Source: Harmothoe impar | Taxonomy: Eukaryota > Annelida > Polychaeta > Phyllodocida > Polynoidae | Assembly (NCBI GenBank): GCA_947462335.1 | Contig: OX381717.1 | Span: forward strand, 14,499,166 to 14,563,165 | Direction of reading: 5' to 3' | DNA length: 64,000 nt | Part shown: positions 1 through 64,000 of the stretch, piece by piece | How the letters are laid out: the number at the start of each line of letters is the position of its first letter | Numbering within the stretch: the stretch's first letter is position 1 | Position numbers and translations under genes: made by a program | Notes under the pieces: model-generated | What the model was told of the DNA's origin: nothing | Seen by the model: the letters and a program-made list of their open reading frames with translations, nothing else | Databases searched by the model: none

Positions 1-845
1 TGGTAACGGGCGACCGTAACCTCACCTGGTGGGATTATAGTGAACCAGCGCTAGAGAGGCTCCCCCTGCTACAGGTCTTACTGAGGGTAATCCCGCAGAA
101 AACTGAGAGTCACATGCAATTGTGGTAAGCAGTGAATACTGTGAGAGTACTGAATGATCAATGATTAAGTTGAAAATGATGCCAATATTATGAAAACTAG
201 TGGACATGGGGCTGAATCTTTGGTAGATCAAATAATAGGAAAGGGATTCTCAGTGAGTTTACATTTCTTTAAAGGCTAGACTGGGATCAGTGAAAATGCA
301 ATTTATTCAGTGCATATTCAGGTGGAATTCAGGTGGTTTTAGGCTACAGAGCAGTGTTCAAATGTTCCATAGTTAGTAACTAACTTTGGATGAATAAGTT
401 TTGTAGAAAGGATATATCTATCAGATCAGGGGTGATTTTCAGAAACTGTAATTGCTGTTATTGTGTATTATTTTAAAGTATATAGGAGAACCTTTTCCTT
501 CAGTAAGACCTCTAAGACTAAATTGTCTGATGACCTCAATAAAACCACTTGACCTGCTATCTTCAGGGACTTGTGGTCTCTACTACTCTGAGTATCTTAC
601 ACTGAGTGTGCCATAGTCAACAGGCATCGACCACACATAATCATGTGACCCCATGTAACCCCATGTGACTTGTTTAGACTACACTTAGATGATACAGTCA
701 GGTGCTATCTATTCAGTACTGTAGACAGCATTCTGATACTGGTATTGATTATCTGCACATCCGTTATGACTTGCAGTTAATCTTGCTATAGCTTAAATAC
801 ATACACAGCGAAACCCATTACACACACAAGCTTGGGATCTATTAC
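1..845. other. Non-coding stretch, start of copy A
   Basis: No gene could be supported. The sequence recurs at 35492-36440. Copy B carries about 33 extra bases near 35570-35602 that are missing here. Short open frames on the minus strand show no recognisable motif and are not conserved as frames between the copies. Confidence 0.5.
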
Positions 846-1064
846 TTGAAGCCAGTCGTTAGTGGACACATTATTTGCTCAACAAACACTGGACTCCAAG
901 TCTACCGTAAGAGCAATATTTTCGGCTTCAGAAAAAGCCCCGTATACAGAGGCATATACCTTTGGAACAATCTCAATGCCTCGTGTAGGCTTGTCATGGA
1001 AAGAGAACTATTCAGGGAAATAGCACTGCACCGTCTTCGGGTGCTGTCCCTGGCCCGTAACTAA
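846..1064 (+). mobile_element. LINE ORF2 C-terminal tail fragment
   Basis: An open frame of 72 codons ends in a pattern typical of the last part of CR1/L2/Jockey-type non-LTR retrotransposon proteins: a basic FRKSPVYRG stretch, then LWNNLN, then an FREIAL-like segment before the stop. No reverse-transcriptase core lies upstream, so this is a 3' fragment. In copy B the same stretch is split by the 3.1-kb insertion at 36449-39549, which fell exactly in this frame. Family assignment is by motif only. Confidence 0.45.
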
Positions 1065-2241
1065 CCAGTGCTGCTTACCTACTTTCTTCTTTCTATCTTT
1101 CCTTACTTTATACTTTGTCCATTGCTGTATTGAACAACTTTATTGATCTACTTTATAATCCATTTGGAAGCATATGAGACTATTAGGTTGTATGATGTTG
1201 CTGCCCTGTACTGGCTAAAGGCCTCAGGTTGATTGTGTAACTATTATTATCGAATGGTGTGCTATGTTAAATTATGGATATACTCATTGGGAATTGAATG
1301 GTTGAATGAAAAGAGGCCCATCGGACCTCATTTGCATGTATCATATATTTGAAATATCACCATGTGAATAAAAATATGTTATGAACTCAAAAAAATTTGG
1401 CCATAAGTTGTAACATAGTCAGAAAATCTGTGGTAAATATAGGGTGCTTTAAAAAGAGACAGTGCTCTTTTGATAACTGATTCTATATCGAGATAGTGCA
1501 AACGCAAGATATTAAAGCTAAATGTGTTGTAAATCTGTGTCTTTTTCTCTTTTAGGTGGGGTATTTCCTGCATTTACGGCTCAGGATTCAATAAGGGGTT
1601 GGTCGTATCCCCAAGCCCACCCTCTCCTTTTCTTTCCTTTTATTTATTACCCAACGGTAGTGCCACCCATCAGTAATTACAATGGCTATAACTGGCAGAT
1701 TATACAGATGGAATATGCTTATTTTAAGACTGCACAGCTATCCTAGAAACCTTCTAGCCTATCCTAACCAGGTTAACTCGCATACTTGTGGTTTAACTGT
1801 AACTGTGTAGATGATGGGTCGTTACAGCTGTCAGATTACCTAGTGATGGATAATCAGGTAAGGAGAACACAAAGCTAGCGTTTGCTGAAGTAGATTTATT
1901 CGATAAATCACAATTTATAAGGCACAGTCATAAGAACATGACAGTCAGGATCATATGCACAAAGTGAAAACACTACTGATTGATACTAATACCGATCGGT
2001 AAAACGTACATAGATACACATATATACATAACATTATACCAATAGCTGCAGGCTGCTTGAAACTCAATTTAATAAATTCAACACCAACATGTAGACCCAC
2101 TCTACATTGTTCACATATGAGTACATAGACAAGTTATAACTCCAAAACCAATAACTCTAGTTCATTCTACAGGTGACAGTTCTGTGGGTAATACAGCTCA
2201 CGGATTTGAATAAATAGTCACCTATAACATTTTTTGTGTGG
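1065..2241. other. Intergenic, 3' of CRAL-TRIO gene copy A
   Basis: No supported gene. A conserved segment (about 1530-1745) recurs at 40076-40265 but has no recognisable protein. Around 1830-1850 lies the sequence that corresponds to the insertion site of the MITE and Polinton-like element in copy B; here it is uninterrupted (cagattacctagtgatgg). Confidence 0.5.
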
Positions 2242-5200
2242 TTAGGCAACACTGAGTTTCTTGTATGTGCCCACGAGGCCTTCCACCACCTTGTCTGTGG
2301 TCTTGTTGGTGATCTGTTTGGGGACATGCAGGTAGAAGGTGCCCAGCTCCTGGAAGTAGGACTCGGCTGCCAACATCTCCTTCTTCCACTCCTGGCAAAT
2401 AGATCCAAAATTAGAGTCACTCTCCCAGCAGAGTCTGTGGGGCCTTTATCCCACAAAATGTCCTTTATCCCACAAAAGAGTATAGTTTTGTTAGATAAAG
2501 GCTGACCACGGGCCTTTATCCCACAAAATTGGCGTTAAAGCACAAAAGCCTTTATCCCACATACAAAATGCCTTTATCGCACAAAGGCCTTTTTCTCACA
2601 AAACCTATATGGTATCAACATCAACTGGCCTTTATATCATAGCAAAAACAATGTTTTTGCTATGACATCCAATATTGGACCCCTTGAAGGGGGGCACCAA
2701 AAATACTTGAGTTCCTCTTGAGGGGTGGACCAAAACAAATGCACCCCTTTTTAGCAAAAAAAACCATGCATTACTACAGCTCAAAGGGGTCCGCCGCGCT
2801 TTCAACCTGCCTGAGGAGGGGACCAAAAAATGTTCTACCCCTCCCGAGGGGGACCCAAGAAATTTCGACCCACTCAAATCAACTGACCCCCCCTGTTGTT
2901 AAAAAATGACCACTCCCTAAGGTTAGAATAAGATAATGTCCCCTTTTACCATGTATAGGATGACTTTACACGGTTATCTCTTTTCTATATTCGTCCCACT
3001 GATAAGATAAAACTGCAAGGCAATAAAATCGATAGAATGACCTCATCTTTGAAAATAAGGTATGAATTTCTGTTTAATTATTATGTCTACCTCTTCCATG
3101 TTACTGATGGGACCAAGAGTTCCGCCAAGCTCCTCCGGCAGGTTGTTGGCTCCCAGCTCTGCCTTCAACGCCTCTATATCCTCACCATAGAAGAATACCT
3201 GTACGGTAGGAAAATGAGTCAAAATATCACAATATACATCTGCTGAGAAAAATGGGGTCACAATGTACCCTGCCCCCCCCCCACCTAAACCTTTTCACTT
3301 ACTAATGGTACATATGTTGCCTTATGGCCACCCAATGAAGGGGCAAATCCTTGTTACCACCCCCTCTGTTAAGTATGTTGTACTGAGAAGGTGTTTGAAT
3401 ATATTTTCCAAGAAAGTGGGCTATATTTGCATCATTCCTCATAAGATAGACCTGGTTAAGATAACACAAGTGTAATATGGCCCAGAGACCATAAATGAAG
3501 AACGATAGAAGCAAATAATAATCAAACCACCATGAAATGTTGTTCAATATATATGCATGTACAATGTATATGCCATGGAGGCATGGCACACAGATGTCAT
3601 TTTGTTTTGTAATAGAGATAGTTATATCAGCATGTAATTAAGGAAAAAGTACACAAACCCTTTTCTGTATTTTCTCCTTCACAAATGGCTTTATGATGTT
3701 AAAAACTATATTGAAAATTGCAGGCTCATGGATAATTCGCACTGCCTTCATGCGCAATGGAAATGCATCCTGCAAGATTAAATGATGATTTAGAATGCAT
3801 GTTAGTATAATTAACAAATAATATTTGGATGTACCGATTGCATATGAACATTTCAGAATTTGAGAAAAGTTTTATCAGTGGATGTAGAAAACACTTTTAG
3901 TAATTATGATATTTTTAATTATTTTTCTGATGAATCCTAATGATAATCTGAAGATAGAATAAATTGCAGTAGAATGACACATGTACTTGGATTATAGAGG
4001 TAGTTGACTTGGCGTAGCCCCTCTCAAAGTTTTTGACGTGAACCATGCCAAAGTTTGTCATGTCAAAGATCACTACAATTCCATTTATCTGTGTCTCTTC
4101 ATCCTGAAAATTGAGACAGAACTTAACAATACTGTCAATCCCTTGTGTATTCATATGCATTTCATGAAGATTTCTTGAAATTTGAGCCTTTTTGAGTCTT
4201 AACAGTCCAGCGACAAAGCTAACCAAATCAAGTCACCCTGACGGTGTTGTAATCTCATCCTCAGACATGTGGTGTGGGACCCTACACTAGGGGGAGGGTT
4301 GACCGCACCTCTTTGGGATTAACATCTGGTACTAATATGGGGTCAGAGGATGAATTAGTGGGGAAAATGTGTGAAGGGTAGACAGGGAGAGCCTCACCCC
4401 GGCCTTATCTAAATATCAAAACAGTGGTCGCTGGCCGAGGGTCGCAGGTCCCTGCTAGCTTTGTCGCTAGACTGTAAAGGTGCCCCAAAACCAGGGGGGC
4501 GCTTGTTAGGGGAAGGGCGCTTATTAAGTCAACTATTACGGTATGTCTTACAGCAAGGCTTGGCATAAACTAAATATAACAATGACCAACTACAAGGCAT
4601 CTTGAATACAGGGTCAGGATTTGGATGTATGACATATGTAAAGAAGTTTACTTGGTATCCAGGGCTGGATTTATGCACCATGAATACACATGAACAAATC
4701 ACGATGTGTGCCTTATATGGTAAAAGGGAAAACCAACTTAACCTACCTGTACGGCCATCTCTATGTTTAACACCTCAGACAAGATACAACTCCATATATT
4801 GTACAGAGATGGGTTCCACTTTCCTATTAAGAAGAAAATAGAAAGGTGTAATATGTAAAAATGACATATCTACAAATTATCCGTCCCAGTCATCAAAGTT
4901 TTCTATAGTAGACTTGGGGAAACTTTGATGCATGAGTCATGGATAGAAGTCTATCAATCAATTTGATCAAGTACCCAATTACTGTCTTTAATTCATATTC
5001 TACTATCAATAGTTTGTGGAAGGACAAAGATCAGTTTTGGAAGTTAATCTATCTGATTCACAACAATTTGAAATCTGTTCGGTATATAGCACTCCTTTTT
5101 GACATTTAGTATGCAGATTGCAGACATATTAATTTTGATTCAAGCTCTGAACTCTTAACCATAGCGACCTCCTTAGGCTGTGACATCCTGGTAAATGGTA

Positions 5201-6422
5201 TATTGTTCCTATAGTCAGTAAAAGGCAATATTGTTCTTCCATGAATCTTAGTAACCTTCATTTGATTAACAAGTTAATAATAAGTTTTTTTTAACAGAAT
5301 ACAAGCATATTATTCATTTCACCTGGTCTGAGGAGTATGATGCGTCGTCCCTCCTTGTCCCTGTTTGGCAGCGTTATGTTGACACAGTCGTCAAACACGG
5401 GGCCCATGGCTGACGGGCGGAGGTCCTTAAAGAGCTCCTTGTGCTCGTCTCGTACCGTGAAGTAGTTGATGAGGAGCTGGTACGCACGGTCGTAGTCAAA
5501 CTTACGTGCTCGCAGAAACCGCAGCAGGAAGGCATCATCTGTACGGCAGTGCAGGCCTGTCAAGTAGATCAATTTGTTATTGAATGCCTGTCTATAAAAT
5601 TGGGATTTCAGTGAAGATTTTCTATGATGACATTTAATACAGAGAGCCAACTACATTCCTATAGTCACTAAAAGGCTATATTTGTCATGATGGTGCACCA
5701 ATGCAGCCCTGGCAAGTAACTCACCGGGGCTGCATTGGTACATCGTGCAGTCCCTTTAGTAATGCTTTAGACCAGTAGGGTCGGCATGATGCTTATATGC
5801 AGCAATGGCAAGTTACTCACAAGGATGCATTCATGCATCATGACAATGACAGGCATCATGCATTACTTAGAAAATAGAAATGGCCAACCATTTTATAATA
5901 CACTATAGTTTTGTTTCAGTGTGATTAATATCAACCAGTAAAGCTAATCACTTTATCAAAGCTAATCACTTTATCAAAGCTAAACACTAATCACATTGGG
6001 AACTGTTCCTGTATCAAGGATATATCTAAAATATCGGGCCCACACTAAAAACGTAGATACAATATGATCCTGGTTTAATGTTTAGTCCTTATTCAGTGCC
6101 AACTACCATGATATTGTCCCAAAGACAGGCACGGATTCAGAGGGGGGCGGATCTGGTGTACGCCCCCCCCTAATTTCCTGTATAGTTTAATGTAAATCTT
6201 TTCAATACCCCTAGTACGTTGCCGTTTTCACGCCCCCCCCTTTCCAAAATTCCTGGATCCGCCCCTGAAAGAGCTGCACCTACCTGGGTGGGCCTTGACC
6301 ATGTCGCGTAGAGCCTGTATGTCCCGGGCGCGCCATTCTGGTTTCTCATTGAGCTCCTCCTCAGCTTTCTTCACCAGCTCAGGACTCAAGGTGCACACGT
6401 AGGGCTCTCCCCGAGATGACAT
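2242..6422 (-). CDS. CRAL-TRIO lipid-transfer protein, TTPA/clavesin-like (copy A, intact)
   Basis: Seven exons read on the minus strand: 6284-6422, 5323-5556, 4747-4823, 3987-4103, 3659-3769, 3091-3198 and 2242-2391. All introns are GT-AG and the phases agree, giving 311 residues from ATG at 6420-6422 to TAA at 2242-2244. Exon 1 and the start of exon 2 form the CRAL-TRIO N domain, with DDAFLLRFLRARKFDYDRA as its signature. Exons 3-6 form the lipid-binding domain, including ETQINGIVVIFDMTNFGM and, near its end, LPEELGGT. The family binds hydrophobic ligands such as tocopherol or phosphoinositides in the cytosol and moves them between membranes; which ligand this one takes cannot be told. Human TTPA is 278 residues, so the length is close. 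The closest subfamily (TTPA, TTPAL or clavesin) is uncertain. A damaged paralogue lies at 52986-57688. Confidence 0.9.
2430..2925. mobile_element. MITE-like, short-repeat-rich insertion in intron 6 to 3' region of copy A
   Basis: The segment begins with several copies of a cctttatcccacaaaa-like unit (about 2435-2610) and continues with gggg/cccc-rich stretches ending in cctgttgttaaaaaatgacc. The last motif is the terminal inverted repeat of the 285-bp MITE at 58305-58589, so this is a related, partly degraded copy. Copy B keeps only a shorter remnant near 53330-53390. Confidence 0.55.
5698..5745. other. Hairpin in CRAL-TRIO intron 2 (copy A)
   Basis: The arms accaatgcagccctgg and ccggggctgcattggt are complementary around a loop of about 11 bases. 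The same hairpin occurs at 56970-57013 in copy B, where the single G-T mismatch of copy A is a perfect pair. This is more likely a small palindromic repeat than a functional RNA; only structure is visible. Confidence 0.45.
6126..6270. mobile_element. Short MITE in CRAL-TRIO intron 1 (copy A)
   Basis: The ends caggcacggattcagagggg and cctggatccgcccctg are inverted repeats of the type found in hAT-like MITEs, and the interior is C-rich. It ends about 15 bases from the exon 1 splice donor. The same element is present at 57402-57535, so it predates the segmental duplication. Confidence 0.55.
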
Positions 6423-8107
6423 TGTACAAACTGTGGATGTAAGACACAGGTATTCAAGTTTCAGATGAAGTAAGATCGAGGTTTGGGGCTATAAGCACTG
6501 CTAATCAGCAGTAAGGCAGGGTTATTGTGACAATGATGTATATAACATGTGATTGTAAACAGTGGCCCGCATGGCTCTAACATGTCTGAAAATTCTGAAA
6601 CTGTGCAATTATATCATATGGCAATTCCGGAATCGAAATGCACAATTCCAGGATTGGACAAGGGCAATTCCGGAATTCAGATTCCACGGCTGACACCCAA
6701 TACCCTTGCCAGACAAACAGCTTCATCTCAATGCCAATATTAACATAGTCAGAGAGGCTGGCGACTATAAGAGATACACTTATATTTTTTTCATGATGAT
6801 AGAATAAAGAATTTGCAAATTGGAATTGCATTGAGTACCTTACCTCTTCTTGTAAGTGATCCCTGAAGGTAATGCCTTGCCTTGTGTCTAAGTCTGTGTG
6901 TAATTGAGATAATGTTTCCACTTTACGGCTGCACTAAACTCCAATGATCTATTTGCCCTTTGTTGTGTATTCATGCATCATTCTAGAGGGTCTATCCATA
7001 CCCTTATTCTATAACACTGACTGTACAACAAGACTGGACTTATCAAGCACAGACCGATATGCGTGAATGACTACCGTATTACAGGCAGTCGCTGCTGTCT
7101 GATATGAATTACACAGAGAAAAGACACAGAGTCAAAAGGGAGACCAGGTTGCCTCCAGAATGAGGTGAGCCAGGCAGCTATATGACTCTCCTAGGTGACT
7201 CACTTATGTCAGCCAGGGGGTCACCTAGGCTCCCTAAATTGTCATAAGGAGGGGAGTCATTCTGAAGGCAACCTGGACTCCCTTTTGACCCTGTTTCCTT
7301 TCTCTGTGTAAGGTTTTTTCACCACTTGTTGGCAGTTCAAATGTGACCCCTTTCCTAAGAGCTACAGCTCGGTTAGGCTTCCACACAAAACTGGTCCTAG
7401 GGTATCTATGGAAGCAGCTATTCATACATTATGGCCAACCAATAATATGTGCATCACGTGAGGACCCCATTGAACCTGCACTATACACCACTTTCTGTTA
7501 AAAATATATAAATTGATATATTCTAGCCAATGCTTTTTGATACAGCATTTCGAGTGATTTCGTAATATTTACTCGGACAGTAATGGCATTGTTCCCACTA
7601 TATTTGAGACAAAGAGAAAAAAACATTGCACAGTGCTGTCTGGCTCATAGAGTAATTAAATCATATAGTTCAAAGGTCTTCAAACATTAGATTACTATGT
7701 TTAGTGCTAAAGGTTTCCGAATTCAGGTGTGTGTCCATCTGTGAATAAATCTACCCTATACTTACTCCAAGGTGACCTACACAGTGTGTATATACACAGC
7801 ATGTTTGCTTATCATATTTTGTCTCCAGGGTGCCCCCTGGTGAGGAAACAAGGTGACCTCGTTAACCTGCTTCATGAGGCGGGAACTGCAATGAAGGAGG
7901 CCATGCCAAGACGTCTTTAACTCATTGAGGGAGGCATGTGGCTCAATACCGACCTACCTTCTCTGCCTCTATTATAGAATTATTGCACTGTGCAGCCCTT
8001 AAATCCCTGCTGCATCAAAGCTCTTGTGTTCAAGGTACCCTCCTGCACCAAACCAGGTCACCCCCTCCACAGCCTGCTGAGTAGTGCTTAATGAGGCAGC
8101 ACCTATA
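6423..8107. other. Intergenic between CRAL-TRIO and RING genes (copy A)
   Basis: Divergent promoters of the two genes may lie in this stretch and its continuation to 9283, but no TATA box or clear initiator stands out. The matching stretch in copy B (57689-59631) has extra insertions. Near 7037 the sequence ctggacttatcaagc is the empty target of the 285-bp MITE found in copy B. No coding region is supported. Confidence 0.5.
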
Positions 8108-8426
8108 TGGCTGTGTCTCACGACCTTGGGCCAATGTTTTTGTCTCTGACCGGGTGCCGTCTCTGACCAGGTGCCGTCACTGACCAGGTGCCGTCTCTGA
8201 CCGGCTTGGTTTGATAAGGTCAAAATACCAACAGCAGGAGGCTAATTATAACTATAGTTATGATTATATAACAACCACCATAACGTTTTTCCAAATCCTT
8301 ATATATATGAGTATAATGATTTTTAAAACACCTTTTTTTCTGACACCTGGTCAGAGACGGCATCTGGTCAGAGACGGCACCTGGTCAGAGACAAAAACAT
8401 TGGCCCAAGGTCGTGAGACACAGCCA
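8108..8426. mobile_element. MITE with long repeated arms (copy A)
   Basis: The element starts tggctgtgtctcacgacc and ends with its complement, with arms of roughly 100 bases. Each arm contains two to four copies of a ctctgaccaggtgccgt-like unit, so the arms are themselves tandem repeats. Relatives are at 59632-59949 (same locus in copy B) and 55226-55591 (independent insertion). Flanking TA on both sides is compatible with a TA target duplication. Confidence 0.75.
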
Positions 8427-8829
8427 TATACTGTGACTTACAAAGCAGCCCCCCCCCTCCTCATGTCCCTCCCCTGGTCCCTTCGTCTTTCCTTATTACC
8501 TGTTTATTTCTATGACCTCTTGATGTCTATGACCTGTTGACGTCTATGACCGTCACCTTGTCTTAGACGTTACCTGGTCATAGACATCACTGTCAGCCAG
8601 TCGTAGACATAAGACACTGAAAAGGGCATATATATAGTATATACACATACAAATGTTATAAATGTATTTCATCAGGTTGTACACAGTATCAAATCTTAAC
8701 TTCCTAGGTATTTGCTTCATGCATGTCAACAAGTCATAAACATTTCAATTGGCTTGATTTGGTAATACTGAGCCATATTATATAATAATCCTACAAGCAT
8801 TATCTATAAGTTATTTGTCACTTCCCCTC

Positions 8830-8889
<60 letters not shown>

Positions 8890-9283
8890 AACGTTCATTT
8901 AACGTTTATTGCTACCTGAGAGGGTTTCCTGAGCTGGGTCAACATGCACAGTCTTGCTGCTAGGTGTCCATGGGGGGGGGGGGAGGGGGGGAGATATCAC
9001 GCCTCCTCCTTCTACAAACATATACCACTGATCCTATCTAACAGCTGCAGCCCACTGGATGAACCAGTTCAAATCAAATTTATCTAGGTTCAACCTAAAG
9101 GCCTTTGGCTTTTCACATATTTGTTATTTCTTTTATCTGGACTAACTATTTTCTAGATTCTTCCCCTGGCACTGCTGGTCTATCTTCATTTCACTTTGGC
9201 TCACTTTACTTTCAAAAACTATACAATACATTCAGAACTTCTCTTAGCCGATTTGAAAGTGTAATCCACTATTTTCTACACAC
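8427..9283. other. Upstream region of RING gene copy 1, with microsatellite
   Basis: Contains an uninterrupted (TC)n tract at about 8830-8886 followed by a poly-G run near 8971. No TATA box was recognised within 100 bases of the ATG. The same arrangement precedes the copy B RING gene, with (TC)n at 60352-60416. The promoter must lie here but cannot be placed. Confidence 0.5.
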
Positions 9284-12200
9284 ATGAGTATACAACCTCA
9301 ACTCGAGCTGGATGCTAAGAAGCTCCTAGAGGCAGTGCAGGACATGCTACAATGTCCGGTCTGCTTGGAGCAGCTCGACGAGCCCAGATCCCTGCTGTGT
9401 CAGCACTCGTTCTGTACCGAGTGTCTGCAGGGAGTGTTGGGGACCGGGAGGAGGGTCAGGTGTCCCTGCTGTAACAAGGACACTCCTGTACCTGATGGTG
9501 TCCAGGGGCTCCAAGTGGACTTCAGAACCAACTCCCTGCTGCAGACTCTGTGCCAAGGCCACAACACTGGGGAGGTGGGAGAGTGTGATGCAGTAGTAGG
9601 GCCAGCAGCAGCAGAAGCAGAAGGGGCAGGGGCAGAAGCAGAAGCAGCTGAAGCAGCAGAAGGGGCAGGGGCAGAAGCAGCAGCAGAAGCAGGGGCAGAA
9701 GCAGCAGAAGAAGCAGAGGCAGAAGAGTCAGGGGCAGAAGCAGCAGAGGCAGGGGCAGAAGCAGCAGAAGCGGCAGAGGCAGGGGCAGAAGGGGCAGGGG
9801 CAGAAGCAGAATCAGCAGCAGAGGCAGAAGAGTCAGGGGCAGAGGCAGCAGAAGAAGCAGAGGCAGAAGAGTCAGGGGCAGAAGCAGCAGAGGCAGGGGC
9901 AGAAGCAGCAGAAGCAGGAGAGGCAGGGGCAGAAGCAGCAGAGGCAGGGGCAGAAGCAGCAGAGGCAGGGGCAGAAGCAGCAGAAGCAGGAGAGGCAGGG
10001 GCAGAAGCAGCAGAGGCAGGGGCAGAAGCAGTAGAGGCAGGGGCAGAAGCAGGAGAGGCAGGGGCAGAAGCAGCAGAGGCAGGGGCAGAAGCAGTAGAGG
10101 CAGGGGCAGAAGCAGGAGAGGCAGGGGCAGAAGCAGGAGAGGCAGGGGCAGAAGCAGCAGAGGCAGGGGCAGAAGCAGCAGAAGCAGGAGAGGCAGGGGC
10201 AGAAGCAGCAGAGGCAGGGGCAGAAGCAGTAGAGGCAGGGGCAGAAGCAGGAGAGGCAGGGGCAGAAGCAGCAGAGGCAGGGGCAGAAGCAGCAGAGGCA
10301 GGGGCAGAAGCAGCAGAAGCAGTAGAGGCAGGGGCAGAAGCAGGAGAGGCAGGGGCAGAAGCAGCAGAGGCAGGGGCAGAAGCAGTAGAGGCAGGGGCAG
10401 AAGCAGGAGAGGCAGGGGCAGAAGCAGCAGAGGCAGGGGCAGAAGCAGCAGAGGCAGGGGCAGAAGCAGCAGAGGCAGGGGCAGAAGCAGCAGAGGCAGG
10501 GGCAGAAGCAGCAGAGGCAGGGGCAGAAGCAGCAGAAGCAGGAGAGGCAGGGGCAGAAGCAGGAGAGGCAGGGGCAGAAGCAGCAGAGGCAGGGGCAGAA
10601 GCAGGAGAGGCAGGGGCAGAAGCAGCAGAGGCAGGGGCAGAAGCAGTAGAGGCAGGGGCAGAAGCAGCAGAGGCAGGGGCAGAAGCAGCAGAAGCAGGAG
10701 AGGCAGGGGCAGAAGCAGCAGAGGCAGGGGCAGAAGCAGTAGAGGCAGGGGCAGAAGCAGGAGAGGCAGGGGCAGAAGCAGCAGAGGCAGGGGCAGAAGC
10801 AGTAGAGGCAGGAGAGGCAGAATCAGTATCAGCAGCAGAGGCAGAAGAGTCAGGGGCAGAGGCAGAGGCAGAAGAGTCAGGGGCAGAAGCAGCAGAGGCA
10901 GAAGAGTCAGGGGCAGAAACAGCAGAGGCAGGGGCAGAAGCAGTAGAGGCAGGGGCAGAAGCAGTAGAGGCAGGGGCAGAAGCAGCAGAGGCAGGGGCAG
11001 AAGCAGTAGAGGTAGGGGCAGAAGCAGGAGAGGCAGGGGCAGAAGCAGGAGAGGCAGGGGCAGAAGCAGTAGAGGCAGGGGCAGAAGCAGCAGAAGCAGG
11101 AGAGGCAGGGGCAGAAGCAGCAGAGGCAGGGGCAGAAGCAGTAGAGGCAGGGGCAGAAGCAGGAGAGGCAGGGGCAGAAGCAGGAGAGGCAGGGGCAGAA
11201 GCAGCAGAGGCAGGGGCAGAAGCAGGAGAGGCAGGGGCAGAAGCAGCAGAGGCAGGGGCAGAAGCAGCAGAAGCAGGAGAGGCAGGGGCAGAAGCAGGAG
11301 AGGCAGGGGCAGAAGCAGCAGAGGCAGGGGCAGAAGCAGCAGAGGCAGGGGCAGAAGGAGGAGAGGCAGGGGCAGAAGCAGCAGAGGCAGGGGCAGAAGC
11401 AGTAGAGGCAGGGGCAGAAGCAGCAGAGGCAGGGGCAGAAGCAGCAGAAGCAGGAGAGGCAGGGGCAGAAGCAGCAGAGGCAGGGGCAGAAGCAGTAGAG
11501 GCAGGGGCAGAAGCAGGAGAGGCAGGGGCAGAAGCAGCAGAGGCAGGGGCAGAAGCAGCAGAGGCAGGGGCAGAAGCAGTAGAGGCAGGAGAGGCAGAAT
11601 CAGTATCAGCAGCAGAGGCAGAAGAGTCAGGGGCAGAGGCAGAGGCAGAAGAGTCAGGGGCAGAAGCAGCAGAGGCAGAAGAGTCAGGGGCAGAAACAGC
11701 AGAGGCAGGGGCAGAAGCAGTAGAGGCAGAAGGAGCAGGGGACGAAGCAGCAGAAGCAGAAGAGGCAGAAGAAGCAGGAGAAGCAGCAGAAGCAGAAGCA
11801 GAACTGTGAGTAAATATAGTGTACATACCTAGCAAAACAGGGCCGACCATATATAAAAATCCAATTTGAAAAGAAAATTTGGACATTTTGTGGCTACTTT
11901 ACAGTTCACCTGAAGTTCTGCAAGTTTATGCGAGTGGGCCCGGAGTCAATTTCTTGATACTTCTTAGACTAAAGTTTAAAAAGAAAATCAAAAAGACCAT
12001 GTAACCTGAAGGACACCATTTTGGCCTGAGAAATGACAAATTGTTACGCTTTATGGGAGAAGCTGAGTTGAGGTTGAGTTTTGACTTTATTGGAATCAAG
12101 TTATCTTAGACATTACAGAGGTTTTTCAAGAAATGCCAAGATGGTACTAAATATTCTAATTGAAACATATTATGATTAGATCAACAGTCTTTCAGTCAGT

Positions 12201-12961
12201 GGTAAGCAATGATACTAATAGTCTTAATTTACTCTCATCAATGCAGTATCTAAACAGCCTGAGTTGACACTGTGAAGTCTGCAGGTCGCATACAGTTATA
12301 TAAAACAGGCGTTCTAAGGGTCGTAATAAAGTGATAATTTATAACAACAGAGCATGGTGAATTTTTAATTCCAAAATCTTAATTGTTTGAGTCTCCCCCT
12401 CTAGAGGAGATCTAAAAAGGCAGCATTTTGATAAAAACCCTGCTGTTGATCAAATGACTTGTCCAGAAACTAGATAATAGGGCTTTCACATTGTGTATCA
12501 TATTGAAGTATAACTTTAATTCTAGATGATATTTTGTTAGATTGGACTGTGGTGAGACAGAGCGGGCTGCCTGGCCGTCCCTGGGACAGTCAGGTAAGTG
12601 TGTATTGGCTGAATGTTTGGCTTGATTGAGCTGGTAATAAAGTGGCCAATTGGAGATTATTTCAGGCAGGTCATCTCTGTGGTGACTCAAACCCATATCT
12701 GTTATATCATGACTTGACTATTATTCATACAGGAACTCACATACATTAGCTGACCAAAACAATATGGAAAACAGTATATATCTTGATTGTATGTATAGTT
12801 AATGAATCTGAATAAAAACTATTAAAACAAACAAACAAACACTGAACACTCCCTATTGTGTTTTTCCAGGAATTGATGCCAGACAGCTGACCCTCCATGC
12901 TCACTGTGGAAGGAATGTAACAATAAGTGCAGATAGAATGACAGCACGGCTACTTGAGTGA
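9284..12961 (+). CDS. RING-type E3 ligase with giant E/A/G repeat and NHR-like end (copy 1)
   Basis: Exon 1 (9284-11805) starts MSIQPQLELDAKK and carries a complete C3HC4 RING: C24, C27, C39, H41, C44, C47, C60 and C63. It is followed by a TRIM-like DFRTNSLLQTL segment and about 700 residues of an AEAGAE repeat. The exon ends at a GTGAGT donor. I infer exon 2 at 12541-12593 and exon 3 at 12870-12957 or onward to the TGA at 12959-12961. The phases fit exactly (2 nt carried, then 1 nt), leaving the frame open. Exon 3 reads LHAHCGRNVTISADRMTARL, which resembles the start of a Neuralized homology repeat. A RING protein of this type would pass ubiquitin to targets; the NHR would be the binding module. 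Only the first strands of the NHR are seen. Exon 3 may splice on through GTGAGT at 12958 or stop at once. Confidence 0.75.
9602..11800 (+). repeat. 18-bp coding minisatellite in RING gene copy 1
   Basis: The basic unit is gcagaggcaggggcagaa, reading A-E-A-G-A-E, with variant units giving V, S or extra E. A higher-order block starting ggagaggcagaatcagtatc recurs at 10811 and 11588, 777 bases apart and in frame. No stop codon exists in the unit on either strand, which makes a spurious 828-codon S/A/P-rich frame on the minus strand. Confidence 0.9.
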
Positions 12962-12965
12962 GTAG

Positions 12966-13300
12966 CAGTGGCGCATCCAGGATTTTCCAGAGGGGGGGGG
13001 CCCAAACCCTGCCAACCATAGAGTGACTGTCTGTTCCCACGTGCATCGCAAGCTAAGCTCAGCGCAGTGGCCATACATGGGGGGTTGGGGGGCATGCTCC
13101 CCACCCCAAGAAAATACTGATGGTCTAGACTTCAAATGGTGCCTTCTCACACATTTTGGGACACAATATTTTAAGACTCAGGTCTGTGTCTATATGGAAT
13201 TGTCCCCTTCTCTCCCCCCTCTTTTCTCCTCTCTTCTTCTCTTTTGTTTTTTGGGGGGGGGGGGCAAGGCCCGTCGCCCCCCCCCCCCTGGATCCACCAA
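12966..13300. mobile_element. hAT-like MITE (tandem unit 1)
   Basis: Ends cagtggcgcatccag and ctggatccacca are inverted repeats. The flanks read gtgagtag on the left and atgagtag on the right, matching an imperfect 8-bp target duplication as made by hAT transposases. It lies 8 bases after RING exon 3, so it may have removed or displaced the following exon. The interior is G/C homopolymer-rich and non-coding. Confidence 0.65.
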
Positions 13301-13302
13301 TG

Positions 13303-13777
13303 AGTAGCCTACTTCAAAGCTCCAATTGAGCAATCAGATCAAAAAAAGGACAATGCTGTTTAGCTTCAATTAAACATCGCCCTCATCAAAAACAGAGCAT
13401 AATTGATAGAATCCATTATATTAACCCCTGATCGCGTACTTGATATTCCAGCGTTGTGATATTTTTTAGGGCAGTTGAGTTGGGTAATCTAGGACTACTA
13501 CTCAGAACATGCACAGGTATTGTGAAAGAAAGCCTTCAAGGGCCATCCATGTGTAGACCTAAATACATTTATTAGCAGGCATTAGTTGGATGTAATAGGC
13601 CCGATCTCTTATGATGACACATGGTTCAATTGATCTATAATTAGTTTCATCAGGACCATTGATAGAATCCATCATGAAAATATAATGGTTTATTTCTTTC
13701 AACCCCTGATCCTGTATTTGATCTATCAGCCCTGAGGTTAGGTTTGATGCTGTAGTAATGACGTCCAGACTCCTGAA
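13303..13777. other. Non-coding stretch between MITE and LINE fragment
   Basis: No gene seen. Parts may be the 5' portion of the decayed LINE that becomes recognisable downstream. The stretch is repeated at 19839-20315. Confidence 0.4.
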
Positions 13778-14954
13778 GCCACATGCACGGTTTGTCGTAC
13801 GTGTCGACACGAGGGCACACCGTCTTAGGATTGCCAAGACATATAACTTTTATCATTAACCTAGTGTGAAGGACATCCACTTTCCCTGATACATGGAAAA
13901 TAGCCACTGTTACCCCTCTGCCCAAATGTGGTAATCCCTCAGATGTGAACAACCTAAGGCCAATCTCTATATTACCTCTACCTTCCAAAATTGTTGAAAA
14001 AAATCCTGCATAAACAAATAATGAATCATTTAATAAAAAATAATATTCTTTCTGAAAATCAAGATGGTTTTAGGCCCGGACGTTCAACATTAAACAGCTT
14101 AATCAAATTTACTGACAATATTTATAAAGCCTCAAATAAAGATATATAGTTACAACTGCCATCTTTTTAGACTTCAGAAAAGCACTCAATACAATAAACG
14201 ATTTAATTTTAATAAACAAATTAGGAAAAATAGGCTACAGACAATCTTCCAGAAATTTAATAGAAAATTACTTAACAAACAGAGTCCAGGCCACCAAAGC
14301 TAATGGGATAATATCTGATACACTCAAGATCCCCTGTGGGGTACCCCAAGGATCAGTTCTTGGCCCCTTGTTATTTATTATATATATATTAATGACCTTG
14401 GTTTCCCCTTAAAAAATATGTGTGGCAATATGTATTGTCAACATTATGCAGATGACACTGTGCTTTACTACCCCAATAATAATCTATCTCCAAATGTGGA
14501 AAATACTATAAATTCAGACCTGGGAGTGGTAAATACATGGTGCAAAGCAAATAAGTTGTCATTAAATGCAAAGAAAACCAAGGTCATGTAAATTGGGACA
14601 GTTGCCAATATCAAGACCATGCCAAAGGCACATACATATAGATATCTTGATATTACTATAGATAGCAATTTAGACTTTAAAGCACATACAAAGGGAGTCA
14701 CAAGAAATGTCAATCACAAAGTCAGGCTGCTCAGAAGGGTAAGAAGAAAGATGGCTGAGAAAACAAGTGCAAAAGTCCTCACTTCTTTGATACTTCCAGC
14801 AATTGATTATGGAGATGTTCTATATTGTGTTTCCGTGGAAAATTTACAATATGCTTTTAATAGAGGCCTAAAAACTACCTATAATGAGGATGAATTTCAT
14901 GTAGATGTACAAAAAGTGTGGTGTAAATACATTGGAGGTCAGAAGGAAAAGTAG
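13778..14954 (+). pseudogene. Decayed CR1/L2/Jockey-type reverse transcriptase (unit 1)
   Basis: Across several frames the plus strand shows ordered RT blocks: TWKIATVTPLPKCG and LRPISILPL near 13890-13980, DGFRPGRSTL near 14065, CGVPQGSVLGPLLF near 14335, YADDTVLYY near 14448, and the ITIDSNLDFKAH ... LPAIDYGDVLY segment at 14640-14830. YADD is the polymerase catalytic motif. Stops and frameshifts separate the blocks, so no functional protein is possible. No endonuclease domain is visible upstream. Confidence 0.85.
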
Positions 14955-16001
14955 AAAGAGACAGGTTCCAGAGGTGGAATAAAAAAAGGTTCAAGGACAT
15001 TAAACCGCCCAGAGAACAGAAATTGAGTCTGGTCTCAATGTTAATGGTACAGGTACTCCGCCCGTTCCCTCTATTTTTTCCTCATCCACATTATTAATTA
15101 TATGTTTTAATTTCCCGAATTTTTGCTCTCATGTGAACCCTGTCATCTGTTCACATATAATTGGAATAACACCTCCAAAATTGGCAATTACATCAGCTTA
15201 GGGCTAATAACATCAGCCTTCTTTTATATATTGAAGATTAATTATTATTTGATCATTTTGTATAATGTAACAAGGTAATATAAGCTTTTTATGTCTTCTT
15301 CCATATACATCTTGGATGAGGACCTACCGTCACTTTGCCCAAGCACTGTTGCGGCTCCATAATAGAAGTATAATAATTCTATATGAATCCATATGAAATA
15401 TTATATGCATTGTTCAGAATATTTTACAAAACCCCCAAGGTAATTTTGTATCTCTAATATGAATATCACCTCTATTAGGATATGCGCATAAATTGCCAGG
15501 CCGTGTGTAATGCAAGTAAAATAAAAGAATTAACAACAACAACAACATTCTGCAACTGCTTTCATATAGCAGCCTGGTAAATTGAAATAGTGACTAACAT
15601 AAAACCTCGCGTATAAGCCTAACTCGCGTATAAGCCGCACCTAGACTTTAGGCCAATGCTATAAGCTACAATGGAAGTCTGATTATGGTGGCTTTGATAC
15701 TGTACTATAATGAAGTGGCTAAAACCCCGACTCTGGGCAGATGCTTCAATCTGCACCAGCAATCCGACTTGCGGACTAGCCGCTGCTTATACACAAGGTT
15801 TTACAGTAGCCTTTATAACATGGCTACATTCAAGGTACAGTGCATACTTAGGGATCGATACAGTTTTACCATGGAACAACCAAAAGATCATTCACACAGC
15901 CATGAACCAGGTGACAGCTAACCAGGAGTCCCTTGTCAGTGCTTGACACAGACCCGTAGTGCTATTTAGTATACACCAACAGCGATTTTGCCACACTGTG
16001 G
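14955..16001. other. LINE 3' tail and unassigned sequence to the tandem junction
   Basis: Immediately after the RT fragment the text resembles a LINE 3' end. A similar but diverged stretch (ccagaggt...ggttcaagga) is seen at 23670-23705. The remainder, including tcgcgtataagcc repeats at 15607-15640, holds no supported gene. Confidence 0.4.
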
Positions 16002-19000
16002 TGTCCCTGCTGTAACAAGGACACTCCTGTACCTGATGGTGTCCAGGGGCTCCAAGTGGACTTCAGAACCAACTCCCTGCTGCAGACTCTGTGCCAAGGC
16101 CACAACACTGGGGAGGTGGGAGAGTGTGATGCAGTAGTAGGGCCAGCAGCAGCAGAAGCAGAAGGGGCAGGGGCAGAAGCAGAAGCAGCTGAAGCAGCAG
16201 AAGGGGCAGGGGCAGAAGCAGCAGCAGAAGCAGGGGCAGAAGCAGCAGAAGAAGCAGAGGCAGAAGAGTCAGGGGCAGAAGCAGCAGAGGCAGGGGCAGA
16301 AGCAGCAGAAGCGGCAGAGGCAGGGGCAGAAGGGGCAGGGGCAGAAGCAGAATCAGCAGCAGAGGCAGAAGAGTCAGGGGCAGAGGCAGCAGAAGAAGCA
16401 GAGGCAGAAGAGTCAGGGGCAGAAGCAGCAGAGGCAGGGGCAGAAGCAGCAGAAGCAGGAGAGGCAGGGGCAGAAGCAGCAGAGGCAGGGGCAGAAGCAG
16501 CAGAGGCAGGGGCAGAAGCAGCAGAAGCAGGAGAGGCAGGGGCAGAAGCAGCAGAGGCAGGGGCAGAAGCAGTAGAGGCAGGGGCAGAAGCAGGAGAGGC
16601 AGGGGCAGAAGCAGCAGAGGCAGGGGCAGAAGCAGTAGAGGCAGGGGCAGAAGCAGGAGAGGCAGGGGCAGAAGCAGGAGAGGCAGGGGCAGAAGCAGCA
16701 GAGGCAGGGGCAGAAGCAGCAGAAGCAGGAGAGGCAGGGGCAGAAGCAGCAGAGGCAGGGGCAGAAGCAGTAGAGGCAGGGGCAGAAGCAGGAGAGGCAG
16801 GGGCAGAAGCAGCAGAGGCAGGGGCAGAAGCAGCAGAGGCAGGGGCAGAAGCAGCAGAAGCAGTAGAGGCAGGGGCAGAAGCAGGAGAGGCAGGGGCAGA
16901 AGCAGCAGAGGCAGGGGCAGAAGCAGTAGAGGCAGGGGCAGAAGCAGGAGAGGCAGGGGCAGAAGCAGCAGAGGCAGGGGCAGAAGCAGCAGAGGCAGGG
17001 GCAGAAGCAGCAGAGGCAGGGGCAGAAGCAGCAGAGGCAGGGGCAGAAGCAGCAGAGGCAGGGGCAGAAGCAGCAGAAGCAGGAGAGGCAGGGGCAGAAG
17101 CAGGAGAGGCAGGGGCAGAAGCAGCAGAGGCAGGGGCAGAAGCAGGAGAGGCAGGGGCAGAAGCAGCAGAGGCAGGGGCAGAAGCAGTAGAGGCAGGGGC
17201 AGAAGCAGCAGAGGCAGGGGCAGAAGCAGCAGAAGCAGGAGAGGCAGGGGCAGAAGCAGCAGAGGCAGGGGCAGAAGCAGTAGAGGCAGGGGCAGAAGCA
17301 GGAGAGGCAGGGGCAGAAGCAGCAGAGGCAGGGGCAGAAGCAGTAGAGGCAGGAGAGGCAGAATCAGTATCAGCAGCAGAGGCAGAAGAGTCAGGGGCAG
17401 AGGCAGAGGCAGAAGAGTCAGGGGCAGAAGCAGCAGAGGCAGAAGAGTCAGGGGCAGAAACAGCAGAGGCAGGGGCAGAAGCAGTAGAGGCAGGGGCAGA
17501 AGCAGTAGAGGCAGGGGCAGAAGCAGCAGAGGCAGGGGCAGAAGCAGTAGAGGTAGGGGCAGAAGCAGGAGAGGCAGGGGCAGAAGCAGGAGAGGCAGGG
17601 GCAGAAGCAGTAGAGGCAGGGGCAGAAGCAGCAGAAGCAGGAGAGGCAGGGGCAGAAGCAGCAGAGGCAGGGGCAGAAGCAGTAGAGGCAGGGGCAGAAG
17701 CAGGAGAGGCAGGGGCAGAAGCAGGAGAGGCAGGGGCAGAAGCAGCAGAGGCAGGGGCAGAAGCAGGAGAGGCAGGGGCAGAAGCAGCAGAGGCAGGGGC
17801 AGAAGCAGCAGAAGCAGGAGAGGCAGGGGCAGAAGCAGGAGAGGCAGGGGCAGAAGCAGCAGAGGCAGGGGCAGAAGCAGGAGAGGCAGGGGCAGAAGCA
17901 GGAGAGGCAGGGGCAGAAGCAGCAGAGGCAGGGGCAGAAGCAGTAGAGGCAGGGGCAGAAGCAGCAGAGGCAGGGGCAGAAGCAGCAGAAGCAGGAGAGG
18001 CAGGGGCAGAAGCAGCAGAGGCAGGGGCAGAAGCAGTAGAGGCAGGGGCAGAAGCAGGAGAGGCAGGGGCAGAAGCAGCAGAGGCAGGGGCAGAAGCAGC
18101 AGAGGCAGGGGCAGAAGCAGTAGAGGCAGGAGAGGCAGAATCAGTATCAGCAGCAGAGGCAGAAGAGTCAGGGGCAGAGGCAGAGGCAGAAGAGTCAGGG
18201 GCAGAAGCAGCAGAGGCAGAAGAGTCAGGGGCAGAAACAGCAGAGGCAGGGGCAGAAGCAGTAGAGGCAGAAGGAGCAGGGGACGAAGCAGCAGAAGCAG
18301 AAGAGGCAGAAGAAGCAGGAGAAGCAGCAGAAGCAGAAGCAGAACTGTGAGTAAATATAGTGTACATACCTAGCAAAACAGGGCCGACCATATATAAAAA
18401 TCCAATTTGAAAAGAAAATTTGGACATTTTGTGGCTACTTTACAGTTCACCTGAAGTTCTGCAAGTTTATGCGAGTGGGCCCGGAGTCAATTTCTTGATA
18501 CTTCTTAGACTAAAGTTTAAAAAGAAAATCAAAAAGACCATGTAACCTGAAGGACACCATTTTGGCCTGAGAAATGACAAATTGTTACGCTTTATGGGAG
18601 AAGCTGAGTTGAGGTTGAGTTTTGACTTTATTGGAATCAAGTTATCTTAGACATTACAGAGGTTTTTCAAGAAATGCCAAGATGGTACTAAATATTCTAA
18701 TTGAAACATATTATGATTAGATCAACAGTCTTTCAGTCAGTGGTAAGCAATGATACTAATAGTCTTAATTTACTCTCATCAATGCAGTATCTAAACAGCC
18801 TGAGTTGACACTGTGAAGTCTGCAGGTCGCATACAGTTATATAAAACAGGCGTTCTAAGGGTCGTAATAAAGTGATAATTTATAACAACAGAGCATGGTG
18901 AATTTTTAATTCCAAAATCTTAATTGTTTGAGTCTCCCCCTCTAGAGGAGATCTAAAAAGGCAGCATTTTGATAAAAACCCTGCTGTTGATCAAATGACT

Positions 19001-19502
19001 TGTCCAGAAACTAGATAATAGGGCTTTCACATTGTGTATCATATTGAAGTATAACTTTAATTCTAGATGATATTTTGTTAGATTGGACTGTGGTGAGACA
19101 GAGCGGGCTGCCTGGCCGTCCCTGGGACAGTCAGGTAAGTGTGTATTGGCTGAATGTTTGGCTTGATTGAGCTGGTAATAAAGTGGCCAATTGGAGATTA
19201 TTTCAGGCAGGTCATCTCTGTGGTGACTCAAACCCATATCTGTTATATCATGACTTGACTATTATTCATACAGGAACTCACATACATTAGCTGACCAAAA
19301 CAATATGGAAAACAGTATATATCTTGATTGTATGTATAGTTAATGAATCTGAATAAAAACTATTAAAACAAACAAACAAACACTGAACACTCCCTATTGT
19401 GTTTTTCCAGGAATTGATGCCAGACAGCTGACCCTCCATGCTCACTGTGGAAGGAATGTAACAATAAGTGCAGATAGAATGACAGCACGGCTACTTGAGT
19501 GA
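16002..19502 (+). pseudogene. Headless RING gene copy 2 (exon 1 truncated)
   Basis: The copy starts in the middle of the RING at the last zinc-ligand pair (CPCCNKDTPVP), so six of eight ligands, the start codon and the promoter are missing. The rest is preserved: the E/A/G repeat to the GTGAGT donor at 18347, exon 2 at 19082-19134 and exon 3 at 19411-19498. These could still serve as alternative downstream exons for transcripts from copy 1. As an independent gene it is dead unless a new promoter was acquired. Confidence 0.85.
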
Positions 19503-19506
19503 GTAG

Positions 19507-19838
19507 CAGTGGCGCATCCAGGATTTTCCAGAGGGGGGGGCCCAAACCCTGCCAACCATAGAGTGACTGTCTGTTCCCACGTGCATCGCAAGCTAAGCTC
19601 AGCGCAGTGGCCATACATGGGGGGTTGGGGGGCATGCTCCCCACCCCAAGAAAATACTGATGGTCTAGACTTCAAATGGTGCCTTCTCACACATTTTGGG
19701 ACACAATATTTTAAGACTCAGGTCTGTGTCTATATGGAATTGTCCCCTTCTCTCCCCCCTCTTTTCTCCTCTCTTCTTCTCTTTTGTTTTTGGGGGGGGG
19801 GGGCAAGGCCCGTCGCCCCCCCCCCCTGGATCCACCAA
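19507..19838. mobile_element. hAT-like MITE (tandem unit 2)
   Basis: Duplicate of the element at 12966-13300, differing by poly-G and poly-C run lengths only. Confidence 0.65.
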
Positions 19839-20315
19839 TGAGTAGCCTACTTCAAAGCTCCAATTGAGCAATCAGATCAAAAAAAGGACAATGCTGTTTA
19901 GCTTCAATTAAACATCGCCCTCATCAAAAACAGAGCATAATTGATAGAATCCATTATATTAACCCCTGATCGCGTACTTGATATTCCAGCGTTGTGATAT
20001 TTTTTAGGGCAGTTGAGTTGGGTAATCTAGGACTACTACTCAGAACATGCACAGGTATTGTGAAAGAAAGCCTTCAAGGGCCATCCATGTGTAGACCTAA
20101 ATACATTTATTAGCAGGCATTAGTTGGATGTAATAGGCCCGATCTCTTATGATGACACATGGTTCAATTGATCTATAATTAGTTTCATCAGGACCATTGA
20201 TAGAATCCATCATGAAAATATAATGGTTTATTTCTTTCAACCCCTGATCCTGTATTTGATCTATCAGCCCTGAGGTTAGGTTTGATGCTGTAGTAATGAC
20301 GTCCAGACTCCTGAA

Positions 20316-21492
20316 GCCACATGCACGGTTTGTCGTACGTGTCGACACGAGGGCACACCGTCTTAGGATTGCCAAGACATATAACTTTTATCATTAACCT
20401 AGTGTGAAGGACATCCACTTTCCCTGATACATGGAAAATAGCCACTGTTACCCCTCTGCCCAAATGTGGTAATCCCTCAGATGTGAACAACCTAAGGCCA
20501 ATCTCTATATTACCTCTACCTTCCAAAATTGTTGAAAAAAATCCTGCATAAACAAATAATGAATCATTTAATAAAAAATAATATTCTTTCTGAAAATCAA
20601 GATGGTTTTAGGCCCGGACGTTCAACATTAAACAGCTTAATCAAATTTACTGACAATATTTATAAAGCCTCAAATAAAGATATATAGTTACAACTGCCAT
20701 CTTTTTAGACTTCAGAAAAGCACTCAATACAATAAACGATTTAATTTTAATAAACAAATTAGGAAAAATAGGCTACAGACAATCTTCCAGAAATTTAATA
20801 GAAAATTACTTAACAAACAGAGTCCAGGCCACCAAAGCTAATGGGATAATATCTGATACACTCAAGATCCCCTGTGGGGTACCCCAAGGATCAGTTCTTG
20901 GCCCCTTGTTATTTATTATATATATATTAATGACCTTGGTTTCCCCTTAAAAAATATGTGTGGCAATATGTATTGTCAACATTATGCAGATGACACTGTG
21001 CTTTACTACCCCAATAATAATCTATCTCCAAATGTGGAAAATACTATAAATTCAGACCTGGGAGTGGTAAATACATGGTGCAAAGCAAATAAGTTGTCAT
21101 TAAATGCAAAGAAAACCAAGGTCATGTAAATTGGGACAGTTGCCAATATCAAGACCATGCCAAAGGCACATACATATAGATATCTTGATATTACTATAGA
21201 TAGCAATTTAGACTTTAAAGCACATACAAAGGGAGTCACAAGAAATGTCAATCACAAAGTCAGGCTGCTCAGAAGGGTAAGAAGAAAGATGGCTGAGAAA
21301 ACAAGTGCAAAAGTCCTCACTTCTTTGATACTTCCAGCAATTGATTATGGAGATGTTCTATATTGTGTTTCCGTGGAAAATTTACAATATGCTTTTAATA
21401 GAGGCCTAAAAACTACCTATAATGAGGATGAATTTCATGTAGATGTACAAAAAGTGTGGTGTAAATACATTGGAGGTCAGAAGGAAAAGTAG
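20316..21492 (+). pseudogene. Decayed LINE reverse transcriptase (unit 2)
   Basis: Copy of 13778-14954 made by the tandem duplication. It has the same blocks and the same stops, including GVPQGSVLGPLL and YADDTVLYY. That the two copies share every break shows decay preceded duplication. Confidence 0.85.
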
Positions 21493-22904
21493 AAAGAGAC
21501 AGGTTCCAGAGGTGGAATAAAAAAAGGTTCAAGGACATTAAACCGCCCAGAGAACAGAAATTGAGTCTGGTCTCAATGTTAATGGTACAGGTACTCCGCC
21601 CGTTCCCTCTATTTTTTCCTCATCCACATTATTAATTATATGTTTTAATTTCCCGAATTTTTGCTCTCATGTGAACCCTGTCATCTGTTCACATATAATT
21701 GGAATAACACCTCCAAAATTGGCAATTACATCAGCTTAGGGCTAATAACATCAGCCTTCTTTTATATATTGAAGATTAATTATTATTTGATCATTTTGTA
21801 TAATGTAACAAGGTAATATAAGCTTTTTATGTCTTCTTCCATATACATCTTGGATGAGGACCTACCGTCACTTTGCCCAAGCACTGTTGCGGCTCCATAA
21901 TAGAAGTATAATAATTCTATATGAATCCATATGAAATATTATATGCATTGTTCAGAATATTTTACAAAACCCCCAAGGTAATTTTGTATCTCTAATATGA
22001 ATATCACCTCTATTAGGATATGCGCATAAATTGCCAGGCCGTGTGTAATGCAAGTAAAATAAAAGAATTAACAACAACAACAACATTCTGCAACTGCTTT
22101 CATATAGCAGCCTGGTAAATTGAAATAGTGACTAACATAAAACCTCGCGTATAAGCCTAACTCGCGTATAAGCCGCACCTAGACTTTAGGCCAATGCTAT
22201 AAGCTACAATGGAAGTCTGATTATGGTGGCTTTGATACTGTACTATAATGAAGTGGCTAAAACCCCGACTCTGGGCAGATGCTTCAATCTGCACCAGCAA
22301 TCCGACTTGCGGACTAGCCGCTGCTTATACACAAGGTTTTACAGTAGCCTTTATAACATGGCTACATTCAAGGTACAGTGCATACTTAGGGATCGATACA
22401 GTTTTACCATGGAACAACCAAAAGATCATTCACACAGCCATGAACCAGGTGACAGCTAACCAGGAGTCCCTTGTCAGTGCTTGACACAGACCCGTAGTGC
22501 TATTTAGTATACACCAACAGCGATTTTGCCACACTGTAGTGTTAAACTGAGATGCATGAGTCAATGTGCATACAGCTTAAATTAAAACGAGTTTGTGATC
22601 ATTCTTACAAATCAGTGGAATAAACTAATGATATAATGTATCAGATGGATATCCCTTCTAATGGCCTGTGGATCACCTGGTTACTCTTGTGTTGCATTTA
22701 GGAGATAATAGGAGTTAACCTCCCCCCCCCCACCATGCACTATATGTCCCAAGGTGTGTGTGTAAGTGCCCAGCCCCCCCCCCCCCCCCCACCAGCCCAG
22801 TAGCTTTCACACTCAGCAGCAGTGTAGTGTCATGCTATAGCGCTACGTTATATGTAGAGACAGTGTACGTGCCAATGCTGCAGTGGACCATACCTGTGAA
22901 CACA

Positions 22905-23075
22905 GACCTATTGGTTTGTGGTGTGGCATTGTACCATGAGCAGGTGTATTCTACATAGACAGCTGGTCACTTGGGATGACCACCGTGACTTTACAGGGGG
23001 GCAGGAGTTTAACAATGCAGATCTCTCTATCACGGAAACCTCTGGTTTGATCAGCTGGGGGTAATGCTGGGAGTA
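22905..23075 (+). promoter_or_regulatory. Relic copy of the precursor gene's upstream region
   Basis: The order of blocks gagcaggtgta, tagacagctggtcacttg, gtttgactag/gtttgatcag ctggtaggtatt and ctgggagt matches 25235-25390, directly upstream of the peptide-precursor TATA box, at roughly 60-70% identity by eye. No signal-peptide exon follows, so this looks like the surviving promoter of a lost or moved paralogue. Confidence 0.45.
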
Positions 23076-24285
23076 GTTAACCCTTTAAGGGATGCATAGT
23101 ACAATAATGCATAAAAGCCTTTATCCTCTCAATGGATATTGATAGTACTGATGTTAGAGACATAGGAACCAGAGCTCTTATGAACATCTAGTTAAGATAA
23201 TCAGTAAAAGAATCTGTTTATGGAAAAGTTATAAGTTTAGGGTCTCCTCTATCTGGAATTATCTCAATCAAGGGCACATTAAGGTGACACGGTCCAATGA
23301 TTTGGACTCAAAAAGTCAATTTGGTCAAAATGAACCAGAATGTTTAATATGGCCATAGTTCATGTCCCACCTACCTTATTTATGGCTACACCCCATAATT
23401 CAGCCTAGAATTCAGCTAATTATCAGTTTTATGCTCAATTTATAATTAAGATGTTTGGAGTGCACACTGTAATTTAACCCATTGAAAATACAATGTAAAA
23501 TGTTAAACCTGTGCTCTAGGGACCCTCAATGTTGCCTCTTATTGCCTATCAATTATATTTTATTGCGCCCCATTCTCCAAATGTATTACTGTAATAGCAC
23601 TTGTAACACATTTAAGTTGAATTAAAGACATGGAAAAAATGTGACCATCTCACTTTAAGAAAAAGAAGAATTCCAGAGGTAGAACACCAAGAGGTTCAAG
23701 GATATGTTACATATATAATGAAACAAGTTGTGTACACAGCAGAATGGGTCAGGTTACCACTCACTACCTCCTCTTTATTTTACCTAATAATAAATAAGTT
23801 TGTATTTCTTTCTTGTACATTTTGATCTCAATGTGGACACAAATCTATCCACCAAATTGAAATAACATCACCAATTACTATTGTTTACTGCAACAATCAA
23901 AGGCAACAACATTTAACCTGGGCAATAACTTCAAGGATATGTACCTTTATTCTAAAAATAGTAATGCAAAACTAGACTAAACCACATCTTTAAAGCATTG
24001 CGTTGTAAATTCTAAGCATTCTGCATACATAATGATCATTTTATGAAGCTTTTGGGTTATTAAAGTAATTTATTCACTTTTATACCCTTTCAAATGCCAT
24101 TTATTATTTCATACATGAAAGCTCCTGATGAATGTCACAAAATTCCTAAAATAGCTATGATTATTATATCAAAATATACAATGCTCTAAAATGCTCAATT
24201 TTGCTCAAAATCATCCATATTCTTTTGGTGTCGCAGATCAGCATACCTCTACCAAAACTGGTGTTATTCTGGCATATTTAAGCTG

Positions 24286-24492
24286 CTGTAAACATACTTT
24301 ATTTTGCGCTGTACACATTTTCGCGATTTTCGCAGAAATGAAAATTCGCGAAAATAAGGACAGAGCGAATATTTATCCAGTATAGGTACAGAACTCCCAT
24401 ATTACAAAATGTGCGAATTTAAATATGTGCGAAATTGTACTTTATGGTATACTCGCAAAAATATACATGCGGGAAATAAAGTATGTTTACAG
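24286..24492. mobile_element. MITE with 19-bp TIR
   Basis: Ends CTGTAAACATACTTTATTT and its exact complement, with an interior rich in ttcgcga and cgcgaaaat. It is short and non-coding, and the right flank begins TA, as expected for a Tc1/mariner-type insertion; the left flank is not clear. Confidence 0.7.
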
Positions 24493-25398
24493 TATATATG
24501 TAGGAGAATATGCAGTAGTCTACAATGGCCGAAAACCATCTTACATTCTGGTAGTACAACATTACAATATTAATAATCAGTTCAGGTACATCAGGATAAT
24601 CACTCTTCCTAAAAACACTTGTCTTTTTTACTTTTAATCATCAAGCAGTTCTGATTGCTGCAGTCAAATATCCTTTGTACATCATTATCTAATTGAATTC
24701 TTGATGCCTCACGTGAGTCACCGCTGGCTACAAGCACAATGTGATCTATACTTATTACAAATCACCATTTCTTTCCTATTTTCCTTATTCACAACTAGGG
24801 TTTGTACCTCAATGTCACCCCTTTTAAATTATGCATCGTCAATAACAGTAGTATGACAGGCCCATGCATCATTTACATAAGTAACTAGGCCTCAACTTCA
24901 AGGTCCAATCTGAAAATGTTGTTGCCTATCCATTTCACATTATCATTTTCAATATTGTCATTTAACCAAGATTCATTCATACAAAATACATTGACATCAT
25001 TCCTAAAATATTACCAGTGGCAGTTACCAGATCCTACCCATTGAAGTTTGGGGAATTAGAATAGTGTAAATGATGAACAGCCTTTAGAAATTAGAACAAG
25101 ATTGTATTCATCATGGATCAGTGTATACATATTCAAGAATCAATGCTGATTAACAAAGGAACAACCCAAAGCCCATTCTGACAGTCAGCCATGTAGAGTA
25201 CACAGCGATAGGTTGGTACCTTGGCTATGTATTCTGAGCAGGTGTACCACCCGTAGACAGCTGGTCACTTGAACTATCCACATAGGCTTGACAGGTGGGG
25301 TGGAGTTTGACAAACCAGACCCCTCTGATATGGTAACCTCATGTTTGACTAGCTGGTAGGTATTATCCTGGGAGTGATATTCTATGGTTAACAGTTCA

Positions 25399-25406
25399 TA
25401 TAAATA
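25399..25406 (+). promoter_or_regulatory. TATA box of the peptide-precursor gene
   Basis: TATAAATA stands about 30 bases before a plausible initiator (ctcatca near 25427) and 85 bases before the only ATG followed by a signal peptide. The spacing is canonical for RNA polymerase II. Confidence 0.7.
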
Positions 25407-25490
25407 AGGCAGGTATCAGTGAGTGCTCATCAGGAACATCCACTCCATCACAGACGTCCTACAATACCTGTCAGAAACCTACTCACCAAG

Positions 25491-28400
25491 ATGAAGTACC
25501 TGCTTTTTGCCCTCTGCCTGCTTGCTGTCACACTCCAGTGTCAGGGATGGGCTATCGTAAGTTCATATTCATATAGACTATAATATGTCAAAAAGGAGGA
25601 CAATTTGAGGATACTATCTTATGAGGATAATATTTCATGAAGTGTACCAGATATTATCAGAACATGAGTATTACAATATGAAAATCATCTTCAACTCAAT
25701 AGTGCAATAGGCTAAATTATATTTCATGTGGTTCTTTACTTTAAACCAACAGTAAATTCTACTGCCCGTGTGATAGGATACTGTAATACATACCTTAAAA
25801 CTAAAATAGATTCTACTGCTCTGCTACATTTACTAGTTAGTCATCGGATAGTTTATGCTTGTGTAATCACAGATAGGAGCACTAAGTTCATATTCATATA
25901 GACTATAATATGTCTACTAGGATATCTATTTCGGATATCTATTAAGTGTTCTGACAGAGTATCCTTCAGCAATCACAGATGAGAGCACTGTCACAACCTC
26001 TAAAGTATTAGGCTTCAAGCCATTTGCATAACACACTTATACTAAGCCAGAGAAGAAATTTGATCTTGAGGAAGCTATATTCTCTTTCATTTGTTGATAT
26101 TAACTGTCATGGTTTTGTAATGGTACTAAATTGACATGTAAAAGCATAAAAACTCTGTTTCCATTGATAAGCAATATGATAACCAAGCATTACCCTATAG
26201 AGATAATATTTACATTACAGAAGAAGAATGCTGCCAAGATGAAATGTCCTGGTTGGAGCTGCAAGAAAGTAAGTACTCTAATGTTTATCTTTGTTCTTTT
26301 TCTTTATTGATCAAAATTAACATGTATGGTGATTGATGTTCAACTATGTCAGATGAATACATTAGGGTTAATGGTCCTACATTGACATGTGCTATAGATA
26401 CAATGAAAACTTATTCTGTTTCAATTGATGAGAATATTTCACATTAAACAGACTGCCCCACAATTTGGTTATGGCACATATCAAGCAGTAAGTACTCTAA
26501 TGTCTATCTTTTATCTCTTTCGTTATTGATGGAAGTTAAGGGTTCCATATATGCTTCAGTAGTCATGGATGGGAGCACTCAGATTTTCGGTATAGTATCT
26601 GGGTCTAAGACATTTGCTTAACACATTTATACCTAGTCATAGAAGAAATACGGTGATTTGATGAGTGGACATAACAGATGGCTGCCTTCTGATATTCATC
26701 TGTGTTTTACCCCTTATTTATCTAAGTCAACATTTATGGTGATTGTTGTTTAATTGAGTCGGATGAATAGTACAGGTTGATTTACATTTCATATGGTATG
26801 CTTTTTACCTGTCACAACCTCTATAGTATTCGGGTTCAAGCCATTTGCTTAACACACTTATACCTATCCAAAGAAGAGATTTGACCTCAATGAAGCACAT
26901 TAAGTTTCATTGGTTAGTTATAACTGTCATGGTTTTGCAATGGTACTACATTGACATGTGCTATAGATACAATAAAAACTAATTCTGTTTCCATTGATAA
27001 ACAATATGATAACCCACCCTTTCCCTATATAGAGAGAATATTTCACATTACAGCCTAAGAAGACACAGACTGCCTCACAATATGGTATTACAGCCAACCA
27101 AGTAGTAAGTACTCTGATGTCTATCTTTTATCTTTTTCTTTATTGATGGACATTAAGGGTTTTATGCTTCAGTAGTCATGGATTGGAGCACTGTAATTAC
27201 TGCTATAGTATCTGGGCTTAAGACCTTACTTAACACACTTATACCTAGGTGGTGAAAACCCAGACATTTTCATGAAAGTGGACCCTCGTAAGGGCGACTT
27301 TTCCTTGATGAGTGGACCCTTGTTTGGGCGATTTGGTAGAAAAAGTACCCTTCCAAGCTGCACACATGTGTATACAAAATATACTGTGCCCCCCTCCCCG
27401 GGGTTATTCAAATTTCATGTGGTCCTTTTTTTTACTGTAAACCAACAGTATATTCTATCACCAATGTAATATGATACTGTAGGGGTTGGATTCCCCATGC
27501 CTGGGTGGTAAACCAGCAAGCGGGTATCATTTGGGTAATCCGGCTCCCCTCCATACTATACCGATTCAGTAACTTATGGCATGGTCAATTTCTCAGACGG
27601 GGATGTAGCTCAGTGGTGGAGCACTTGGCTTCGGAGTCAGGAGGTTGTGGGTTTGACTCCTGCTTTCTCCAGATGATTTTTCCGCCACCGTTACAATACT
27701 GTGATATATACTGTAGAACCATAGTAGATTCTGCTGCTCAGCTACATTTACGTTTGTGGCACTACTTAGGGAGAGGAGAAATAAGTTGATTTGAGAAGAG
27801 AGTGTCATCATCTTGATAAATCAGATTGAGTTTCATTGGTTGACTTGGATTGTAATAGTATTGCATTGACTAGTGCTATATATACAATGAAGAAATAATT
27901 TAGTTTCAATTCATAATTCAGTTTCAGTTTCAATTGATAAGCAATATGATAACTCACACTTAATCTATAGAGTGAATATTTATATTACACAGAAGAAAGT
28001 GAAGGATGCAATTGCCAGTGCAGTAAGTACCCTGATGTTTATTTTTAAATGAATTCACAAAATATGAAGCTGCGTAGCCCTAAGCACTGAGCCTCATATT
28101 TGTAAAAAGGTGAATAACCAGCCCTCATATTTTGCAAAACCTCGGTATTTCACAAATACTTCACTTCCAGTCTGGCTGTTTCTATCAATTTTAGAATAAA
28201 GTAAACTGCTCAGCTACATTTTCTTTTGTGGCAATACTTGGTATGCTTTAGTAGTCACAGATGGCAGCACTGTCAGTATCCATATAGTATCTGGGTTCAT
28301 GACTAATTCAGCTATAGATACAATAAATACTCTGTTTCAATTGATAACCAATATGATAACCAAGCATTACCCTACAGAGATAATATTTACATTACAGAGG

Positions 28401-31400
28401 AAGAATGCTGCCAAGTGGAAATGTTCTGGTTGGAGCTGCAAGAAAGTAAGTACTCTGATGTTAATCTTTGTTCTTCTTCTTTATTGATCAAAATTAACAT
28501 GTATGGTGATTGATGTTTAACTATGTCAGATGAATAGATTAGGGTTAATGGTCCTACATTGACATGTGCTATAGATACAATGACAACTTATTCTGTTTCA
28601 ATAGATGAGAATATTTCACATTAAACAGACTGCCCCACAATTTGGTTATGGCACCTATCAAGCAGTAAGTACTCTAATGTCTATCTGTTATCTCTTTCGT
28701 TATTGATGGAAGTTAAGGGTTCTATGCTTCAGTAGTCATAGATGGGAGCACTCAAATTTTCGGTATAGTATCTGGGTCTAAGACATTTTCTTAACACATT
28801 TATACCTAGTCATAGAAGAAATACGGTGATTTGATGAGTGGACATTACAGATGGCTGCCTTCTGATATTTATCTGTGTTTTTCCCCTTATTTATCTAAGT
28901 CAACATTTATGGTGATTGTTGTTTAATTGAGTCGGATGAATAGTACAGGTTGATTTATATTTCATATGGTATTCTTTTTACCCGTCCCAACCTCTATAGT
29001 ATTCGGGTTCAAGCCATTTGCTTAACACACTTATACCTATCCAAAGAAGAGATTTGACCTCAATGAAGCACATTAAGTTTCATTGGTTAGTTTTAACTGT
29101 CATGGTTTTGCAATGGTACTACATTGACATGTGCTATAGATACAATAAAAACTAATTCTGTTTCCATTGATAAACAATATGATAACCCACCCTTTCCCTA
29201 TATAGAGAGAATATTTCACATTACAGCCTAAGAAGACACAGACTGCCTCACAATATGGTATTACAGCCAACCAAGTAGTAAGTACTCTGATGTCTATCTT
29301 TTATCTCTTTCTTTATTGATGGACATTAAGGATTTTATGCTTCAGTAGTCATGGATTGGAGCACTGTAATTACTGCTATAGTATCTGGGCTTAAGACCTT
29401 ACTTAACACACTTATACCTAGGTGGTGAAAACCCAGACATTTTCATGAAAGTGGACCCTCGTAAGGGCGACTTTCCCTTGATGAGTGGACCCTTGTTTGG
29501 GCGATTTGGTAGAAAAAGTACCCTTCCAAGCTGCACACATGTGTATACAAAATATATTGTGCCCCCCTCCCCGGGGTTATTCAAATTTCATGTGGTCCTT
29601 TTTTTTTTTACTGTAAGCCAACAGTATATTCTATCACCAATGTAATATTATACTATAGGGGTGGGATTTCCCATGCCTGGGTGGTAAACCAGCAAGGGGG
29701 TATCATTTGGGTAATCCGGCTCCCCTCCATACTATACCGATTCAGTAACTTACGGCATGGTCAATTTCTCAGACGGGGATGTAGCTCAGTGGTAGAGCAC
29801 TTGGCTTCGGAGTCAGGAGGTCGTGGGTTTGACTCCTGCTTTCTCCAGATGATTTTTCCGCCACCGTTACAATACTGTGATATATACTGTAGAACCATAG
29901 TAGATCCTGCTGCTCAGCTACATTTACGTTTGTGGCACTACTTAGGGAGAGGAGAAATAAGTTGATTTGAGAAGAGAGTGTCATCATCTTGATAAATCAG
30001 ATTGAGTTTCATTGGTTGACTTGGATTGTAATAGTATTGCATTGACTAGTGCTATATATACAATGAAGAAATAATTTAGTCTCAATTCATAATTCAGTTT
30101 CAGTTTCAATTGATAAGCAATATGATAACTCACACTTAATCTATAGAGTGAATATTTATATTACACAGAAGAAAGTGAAGGATGCAATTGCCAGTGCAGT
30201 AAGTACCCTGATGTTTATTTTTAAATGAATTCACAAAATATGAAGCTGCGTAGCCCTAAGCACTGAGCCTCATATTTGTAAAAAGGTGAATAACCAGCCC
30301 TCATATTTTGCAAAACCTCGGTATTTCACAAATACTTCACTTCCAGTCTGGCTGTTTCTATCAATTTTAGAATAAAGTAAACTGCTCAGCTACATTTTCT
30401 TTTGTGGCAATACTTGGTATGCTTTAGTAGTCACAGATGGCAGCACTGTCAGTATCCATATAGTATCTGGGTTCATGACTAATTCAGCTATAGATACAAT
30501 AAATACTCTGTTTCAATTGATAACCAATATGATAACCAAGCATTACCCTATAGAGATAATATTTACATTACAGAGGAAGAATGCTGCCAAGACGAAATGT
30601 ACTGGTTGGTTCTGCAAGAAAGTAAGTACTCTGATGTTAATCTTTGTTCTTTTTCTTTATTGATCAAAATTAACATGTATGGTGATTGATGTTTAACTAT
30701 GTCAGATGAATAGATTAGGGTTAATGGTCCTACATTGACATGTGCTATAGATCCAATGAAAACTTATTCTGTTTCAATTGATGAGAATATTTCACATTAA
30801 ACAGACTGCCCCACAATTTGGTTATGGCACCTATCAAGCAGTAAGTACTCTAATGTCTATCTTTTATCTCTTTCGTTATTGATGGAAGTTAAGGGTTCTA
30901 TGCTTCAATAGTCATGGATGGGAGCACTCAGATTTTAGGTATAGTATCTGGGTGTAAGACATTTGCTTAACACATTTATACCTAGTCATAGAAGAAATAT
31001 GGTGATTTGATGAGTGGACATTACAGATGGCTGCCTTCTGATATTTATCTGTGTTTTTCCCCTTATTTATCTAAGTCAACATTTATGGTGATTGTTGTTT
31101 AATTGAGTCGGATGAATAGTACAGGTTGATTTATATTTCATATGGTATTCTTTTTACCTGTCCCAACCTCTATAGTATTCGGGTTCAAGCCATTTGCTTA
31201 ACACACTTATACCTATCCAAAGAAGAGATTTGACCTCAATGAAGCACATTAAGTTTCATTGGTTAGTTTTAACTGTCATGGTTTTGCAATGGTACTACAT
31301 TGACATGTGCTATAGATACAATAAAAACTAATTCTGTTTCCATTGATAAACAATATGATAACCCACCCTTTCCCTATATAGAGAGAATATTTCACATTAC

Positions 31401-32940
31401 AGCCTAAGAAGACACAGACTGCCTCACAATATGGTATTACAGCCAACCAAGTAGTAAGTACTCTGATGTCTATCTTTTATCTCTTTCTTTATTGATGGAC
31501 ATTAAGGATTTTATGCTTCAGTAGTCATGGATTGGAGCACTGTAATTACTGCTATAGTATCTGGGTTTAAGACCTTACTTAACACACTTATACCTAGGTG
31601 GTGAAAACCCAGACATTTTCATGAAAGTGGACCCTTGTAAGGGCGACTTTTCCTTGATGAGTGGACCCTTGTTTGGGCGATTTGGTAGAAAAAGTACCCT
31701 TCCAAGCTGCACACATGTATATACAAAATATACTGTGCCCCCCTCCCCGGGGTTATTCAAATTTCATGTGGTCCTTTTTTTTTTTACTGAAAACCAACAG
31801 TATATTCTATCACCAATGTAATATGATACTGTAGGGGTGGGATTTCCCATGCCTGGGTGGTAAACCAGCAAGGGGGTATCATTTGGGTAATCCGGCTCCC
31901 CTCCGTACTATACCGATTCAGTAACTTACGGCATGGTCAATTTCTCAGACGGGGATGTAGCTCAGTGGTAGAGCACTTGGCTTCAGAGTCAGGAGGTCGT
32001 GGGTTTGACTCCTGCTTTCTCCAGATGATTTTTCCGCCACCGTTACAATACTGTGATATATACTGTAGAACCATAGTAGATCCTGCTGCTCAGCTACATT
32101 TACGTTTGTGGCACTACTTAGGGAGAGGAGAAATAAGTTGATTTGAGAAGAGAGTGTCATCATCTTGATAAATCAGATTGAGTTTCATTGGTTGACTTGG
32201 ATTGTAATAGTATTGCATTGACTAGTGCTATATATACAATGAAGAAATAATTTAGTTTCAATTCATAATTCAGTTTCAGTTTCAATTGATAAGCAATATG
32301 ATAACTCACACTTAATCTATAGAGTGAATATTTATATTACACAGAAGAAAGTGAAGGATGCAATTGCCAGTGCAGTAAGTACCCTGATGTTTATTTTTAA
32401 ATGAATTCACAAAATATGAAGCTGCGTAGCCCTAAGCACTGAGCCTCATATTTGTAAAAAGGTGAATAACCAGCCCTCATATTTTGCAAAACCTCGGTAT
32501 TTCACAAATACTTCACTTCCAGTCTGGCTGTTTCTATCAATTTTAGAATAAAGTAAACTGCTCAGCTACATTTTCTTTTGTGGCAATACTTGGTATGCTT
32601 TAGTAGTCACAGATGGCAGCACTGTCAGTATCCATATAGTATCTGGGTTCATGACTAATTCAGCTATAGATACAATAAATACTCTGTTTCAATTGATAAC
32701 CAATATGATAACCAAGCATTACCCTATAGAGATAATATTTACATTACAGAGGAAGAATGCTGCCAAGAGGAAATGTACTGGTTGGTTCTGCAAGAAAGTA
32801 AGTACTTTGATGTTAATCTTTGTTCTTTTTCTTTATTGATCAAAATAAACATGTATGGTGATTGATGTTTAACTATGTCAGCTGAATAGATTAGGGTTAT
32901 TCATATTTCATGTGGTCCGGTTTTTACATTACAGAATTAG
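25491..32940 (+). CDS. Secreted multi-peptide precursor built of tandem mini-exons
   Basis: Not a family I recognise. Exon 1 (25491-25556) encodes signal peptide MKYLLFALCLLAVTLQCQG plus WAI. Then 13 mini-exons follow in four types. Type a (48 nt) is at 26221-26268, 28398-28445, 30574-30621 and 32750-32797. Type b (36 nt) is at 26452-26487, 28629-28664 and 30805-30840. Type c (51 nt) is at 27054-27104, 29227-29277 and 31403-31453. Type d (30 nt) is at 27993-28022, 30169-30198 and 32345-32374. The last exon (32935-32940) is AAT TAG. Every donor is GTAAGT, every acceptor ends CAG and every intron is phase 0, giving 204 residues. Type a reads (K/R)KNAAKxKCxGWxCKK; b TAPQFGYGTYQA; c PKKTQTASQYGITANQV; d KKVKDAIASA. 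KK or RK pairs fall between the peptides, as in prohormone processing. It could be an antimicrobial or a neuropeptide precursor; the sequence does not decide. Confidence 0.8.
26150..28325 (+). repeat. Peptide-gene tandem unit 1
   Basis: About 2.18 kb holding one set of a, b, c and d mini-exons, a tRNA-SINE between c and d, and a long intron before the next unit. It is slightly more diverged from units 2 and 3 than they are from each other. Boundaries are approximate because intron 1 also contains older, degraded unit-like sequence. Confidence 0.8.
27599..27671 (+). repeat. tRNA-derived SINE head, unit 1
   Basis: A 73-base tRNA-like segment has a good A box (tagctcagtgg), a near-consensus B box (ggtttgactcc) and a seven-base anticodon loop CTTCGGA that would place TCG at 34-36. 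The anticodon stem pairs poorly and the acceptor arm is weak, so it is a SINE head rather than a working tRNA. The flanking text ccatactataccgattcag also occurs beside the SINE at 63868-64000. Confidence 0.7.
28326..30501 (+). repeat. Peptide-gene tandem unit 2
   Basis: The distance between equivalent exons of units 2 and 3 is exactly 2176 bases throughout, and introns differ at only a few scattered positions. Unit 2 encodes the W-K-C-S-G-W-S-C variant of the a peptide. Confidence 0.85.
29775..29847 (+). repeat. tRNA-derived SINE head, unit 2
   Basis: Same insertion carried along by unit duplication. It has A box tagctcagtgg and the same CTTCGGA loop. Confidence 0.7.
30502..32677 (+). repeat. 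Peptide-gene tandem unit 3
   Basis: Third full unit, with the T-K-C-T-G-W-F-C variant. A fourth, partial unit (about 32678-32900) contains only exon a before the sequence jumps to the terminal exon. Confidence 0.85.
31951..32023 (+). repeat. tRNA-derived SINE head, unit 3 (loop changed to TCA)
   Basis: As in units 1 and 2, but the loop reads CTTCAGA, so the nominal anticodon becomes TCA. With the poor stem this is most simply drift in a dead SINE. Confidence 0.65.
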
Positions 32941-32984
32941 GACAGAGACTGGCGATAGGAGCGGCTTAGCGTTTGGCATTGGAG

Positions 32985-32990
32985 AATAAA
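32985..32990 (+). terminator. Poly(A) signal of the peptide-precursor gene
   Basis: AATAAA lies 45 bases after the TAG stop, followed by a T/GT-rich stretch (ttttatgtttgttattt) that suits cleavage near 33005. Confidence 0.75.
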
Positions 32991-33005
32991 ATGTTAAATG
33001 TCAAC

Positions 33006-35491
33006 TTTTATGTTTGTTATTTATTGATTGATTTTCATACGACAATTGTACATTAATTAATTAGAGAGTTATTATGAAAGAGATTCAAAATCAAATTTTC
33101 TTCAAATTGATCCTTGATATTGACCCAATACCAGACTTCACTTCGATCTATTGTATTCATTATTATTCGCCATTTTTTAGCTCAAATTGTTTTTCTTCCA
33201 AATATGGTCATTGGATGGAACAAAATTGTGCACTATTTTAGTCTCCTCATTGAAACGTATATGACTGAGCATCATGGGTCCTCATTTCTGGGCTCTTACT
33301 AACCATAGTTAGATGTCTAGGGAGTTTGTGTAATGAACCATTATCTGTTACAACACTTTAGACACATCTAAGTAAGATTTAGAATGTGGAAAGAAATCAG
33401 ATATAGCCACTTCAAAAACAATGTTAACATATGTCAGTACCTCCATTTTACTATTTTTTCATTGTCCAGATATCCACTTCACCATGTTACAGTGCATTGA
33501 AGATACTCTTACATACATTTTACTATTGTATATCATGGCATGAATATAAACACTTACCTGTGCAGTGGCAGTAGGTAACAGGACAGTAGTTGTCAATGCT
33601 GTCAACAGGCGGGGATGGGCGATCTGTACTGGGGAGTGTTTCAGAAAATGTTCACAAGCTGCTGATAGCAGTTATCCTGGAAGGTGGACACCCAGTTCAG
33701 AGGTGACTTCATACAGCTGGAAACTGTGTTCAGTCTATAATGTGGTGCTGTGAAGGGGTTCGATAGGTGATGTCGAACTGGATCTAAAAGACATGCGTTC
33801 TTCTGGCAGGTCGGAGATTTCACCAAGTGTAGGTGCTGAGTGGTTATAGTCCAAATACTTCTGTGGATAGCCGTAATCACTTTGGGGTAGCCATGGTAGT
33901 GCTCTGTTATTGAAAAAAAAAAGAAAAAAAGTTGTATTACACATGTGTCGAATTTGCATGATTGTACATATAATGGCAAGCTATTGATTATTAAGGGTTT
34001 CATAGATTTATAGTCACACTTTAACACTTTAGGGCCGCAGAGCATGTTAATGCAATATGTCCTTTGTCGTCATGACACATAAATGTGACAGTCAATTCAC
34101 CAACCCTGTTTCCCCCCATAATTAAGATATGGCTTATAGAGGGGCGCCTTCCCAATAACTTTAGGCTAGTATGAAGGGAATTGTCTGCTCCTTATAACTG
34201 TCCTCTTTATAATGAGATTTCACTGTACATGGAAATACATATGGATTTTGCAATATACAATAGAAAGTGACATATTGAACCCCTCCATTTTGCTTCTTTT
34301 TAAACATCAATATCATGTAGAAACAGAGTGGATGTAATCAGAACCATTGCAATGAAATTGTGAGAGATAAGTGAGACAACTGACTTATCAAAGACCAATT
34401 TATCAAGGTTTTACTGTATGTGGTAGCCATGTATAAGTATACTGTTGTTGCATGTCCATAAGAATAATGTAATTGCAATGTATCTATTGCAATGTATCTA
34501 CTTTTAAACAAATTGATATGTTTCCCAATCAGATGTCCAAAGAATATATCCCAATTATTGGTAAACTCTGTTATTAGGTGATTCATGGCACAAACAGTGC
34601 TCTAGCTATGTATAACATCAAATCATAACCTTACCTCAAGGTGACTTTACCAGGACAGGAGGCACAAAGTTGGGCTCCGTATCTTATGTGGTGTAGATAG
34701 CAACGTGGTACAGTATTGTCTTAGTGTGCGTAAACACACTTAACCTACTGAGTACTGATAACTTGATAAAGGAGTGCAGGTCCTAGATAAATATGCCTCT
34801 GACTATTCCTACCATGGACTATTCCTCTCTAGAAAGCATCCCTAAAATGCACCTTCAATACATGGTTTAGGAAAGGTTTTTCTCCAAGTAAATTTGTAAG
34901 TGAGTGGATATTAATTATAGTCTTGGTCAACTGAGTAATTACACAAATTAAAAGCTTGTAGATCAATAGCAACACTGAAAATCCAATAGGGCTGTAAGGT
35001 CACTGGTGAGAACCTTAGGGTGATCATCATTAGGACGACCTGTGGTCATAACCAGGGAACATTTGTCTTCTTGTGCATCATTTGTTACATCAGCAGAATA
35101 TAGGTTAAGATAAGGTATTACGGCAATACCCCAACGCCTCCCCCCCATCCTCAAACCCTTATTTGGTAAGTGGGACTCATCAGAAGTAGACCTTTACTTG
35201 TGTGTATATATATGAATAATTGAAGTCAATCCTCAGAATTAAATTGGTTTTATCATTCACATATCTGTTTCGCTATCAATTGTCAACTTTTTTTTAAATA
35301 ATATGGTTGAAAGTACTTTAATATAATTTCATACAATAGTCTGGGCTGGGTTTTCAGTGTATAGCATTCATACCATGGGCTATCCCTCTACTGAAGTGTT
35401 CCTGATAATATTTTCCACCAAATTAGTCAGGTTAATAGCCCATCTTGAAAGTAAGTACAACAGTCAAAATTAACTGTGTTTAAATGCTGCA
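33006..35491. other. Intergenic between peptide gene and copy B
   Basis: Mostly A/T-rich with no assured gene. The one structure resembling an exon is on the minus strand near 33735-33901. A purine-rich homopolymer stretch near 33914-33930 is the complement of its polypyrimidine tract. Confidence 0.45.
33735..33901 (-). CDS. Possible terminal exon of an unidentified minus-strand gene
   Basis: On the minus strand a strong acceptor (long T/C tract, then aataacag) is followed by an open frame rich in Y, P, S and T, including DYGYPQKYLDYNHSAPTLGE, and ending at a stop at about 33735-33737. A GTAAGG donor on the same strand at about 34637 could belong to an upstream exon, but I could not establish a continuous reading frame. 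Low confidence; no family recognised. Confidence 0.25.
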
Positions 35492-36440
35492 TGGTAACGG
35501 GCGACCGTTACCTCACCTGGTGGGATTATAGTGAACCAGCGCTAGAGAGGCTCCCCCTGCTGATATAATCACAGACTGCTGCCTTATTCAGCACTACAGG
35601 TCTTGCTGAGGGTAATCCCGCAGAAAACTGAGAGTCATATGCAATTGTGGTAAGCAGTGAATACTGTGAGAGTACTGAATGATCAATGATTAAGTTGAAA
35701 ATAATGCCAATATTATGAAAACTAGTGGACATGGCGCTGAATGTTTGGTAGATCAAATAATAGGAAAGGGATTCTCAGTGAGTTTACATTTTTTTAAAGG
35801 CTAGACTGGGAATCAGTGAAAATGTGATTTATTCAGTGCATATTCAGGTGGAATTCAGGTGGTTTTAGGCTACAGAGCAGTGTTCAAATGTTCCATGGTT
35901 AGTAACTAACTTTGGATGAATAAGTTTTGTAGAAAGGATATATCTATCAGATCAGGGGTGATTTTCAGAAATTGTAATTGCTGTTATTGTGTATTATTTT
36001 AAAGTATATAGGAGAACCTTTTCCTTCAGTAAGACCTCTAAGACTAGATTGTCTGATGACCTCAATAAAAACACTTGACTTGCCATCTTCAGGGACTTGT
36101 GGTCTCTACTACTCTGAGTATCTTACACTGAGTGTGCCATAGTCAACAGGCATCGACTACACATAATCATGTGACCCCATGTAACCCCATGTGACTTGTT
36201 TAGACTACACTTAGATAATGCAGTCAGGTGCTATCTATTCAATACTGTAGACAGCATTCTGATACTGGTATTGATTATCTGCACATCCGTTATGACTTGC
36301 AGTTGATCTTGCTATAGTTTAAATACATACACAGCAGAACCCATCACCCACACAAGCTTGGGATCTATTATGTGAAGCCAGTCATTAGTGGACGTATTAC
36401 TCGCTCAACAAACACTGGACTCCAAGTCTACCCTAAAAGC
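35492..36440. other. Copy B equivalent of 1-920, non-coding
   Basis: No gene. It matches the start of the window, apart from an additional stretch near 35570-35602 (gatataatcacagactgctg...). Confidence 0.5.
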
Positions 36441-36448
36441 AATACAAT

Positions 36449-39400
36449 TAGGGGGGGAGCTTATTCAGCCAAATTAGTGATGCAATAACCCGCAACCAAC
36501 TTAAAAGATGCTATCCATCATGAGAAACATGAATCTGGCTTTCGTTTTTGAATTTAAGATTCCTAACCCCCCCGTACGCCCCCTCCGAAGATAAAAAGTA
36601 TTTAATTAATTAATTAAATACCATTTTAAATTATTTCTGGAAAATCTGTGCATAAGACCTGTATATAACCACTTGTAGCTGATGTATAAAAATAGTCAGC
36701 ATGAAATTGAACCATTTTTAGTCATGTGGAGAATCCAATATGGCCGCCGACTGTAAAAAATGACCCATTTTTACCTTTTTTTGGAACAAAACCCGTACAA
36801 AACCATCTTGCAGTGATGTACAAATGTAGTCAGCAGGCAAGTGAACGACTTGTAGATATTTGAAGAATCCAAGATGGCCACCAAGTTAATAAAATACATT
36901 TTTTTCTTAAAAAAAGAAAGTATTTTTGCATTAAACCTGTATACAACCACTTTGTGTTGATGTATAACAATAGTCAGCATGACAGAGAACTATGTTTAGA
37001 TATATCATTAATCCAAGATGGCCACCAAGTTGAAAAATCACATTTTGTAAAAGATGATTGATGAAAGGTTCCTGGACAAAACAACTTTTTGGGGACACAT
37101 GAAAATAGTCAGCATTGAAGTTAACTATTCTCAGACATGAAAAAATCCCAAATGGCCACCCTGTTAAAAAACCATCAGTATTTCATATCCTTTCAGGTAA
37201 AATGTCAACTATCATGGCCTGTACTGTATAGTAATATATTAATTCTAATACTAATACTAATATCTAATTCCTGTAAGCCTATAATTATTATGAGCCTCAA
37301 GATAAGGGACAACTGTTAGACATGGTTGTGGTCATTATGGTAATTGTAACCTGAACAAAGACAGAATGATGAAGATGCTCTTAGGACCTCACCTCAGATC
37401 AAAGATAAGAATAAAACACTGGTTGCAATTAGCTACATGTAACAAAATGACTGCCACTCAGTTTTGACCAAAGCTGTTCAGATCTATGAGGGAAATATCA
37501 GACTTTGAGGAGACATTGTCGCGGAAGATCTTTAGGTTTGTTGCATATGTTGCAATAGGCAGCTTCTTGTGGTCCCTCATCAGGCGGAACAGATCACTTG
37601 TTCTTGGCATGGTTAGAGATATGCCCCTTGCATATCTCACCTCTAGAACCTTTCCTCCTTTTTCTTTGAATGGGTCCTGAGATACATATCCACTTCCTGG
37701 GAGGAACTGAATGGTCCTCCCATCCTCCCTAGGTCATCTAGATATTTCAATATAAGCCTAGCAACTAGAATATTTCCAGCTTCTTTGCTTGTAATATTCT
37801 GGACTCTCAGGTCTGTTTGTTTTGATTTCCATTCAAGTGTTAGTTCAGGTATGGGCCCATTCTTTCTTACCAATGCCTTGAAGCTCCCAGATGGTGATTT
37901 CTCCTACAGATCATATATGCCTTTGCTTTCACTACCAAGGAATACACAGTCTCCAGGTGTATGCTTCCTATGATGCTTAGCTCATAATTCACTAGTTCTA
38001 CCTCTCCTTCTGATTTTATTTTATTTATAGGTGCATGTTCAAGTTTCTCTTGATGCATTGAGGAAAGCATGTTTTCACTCTGTGGATCATATTCACCAAA
38101 TCCAAAGATATTCCCCTTTTGCTTCTGAAACCCATGGGCTAGACCAGGTAAAAGCATGGCCAATACCTTTAGAACCAGGGACCGATACTCACTTGGTGTT
38201 TTCTCAATGGCTTCACAGATGTCATCATCGTACCTTGTCCTTTGAGACTTTACATCAGACACAAATTTGAATGCTGGTTCACTAGTATCAAGAAGATCTA
38301 CTGGGTCTGTGGATGAGGGATCCAAATAGAGCTGCTGGGTAGCTGGTATCAGGGTCAAAAAGGTTGTGCTAGTGGAGTTTGTTAATGACAAGAAAGGCTC
38401 AGTCAGGAGAACACCAATAAGACCACCCACACAAAACATGACCTTGAGAAGCTCAAGTTTGATGAAACAGCGAACAATGCATGCCACTTGATATGTCACA
38501 TGCACAAACTTCTCAAGGAAGTGAGATAGATCATGATAATGATATGTCATCACAGCACATATGAGAGTGACTCTCATCTTTGAGGCTTAGTGATTTGTTT
38601 TTGCGTGGTGCAATGAAGTCATATTCCTCAGCCTTGGTCCAGTGTTTACTGTAAAAGTGATGATTTATCAAGCCAGTCATGCAGTCCAAGCCTTGAGTGG
38701 TAACAGGGTTAGCATTGGAGGATGCATTTACAAGAAATCTAGAATATATCTTGCTCCTGCCCATGGTATCTCTATGTCTACCCATTGCCCAGTTATCATG
38801 CGATTAAACATAAGTGATGAGTGCACATTGCAAAACGGATGGCTAGGCACATTATCAGTTTCAAATTGTGCGAAGTCTGGTCAGTCATGATAAAATCTAT
38901 GTTTGCAAGATGTTCCCCAAAGAGTGGTTTTGTCCAGGAAGCTTTTATTAAAAAGTAAAAAAAAGTGTTTTTTTTTTTCAATTTGGTGGCCATCTTGGAT
39001 TAATGACATATCTAAACATAGTTCTCTGTCATGCTGACTATTGTTATACATCAACACAAAGTGGTTGTATATATAGGTTTAATGCGAAAATACTATAAAA
39101 AAACAAAAAGTATGGATTTTTTTAACTTGGCGGCCATCTTGGATTCTTCAAATATCTAAAAGTAGTTGACTTTCCTGCTAACTACATTTGTACATCACTG
39201 CAAGATGGTTTTGTACAGGCTTTGTTCCAAAAAAAAGGGGAAAATGGGTCATTTTTAACAGTTGGCGGCCATATTGGATGCTCCACATGACCATGAATGA
39301 GTCAATTTCATGCTGGCTATTTTTATACATCAGCCACAAGTGGTATTATACAGGTTTTATGCACAGATTTATTAGAAATAATTTAAAATGGTATTTAATT

Positions 39401-39549
39401 AAATGATTAAATACTTTTTATCTTCGGAGGGGGCGTACGGGGGGTTAGGAATCTCAAATTCAAAAACGAAGGCCAGATTCATGTTTCTCATGATGGATAG
39501 CATCTTTTAAGTTGGTTGCGGCAAAAAATTTGGTCTAAGCTCCCCCCCC
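36449..39549. mobile_element. 3.1-kb long-TIR DNA transposon with 8-bp target duplication
   Basis: AATACAAT flanks both ends (36441-36448 and 39550-39557), and copy A has the uninterrupted site near 920. The ends begin with a G-run followed by gagctta and form long inverted repeats of about 550-600 bases. Each arm contains tandem stretches around aagatggccaccaag. The 8-bp duplication fits hAT-type or related integration. The interior (about 37130-38930) has minus-strand coding remnants. Confidence 0.8.
37458..38785 (-). pseudogene. Broken transposon-borne ORF, family not recognised with certainty
   Basis: Minus-strand open frames at 38531-38785, 37867-38577, 37643-37873 and 37458-37640 follow each other in three different frames, as if one protein of about 440 residues had been frameshifted. 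The longest (236 codons) includes a hydrophobic segment with GGLIGVLLTEPFLSL, then FGFGEYDPQSENM and a VNYELSIIGSIHLE stretch. I have the impression of a family repeatedly annotated as uncharacterised in cnidarian and lancelet genomes, but I cannot name it. No DDE/D catalytic triad could be identified by eye. Confidence 0.5.
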
Positions 39550-39557
39550 AATACAAT

Positions 39558-41193
39558 GGGCTTCAGAAAAAGCCCTGTATACAGAGGCATATACCTTTGG
39601 AACAATCTCAATGCCTCGTATAGGCCTGTCAGGGACAGAGAACTATTCAGGGAAATAGCATCTTTCCGTACTTTACACTTTGTCCGTTGCTGATATTGAA
39701 CAACATCTATTTTATAATTTATGTGGAAGCATATGAGACTATTAGGCTGTATGATGGTGCTGCCCTGTACTGGTTAACGGCCTCAGGCTGATTGTGTAAC
39801 TATTATTATCTAATGGTGTGCTATGTTAAATTATGGATATACTCATTGAGAATTGAATGTTTGAATGAAAAGAGGCCCATCCGACCTCATTTGAATGTAT
39901 CATATTTTTGAAATATCACCATGTAAATAAAAATATGTTATAAACTCAGAAAAATTGGGTCATAAGTTGTAACATAGTCAGGAAATCTGGGGTAAATATA
40001 GGGTGCTTTAAAAAGGTGCTCTTTTGATAACTGATTCTATATCGAGATAGGGCAAACGCAGGTTATGAATGCTAAATGTGTTGTAAATCTGTGTTTTTTT
40101 CTCTTCTAGGTGGGGTATTTCCTGCACTTATGGCTCAGGATTCAATAAGGGGGTGGTGGTATCTGCAAGCCCACCCTCTCCTTTTCTTTTCTTTTTTTAT
40201 TACCCAACTGTTATGCTACCCATCAGTAATTACAATGGCTATAACTGGCAGATTATACAGATAGGATATGCTTATTTTAAGACTGCACAGCTATCATAAT
40301 AAAATTGGAAGCCTCCCTGGAAAAAAAGTGAGCCCCTCAAACTACTGCCGACTCTGACAGCAAACTACTGCCGACTCTGACAGCAAACTACTGCCGACCC
40401 TGACAGCAAACTACTGCCGACTCTGACAGCAAACTACTGCCGACTCTGACAGCAAACTACTGCCGACCCTGACAGCAAACTACTGCCGACTCTGACAGCA
40501 AACACAAATCAAAACAACATGGACTGCATGACGTCACTGCTAGGAAATGTAGTGATGTTGCGAGGTAAACATAGTGACATTGCTTGGTGATGTGCCAACG
40601 TCACTAATACTGTGACGTTACTGGTGCTGTGACATCACTGCCTCCACTCTCCATCCAGAGGTTTAGTCAAGTTACATTGAGGGTAAACTAATGTATCTAA
40701 ATGTGCTAGGAGAATGTGAAAATATACATAATATCCGCCATTTTGTCCCTACCCAATAATTTTACTGCATTGTGCAGGAATCTGTCGGGTTGATGATGAT
40801 TGATCTATTTATTTTTCAATCAATCTTCAGGTCAGCGATAGATGTTGATGATTACAGTTGATCTGCAATTTATTTTTGAATTTAATGTTATCTAACTTAT
40901 TGGAAATCGCCATTGAACTCGTCAATTGAATGCTGCAAATCCTCCATGAATTCTGACCACTGCATATAGTGAGACTGGGCTTAGCCCAGGAGTAAGCCCA
41001 CTTTGTGGGCTTAATCCTGGGCAAAGCCCAGGTGGGTCTCACTTTAAAAAAAAACTTATAATAATTGTGCAGTTAAAGATGGCAAGGCATCTCATTAAGT
41101 CTGTCCATGCTTGCCAAAGTTACCAAGGTTAACTCCCATATTTACGGTTTACCTGTACTGTGTAGATGATGGGTTGTTACTGCTGTCAGATTA
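39558..41193. other. Copy B continuation with minisatellite, non-coding
   Basis: Equivalent to about 920-1835 of copy A. A segment at 40300-41100 is absent from copy A, and includes the 23-bp minisatellite and a palindrome at about 40980-41042 (tgggcttagccca ... tgggcaaagccca). No gene seen. Confidence 0.5.
40338..40503 (+). repeat. 23-bp minisatellite, about seven units
   Basis: Unit caaactactgccgactctgacag, with a t/c variant in units 3 and 6. Not present in copy A. Confidence 0.9.
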
Positions 41194-41208
41194 AAGGTAT
41201 ACAACACA
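41194..41208. mobile_element. Left stub of a MITE split by the Polinton-like element
   Basis: Begins AAGGTATACAACACA after a TA. The matching right part is 52294-52574. Together they make a roughly 290-bp MITE with 20-bp TIRs (AAGGTATACAACACAATCTA) and TA target duplication. Copy A has the unoccupied site near 1835. Confidence 0.85.
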
Positions 41209-42117
41209 AGTAGTATAGTATGTATCGGAACGGGACTATGGTTAAGTGCTGTTTATTACTCAATCGACATGCAGCCAATCAGAGGCCTCCATTTGGTCAC
41301 GTGACCGGAAGTGACCTACTTAGGGGATTAGTGGTGACGTCACGTGACCTAGTTAGCCAATCAGAGGCCGCCATTTGGTCACGTGACCGTAAGTGACGTC
41401 ATATGACCTACTTATGGACCGGAAGTGACGTCATATGACCTACTTAGGGGACCGGAAGTGACGTCATATGACCTAATTTAGGATCACGTGACCGGAAGTG
41501 ACCTGATGAGTCACGTGACTGGAAGTGACGTCACATGACCTAATGGCCAACCGGAAGTGAGTGACCTCATTGAGGATCACGTGACCGGAAGTGACCTGAT
41601 TGATCACGTGACCGGAAGAAGAAGTGACGTCACGCGACTTAATGAAGAGATGAGCGTCTTAAAGGGGTCACGCGCTTTAAAATGTGATATATATTTTTTT
41701 TGGAGGAGGAGGAGGAGGGGGAGGAGGAGGAGGAGGAGGAGGAGGAGGAGGAGGAGGAGGAGGAGGAGGAGGAGGCGAGTCTCTTATTTTTTTTGGTAAA
41801 CCAATAAAAAACACAACAATATAAGTTTGTTTTTTCATTTTTATTTTTTTACGAGCGACTGGAAGTGACTTATTGAACTAGGTAGAAGCGTTCTTTAGAG
41901 TGTATAAGGAGGGGAGGGGAGGGGAGGGGAGGGGAGGGGAGGGGAGGGGAGGGGAGGGGGTAGGGGGGGAGGGGGGGAGGGGGGCCCCTTTAAGATGCAT
42001 GGGGAGGGGGGCGCTTTTAGGATGCATGGGGCGGGTGGGGGGGGAGGGAGGGGAGGGGAGGGGAGGGGGGAGGGGGGCACTCTAGGGGGGCACTCTAAGG
42101 GGCACTCTAAGGGGCGC
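41209..42117 (+). repeat. Left terminal inverted repeat
   Basis: Pairs with 51414-52293. In order it contains a CCAAT/YY1 segment, about ten E-box/ETS/CRE modules, a (GGA)n tract at 41702-41774, a (GGGGA)n tract at about 41909-41960 and G-run stretches up to 42080. The arms are nearly identical, apart from repeat lengths and a handful of substitutions, suggesting recent insertion. Confidence 0.85.
41270..41640. promoter_or_regulatory. Array of host transcription-factor motifs in the left TIR
   Basis: Repeated modules read TCACGTGACCGGAAGTGACG or close variants. CACGTG is a USF/MITF-type E-box, CCGGAAGT an ETS core and TGACGTCA a full CRE. Two agCCAATCAGAGG sites (NF-Y type) stand next to GCCGCCATTTGG-like YY1 motifs. 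The mirror array is at 51870-52235. I infer that this drives element genes, but only the motifs are seen. Confidence 0.6.
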
Positions 42118-45100
42118 TTATAATACAAGTAGCCCACGCCGTCTTTCTCTATGGTGTAGGTGACCATTTTGTTTCGCACCACTTTGAAATTTCTATTTAC
42201 CGCAAGGAGAGTTTTTCGTTGGCGAAGAACATCCAAGAAGTCGTCTGGTTCTTTAGGGTTTTGTTTCTTCTGTACACCTTTTGCACTCCATTTTTTGGAA
42301 TTTCTTTCACCGGTGCCGCTGACTCGATCGTAGCAAATGTAAGTCTTAGGGTTGAGACTTAGGATCCCGTCACCTTCCCACTCCGCTTTCATAAGCCCCG
42401 AAGTTCTCAGATCGTGAAGGTAACGTCTCTCACAACATCCGCCGGGCGGCGGACACCATTCTCGCACTCTTTCCGTTTTTGTCTTCGCGAAAAGCTCTAA
42501 GTGATCGTTGCACACCGCTGTCGGAATCCACTTTCGTTTCTCTCTGAAGTACGTCTCTCTCAGGCGAGGTTTGACTAGGTCATCCAACGTGTCACCGCTG
42601 AGAGCCATGTAAAGACTGTCGTTGTCCATTTGACAAAGGGCATAATCGCGCCGATCGACGAATCTATTCAAGAAGTCGTATGTGAACTCTAACATTTTCA
42701 ACTTCGCGTACTGGTATACCATGAACCCTATTTGAATAGGGAGGTTGTTCTTGACTGTTTTCGGTTGTAGTTCGACTTCAAACAGATCAGAACTCAACTC
42801 GGACGCCTTTTTGAAGCGCCACGAATTGGCCAATAGTTTGAACTTCCGACTGTCAGTGTATCTCACCGCCGTGTGTTTTTCTTTGTTGCAGATTGTTTTA
42901 CCGTACGTGGCGTTTCCCATTAACTTGTAACAGTCTGACAGAATTTTCTCGTTCTCGTTCACGTCGCCACGTCTTCGCGCCGCCGTTACTTCGTCCGCGA
43001 AACCGGCAAAGGAGCGTTTAGGTAGGTATTCTACGACCAGCTGTACTTTGGTGACTATCAAACCGTGCTCTAAATACCACTTGAGAAGCGGCGTTCCCAA
43101 GAGAATATTTTTTCCGTGGTAACTCCCTATCAGACATCTCTGAGGCGTGTTCAACAGCTTTTCTTCCTGCGCAAAGTCTGACATGTGAGGTCCTATGTCT
43201 GATTTTGAAACAGACACGTTCTTGAAAACGGGGGTCATTTCTTCGAAGTAGTCTCGTAGGTGAGGCGGCGTAGTGATGTCCACTTGAACTAAACCGAACA
43301 TTTTCCCGTCTTTCACAGCGGAAAGGATGTCGCTCTCGCTCATTGCGTTTCGAGACACTTTCAAAGCGTCAACCTTCCAGCGTTGTTGGGAGGCCTTAAC
43401 CCGCTCATCTCGACGCTTCATCTCTCTCCATTCGCACTCCCACACGACGACCAGCTTGTGACCTAGCGCTTTCAAGTAAGCGCTTACTCTAGTCGTTCTG
43501 TCGTGTCTCTCCTCCCTCAGTGAAGCGCACTGATATAAGTGCGACGGTATGCACTCGTGAGCGTGGAACCAACACCCGTGAAACTGGAAAACCGTATTAG
43601 AGGCCGCGTGAAACCCGTCGACGCGAATTCTTCGACAGCCTACAACCATCTCGCCGCCGTTCAAAGCGTGGCGCAGTTTCACGTCGCAGTCGTGCTCTAC
43701 GAAGCGTAACCACTCCAAAGCGCTGTGAGAGATTCTTTGCCTAATTTCGGGCTTGAACTCAGTCTCAGGTTGTCTCACCGCGTAATAGCCCGTGCAGTGC
43801 ACTTCGCTCATGCAGTGCAAGTACAGAGAGTTAGCGTCTAGTCCTAGGATGTGTTGGCACGGTCTCGCTTCTTCGCCGTACTTGTGCTCCCTTATCCGCG
43901 TGGTGCCCTTCTCGTGAAATCTATGGAAGATGATGGAAGGACCGCCGACTAGATTTTCTGTGATCAGAGCGTGGAGGACGGCGTTGAACTGGGGGAACGT
44001 TGTGAACGCGTCTTCTAGGTTTTGGAAGAGGAACCGTAAAGTCAAACCGGCGAGAGAAACCCCGTCTTTCAACATGTCAATGCCGCGATCTTTGAGAAAT
44101 TTAGCATGATTTTTCAGAGCTTCTATGAAAGGTTTGACGTCTTTGTTGTTGTAGTGGATCAAGTAATCTCCCATAGTTTGCATCTTCTCGTCGGACCAAA
44201 CTTTCTGACATGCGGCGTAGTCGGATTCGGACATTTTGACGCCCGTCAGTTTGCTGTCAAAAGCCGATCTCGGTGGCAGTGTTCTGTTTGCCAGTTTCCT
44301 GGTAGACGTCATCCATTCGTAAGGAAAGTGACCTTTCTCTTCGTTTCTGGTGAAAGCTCGCAAATAGTTCGCGTAGTTGTAACCGGGTGCCAAATAGTTG
44401 ACTACGTCCAAGAAAACCGTGTGCTGTGTGTAAACCGCCAAGTATTGATTGCTTCTCTTTATGACGCTGAATTCTTGGTTTCTTCGGTCTCCGGAGGCAA
44501 AGAACGAGTGAAGGCATATTTTGATCAGGTTCAAGTCGTAACGCCCCGAGTTGAAGCCCATGACTGGAGCTTGACGGATGTATCTCAGAAGCCGCTTCTT
44601 CAGTTGAACTAACGGGTGTCTGGTCTGAGCCGCAGCGACGCCGCCTGGAGAAGGGGTGAATGTCGCCTCCTCCAGCAGGAGAGCTTCACCTATCGCCGCA
44701 TCTAACTTCGCTAACGTCGGTCGGTAAAGTTCTAGCACAGCTTCCCCGATGACTTTGGCGTTCTCGTTTATGTGATTTAAAACTCGGTCCAACAAGGGGT
44801 CGGAATCTGCGTTGGATTCTCTGACGAAGCAGACTGGCCCCTCGCACCCGGGAAAGTCGGATGCGACGCTAGCCGACAAAGGGACGTGATCCCACAGCAG
44901 GGACACGTGTTCCGTCGACGGTTCTCTGCACGGTCTGAAGAAAGCCTCGAAATCGAAGGTGATCTTGTAAGGGTAGATTCCGGAATGTCCGTCGGGAGGA
45001 AAAATGGAGAAGTCTGCTAGCGCTTCGAAAATCTTTCTCGAATTTTGGTAGATGCCACCTACGTAGCGCAACTTGACTTGTCGGCAAGAGGAAAGCTGGT

Positions 45101-46193
45101 TCCTGTGTCTCTTCAGCAAGAACTCGGTGGTGAACGCCGCCTTACACTTGCAACATTCGTATATGCCCGCGTACTCGTTGAAGTCCGTGACCAGAGAGAC
45201 GTGCAAACCGCCTTTCGCCGTCAGGTGTAGGTTGACTTTACCTCGGGCGGCCAGAGTTCTGGAAGGCGGTCTGATCAGAGTAACGCGTCTTCTCAACTTC
45301 CGCCCCGGCACCTGACGCGACGCGGTGTAAACCGCTATTTGTACGTCAAACAAGTTCTCTAACGCGGGTAAGTTGCGGATGTTCAAACCCGGAAAGGATT
45401 CAGGTGTGGCAGCGGGACAGAACTGACGTAACAAATCTGAAGCGCGCTTGCTGGTGTTGTATAAGTGAAAGGAAATGCAGCGGAAGACGCAGAGGTTGTC
45501 CTTGTTGGGAAAATCTAACACGCCGCTTCTCTTTCCAACTCAACCGGCCTGAGTGATCCTACCGCCTATGGGAAATTACCCCGGTCCCATGTAAACGCAA
45601 ATGTTCAAATTGGTAGGAAAAAGAACGTGCCACTTGGTGTCAGCGTCGCAAAGTTTCCATACTTCCTCGCAAGCGACGGTGTTTTCCATGTTTGAGAGGA
45701 GCTCTTCCAAAGTTTCTGAATTAGTTATAGTAGGGAGCGGTTGTATGAGAGTTGCGTTGTTCTGGGAGGCTTGAAAGTAGCGCAGTTTGCTCTTGTCTTC
45801 TCTGTGTTGTAAGAGTAAGCCTACCGAGAAACCCACTTTGTATCTGAATCTTTGTGTCAAGTGAATGCGACGCATAGTATCTACAGCGTCACTCAACTCG
45901 CCGGTTGGTAGCCTGAAGTTTGTTACACTCATGCGAGGCCCGTGCATCCTGATGCCCGTTTGTATTGCAGGCCAATTCGCCGTGAACGTTTCCTCACCGT
46001 TCGGTACAGCACATATGCGCGGAGGGATGGTCACCCCGTCCAGAGATTAGCGTCGACAGGCGATCTTTCGGCAATCGCCTTCGCCGCATAGAGGGCAAAA
46101 CTTAGGTATTACTCTACATTTTTCTACGTGTCTCTCGTGATTGTACGGTCTTTTAAAAATTTTGAAACACTTTTCGCAGACGTACTGCGTCAT
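42100..46193 (-). pseudogene. Protein-primed-type family B DNA polymerase, three in-frame stops
   Basis: One frame runs from ATG at 46191-46193 to about 42105, broken only by TAA at 46047-46049, TAA at 45576-45578 and TGA at 45540-45542. The first 48 codons are a zinc-finger-like start (CEKCFKIF ... HERHVEKC). The middle piece (about 46034-45579) has no ATG. The long piece (from 45521) keeps the core. In that numbering: exonuclease motifs FDFEAFF (about 189), GFNSGRYDLNL (322) and YNNKD (457); polymerase A LDANSLYL (561), B KLMGNATYGKT (866) and C MDNDSLY (965). A second zinc finger is near 121-146, and a DGF...FHGCWFHAH segment lies at 635-655. It would copy the element genome from a terminal protein. 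The frame reads on into TIR G/C repeats to 41895, giving a P/S-rich tail. Catalytic residues look intact; the stops argue against a full-length product. Confidence 0.85.
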
Positions 46194-46199
46194 GGTTTT

Positions 46200-46345
46200 T
46201 TTTTTTTTTTTTTGTTTTTTCACTTAGTTACCAATTAAAAAAAGTTTTTCCCAACTACTTAGCCATCTAACTATCTATCTATCTATCAATCTATCTGTCT
46301 ATCTATCTATCAATCTATCTGTCTATCTATCTATCTGTCTGCTGT
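46200..46345. repeat. Poly-T and (CTAT)n/(CTGT)n microsatellite
   Basis: A T-run at about 46196-46213 is followed by tetranucleotide repeats at 46262-46340, between the polymerase start and the PC4-like gene end. Confidence 0.85.
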
Positions 46346-46421
46346 CTGTGTATCCGTCTGTCTGTCTCATACAGCGTACGTCAAACACTGTGTGTGTGCG
46401 CGCGTGAGCGTTGAGCGTCTC

Positions 46422-47486
46422 TCATTCCAAATCTATACCGAGAAATTTGAGAATAATCTCTGTTATGTCATCCAACTCTTTGAGCGCTCTGGCGGACAGC
46501 GTCACCCCCTGCTGTGTGGGTTTTTTGTCAGGACCTTCGTACTTGCGCACGTGGATGAGGTTCTTACCGCTGTAGTAGCTCACAGCTGCGTACACTTCGC
46601 CCTCCTCATCCAGCACTGCGAACCAGGGGGTGTGTTTAGGTCTTCCTTGCGCGGACGCTGTGTCGCATATGCGCACCACTGCGTGGATATCGGCGATGCG
46701 CGCTATTAGCTCGCGCAGCGCGTCGGCAGTGAAGTGCACTCGCTTGCTTCTGGTCAGAGATGCCTCTTTCACCTGGCCGTCTTTTGTGTAGCGCGGCCTC
46801 CTAGACAGTCTAGCCACGTCCTCCCAGATCTCCAGCGTCAAAGTCCCGTCTAAGCAGAACTCTAACCCGAGAGGACGGGGGGTTTTCTCTGCTTCTTCTT
46901 GTCCATCTTCTTCTTTTTCTTGTATTTTTCTCTTCTTAGTAGGCCTTGTTGTTCTGGAACCCGCCTTAGAACGTTTCAGACCCGCAAGAAGAGTAACACC
47001 ATCAGCGTGAGCTGAATCACCAGCAGAACCGACAACAGGAGCAGCGTCAGCGCTGGTGGTATCCGAGGACTCGTTGTTGGGACAGAGCAGCCACACGCCG
47101 TCGGTGCTGAGTGTAGCGGTAGAAGATGAAGCGCCGCCGCCCTTGTAAGGTGGCGGTGAGGGCAGTCGCGACGGACCGGACGCACTACCAGTGGAAGTGA
47201 GGTCGAAAGTAGTGGAAGATGGGAGCCGAAAAAACGTACCGTCCACCCCTTTCCCTTCGGGTTCGTCGTACGCCTCGTCGTCAGCGTCGTTCTCTGTCTC
47301 ACCCTGTTGCTGCTGCTCCTCCTCCTCCTCCTCCTCTTCTTCTTGGTTTAGGGGCTGAGTGTCCGAATAGCTGTAACTCTCAGCGCGAGCGGCGTCGAGG
47401 GCGTCGGTTGATGTAGTGGTGGAGAGGGGCTGTGCAACGTGCGGCAGGTCATCAAAATCAGCAACAGTAGTGGTAGGGTGTTCCAC
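46422..47486 (-). CDS. Protein with two PC4-like ssDNA-binding folds
   Basis: An open frame of 354 codons. Residues 1-200 are acidic and low-complexity (E9/Q4 run near 49-61) with an NLS-like RPTKKRKIQEK at about 181. Residues about 206-268 and 286-349 each resemble the PC4/p15 domain: the second has YYSGKNLIHVRKYEG then QGVTLSARALKELDD, the first ends VHFTADALRELIARIADI. PC4 folds bind single-stranded DNA, which suits a partner for the element polymerase. No ATG exists in the frame, which opens at GTG 47484-47486 and extends upstream to a TAA near 47540. A lost start, a frameshift or an upstream exon is therefore needed. It lies about 230 bases downstream of the polymerase start on the same strand, read toward it. 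Confidence 0.6.
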   Translation of the reverse strand: MEHPTTTVADFDDLPHVAQPLSTTTSTDALDAARAESYSYSDTQPLNQEEEEEEEEEQQQQGETENDADDEAYDEPEGKGVDGTFFRLPSSTTFDLTSTGSASGPSRLPSPPPYKGGGASSSTATLSTDGVWLLCPNNESSDTTSADAAPVVGSAGDSAHADGVTLLAGLKRSKAGSRTTRPTKKRKIQEKEEDGQEEAEKTPRPLGLEFCLDGTLTLEIWEDVARLSRRPRYTKDGQVKEASLTRSKRVHFTADALRELIARIADIHAVVRICDTASAQGRPKHTPWFAVLDEEGEVYAAVSYYSGKNLIHVRKYEGPDKKPTQQGVTLSARALKELDDITEIILKFLGIDLE

Positions 47487-47544
47487 ACACAGCGCTCCTC
47501 GCGTAAGTGTGAGCGCGATTTCCCATTTTTTTACTTTCCAAGTG

Positions 47545-48800
47545 TATTAGAGGTACTTCTAGTGTATATATTTTCACAAATGAAGCAGTTTTAGAATCGC
47601 TTAACTGTCTAGTTTCATATCCTAAAGCAGTGAGAAGTTATCTTTCCTAACTGAGGCACTAGGAGCTTGGATGTGAAGTAAGGTTGAGTCAAAATTCTAG
47701 GCAGCTGGAGGACAGCACCTCTGGCTAACACTCACTCAGCATTGCTTCACATATAAAGCTCTCCTATCTAAGATATCTTTTTTATAGTTAATATAAGCAA
47801 ATAGGAAGATAGCACACATGCTGGCACTAATTACAAAATAAGTGGTGAAATTCTACTCCAAATATTTCAGAAGATACAGCAGTTTCTGTACCAAATCACC
47901 ATATTTTACCACCAAAACTCAACCATGCTGTTTCACCAGATAGGGCCATTTCTTGCCATATATCTTAGCTTTCCAAAGATGTCTTTATGTCTTTCATATT
48001 CCAAGAATTGAGGATAGGAGAAGGAAAAAGGTAAATGCATCTCTGCACTGCCTGGGGTCGAGGTCGGCCGCCATTTTGTATTGTCGGCCATATTGGAAGC
48101 CATTTTTAACTTATCTGTTCAATATTCATAGATAATTGATCACCAAGAAAAGAGCTTTCAGAATATATATACTTTTACCTGTTTAAGTGATTAATTTATA
48201 CTAGTTCAATTCTGAGTATGCCATGCATTTGTCCGAGAAATAGCAAAAACGTAGCTGGTCGCCATTTTGTATTATCGGCCATATTGGAGGCCATTTTTAA
48301 CCCATTTATTTTTTATTAGTAGATAATTGATCATCAGGAAAAGAGCTTTCAAAATGTACATACTTTTACATGTTTACACTGGTTCAATTCTGAGTATATT
48401 AAGTATTTATCCATAAAATAGCAATAACGAGGTCGACCATGACGGCCATTTTTGGCGGCCATTTTGAATTTTTGACAGGGGTAATTAAGGAATATTGATC
48501 ACCAAGCTATGAGTTTTTAGAAAATGTATATATTTATATGGTTTTTGCTTGAATTAAAGTAGAATATGCTAAAATATTGTCCTCTCTGTCTCAAGTTCTT
48601 GGCTAATTAGGCTTGATTGGTGCCTTCTATTGTACAGCTAATGTATGGCCTTAGACTTTCAATATTCCCCATACTTTTCTGTGTTCAAATGCTGCTGTAA
48701 CGCTTAATAATTATCCGATTGACATCATTCTTTTTTTGATCTTCTTCTTTCATAAAGAGCTTTTAGGATAAGGCAACAGATCTGTTATAACTAATTGATT
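47545..48800. other. Non-coding spacer of the Polinton-like element with ~180-bp repeats
   Basis: No gene seen. From about 48050 to 48480 a unit of roughly 180 bases occurs about 2.5 times. Each unit opens with ggccgccattttgtatt...cggccatattggaggccattttt and continues ttgatcaccaagaaaagagctttc. The same ggccgccat/aagatggccgcc signature is in the arms of the 3.1-kb element at 36449-39549, so part of this spacer may be a captured repeat. Confidence 0.5.
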
Positions 48801-48910
48801 CTATTTTCGATGGAACACCCTAGTAGTGGGGAGGTAAAAACCCGGTTGCCAGTACTGCGCTGTGCCAGGAGCGTTGTCGTCAGTAGTAGTAGCGGTAGCA
48901 GCAGGTGCAG

Positions 48911-48949
<39 letters not shown>

Positions 48950-49179
48950 GCGCAACAGTAGCAGGCGCAGCAGCCTCAGCAGGCGCAGCAGTAGCAGGCG
49001 CAGCAGTAGCAGGCGCAGCAGCAGCAGCAGCAGCAGCAGCACGAGGATCACCAGCACCAGCAGCAGCAGCAGCAGGCGGGGCAGCAGTAGCAGCGGCAGT
49101 GCGCTTAGCAGCAACGTGTACCGTCGCGAGTGTAACAACATCGCTAGCACGACGACTACTACCAGTAGTACTGCTACTA

Positions 49180-49210
<31 letters not shown>

Positions 49211-49409
49211 CGCTACTACTACTACTACTACTACTGCTGCGAGCGCTCACTACAGCGGGAGGGTGATAAGACCAAGCGGTTGCGGCGGTAGTCTCATTTT
49301 CAGTAGCAAGAGGAGGCACTGACGCTAAACGAGCGCTGTTCCGCGTAGTCTTCTTGTTCTTGAACTTGCTTAGATCCTTGGACGGCGCTAGGTGTTGTCT
49401 TTTGCTCAT
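48801..49409 (-). CDS. Low-complexity basic, S/A-rich protein
   Basis: From ATG at 49407-49409 the frame starts MSKRQHLAPSKDLSKFKNKK, a basic head. It is followed by a run of serines (from TAC/TAG-type triplets), then long A/P-rich stretches encoded by (CAG/GCA)n microsatellite. A TATA box at 49469-49476 stands about 60 bases upstream, which supports transcription. Function unknown: a basic, alanine-rich chain could coat DNA, but the composition alone cannot show that. Several other frames are also open here because of the triplet repeats. Confidence 0.5.
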
Positions 49410-49468
49410 GGTGGTGACTGTAGAGAGCAGCAAAAGACTGAGTGAGTGAATGGGGGTTTCCAGGCCCC

Positions 49469-49476
49469 TTATATAC
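49469..49476 (-). promoter_or_regulatory. TATA box for the S/A-rich gene
   Basis: On the minus strand the text reads gtatataagggg, 60 bases before the ATG at 49409. Confidence 0.6.
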
Positions 49477-49489
49477 GCCTTCTCGCTTC

Positions 49490-49866
49490 TAGAGCTAAGC
49501 TACTTACTGCCCCTGTTCAGCTGCCGCCGGCTGGCCGGCGGCCATTCACAAAGAGAAACAAAAGACATAATGCATGACGTTTTCAGCTGGATCCCTTTCC
49601 CCCCTTTTGAGAGATCGACTGTCAAGAGCTAAGCTACTTACCACCCTGTTCAGCAATTCAACGCGCATTAGCTGTATAAAGGATTAAGCAGTTGCTGCCG
49701 CCGACTGACCGGCGGCCATTCACAAAGAGAAACAAAAGACATAAGGCATGACGTTTTCAGCTGGATCCCTTTCCCCCCCCTTTTTTGAGAGATCGACTGT
49801 CATGAGCTAAGCTACTGACCACCCTGTTCAGCAATTCAACGCGCATTAGCTGTATAAAGGATTAAC
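49490..49866 (+). repeat. Tandemly duplicated promoter-like segment
   Basis: The blocks gagctaagctact (49491, 49626, 49804), ggcggccattcacaaagagaaac (about 49538, 49712) and gctgtataaaggatta (49670, 49849) repeat at spacings of 135-180 bases. The last block contains a TATA-like TATAAAGG on the plus strand. Repeats with a TATA core and YY1-like gcggccatt suggest a duplicated control region between the divergent genes. Confidence 0.6.
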
Positions 49867-50365
49867 GGTCATGAGCTTAGAGTGTGTATACAAAAAAACT
49901 ACAGGAGGCGTGTGGCGTGAAGCAGGACCCCCTAAGACGAGCGTGTCTGTCTGTGAGTAGAGGCGTGTGCAAATGGTGAGCGACTTAAGTGTAAGACAAA
50001 AAAAAAAATCACCGCCTCCTGCCGTGGTGAGAAGACCGGGCCGGCCGGCGGCGGCCGGCTAGTTCAATAGGAGTGACAGCTGACTAAGGATGTGCATGAA
50101 AAAATCCGATTTTCACCTGACCTCTGACGTTTGTTACAATGAATGTCAGAGGGAGAGACAGTCGTCCTCAGGTAGGGGGTAAGAGGTAAGGCTATGGATG
50201 AGGAAAAAACACCATCTTCAGCTGGTCTCCGCCGATAGCGATGACATACTCCTCGTCATCTAAGCTCTTAAGAAGCTCTTAAGGAGCGGAGCGGCTGAAA
50301 AGCGTCATGCGGACAGGTCGCTAGACAGCTGGGGTGCTGTTGGAAATAGGATTAAACTCCCTCTG

Positions 50366-50373
50366 TATAAAAG
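50366..50373 (+). promoter_or_regulatory. TATA box of the death-domain gene
   Basis: TATAAAAG lies 109 bases before the ATG at 50475; a transcript start near 50397 would leave a 5' leader of about 80 bases. Confidence 0.65.
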
Positions 50374-50474
50374 CTCTGATTTCTGTTGGAAAAAAACCAT
50401 ATCGCCTCTGACCACAGTAACGTCTACTACCACCACCTCCGCCACCACCGCCACCGCCGCCGAGACGAGACCAG

Positions 50475-51186
50475 ATGGCTCAAGCTATTCCACTTTCAAG
50501 CTCGCCTTCACCCCCTTGTCCACCTGAAAAGTTAATGCGGCTTGACGACGTGAGACGCGCGGTGCAGACCGATGGGGAGAAAAGAGAGGTAGGACAGCGG
50601 CGCTTAGCATATAGCGACGCCTTGCTTCGTCAACTAGGTAAAGAGTTGAGCGGATCTTGGAGAGAGTTGGGCAGTAGCTTAAAAGTGACCGCCGCCCGTA
50701 TGGATGCTCTAGTAGAGCGCAGTGTCAAGACACCGGAGGAGCTGTGTACGGCGATGTTCTGAGTCATAGATGGGGAGAGCTCGGCCGCGTCTTCACCCGC
50801 ATTAGACAAGTGGAACTGTTGGCTCAGTGGATGACCCTTCTCCACAGGCAGGGGTTGGATTTCGAGAACCCCGACTCGCACGCGATGCATAAGCACTTGG
50901 GCGCCCTCGGCAGACGCCTAGGTAGCCGGTGGAAAGAGGTGGGGGTCATTTAAAATTGTCGCCTGAGAGGTTAGATAAGATCGCTGAAGCATGCGAATAC
51001 GGAGGAAGTCCCGCTGAGTGGGCCTTCCGAGTGTTGAAAATGTGGCAAGCTGAAGCTGACGGTGCCGGCAGTACGCCTTTTGAACTCCTTCGAGTGTTGA
51101 CTGAGGACATGGGAAAGTTTGACCTCGGCATCGCGATATTACTTGACTTTATCAAGCAAGAAACAACGAGAACGACGGACATGTGA
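50475..51186 (+). pseudogene. Death-domain protein, two tandem modules, frameshifted
   Basis: Three overlapping frames follow one another: 50475-50762 (from ATG), about 50744-50953 and 50929-51186. The first contains LLRQLGKELSGSWRELGSSL, the H1-H3 pattern of a death domain. The second has HKHLGALGRRLGSRWKEVG. The third continues LSPERLDKIAEACEYG ... AFRVLKMWQAEADG ... LLRVLTEDMGKFDLGIAILL, matching H3-H6. So two modules lie in line, with one break inside the first (near 50744-50762) and one inside the second (near 50940-50953, beside a G-run and an A-run). Death domains assemble apoptosis and innate-immune signalling complexes; an element-borne copy could interfere with them. The breaks may be decay or sequencing errors in homopolymers. 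Confidence 0.7.
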
Positions 51187-51413
51187 ATTGTTGTGTTTTA
51201 TTTTCATACGTCTTCTTTATTAGTAAGTAAAAAAAATATTATAACAATTAAGTCGCGTGTCCTCTTAAAGTGTCACTTCCTCCGGTCGCAGCTGATCGCC
51301 TCATCAAGGCATGTGATAAACAAAAAATTGAAGAGACACGCTTCTTCCTCTCGAGAGGAAGAAGTGTGTCTCTCGATTAAATTCTTTTCTTTCTTTTTTT
51401 CTTAAAAGAGACA
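51187..51413. other. 3' region of the death-domain gene
   Basis: Contains an inverted pair cttcctctcgag/ctcgaggaag at about 51343-51365. No AATAAA was found close to the stop at 51184-51186. Confidence 0.4.
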
Positions 51414-52293
51414 AACGCCCCTTAGAGTGCCCCCCTAGAGTGCCCCCCTCCCCCCTCCCCTCCCCTCCCCTCCCTCCCCCCCCACCCGCCCCATGCATCC
51501 TAAAAGCGCCCCCCTCCCCATGCATCTTAAAGGGGCCCCCCTCCCCCCCCTCCCCCCCCTCCCCCCCCTCCCCCCCTCCCCCCTCCCCTCCCCTCCCCTC
51601 CCCTCCCCTCCCCTCCCCTCCCCTCCCCCCTTATACACTCTAAAGAACGCTTCTACCTAGTTCAATAAGTCACTTCCAGTCGCTCGTAAAAAAATAAAAA
51701 TGAAAAAACAAACTTATATTGTTGTGTTTTTTATTGGTTTACCAAAAAAAATAAGAGACTCGCCTCCTCCTCCTCCTCCTCCTCCTCCTCCTCCTCCTCC
51801 AAAAAAAGTATATATCACATTTTAAAGCACGTGACCCCTTAAAGACGCTCATCTCTTCATTAAGTCGCGTGACGTCACTTCTTCTTCCGGTCACGTGATC
51901 AATCAGGTCACTTCCGGTCACGTGATCCTCAATGGGGTCACTCACTTCCGGTTGGCCATTAGGTCATGTGACGTCACTTCCGGTCACGTGACTCATCAGG
52001 TCACTTCCGGTCACGTGATCCTAAATTAGGTCATATGATGTCACTTCCGGTCCCCTAAGTAGGTCATATGACGTCACTTCCGGTCCATAAGTAGGTCATA
52101 TGACGTCACTTCCGGTCACGTGACCAAATGGCGGCCTCTGATTGGCTAACCAGGTCACGTGACGTCACCATTAATCCCCTAAGTAGGTCACTTCCGGTCA
52201 CGTGACCAAATGGAGGCCTCTGATTGGCTGCATGTCGATTGAGTAATAAACAGTACTTAACCATAGTCCCGTTCCGATACATACTATACTACT
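51414..52293 (-). repeat. Right terminal inverted repeat
   Basis: Inverted partner of 41209-42117, with shorter (TCC)n and different C-run lengths. It starts just downstream of the death-domain gene. Confidence 0.85.
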
Positions 52294-52574
52294 AACACAA
52301 TCTACACATGCGGCACCTGGTGGCAAAAACCGAAACTACCTGCAACCATGATATTTGCCAATTTCTCTTACTTATATGTCATGATCTACCTTTAAATTAT
52401 CGAGAAATATCATTTTCTCATGAGGGTCTATAAGAAATGCACTCAAATAGCAATGCCCTCTAAAAGACAAATAAACCCCGTGACATAGGCTTTTATCTCT
52501 TCTTTGTGTTCCATAGGGTCATTAAGAAAACATTTTGGTCGATCTAGAATTAGCTAGATTGTGTTGTATACCTT
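52294..52574. mobile_element. Right part of the MITE split by the Polinton-like element
   Basis: The first six bases are the Polinton-like target duplication AACACA. The segment ends tagattgtgttgtatacctt, then TA. Non-coding, about 280 bases. Confidence 0.85.
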
Positions 52575-54840
52575 TAACTATTGATGGATGATCAGAAAGG
52601 AGAACACAATGCTAGTGTTTGCTGATGTAGATTTATTCGATAAATCACAATTTATAAGGCTCAGTCATAAGAACATGACAGTCAGAATCATATGCACAAA
52701 GTGAAAACCGTTCTGATTGATACAAATGAATGAAACCAATCAGTAAAACGTACATAGATACACATATATACATAACATTATACCAATAGCTGCAGGCTGC
52801 TTGAAACTCAATTTAATAAATTCAATACCAACATGTAGACCCACTCTACATTGTTCACATGTGAGTACATAGACAAGTTATAACTCCAAAACCAATAACT
52901 CTAGTTCATTCTACAGGTGACAGTTCTGAGGGTAACACAGTTCATGGATTTGACTAAAAAGTCACCTATAACGTTTTTTGTGTGGTTAGTCAACACCGAG
53001 TTTCTTGTAAGTGCCCACAAGGCCTTCTACCACCTTGTCTGTGGTCTTGTTGGTGATCTGTTTGGGGACATGCAGGTAGTAGGTGCCCAGCTCCTGGAAG
53101 TAGGACTCAGCTGCCAACATCTTCTCCTTCCACTCCTGACAAATAGATCCATAATTAGAGTCACTCTCCCAGCAGAGTCCACACGTGGAGTTGGGCTATT
53201 TTCACAATATTTATAGGAACTTTGCTTTGACATCCAATTTTGATGATTAAGTTAACATTATCAATCTGGATGGGTTCTCTACGATTTCCTCTGTCCAATG
53301 ATATATGACAGGACTAGGTAGGCCCCCTCGCGTGAAAATCAACTGCCCCCCCTGTTGTTAAAAAATTACCACTCCCTATGGTTAGAATTAGATGATGTCC
53401 CCTTTTACCATGTATAGGATGACTTTACACGTTTATCTCTTTTCTATATTTGTCCCACTGATAAGATAAAACTGCAAGGCAATAAAATCGATAGAATGAC
53501 CTCATCTTTGAAAATAAGGTATGAATTTCTGTTCAATTATTATGCCTACCTCTTCCATATTACTGATGGGACCAAGAGTTCCACAGAGCTCCTCCGGCAG
53601 GTTGTCGGCTCCCAGAACTGCCTTCAACGCCTCTATATCCTCACCATAGAAGAATACCTGTACGGTAGAAAAAAGAGTTGAAATATCACAATATACATCT
53701 GCTCAATAAAACGGGGTCACAATGTCCCCCCCCCCCCACCTAAACCTTTTCACTTACTAATGGTACATATGTTGCCTTATGGCCACCCAATGAAGGGGCA
53801 AATCCTTGTTACCACCTCTCCTGTTAAGTATGTTGTGCTGAGATCTAGGTGTTTGAATATTTATATTCCCAGAAAGTGGGCTAGATTTGCACCATTCATC
53901 ATGAGAGAGACCTGGTTAAGATAACAGAAGTGTAATATGACCCAGAGACCATTAAATGAAGAACGATGGAAGCAAATAATAATCAAACCACCATGAAATG
54001 TTTTTCAATATATGCATGTATATGCCATGGAGGCATGGCATACAGACGTCATTTCGTTTTGTAATAGAGATAGTTATATCAACATGTAATTAAGGAAAAG
54101 GTACACATACCCTTTTCTGTATTTTCTCCTTCACAAATGGCTTTATGATGTTAAAAACAATATTGAAAATTGCAGGCTCATGGATAATTCGCACTGCCTT
54201 CATGCGCAATGGAAATGCATCCTGCAAGATTAAATGATGATTTAGAATGCATTTTAGTACAATTAACAAATGATATTTGGATGTACCGATTGCATATGAA
54301 CATTTCAGAATTTGAGAAAAAGTTTTATCAGTGGATGTAGAAAATACTTTTAGTAATTATGATATTCTTAATTCATTATTCTGATGAATCCTAATGATAA
54401 TCTAAAGATGGAATAAATTGCAGTAGAATGACACATGTACCTGGATTATAGAGGTAGTTGACTTAGCGTAGCCCCTCTCAAAGTTTTTGACGTGAACCAT
54501 GCCAAAGTTTGTCATGTCAAAGATCACTACAATTCCATTTATCTGTGTCTCTTCATCCTGAAAATTGAGACAGAACTTTACAATACTGTCAATTCCTTAT
54601 GTATTCATATGCATTTCATGAACATTTTGTGTTTAGTTTACTTGGTATCCAGGGCTGGATTTATGCACCATGAATACACATGAACAAATCACAATGTGTG
54701 CCTTATATTATAAGAGTGACACCAACTAAACCTACCTGTACGGCCATCTCTATGTTTAACACCTCAGACAACATACAACTCCATATATTGTACAGAGATG
54801 GGTTCCACTTTCCTATTAAGGAGAATATAGAAAGCCATAG

Positions 54841-56119
54841 GGGAACGTTCACAAATGACGTCACCTGCTAGGGGGTAGGTGGGTCTTTGGGTTTAGTGAC
54901 AAAAAGTGACATGGGGGTGGGGGGGTGTCAAGGTCTGTGTGACATCACCTTTTCAAGTCCAGACATATTTATGAATAAAAACAGTATAGAGCATAGATAA
55001 AAATGAAATGAAAATGACTAATTAGGCTGTGGGAACTTTACTGATATTGTGCCTATTATGACTGATATTCAATGAAACAGTATCTCTGCTATCTAGCTGG
55101 AATGGTAACTAATTGGCCATTGTCACATGGTGTAAAAAGTGATTTAGACTAGTACCGGTCATCAATGTATAATTATGTCAATGCTGCTATGAATGATTAC
55201 CCTAAATTTTCATGTAGAGGCCACAGGCTGTGTTTCACGACCTTGGGACAATGTTTTTGTCTCTGATCGGGTGCCGTCTCTGACCAGGTGCCTTCTCTGA
55301 CCGGGTGCCGTCTCTGACCGGGTGCCGTCTCTGACCGGGTGCCGTCTCTGACCGGCTTGGCTTGATAAGGTCAAAATACTAACAGCAGGAGGCTAATTAT
55401 AATTGTAACTATGATTATATAACAACCGCCATAACGTTTTTCCAAATCCTTATATATATGAGTATAATTCTTTTTAGAGCACCTTTTTCTGACACCTGGT
55501 CAGAGACGGCAGCCGGTCAGAGACGGCACCCGGTCAGAGACGGCACCCGATCAGAGACAAAAACATTGTCCCAAGGTCGTGAGACACAGCCCACAGCTAA
55601 TAGTCAGATTGTCAGTGTCAGACTTATGGGATCGACCTTGACCAAAAGTAAATGGGTGGTTAATATGCAAGTTTTCGCTATACAGTACTGAATTCGTCCA
55701 ATTCATACCCCCTTTGAGGTTTATACAATTTTCCAAAAGTCTAGGTGCAGCTAATAAGCAAGTAAGGCTTATACACGAGAATTTGCGGTAGATTTATTCT
55801 GTACAATCCTATATGAGTGCCCTGGCCAGTGGAGGCATGATTACCCCAGGCACTTATACAAGACTGGTGCTTATTCAAAACTTAGTGCTTATATCTCCCT
55901 GCCTTTTATCTCTCAGGTAGGAATGACTAGTATTAATTATGATCTGTGTGAGACTGCATTTAGAGGATTTCCTAGCGGGGGGAGGAGGGGGGGGGGTCTT
56001 CAAAATTAGTGACGTCTTTCTTAGGGGGGTTATTGCTGGTAGGTGACAAAAGGTGACAAGGGGGTGGGGGGGTCCTAAAAATGGCCCAAAAAAAGGTGAC
56101 GTCATTTGTGAATGTTCCC
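54841..56119. mobile_element. 1.28-kb non-autonomous DNA transposon in CRAL-TRIO intron 2 (copy B only)
   Basis: Ends GGGAACGTTCACAAATGACG and its near complement, with arms extending to tcacc(t). Copy A has no insert at the equivalent place (after 4845). The interior has G-rich runs and no coding potential, and another MITE sits inside it. Confidence 0.75.
55226..55591. mobile_element. MITE nested in the 1.28-kb element
   Basis: Relative of 8108-8426 with ggctgtgtttcacgacc ends and four to five copies of the ctctgaccgggtgccgt unit in the left arm. Flanked by cacag-like bases on both sides. Confidence 0.75.
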
Positions 56120-56969
56120 TAATAAGCAAAAGTGATATATATATATACAAGTTATCCGTCCCAGTCATCAAAGTTCTCTATAGTAAACTTGGGGAAACTT
56201 TGATGCATGAATTACGGATAGAGGTCTATCCATTAATTTGACAAAGTACCCTGTTTACTGTCTTTTATTAATATTCTACTATCAATAGTTTGTGGAAGAA
56301 CACAGATTAGATTGGGAAGTTAGCCTATTTGATTCACAACAATTTGAAATCTGTTCGGTAAATAGCACTCCTTTTTGACATTTAGTATGCAGATTGCAGA
56401 CATATTAATTTTGATTCAAGCTCTGAACTCTTAACCACAGCGACCTCCTTAGGCTGTGACATCCTGTTAAATGGTATATTGTTCCTATAGTCAGTAAAAG
56501 GCAATATTGTTCTTCCATGCATCGTAATAACCTTCATTTGATTAACAAGTTGATAATGAGATTTTTTAACAGAATACAAGCATATTATTCATTTCACCTG
56601 GTCTCAGGAGTATGATGCGTCGTCCCTCCTTGTCCCTGTTTGGCAGCGTTATGTTGACGCAGTCGTCAAACACGGGGCCCATGGCTGACGGGCGGAGGTC
56701 CTTAAAGAGCTCCTTGTGCTCGTCTCGTACCGTGAAGTAGTTAATGAGGAGCTGGTACGCACGGTCGTAGATAAACTTACGTGCTCTCAGAAACCGCAGC
56801 AGGTAGCATCATCTGTACGGCAGTGCAGGCCTGTCAAGTAGATCAATTTGTTATTAAATGCCTGTTTATAAAATTGGGATTTCAGTGAAGATTTTCTATG
56901 ATGACATTTAATACAGAGAGCCAACTACATTCCTATAGTCACTAAAAGGCAATATTTGTCATGATGGTG

Positions 56970-57013
56970 CACCAATGCAGCCCCGGCAAGTAACTCACCG
57001 GGGCTGCATTGGT
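56970..57013. other. Hairpin in CRAL-TRIO intron 2 (copy B)
   Basis: Perfectly paired version of the hairpin at 5698-5745: accaatgcagccccgg against ccggggctgcattggt. Confidence 0.45.
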
Positions 57014-57401
57014 ACATCGTGCAGTCCCTTTAGTACTGTATTAGCCCAGTAGGGTCGGCATGATGCTTATATGCAGCAATGGCAAGTTACTCACAAGGAT
57101 GCATTCATGCATCATGACGATGACAGGCATCATGCATTAATTAGAAAATAGAAATGGCCAACCATTTTATAATACACTATAGTTTTGTTTCAGTGTGATT
57201 AATATCAACCAGTAAAGCTAATCACTTTATCAAAGCTAATCACTTTATCAAAGCTAAACACTAATCACATTGGAGACTGTTCCTGTATCAGGAATATATC
57301 TAAAGTATCGGACCCACACTAAAAACGTAGATACAATATGAGCCTGGTTTAATGTTTAGTCCTTATTCAGTGCCAACTACCATGATATGGTCCCAAAGAC
57401 A

Positions 57402-57535
57402 GGCGCGGATTCAGAGGGGACGGACCTGGCGTACGCCCCCCTCCCTAATTTCCTCTATAGTTTAATGTAAATCTTTTCAATACCCCTAGTACATTTCACG
57501 CCCCCCTTTCCAAAATTCCTGGATCCGCCCCTGAA
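57402..57535. mobile_element. Short MITE in CRAL-TRIO intron 1 (copy B)
   Basis: Copy of the element at 6126-6270, with shorter C-runs. Confidence 0.5.
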
Positions 57536-57688
57536 AGAGCTGCACCTACCTGGGTGAGCCTTGACCATGTCGCGTAGAGCCTGTATGTCCCGGGCGCGCC
57601 ATTCTGGTTTCTCATTGAGCTCCTCCTCTGCCTTCTTCACAAGCTCAGGACTCAGGGTGCACACGTAGGGCTCTCCCCGAGATGACAT

Positions 57689-59631
57689 TGTACAAACTGT
57701 GGATGTAAGACTCAGGTATTCAAGTTTCAGATGAAGTAAGAGGTTTGGGGCTATAAGCACTGCTAATCAGCAATAAGGCAGGGTTATTGTGACAATGATG
57801 TATATAACATGTGATTGTAAACAGTGGCCAGCACCGCTTTAACATGTCTGAAAATTCTGAAACTGTGCAATTTAATTATATGGCGATTCTGGAATCGCCA
57901 TGCACAATTCCAGGATTGGACAAGGGCAATTCCGGAACTCAGATTCTAGGGCTGACACCCAATACCCTTGCCAGACCAACAGCTTCATCTCAATGCCACT
58001 ATTAACATAGTCAGAGAGGCTGGCGACTATAAGAGATACACTTATATTTTTTTCATGATGATAGAATAAAGAATTTGCAAATTAAAATTGCATTGAGTAC
58101 CTTACCTCTTCTTGTAAGTGATCCCTGAAGGTAATGCCTTGCCTTGTGTCTAAGTCTGTGTGTAATTGAGATAATGTTTCCACTTTACGGCTGCAATTAA
58201 CTCCTATGATCTATCTGCCCTTTGTTGTGTATTCATGCATCATTCTAGAGGGTCTATCCATGCCCTTATTCTGTAGCACTGACTGCACAACAAGACTGGA
58301 CTTAGGAAGTGGTCATTTTTTAACAACAGGGGGGGGTCTATGGATTTCCGCGCGAGCGGGTCGAAATTTTTTTGGTCCCCCCTGTGGGAGGGGTCAAATT
58401 TTTTTCGGTTCCCCCCCCCTAGGCAGGTTGAAAATGAACGCGGCCGACCCCTTTGAGCTATAGTAACGCGCGGGCTTTATCGCTAAAAAGGGGTGTAATT
58501 TTTTTGGTCCCCCCATTCAAGGGGTCCAAATTCTTTTGGTCCTCCCAAATCCAGCAACCCCCCCCTGTTGTTAAAAAATGACCACTCCCTTATCAAGCAC
58601 AGACCGATCTGCGTGAGTGACTACTGTATTACCAGCAGTCGCTTCTGTCTGATATGAATTACACAGAGAAAAGAAACAGAGTCAAATGGGAGACCAGGTT
58701 GCCTCCAGAATGAGGTGAGCCAGGCAGCTATGTGACTCTCCTAGGTGACTCACTTATGTCAGCCAGGGGGTTACTTAGGCTCCCTAAATTGTCATAAGGA
58801 GGGGAGGCAACCTGGACTCCCTTTTGACCTTGTTTCCTTTCTCTTTGTAAGGTATATTCACCACTTGTTGGCAGTGCAAATGTGACCCCTTTCCTAAGAG
58901 CTGCAGCTCTACTAGGCTTCCACACAAAACAGACCGAGGGTATCTATGGAAGGAGCTAGTCATACATTATGGCCAACCAATAATATATGCATTATGTGAG
59001 GACCCCATTGAACCGGCACTATACACCACTTTCTGTTAAAAATATAAAAAAATTATATATTCTAGCCAATGCTTTTTGATACAGCATTTCGAGTGATTTT
59101 GTAATATTTACTAGGACAGTAATGGCATTGCTCCCGCTATATTTGAGACAAAGAGAAATAAGCATTGCACAGTGCTGTCTGGCTCATAGAGTAATTAAAT
59201 CATATAGTTCGAAGGTCTTCAAACATTAGATTACTATGTTTAGTGCTAAAGGTTTCCGAATTCAGGTGTGTGTCCATCTGTGAATAAATCTACCCTGTAC
59301 TTACTCCAAGGTGACCTACACAGTGTGTATATACACAGCATGTTGGCTTATTATTTTGTCTCCAGGGTGACCCCTTGTGAGGAAACAAGGTGGCCTCATT
59401 AACCTGCTTCATGAGGCGGGAACTGTGACGGTGCAATGAAGGAGGCCATTGAGGGTGGCATGTAATCCAATACTGACCTACCTCCTGTGCCTCTATTATA
59501 GAATTAGTGCACTGTGCACCCCTTAAATCCCTGCTGTATTGAAGCTCTTGTATTCAGGGTGCTCTCCTGGACCAAACCAGGTCACCCCCTCCACAGCCTG
59601 CTGAGTAGTGCTTAATGAGGCAGCACCTATA
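57689..59631. other. Intergenic between the two genes, copy B
   Basis: Matches 6423-8107, plus the 285-bp MITE. A short deletion (near 58803) removes part of the text found at about 7250-7270. No coding region supported. Confidence 0.5.
58305..58589. mobile_element. 285-bp PIF/Harbinger-like MITE
   Basis: Ends GG(A/G)AGTGGTCATTTTTTAA and the complement are followed inward by caacaggggggg. TTA at 58302-58304 and 58590-58592 is a 3-bp duplication, and copy A has the single TTA in ggacttatcaagc. TTA duplication fits the PIF/Harbinger superfamily. Confidence 0.8.
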
Positions 59632-59949
59632 TGGCTGTGTCTCACGACCTTGGGCCAATGTTTTTGTCTCTGACCGGGTGCCGTCTCTGACCAGGTGCCG
59701 TCACTGACCAGGTGCCGTCTCTGACCGGCTTGGTTTGATAAGGTCAAAATACCAACAGCAGGAGGCTAATTATAACTATAGTTATGATTATATAACAACC
59801 GCCATAACGTTTTTCCAAATCCTTATATATATGAGTATAATTCTTTTTAAAACACCTTTTTTCTGACACCTGGTCAGAGACGGCATCTGGTCAGAGATGG
59901 CACCCGGTCTGAGACAAAAACATTGGCCCAAGGTCGTGAGACACAGCTA
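59632..59949. mobile_element. MITE with long repeated arms (copy B)
   Basis: Positional counterpart of 8108-8426, so the insertion predates the segmental duplication. Confidence 0.75.
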
Positions 59950-60348
59950 TATACTGTAACTTACCAAGCAGCCCCCCCCTCCTCATGTCCCTCCCCTGGT
60001 CCCTTCGTCTTTCCTTATTACCTGTTTATTTCTATGACCTGTTGATGTCTATGACATGTTGACGTCTATGACCGTCACCTTGTCTTAGACGTCACCTGGT
60101 CATAGACATCACTGTCAGCCAGTCGTAGACATAAGACACTGAAGAGGCCTTATATATAGTATATACACATACAAATGTTATAAATTTATTTAACCAGGTT
60201 GTACACAGTATTAAATCCTAACTTCCTAGGTATTTGCTTCATGGACGTCAACAAGTCATAAACATTTTAATTGGCTCGATTTGATAATACTGAGCCATAT
60301 TTTATAATAATCCAACAAGCATTATCTTTAAGTTATTTGTCACTTCCC

Positions 60349-60351
<3 letters not shown>

Positions 60352-60416
<65 letters not shown>
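60352..60416. repeat. (TC)n microsatellite upstream of RING gene copy 3
   Basis: About 32 uninterrupted dinucleotides. The counterpart is at 8830-8886. Confidence 0.95.
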
Positions 60417-60421
<5 letters not shown>

Positions 60422-61685
60422 ACGTTCATTTAACGTTCCCGAGCTGGGTCAACATGCACAGTCTTGCTGCTAGGTGTCCTTTGGGGGGGGGGGGGGGGTG
60501 TATATCACGCCTCCTGCTTCTACAAGCATATACTACAGATCAAATCAAATTCATAAAGGCACAACCTAAAGGGCTTTGGCTTTTCAAATTTTTGTTATTT
60601 CTTTTATCTGGACTAACTATTTTCTAGATTCTTCACCTGGCACTGCTGGTCTATCTCTATTTCTCTTTGGCTCACTTCACTCTCAAAACTATACACCACA
60701 TTTTGAACTTCTCTCAGCCAATTTGAAAGTGTAATCGACTATTTTCTACAAACATGAGCATCCAACCTCGACTCGAGCTGGATGCTAAGAAGCTTCTAGA
60801 GGCAGTGCAGGACATACTACAATGTCCGATCTGCTTGGAGCAGCTCGACGAGCCCAGATCCCTGCTGTGTCAGCACTCGTTCTGTACCGCGTGTCTGCAG
60901 GGAGTGTTGGGGACCGGGAGGAGGGTCAGGTGTCCCTGCTGTAACAAGGACACTCCTGTACCTAACGGTGTCCAGGGGCTGCAAGTGGACTTCAGAACCA
61001 ACTCCCTGCTGCAGACTCTGCGTCAAGTCCACAACACTGGGGAGGTGGGAGAGTGTGATGCAGTAGTAGGGCCAGCAGCAGCAGAAGAAGTAGGGGCAGG
61101 GGCAGAAGCAGCAGAAGCAGCAGAAGCAGCAGAAGCAGGGGCAGAAGCAGTAGAAGCAGAAGGAGCAGGGTAAGAAGCAGCAGAAGCAGCAGAAGAAGCA
61201 GGGGCAGAAGCAGCAGAAGCAGCAGAAGCAGAAGAAGCAGGGGCAGAAGCAGCAGAAGCAGCAGAAGCAGCAGAAACAGCAGAGGCAGAAGAAGCAGGGG
61301 CAGAAGAGTCAGGGGCAGAAGCAGCAGAAGCAGAAGAGGCAGAAGAAGCAGGAGAAGCAGCAGAAGCAGAAGCAGAACTGTAAGTAAATATAGTGTACAT
61401 ACCTAGAAAAACAGGGCCAACCATATCTATAGACTCTACTCCATTTTGAAAAATAAAATTGGACATTTTGTGGCTACTTTACAGTTCACTTGAAGTTCTG
61501 CAAGTTTAAGTGGGCCCGGAGTTAGCAAGTCAATTTCTTGATACTTCTTAGACTAAAGTTTAAAAAGAAAATCAAAAAGACCATGTAACCTGAAAGACCA
61601 TTTTGGCCTGAGAGATTACAAATTGCTACGCTTTGTGTGAGAAGCTGAATTAAGTTTAAGTTTTGATTTTTATTTGAATCAAGTA

Positions 61686-62790
61686 GAGTAAGGCACCCAA
61701 AGGCGGACAGACCCTAATTCCGGACACCCTGCAATAATATGATGATTGTGGCACCAAATACATGTATAATTGGTTATGTAACCATACCTTGTGAATGCCC
61801 TACATATTACCTTACCACAACCCAATAAACTTGAAAGTAGCACACAAAAGAACATGATTGAATCCCATATTACTGTTGGTATGTACTAACCCAAGTTTAT
61901 AAAAACCATTTCCCTAAGCAGTGATGCTAATCAAAGAGACAGAGTAAAGTGGGATATATTGTCAGTAAAGCATATGATACCCCAGTAAACACAATTACAT
62001 AGTTCAGACGTAAATCTACATTCAGATTTGGTCTGAACTACGTAATTTTACATGGTTTATAAACGTCAGAACGTTAAGGTTTATTTACCAGTCATAAACC
62101 TGCAGGTCTGATTTACGTAGTTAAACGTAAATTTATATTCAACACATAACATACAATTTTATATAGTGTGATTCAGGTATAGAATCGTATGATATTGCAC
62201 ACAAAATTAAATTTACACAAATTATTCATGCAGACTTACTGCTATAGTCCTAAATCTCATTTCATTGTAACTATATTATATATACTGGCAGCTGAACTGA
62301 ACAGCCTGACAATATGTATATGTTGCCTAGTTTTGGCTGCAGAGGGGCCTTGTATTTCTCCCATTACCGCCAATCTGGTGTCCAATCAGTAAAGTGCCAA
62401 AATGCACATTATCTATGTATAATGCTTCAACCATTGTCCTTCATAATGAATATTCAATGGTATATATGGTTGATTTACATTATATTAATTTCATAATTCA
62501 TGAAAACTGACTGATTTAATCTGGCGGATTTGCTGAAGAGCTGTAACATTCTTTCCATATTTCCTTGTGTGACAATGGGGAGTCATTTTCCCAGTTTAGG
62601 TGGAAAAACTATGGATTTTAACGTAGATCTACGTAGATTTATTACGTTAAATTACATTTGAATGAGGTAGAGAAACGAAAATCAGACGTAAACGTCTGTT
62701 GACCGTTAATAAACCTCAAACCTAACCAACATTGCTGAGGAAGCAATCATTTCAAACCCAAAATATGTCCGGAACTAGGGTACTTTACTC
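61686..62790. mobile_element. 1.1-kb DNA transposon, TA target, in RING intron 1 (copy B)
   Basis: The ends gagtaaggcaccc and gggtactttactc are imperfect inverted repeats, followed inward by ccggaca on both sides. TA stands at 61684-61685 and 62791-62792. Copy A has aagttatcttagac with one TA. The interior includes inverted cgtaaatctac/gtagatctacg segments; no transposase frame seen. Confidence 0.75.
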
Positions 62791-62933
62791 TAATCTTAAA
62801 CATTACAGAGGTTTTTCAAGAAATGCCAAGATGGTACTAAATATTCTAATAGAAACGTATGATGATTAGATCAACAGTCGTTCAATCAGTGGTAATTAAT
62901 GATGCTAATACATTGTAGTCTTAATTGACTCTC

Positions 62934-63272
62934 CAGAGGCGTAGGAAGCAAATATTCATTGGGGAGGGGCCATGGGGGCCCACTCTAACCAGTTTTTGAG
63001 CATCGGCTTTCATGCATGATTGCGCATATACAGGCTTATATAGGAGTATAGAAAAGTAGTATTTGACCCCTCTTTAATTTTGATTAGGGGCCCAAACCCA
63101 TGTACCCCACTTTTTTCCTGTATGGGAGAGGAAAATTTTGGGAATTAGGTGTATTGTAGTATAGGGTCCTGACAAAATTTGGGGGGGGGGCCCAAACATA
63201 TTCAGGCCACCCCTCCTCTGTGATTTGGGGGAGCCGGGCCCCCCTGCCCCCCCCCCTTTTCCTATGCCACTG
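62934..63272. mobile_element. hAT-like MITE in RING intron 1 (copy B)
   Basis: Ends cagaggcgtaggaa and ttcctatgccactg are inverted repeats. It interrupts actctcatcaatgcag of copy A, with imperfectly matching ctctc at each flank. G-run-rich, non-coding. Confidence 0.65.
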
Positions 63273-63867
63273 CCTCTCTTCAATGCAGTATTTAGAAAGC
63301 CTGAGTTGACACAGTGAGGTGTGTAGCTCACAGTACAGTTAGATAACCATGCGTTCTAATGGTCATAAGGAATGTTAATTTCTAACAACAGAGGACGGTG
63401 AATTTTTAATTCCAAAATCTTAATTGTTTGAGTCTCCCCCTCTCGAGGAGATCTAAAAGGGCAGCATTTTGATAAAAATCCTGCTCTTGATCAAATGACT
63501 TGTCCAGAAACTAGTTAATAGGGCTTTCACATTGCGTATCATATTGAAGTATAACTTTATTCCTAAATGATATTTTGTTAGATTGGACTGTGGTGAGACG
63601 GAGTGGGCTGCCTGGCCGTCCCTTGGACAGTCAGGTAAGTGTGTATTGATTAAATGTTTGGCTTGATTGAGCTGGCAATAAAGTGGCCAATTGGAGATTA
63701 TTTCAGGCAGGTCATCTCTGTGGTGACTCAAACCCATATCTGTTATATTATGACTTGACTATTATTCATACAGGAACTCACATACATTAGCTGACCAAAA
63801 CAAATTGAAAAACAGTATATATCTTGATTGTGTGAGGGACACAGTTTCTCTGAAAATTATGTTTTCA

Positions 63868-64000
63868 GAAACACTGGGACTCGAAGCTGGGGCCTTCCGC
63901 TTGCCAAGCTATTGCTCTACCACTGAGCTACATCCCATTGTCCTATCAGATAGACTGTTTCTCATATTACTGGATCGGTATGGTACCAAGGGGGGAAGAT
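63868..64000 (-). mobile_element. tRNA-derived SINE, truncated by the window edge
   Basis: On the minus strand the text before the tRNA head (ccataccgatccagtaat) matches that before the SINEs in the peptide gene (ccatactataccgattcag). Then follow A box tagctcagtgg at about 63920 and a consensus-like B box (gcttcgagtccc) at about 63877. It is absent from copy A, so it inserted after the duplication. Confidence 0.7.

Follow-up and report, generated by a model that had tools for sequence, protein, structure and literature searches.

A gene on the + strand of a scale-worm genome (Harmothoe impar) is fairly probably a member of a leader-defined superfamily of secreted cationic effectors, acting in defence or produced by a gland, as judged from the sequences of the gene and its paralogs. 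Its architecture would resemble that of micro-exon genes (MEGs). The gene structure, frame constraint, family size, cassette duplication and divergence pattern are established here from the genome.

Structure of the gene

The gene occupies positions 25491-32940 of the window (the whole stretch of 64,000 nucleotides that was analyzed) and comprises a leader exon, 13 phase-0 mini-exons and a two-codon end exon. Its features are as follows.

25399..25406, +, TATA box TATAAATA (direct reading), within a recurrent 221-bp promoter-leader block
25491..25556, +, exon 1, the leader MKYLLFALCLLAVTLQCQGWAI, with putative signal peptide MKYLLFALCLLAVTLQCQG/WAI
26221..26268, +, mini-exon a1, KKNAAKMKCPGWSCKK
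26452..26487, +, mini-exon b1, TAPQFGYGTYQA
27054..27104, +, mini-exon c1, PKKTQTASQYGITANQV
27599..27671, +, tRNA-like SINE head in the c-d intron (copies at 29775-29847 and 31951-32023)
27993..28022, +, mini-exon d1, KKVKDAIASA
28398..28445, +, mini-exon a2, RKNAAKWKCSGWSCKK
28629..28664, +, mini-exon b2
29227..29277, +, mini-exon c2
30169..30198, +, mini-exon d2
30574..30621, +, mini-exon a3, RKNAAKTKCTGWFCKK
30805..30840, +, mini-exon b3
31403..31453, +, mini-exon c3
32345..32374, +, mini-exon d3
32750..32797, +, mini-exon a4, RKNAAKRKCTGWFCKK
32935..32940, +, end exon AATTAG (Asn-stop), a stretch that recurs in C15 paralogs L009-L023
32985..32990, +, AATAAA polyadenylation signal (direct reading); AATTAAA in many paralogs

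Every element named in a preliminary description of this DNA (TATA box, signal-peptide exon, 13 mini-exons, end exon and AATAAA) was located in the sequence, as were the phase-0 GTAAGT introns: all 14 introns read GTAAGT...AG and lie in phase 0. Leader cleavage was placed by eye and would fall at MKYLLFALCLLAVTLQCQG/WAI. Mini-exons of 30-51 nt, all of length 3n and in phase 0, account for 13 of the 15 exons and were designated "a" (48 nt, four copies), "b" (36 nt, three copies), "c" (51 nt, three copies) and "d" (30 nt, three copies). One repeat unit, a+b+c+d, codes for 55 residues. The gene contains three tandem units of ~2176 bp plus a fourth exon a, and the b, c and d peptides do not differ from unit to unit. 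Because the tandem units are duplicated, the 13 mini-exons represent only four independent ones; the independent test of exon structure is provided by the paralogs rather than by the repeated exons of this gene. The tRNA-like element is, in our own reading, a SINE passenger outside the product. Transposon-like and duplicated DNA surrounds the gene.

Evidence for coding

From 25400 to 33200 the + strand contains 14 GTAAGT sites in all, and these are the 14 donors. In one repeat unit all four GTAAGT have an open exon of 3n length between 30 and 51 nt, and none of 1000 dinucleotide shuffles of one unit gave four such exons (mean 0.10). The rest of the window (55.5 kb) yielded seven such candidates from 16 GTAAGT on the + strand and five from 12 on the - strand. 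Note that several acceptors have in-frame alternative AGs upstream or downstream (for example, those giving 66 nt for a, 72 nt for c and 81 nt for d), among which the acceptor was chosen by a shared ACAG context.

Among the 21 loci searched, 133 of 136 acceptor-donor intervals were of length 3n. Distinct intervals were open in frame in 74 of 79 cases, versus 33 and 36 in the other two frames, and each of the 11 stop-bearing intervals was the last mini-exon found in its own gene. These sequence counts support the view that the mini-exons of the family are coding.

A family of leader-sharing genes

The structure given in the preliminary description stands, and the gene proves to be a member of a large family in which the exons are hypervariable. 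At least 40 copies of the 221-bp promoter-leader block are spread over seven chromosome-scale contigs (C1, C2, C4, C6, C11, C15 and C19), and a TATA-like or near-TATA sequence is present in six aligned copies. Including the window, 27 stretches were read, many of which are recent duplicates. A hydrophobic leader, predicted to be a signal peptide, was found in the window gene and its paralogs (leaders of 25 loci).

The mini-exon lists come from a motif search (GTRAGT donors and a list of acceptors), which misses exons with other sites, such as NVAKDAADIA in L012, L019 and L021. By this search L024 has a leader and no mini-exon. At three of six further leader loci, with 4 kb read at each, convincing mini-exons were not seen. 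The 11 stop-bearing intervals were left out of the identity, divergence, selection, charge and peptide counts. The net charge of the tallied mini-exons was positive in all 20 loci counted, from +1 (L013, a short, weakly charged member) to +46. Exons within a single gene differ from each other in many paralogs, and the C1, C6 and C19 peptides differ considerably. A genome search with the spliced protein matched no contiguous copy or retrocopy, and only two leader exons passed E 0.001.

Proposed mode of action

Splicing in vivo, secretion, tissue and activity of the product are what we infer from sequence, as follows. In a single transcript the conserved signal peptide would be followed by serial mini-exons that are symmetrical (phase 0, 3n). 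Each would add a short segment, in most cases basic, and some of these segments contain a C-x4-C loop. Since all borders are in phase 0, a cassette (intron-exon-intron) preserves the frame whether it is copied, lost, moved or skipped. The window gene grew by cassette copying to three 2.2-kb units and one a cassette, and coding segments diversify while leader, promoter and intron flanks remain alike. A gland or epithelium would release the product, which might then act, whole or partly trimmed, against microbes, prey or attackers at their membranes or surfaces. Several scale-worm families, including Polynoidae, are described in the excerpts available from PMC4280546 as having jaw-associated glands whose content is unknown, Harmothoe being unnamed there.

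Peptide features and possible dibasic cutting

The lysine-rich character claimed for the product holds, with K among the abundant residues, and the claimed C-x4-C loop recurs in the distinct open 48-nt a-type exons of the C15 paralogs: of these 14 exons, all have the second Cys and 13 the first. The claim that KK or RK bounds the peptides is supported only in part: the window gene has such pairs, and across the family basic pairs are enriched close to exon starts, but 45 of the 77 distinct family peptides have none at that place.

This bears on the reading put forward in the preliminary description, a multi-peptide prohormone, in which convertases would cut basic pairs to free peptides of 8 to 14 residues, some looped; NAAKxKCxGWxC and TAPQFGYGTYQAP with clipped ends are its predicted products. 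We regard it as unlikely. The window protein has 11 KK, 4 RK, 1 KR and 0 RR, with four pairs per 55-residue unit, and its b, c and d peptides match between units, as a prohormone would have it. Across the family a basic pair lies within the first four residues of 32 of 77 distinct peptides, versus 12.0 by shuffling (0 of 2000 shuffles reached 32), although these peptides are related and not independent cases; a pair lies somewhere in 50 of 77. Near-start pairs are mostly KK and RK, like those of the window protein, and these are weaker convertase sites. Among distinct C15 exons of at least 27 nt, only 13 of 41 open with a pair and 4 of 41 close with one; 18 of 41 contain one at any position. 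By direct reading, glycine is absent before the pairs, so that there is no amidation signal. Prohormone peptide copies usually match one another, and here the exons of one gene differ mutually in many paralogs. The first 12 nt of exons are 71% purine, versus 60% for the remainder, and a purine-rich splicing enhancer could yield the same start-biased pattern.

Divergence of exons and flanks

In the window gene the four mini-exon types have similar flanks: a and c agree at 84% over 82 bp upstream, b and c at 91% over 57 bp downstream. Exon pairs among the four types are dissimilar except b-c (z 5.2). Between paralogs, with identical modules merged for identity and divergence comparisons, exon versus flank identity was 79% versus 93-94% for the a-type, 71% versus 93-95% for the 30-nt type, 79% versus 92-94% for the 36-nt type (a class that contains shortened c exons) and 70% versus 81-82% for the C19 51-nt type. 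The exon fell below both flanks less consistently in the 36-nt type (70 of 120 pairs) and with all types of four C15 genes pooled (276 of 465). Within the window gene, a exons exceeded introns in divergence (6 of 48 versus 46 of 1814 columns, p=0.0018), an excess that is smaller beside the adjacent flanks (10 of 150 columns, four copies).

The ratio of nonsynonymous to near-flank divergence was 3.4 (2.6-4.3) for the a-type, 4.7 (3.5-6.2) for the 30-nt type and 1.7 (1.5-1.8) for the C19 type; distinct 30-nt modules number 20 here and 26 in the identity comparison because shorter flanks were used for divergence. The leader exon gave pN 0.031 and pS 0.036 (8 distinct), and the pN/pS classes exclude L024, L027 and L028. 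Synonymous exon sites also exceeded flanks, by 2.1x (a), 3.7x (30-nt) and 1.4x (C19). On minimum-spanning trees the nonsynonymous share versus neutral was 0.89 versus 0.81 for the a-type (p=0.038), 0.77 versus 0.77 for the 30-nt type and 0.85 versus 0.83 for C19, whose close pairs (0.72) lie below neutral expectation. Given the synonymous excess and the near-neutral shares, positive selection on mini-exons is suggested at most for the a-type. Far flanks of the a-type differ more than near ones (0.116 versus 0.067), and flank conservation may partly reflect splicing constraint.

A secreted structural protein of mucus, tube or elytral matrix, with cross-linkable Lys/Gln/Tyr repeats, would suit a repetitive product that has 9 Tyr, abundant K, A, T, Q and G, and identical b, c and d copies. 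We consider this improbable. Exons that diverge faster than introns, as in the paralogs, are unusual for a structural repeat, and the C1, C6 and C19 peptides differ considerably from one another.

An origin in which introner-like elements spread through one old exon, the mini-exons being its slices, is more doubtful again. Introns that are mutually alike beside mostly unlike a/b/c/d exons are what it predicts, but the b-c homology noted above runs against it, as does the greater variation of same-type exons than of flanks between genes. At its donor end, intron 1 has no match among the other introns (listed alignments begin at position 165), which is expected if the duplicated unit was an exon with its flanks, and the mini-exons were matched nowhere in this genome as one contiguous exon. 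A non-coding tandem repeat or dead family is very improbable: its setting in transposon-like, duplicated DNA and the stop in the last mini-exon common to 11 C15 genes would fit, but frames are open, lengths are 3n, GTAAGT sites coincide with the modelled donors, and promoter, leader and end exon are conserved.

Comparison with known systems

The effector reading was set against known families. None was recognisable to the preliminary description, and searches of Pfam, PDB and a large protein set likewise gave no accepted match. With the spliced product, none of the best 25 of 28 weak Pfam matches reached the cut-off (BRICHOS was not among these), and PDB gave no match up to E 5. In a set of 5.8 billion proteins the full precursor had 16 candidates, none at E 0.1, and a short precursor three, none at E 1. 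Since a neighbouring RING-repeat ORF was also unmatched there (30 candidates), this set probably does not contain spliced eukaryotic models. A degenerate exon-a pattern had no match in viral contigs, six peptide strings did not occur in the literature searched, and none of the matches listed in literature searches on polynoid peptides and on non-flatworm micro-exon genes concerned micro-exon genes in annelids.

According to excerpts of PMC10526429 and PMC4350168, MEGs encode a signal peptide, have their coding sequence mostly in small symmetrical exons between long introns, and form a multigene family with fast protein evolution and gland-associated products; they appear restricted to platyhelminths in the 2015 paper (PMC4350168). 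The scale-worm genes share the small symmetrical exons (13 of 15 at 30-51 nt; 133 of 136 intervals 3n) and, by prediction, the signal peptide. They differ in belonging to an annelid, for which the genome note describes no parasitic habit, and in having exons of 18-57 nt, basic segments and visible cassette duplication; the Pfam and protein-database searches gave no link by sequence to MEGs. The mitochondrial gene order of this genome is, in our own reading, annelid-like. Aphid bicycle genes, in the portions of PMC9168663 available, are divided into many micro-exons, in many cases encode a signal sequence, evolve fast and have a structure that outlasts sequence. As far as those portions go, the scale-worm genes have these traits in common with them, the signal sequence by prediction, but aphids are of another phylum and the CYC tripeptide, the bicycle motif, was found in none of the 77 distinct scale-worm peptides.

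A tiny-exon design with fast-changing coding parts is otherwise known from parasite and venom genes. We advance only tentatively, at somewhat less than even chance, that a micro-exon diversification system arose in scale worms independently of flatworms and aphids, in which tens of leader-sharing genes, frame-neutral cassettes that are copied, shuffled and perhaps alternatively spliced, and accelerated coding change supply a large, variable secreted cationic repertoire (venom or immune). If the gene is transcribed as modelled, micro-exon-gene architecture would extend to an annelid, which would suggest that evolution has turned more than once to symmetrical mini-exon cassettes where variable secreted effectors are needed. 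Gene finders based on ORFs probably overlook such genes, so secreted repertoires of marine invertebrates may be undercounted.

Conotoxins and three-finger toxins are built on Cys-rich frameworks. In excerpts of PMC3862624 and PMC2474615, conotoxin superfamilies and viperid three-finger toxins (ASSET) have introns that are alike within a family and a more variable mature exon. The scale-worm family likewise combines conserved leader and introns with hypervariable mature exons, but those toxin genes have two or three exons, whereas the scale-worm genes have numerous mini-exons, none of them with more than one Cys pair. Annelid antimicrobial peptides such as arenicin and nicomicin (BRICHOS precursors) are, in the part of the literature available, small, secreted and polychaete. 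Some annelid antimicrobial peptides are cationic with a Cys loop. Arenicin and nicomicin have one C-terminal peptide, whereas the scale-worm gene has repeated mini-exons.

Genome search and gene structure

The genome searched comprised 1,511,831,793 bases in 736 contigs, with C15, which carries the window, at 69,722,511 bases and C1 at 124,100,948 bases. The published Harmothoe impar assembly is given as 1,512,319,410 bp in 861 scaffolds in the available text of PMC10541532, so some short scaffolds are absent from the search. To the precision printed there, published chromosomes 6, 14 and 16 agree in length with C6, C15 and C19.

The window gene looks complete (25399-32990, + strand). Its exon order is leader (signal-peptide exon), three rounds of mini-exons a, b, c and d (48, 36, 51 and 30 nt), a further a, and an Asn-stop exon.

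25491-25556, + strand, leader exon

The preliminary description of a signal-peptide exon, 13 tandem mini-exons and a two-codon end exon was borne out: 14 of 14 introns are phase 0 and read GTAAGT...AG, and the + strand of the gene region contains no GTAAGT besides these donors. The DNA repeat unit is 2.2 kb, with 95-97% identity between full units (comparison of 300-nt blocks). Four open exons of 3n length were obtained in none of 1000 shuffles of one unit.

Evidence for coding

Across the 21 loci searched, 133 of 136 intervals between a GTRAGT and the closest consensus acceptor had a length divisible by three. Distinct 3n intervals were open in the exon frame in 74 of 79 cases; the two alternative frames gave only 33 and 36 open ones. 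Each of the 11 stop-bearing intervals (5 distinct) is the last mini-exon found in its gene, where a stop costs the gene little; this single shared pattern points to few events. Note that duplicated exons are not independent; yet a, b, c, d and the unlike C19, C6 and C1 types all agree on frame constraint. Judged from sequence, this is very probably a real family of spliced genes.

Extent of the family

The first kilobase of the window gene matches many genomic places. For a 221-bp promoter-leader block, at least 40 matches were counted (40 scored out of 41 candidates), with at least 17 on C15, 9 on C6, 6 on C19, 5 on C1 and 1 each on C2, C4 and C11. Family loci were read in twenty 10-kb and six 4-kb stretches. 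Genes on C15 have the leader and the end exon in common, and their mini-exons are of related types. On C19 the leader reads MQYLPIALCLLATALHCQG and the exons include 51-nt ones such as TQEMEAFVKKYAGHCMT, and the C6 and C1 loci hold types such as SKNMVTYIKKYCINGKD and RKKYMAAMMKPGRTRME. The leader was not found within stretches L027 (C6) and L028 (C1); leader copies exist elsewhere on both chromosomes. The 4-kb loci L035, L036 and L037 contain leader and mini-exons. In L035 (C4:27871240-27875239) the peptides AKKARKQ, VKKAKKM and ARKSKM come from true micro-exons, 18-21 nt in length. At L033 and L038 (4 kb each) a leader but no mini-exon was seen, and at L034 (4 kb) no convincing mini-exon.

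Leader genes L022 and L023 (C15, 14.03 Mb and 32.47 Mb) lie 18 Mb apart, with the first three mini-exons identical and the fourth differing by one residue; either a transposed copy or assembly misplacement would account for this.

Divergence of exons and flanks

In the window, the flanks of a, b, c and d resemble one another: upstream flanks of a and c are 84% identical over 82 bp (z 17.6), and over 57 bp the downstream flanks of b and c reach 91% (z 18.3). Similarity is lower for the upstream flank of b (z 4.0 to 7.1). The exons themselves are not alike among a, b, c and d, b-c excepted (75%, z 5.2). The downstream flank of the leader is unlike the mini-exon flanks, as would be expected if cassettes of exon plus flank had been copied and not if introns had been inserted.

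Neutral drift was simulated at two divergences. At 16%, exon scores as low as observed arose in 0/2000 runs for each of the pairs a-b, a-c, b-d and c-d, in 6/2000 for a-d and in 72/2000 for b-c. The 35% setting raised the counts of the first four pairs to 49-109/2000 and left a-d and b-c uninformative. Paralog pairs (not independent) had the exon less alike than both flanks in 141/153 cases for a, 295/325 for the 30-nt type, 158/190 for C19 and 70/120 for the 36-nt type; pooled counts were 382/528 over C19, C6 and C1, and 276/465 over all types of four C15 genes. Bootstrapped ratios of pN to near-flank divergence were 3.4 (a), 4.7 (30-nt) and 1.7 (C19), and pN/pS values were 1.59 (1.15-2.54), 1.26 (1.08-1.49) and 1.21 (1.02-1.49), respectively. 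Synonymous sites of the exons are elevated as well, and tree-based synonymous and nonsynonymous counts are near neutral. We therefore limit the claim to what these alignments indicate: the exons diverge at an accelerated rate while their frame is constrained, and positive selection is at most suggested, for the a type only.

Product and possible role

The window product has 204 residues. Signal-peptide cleavage is likely at CQG/W, and the 185 residues after this putative site have pI 10.2, with 40 K+R versus 3 D+E. Each of the 20 loci counted has a positive total charge over its tallied mini-exons, from +1 to +46 (exon lists incomplete). The a type keeps two cysteines among varying residues.

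Release of peptides by cutting at KK/RK pairs, as first proposed, finds partial support. Basic pairs are enriched near exon starts (32 of 77 peptides, where shuffling gives a mean of 12.0), so that partial dibasic processing stays a live reading. The other 45 peptides lack a pair there, and purine-rich splicing enhancers, as they appear in translation, could also produce the pattern. Variable basic segments behind a fixed leader would fit effectors facing changing targets (microbes, prey, predators); we consider the case for a defence or gland effector role evenly balanced.

Comparison with known systems

The architecture agrees with the structural definition of flatworm micro-exon genes (MEGs) in the available portions of PMC4350168 and PMC10526429; the scale worm is not a flatworm, and the comparison is one of architecture. 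Viperid three-finger toxins and conotoxins are reported to have similar introns and more variable coding exons (PMC2474615 and PMC3862624, available portions), a pattern that the scale-worm family matches. On both counts the family would be a variant of known architecture, the likeness probably convergent.

Neighbouring elements

tRNA-like stretches, read as SINE heads, lie within the c-d introns (27599-27671, 29775-29847 and 31951-32023), for which ARAGORN gave no normal anticodon (four-base tcgg/tcag). Intron 1 aligns on either side of this stretch and lacks it, which suggests later insertion of the SINE head into the c-d intron.

A 6.5-kb tandem duplication (9459-16004 and 16000-22542, 99.9% identity), either very recent or an assembly effect, includes a fragment of a reverse transcriptase as well as a long Ala/Glu/Gly repeat that belongs to a RING-finger ORF. 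Pieces of an older segmental duplication (69-9904 versus 35594-61377, 88-96% identity) lie to either side of the peptide gene. At 41895-47546, a large ORF exceeds the cut-off of DNA_pol_B_2 (PF03175) and an adjacent ORF is weakly like PC4, below its cut-off; the region looks like a Polinton-type element. A CRAL-TRIO N-terminal domain exon lies at 5291-5650 (- strand), with a near-identical ORF at 56566-56808.

Mitochondrial contig

The mitochondrial genome is given as 15.37 kb in the available text of PMC10541532. The mitochondrial contig, C736, has 15,367 bases, and its COX1, by reading of the sequence, fits mitochondrial code 5 (AAA = Lys, AGR = Ser). The visible gene order (genes named by reading), nad4L-nad4-...-nad1-nad3-nad2-cox1-cox2 on one strand, is the usual annelid order. 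A second COX1 (L030, C466:6571-7902), flatworm-looking by reading, lies on a 21-kb contig and may derive from a parasite, prey or a contaminant.
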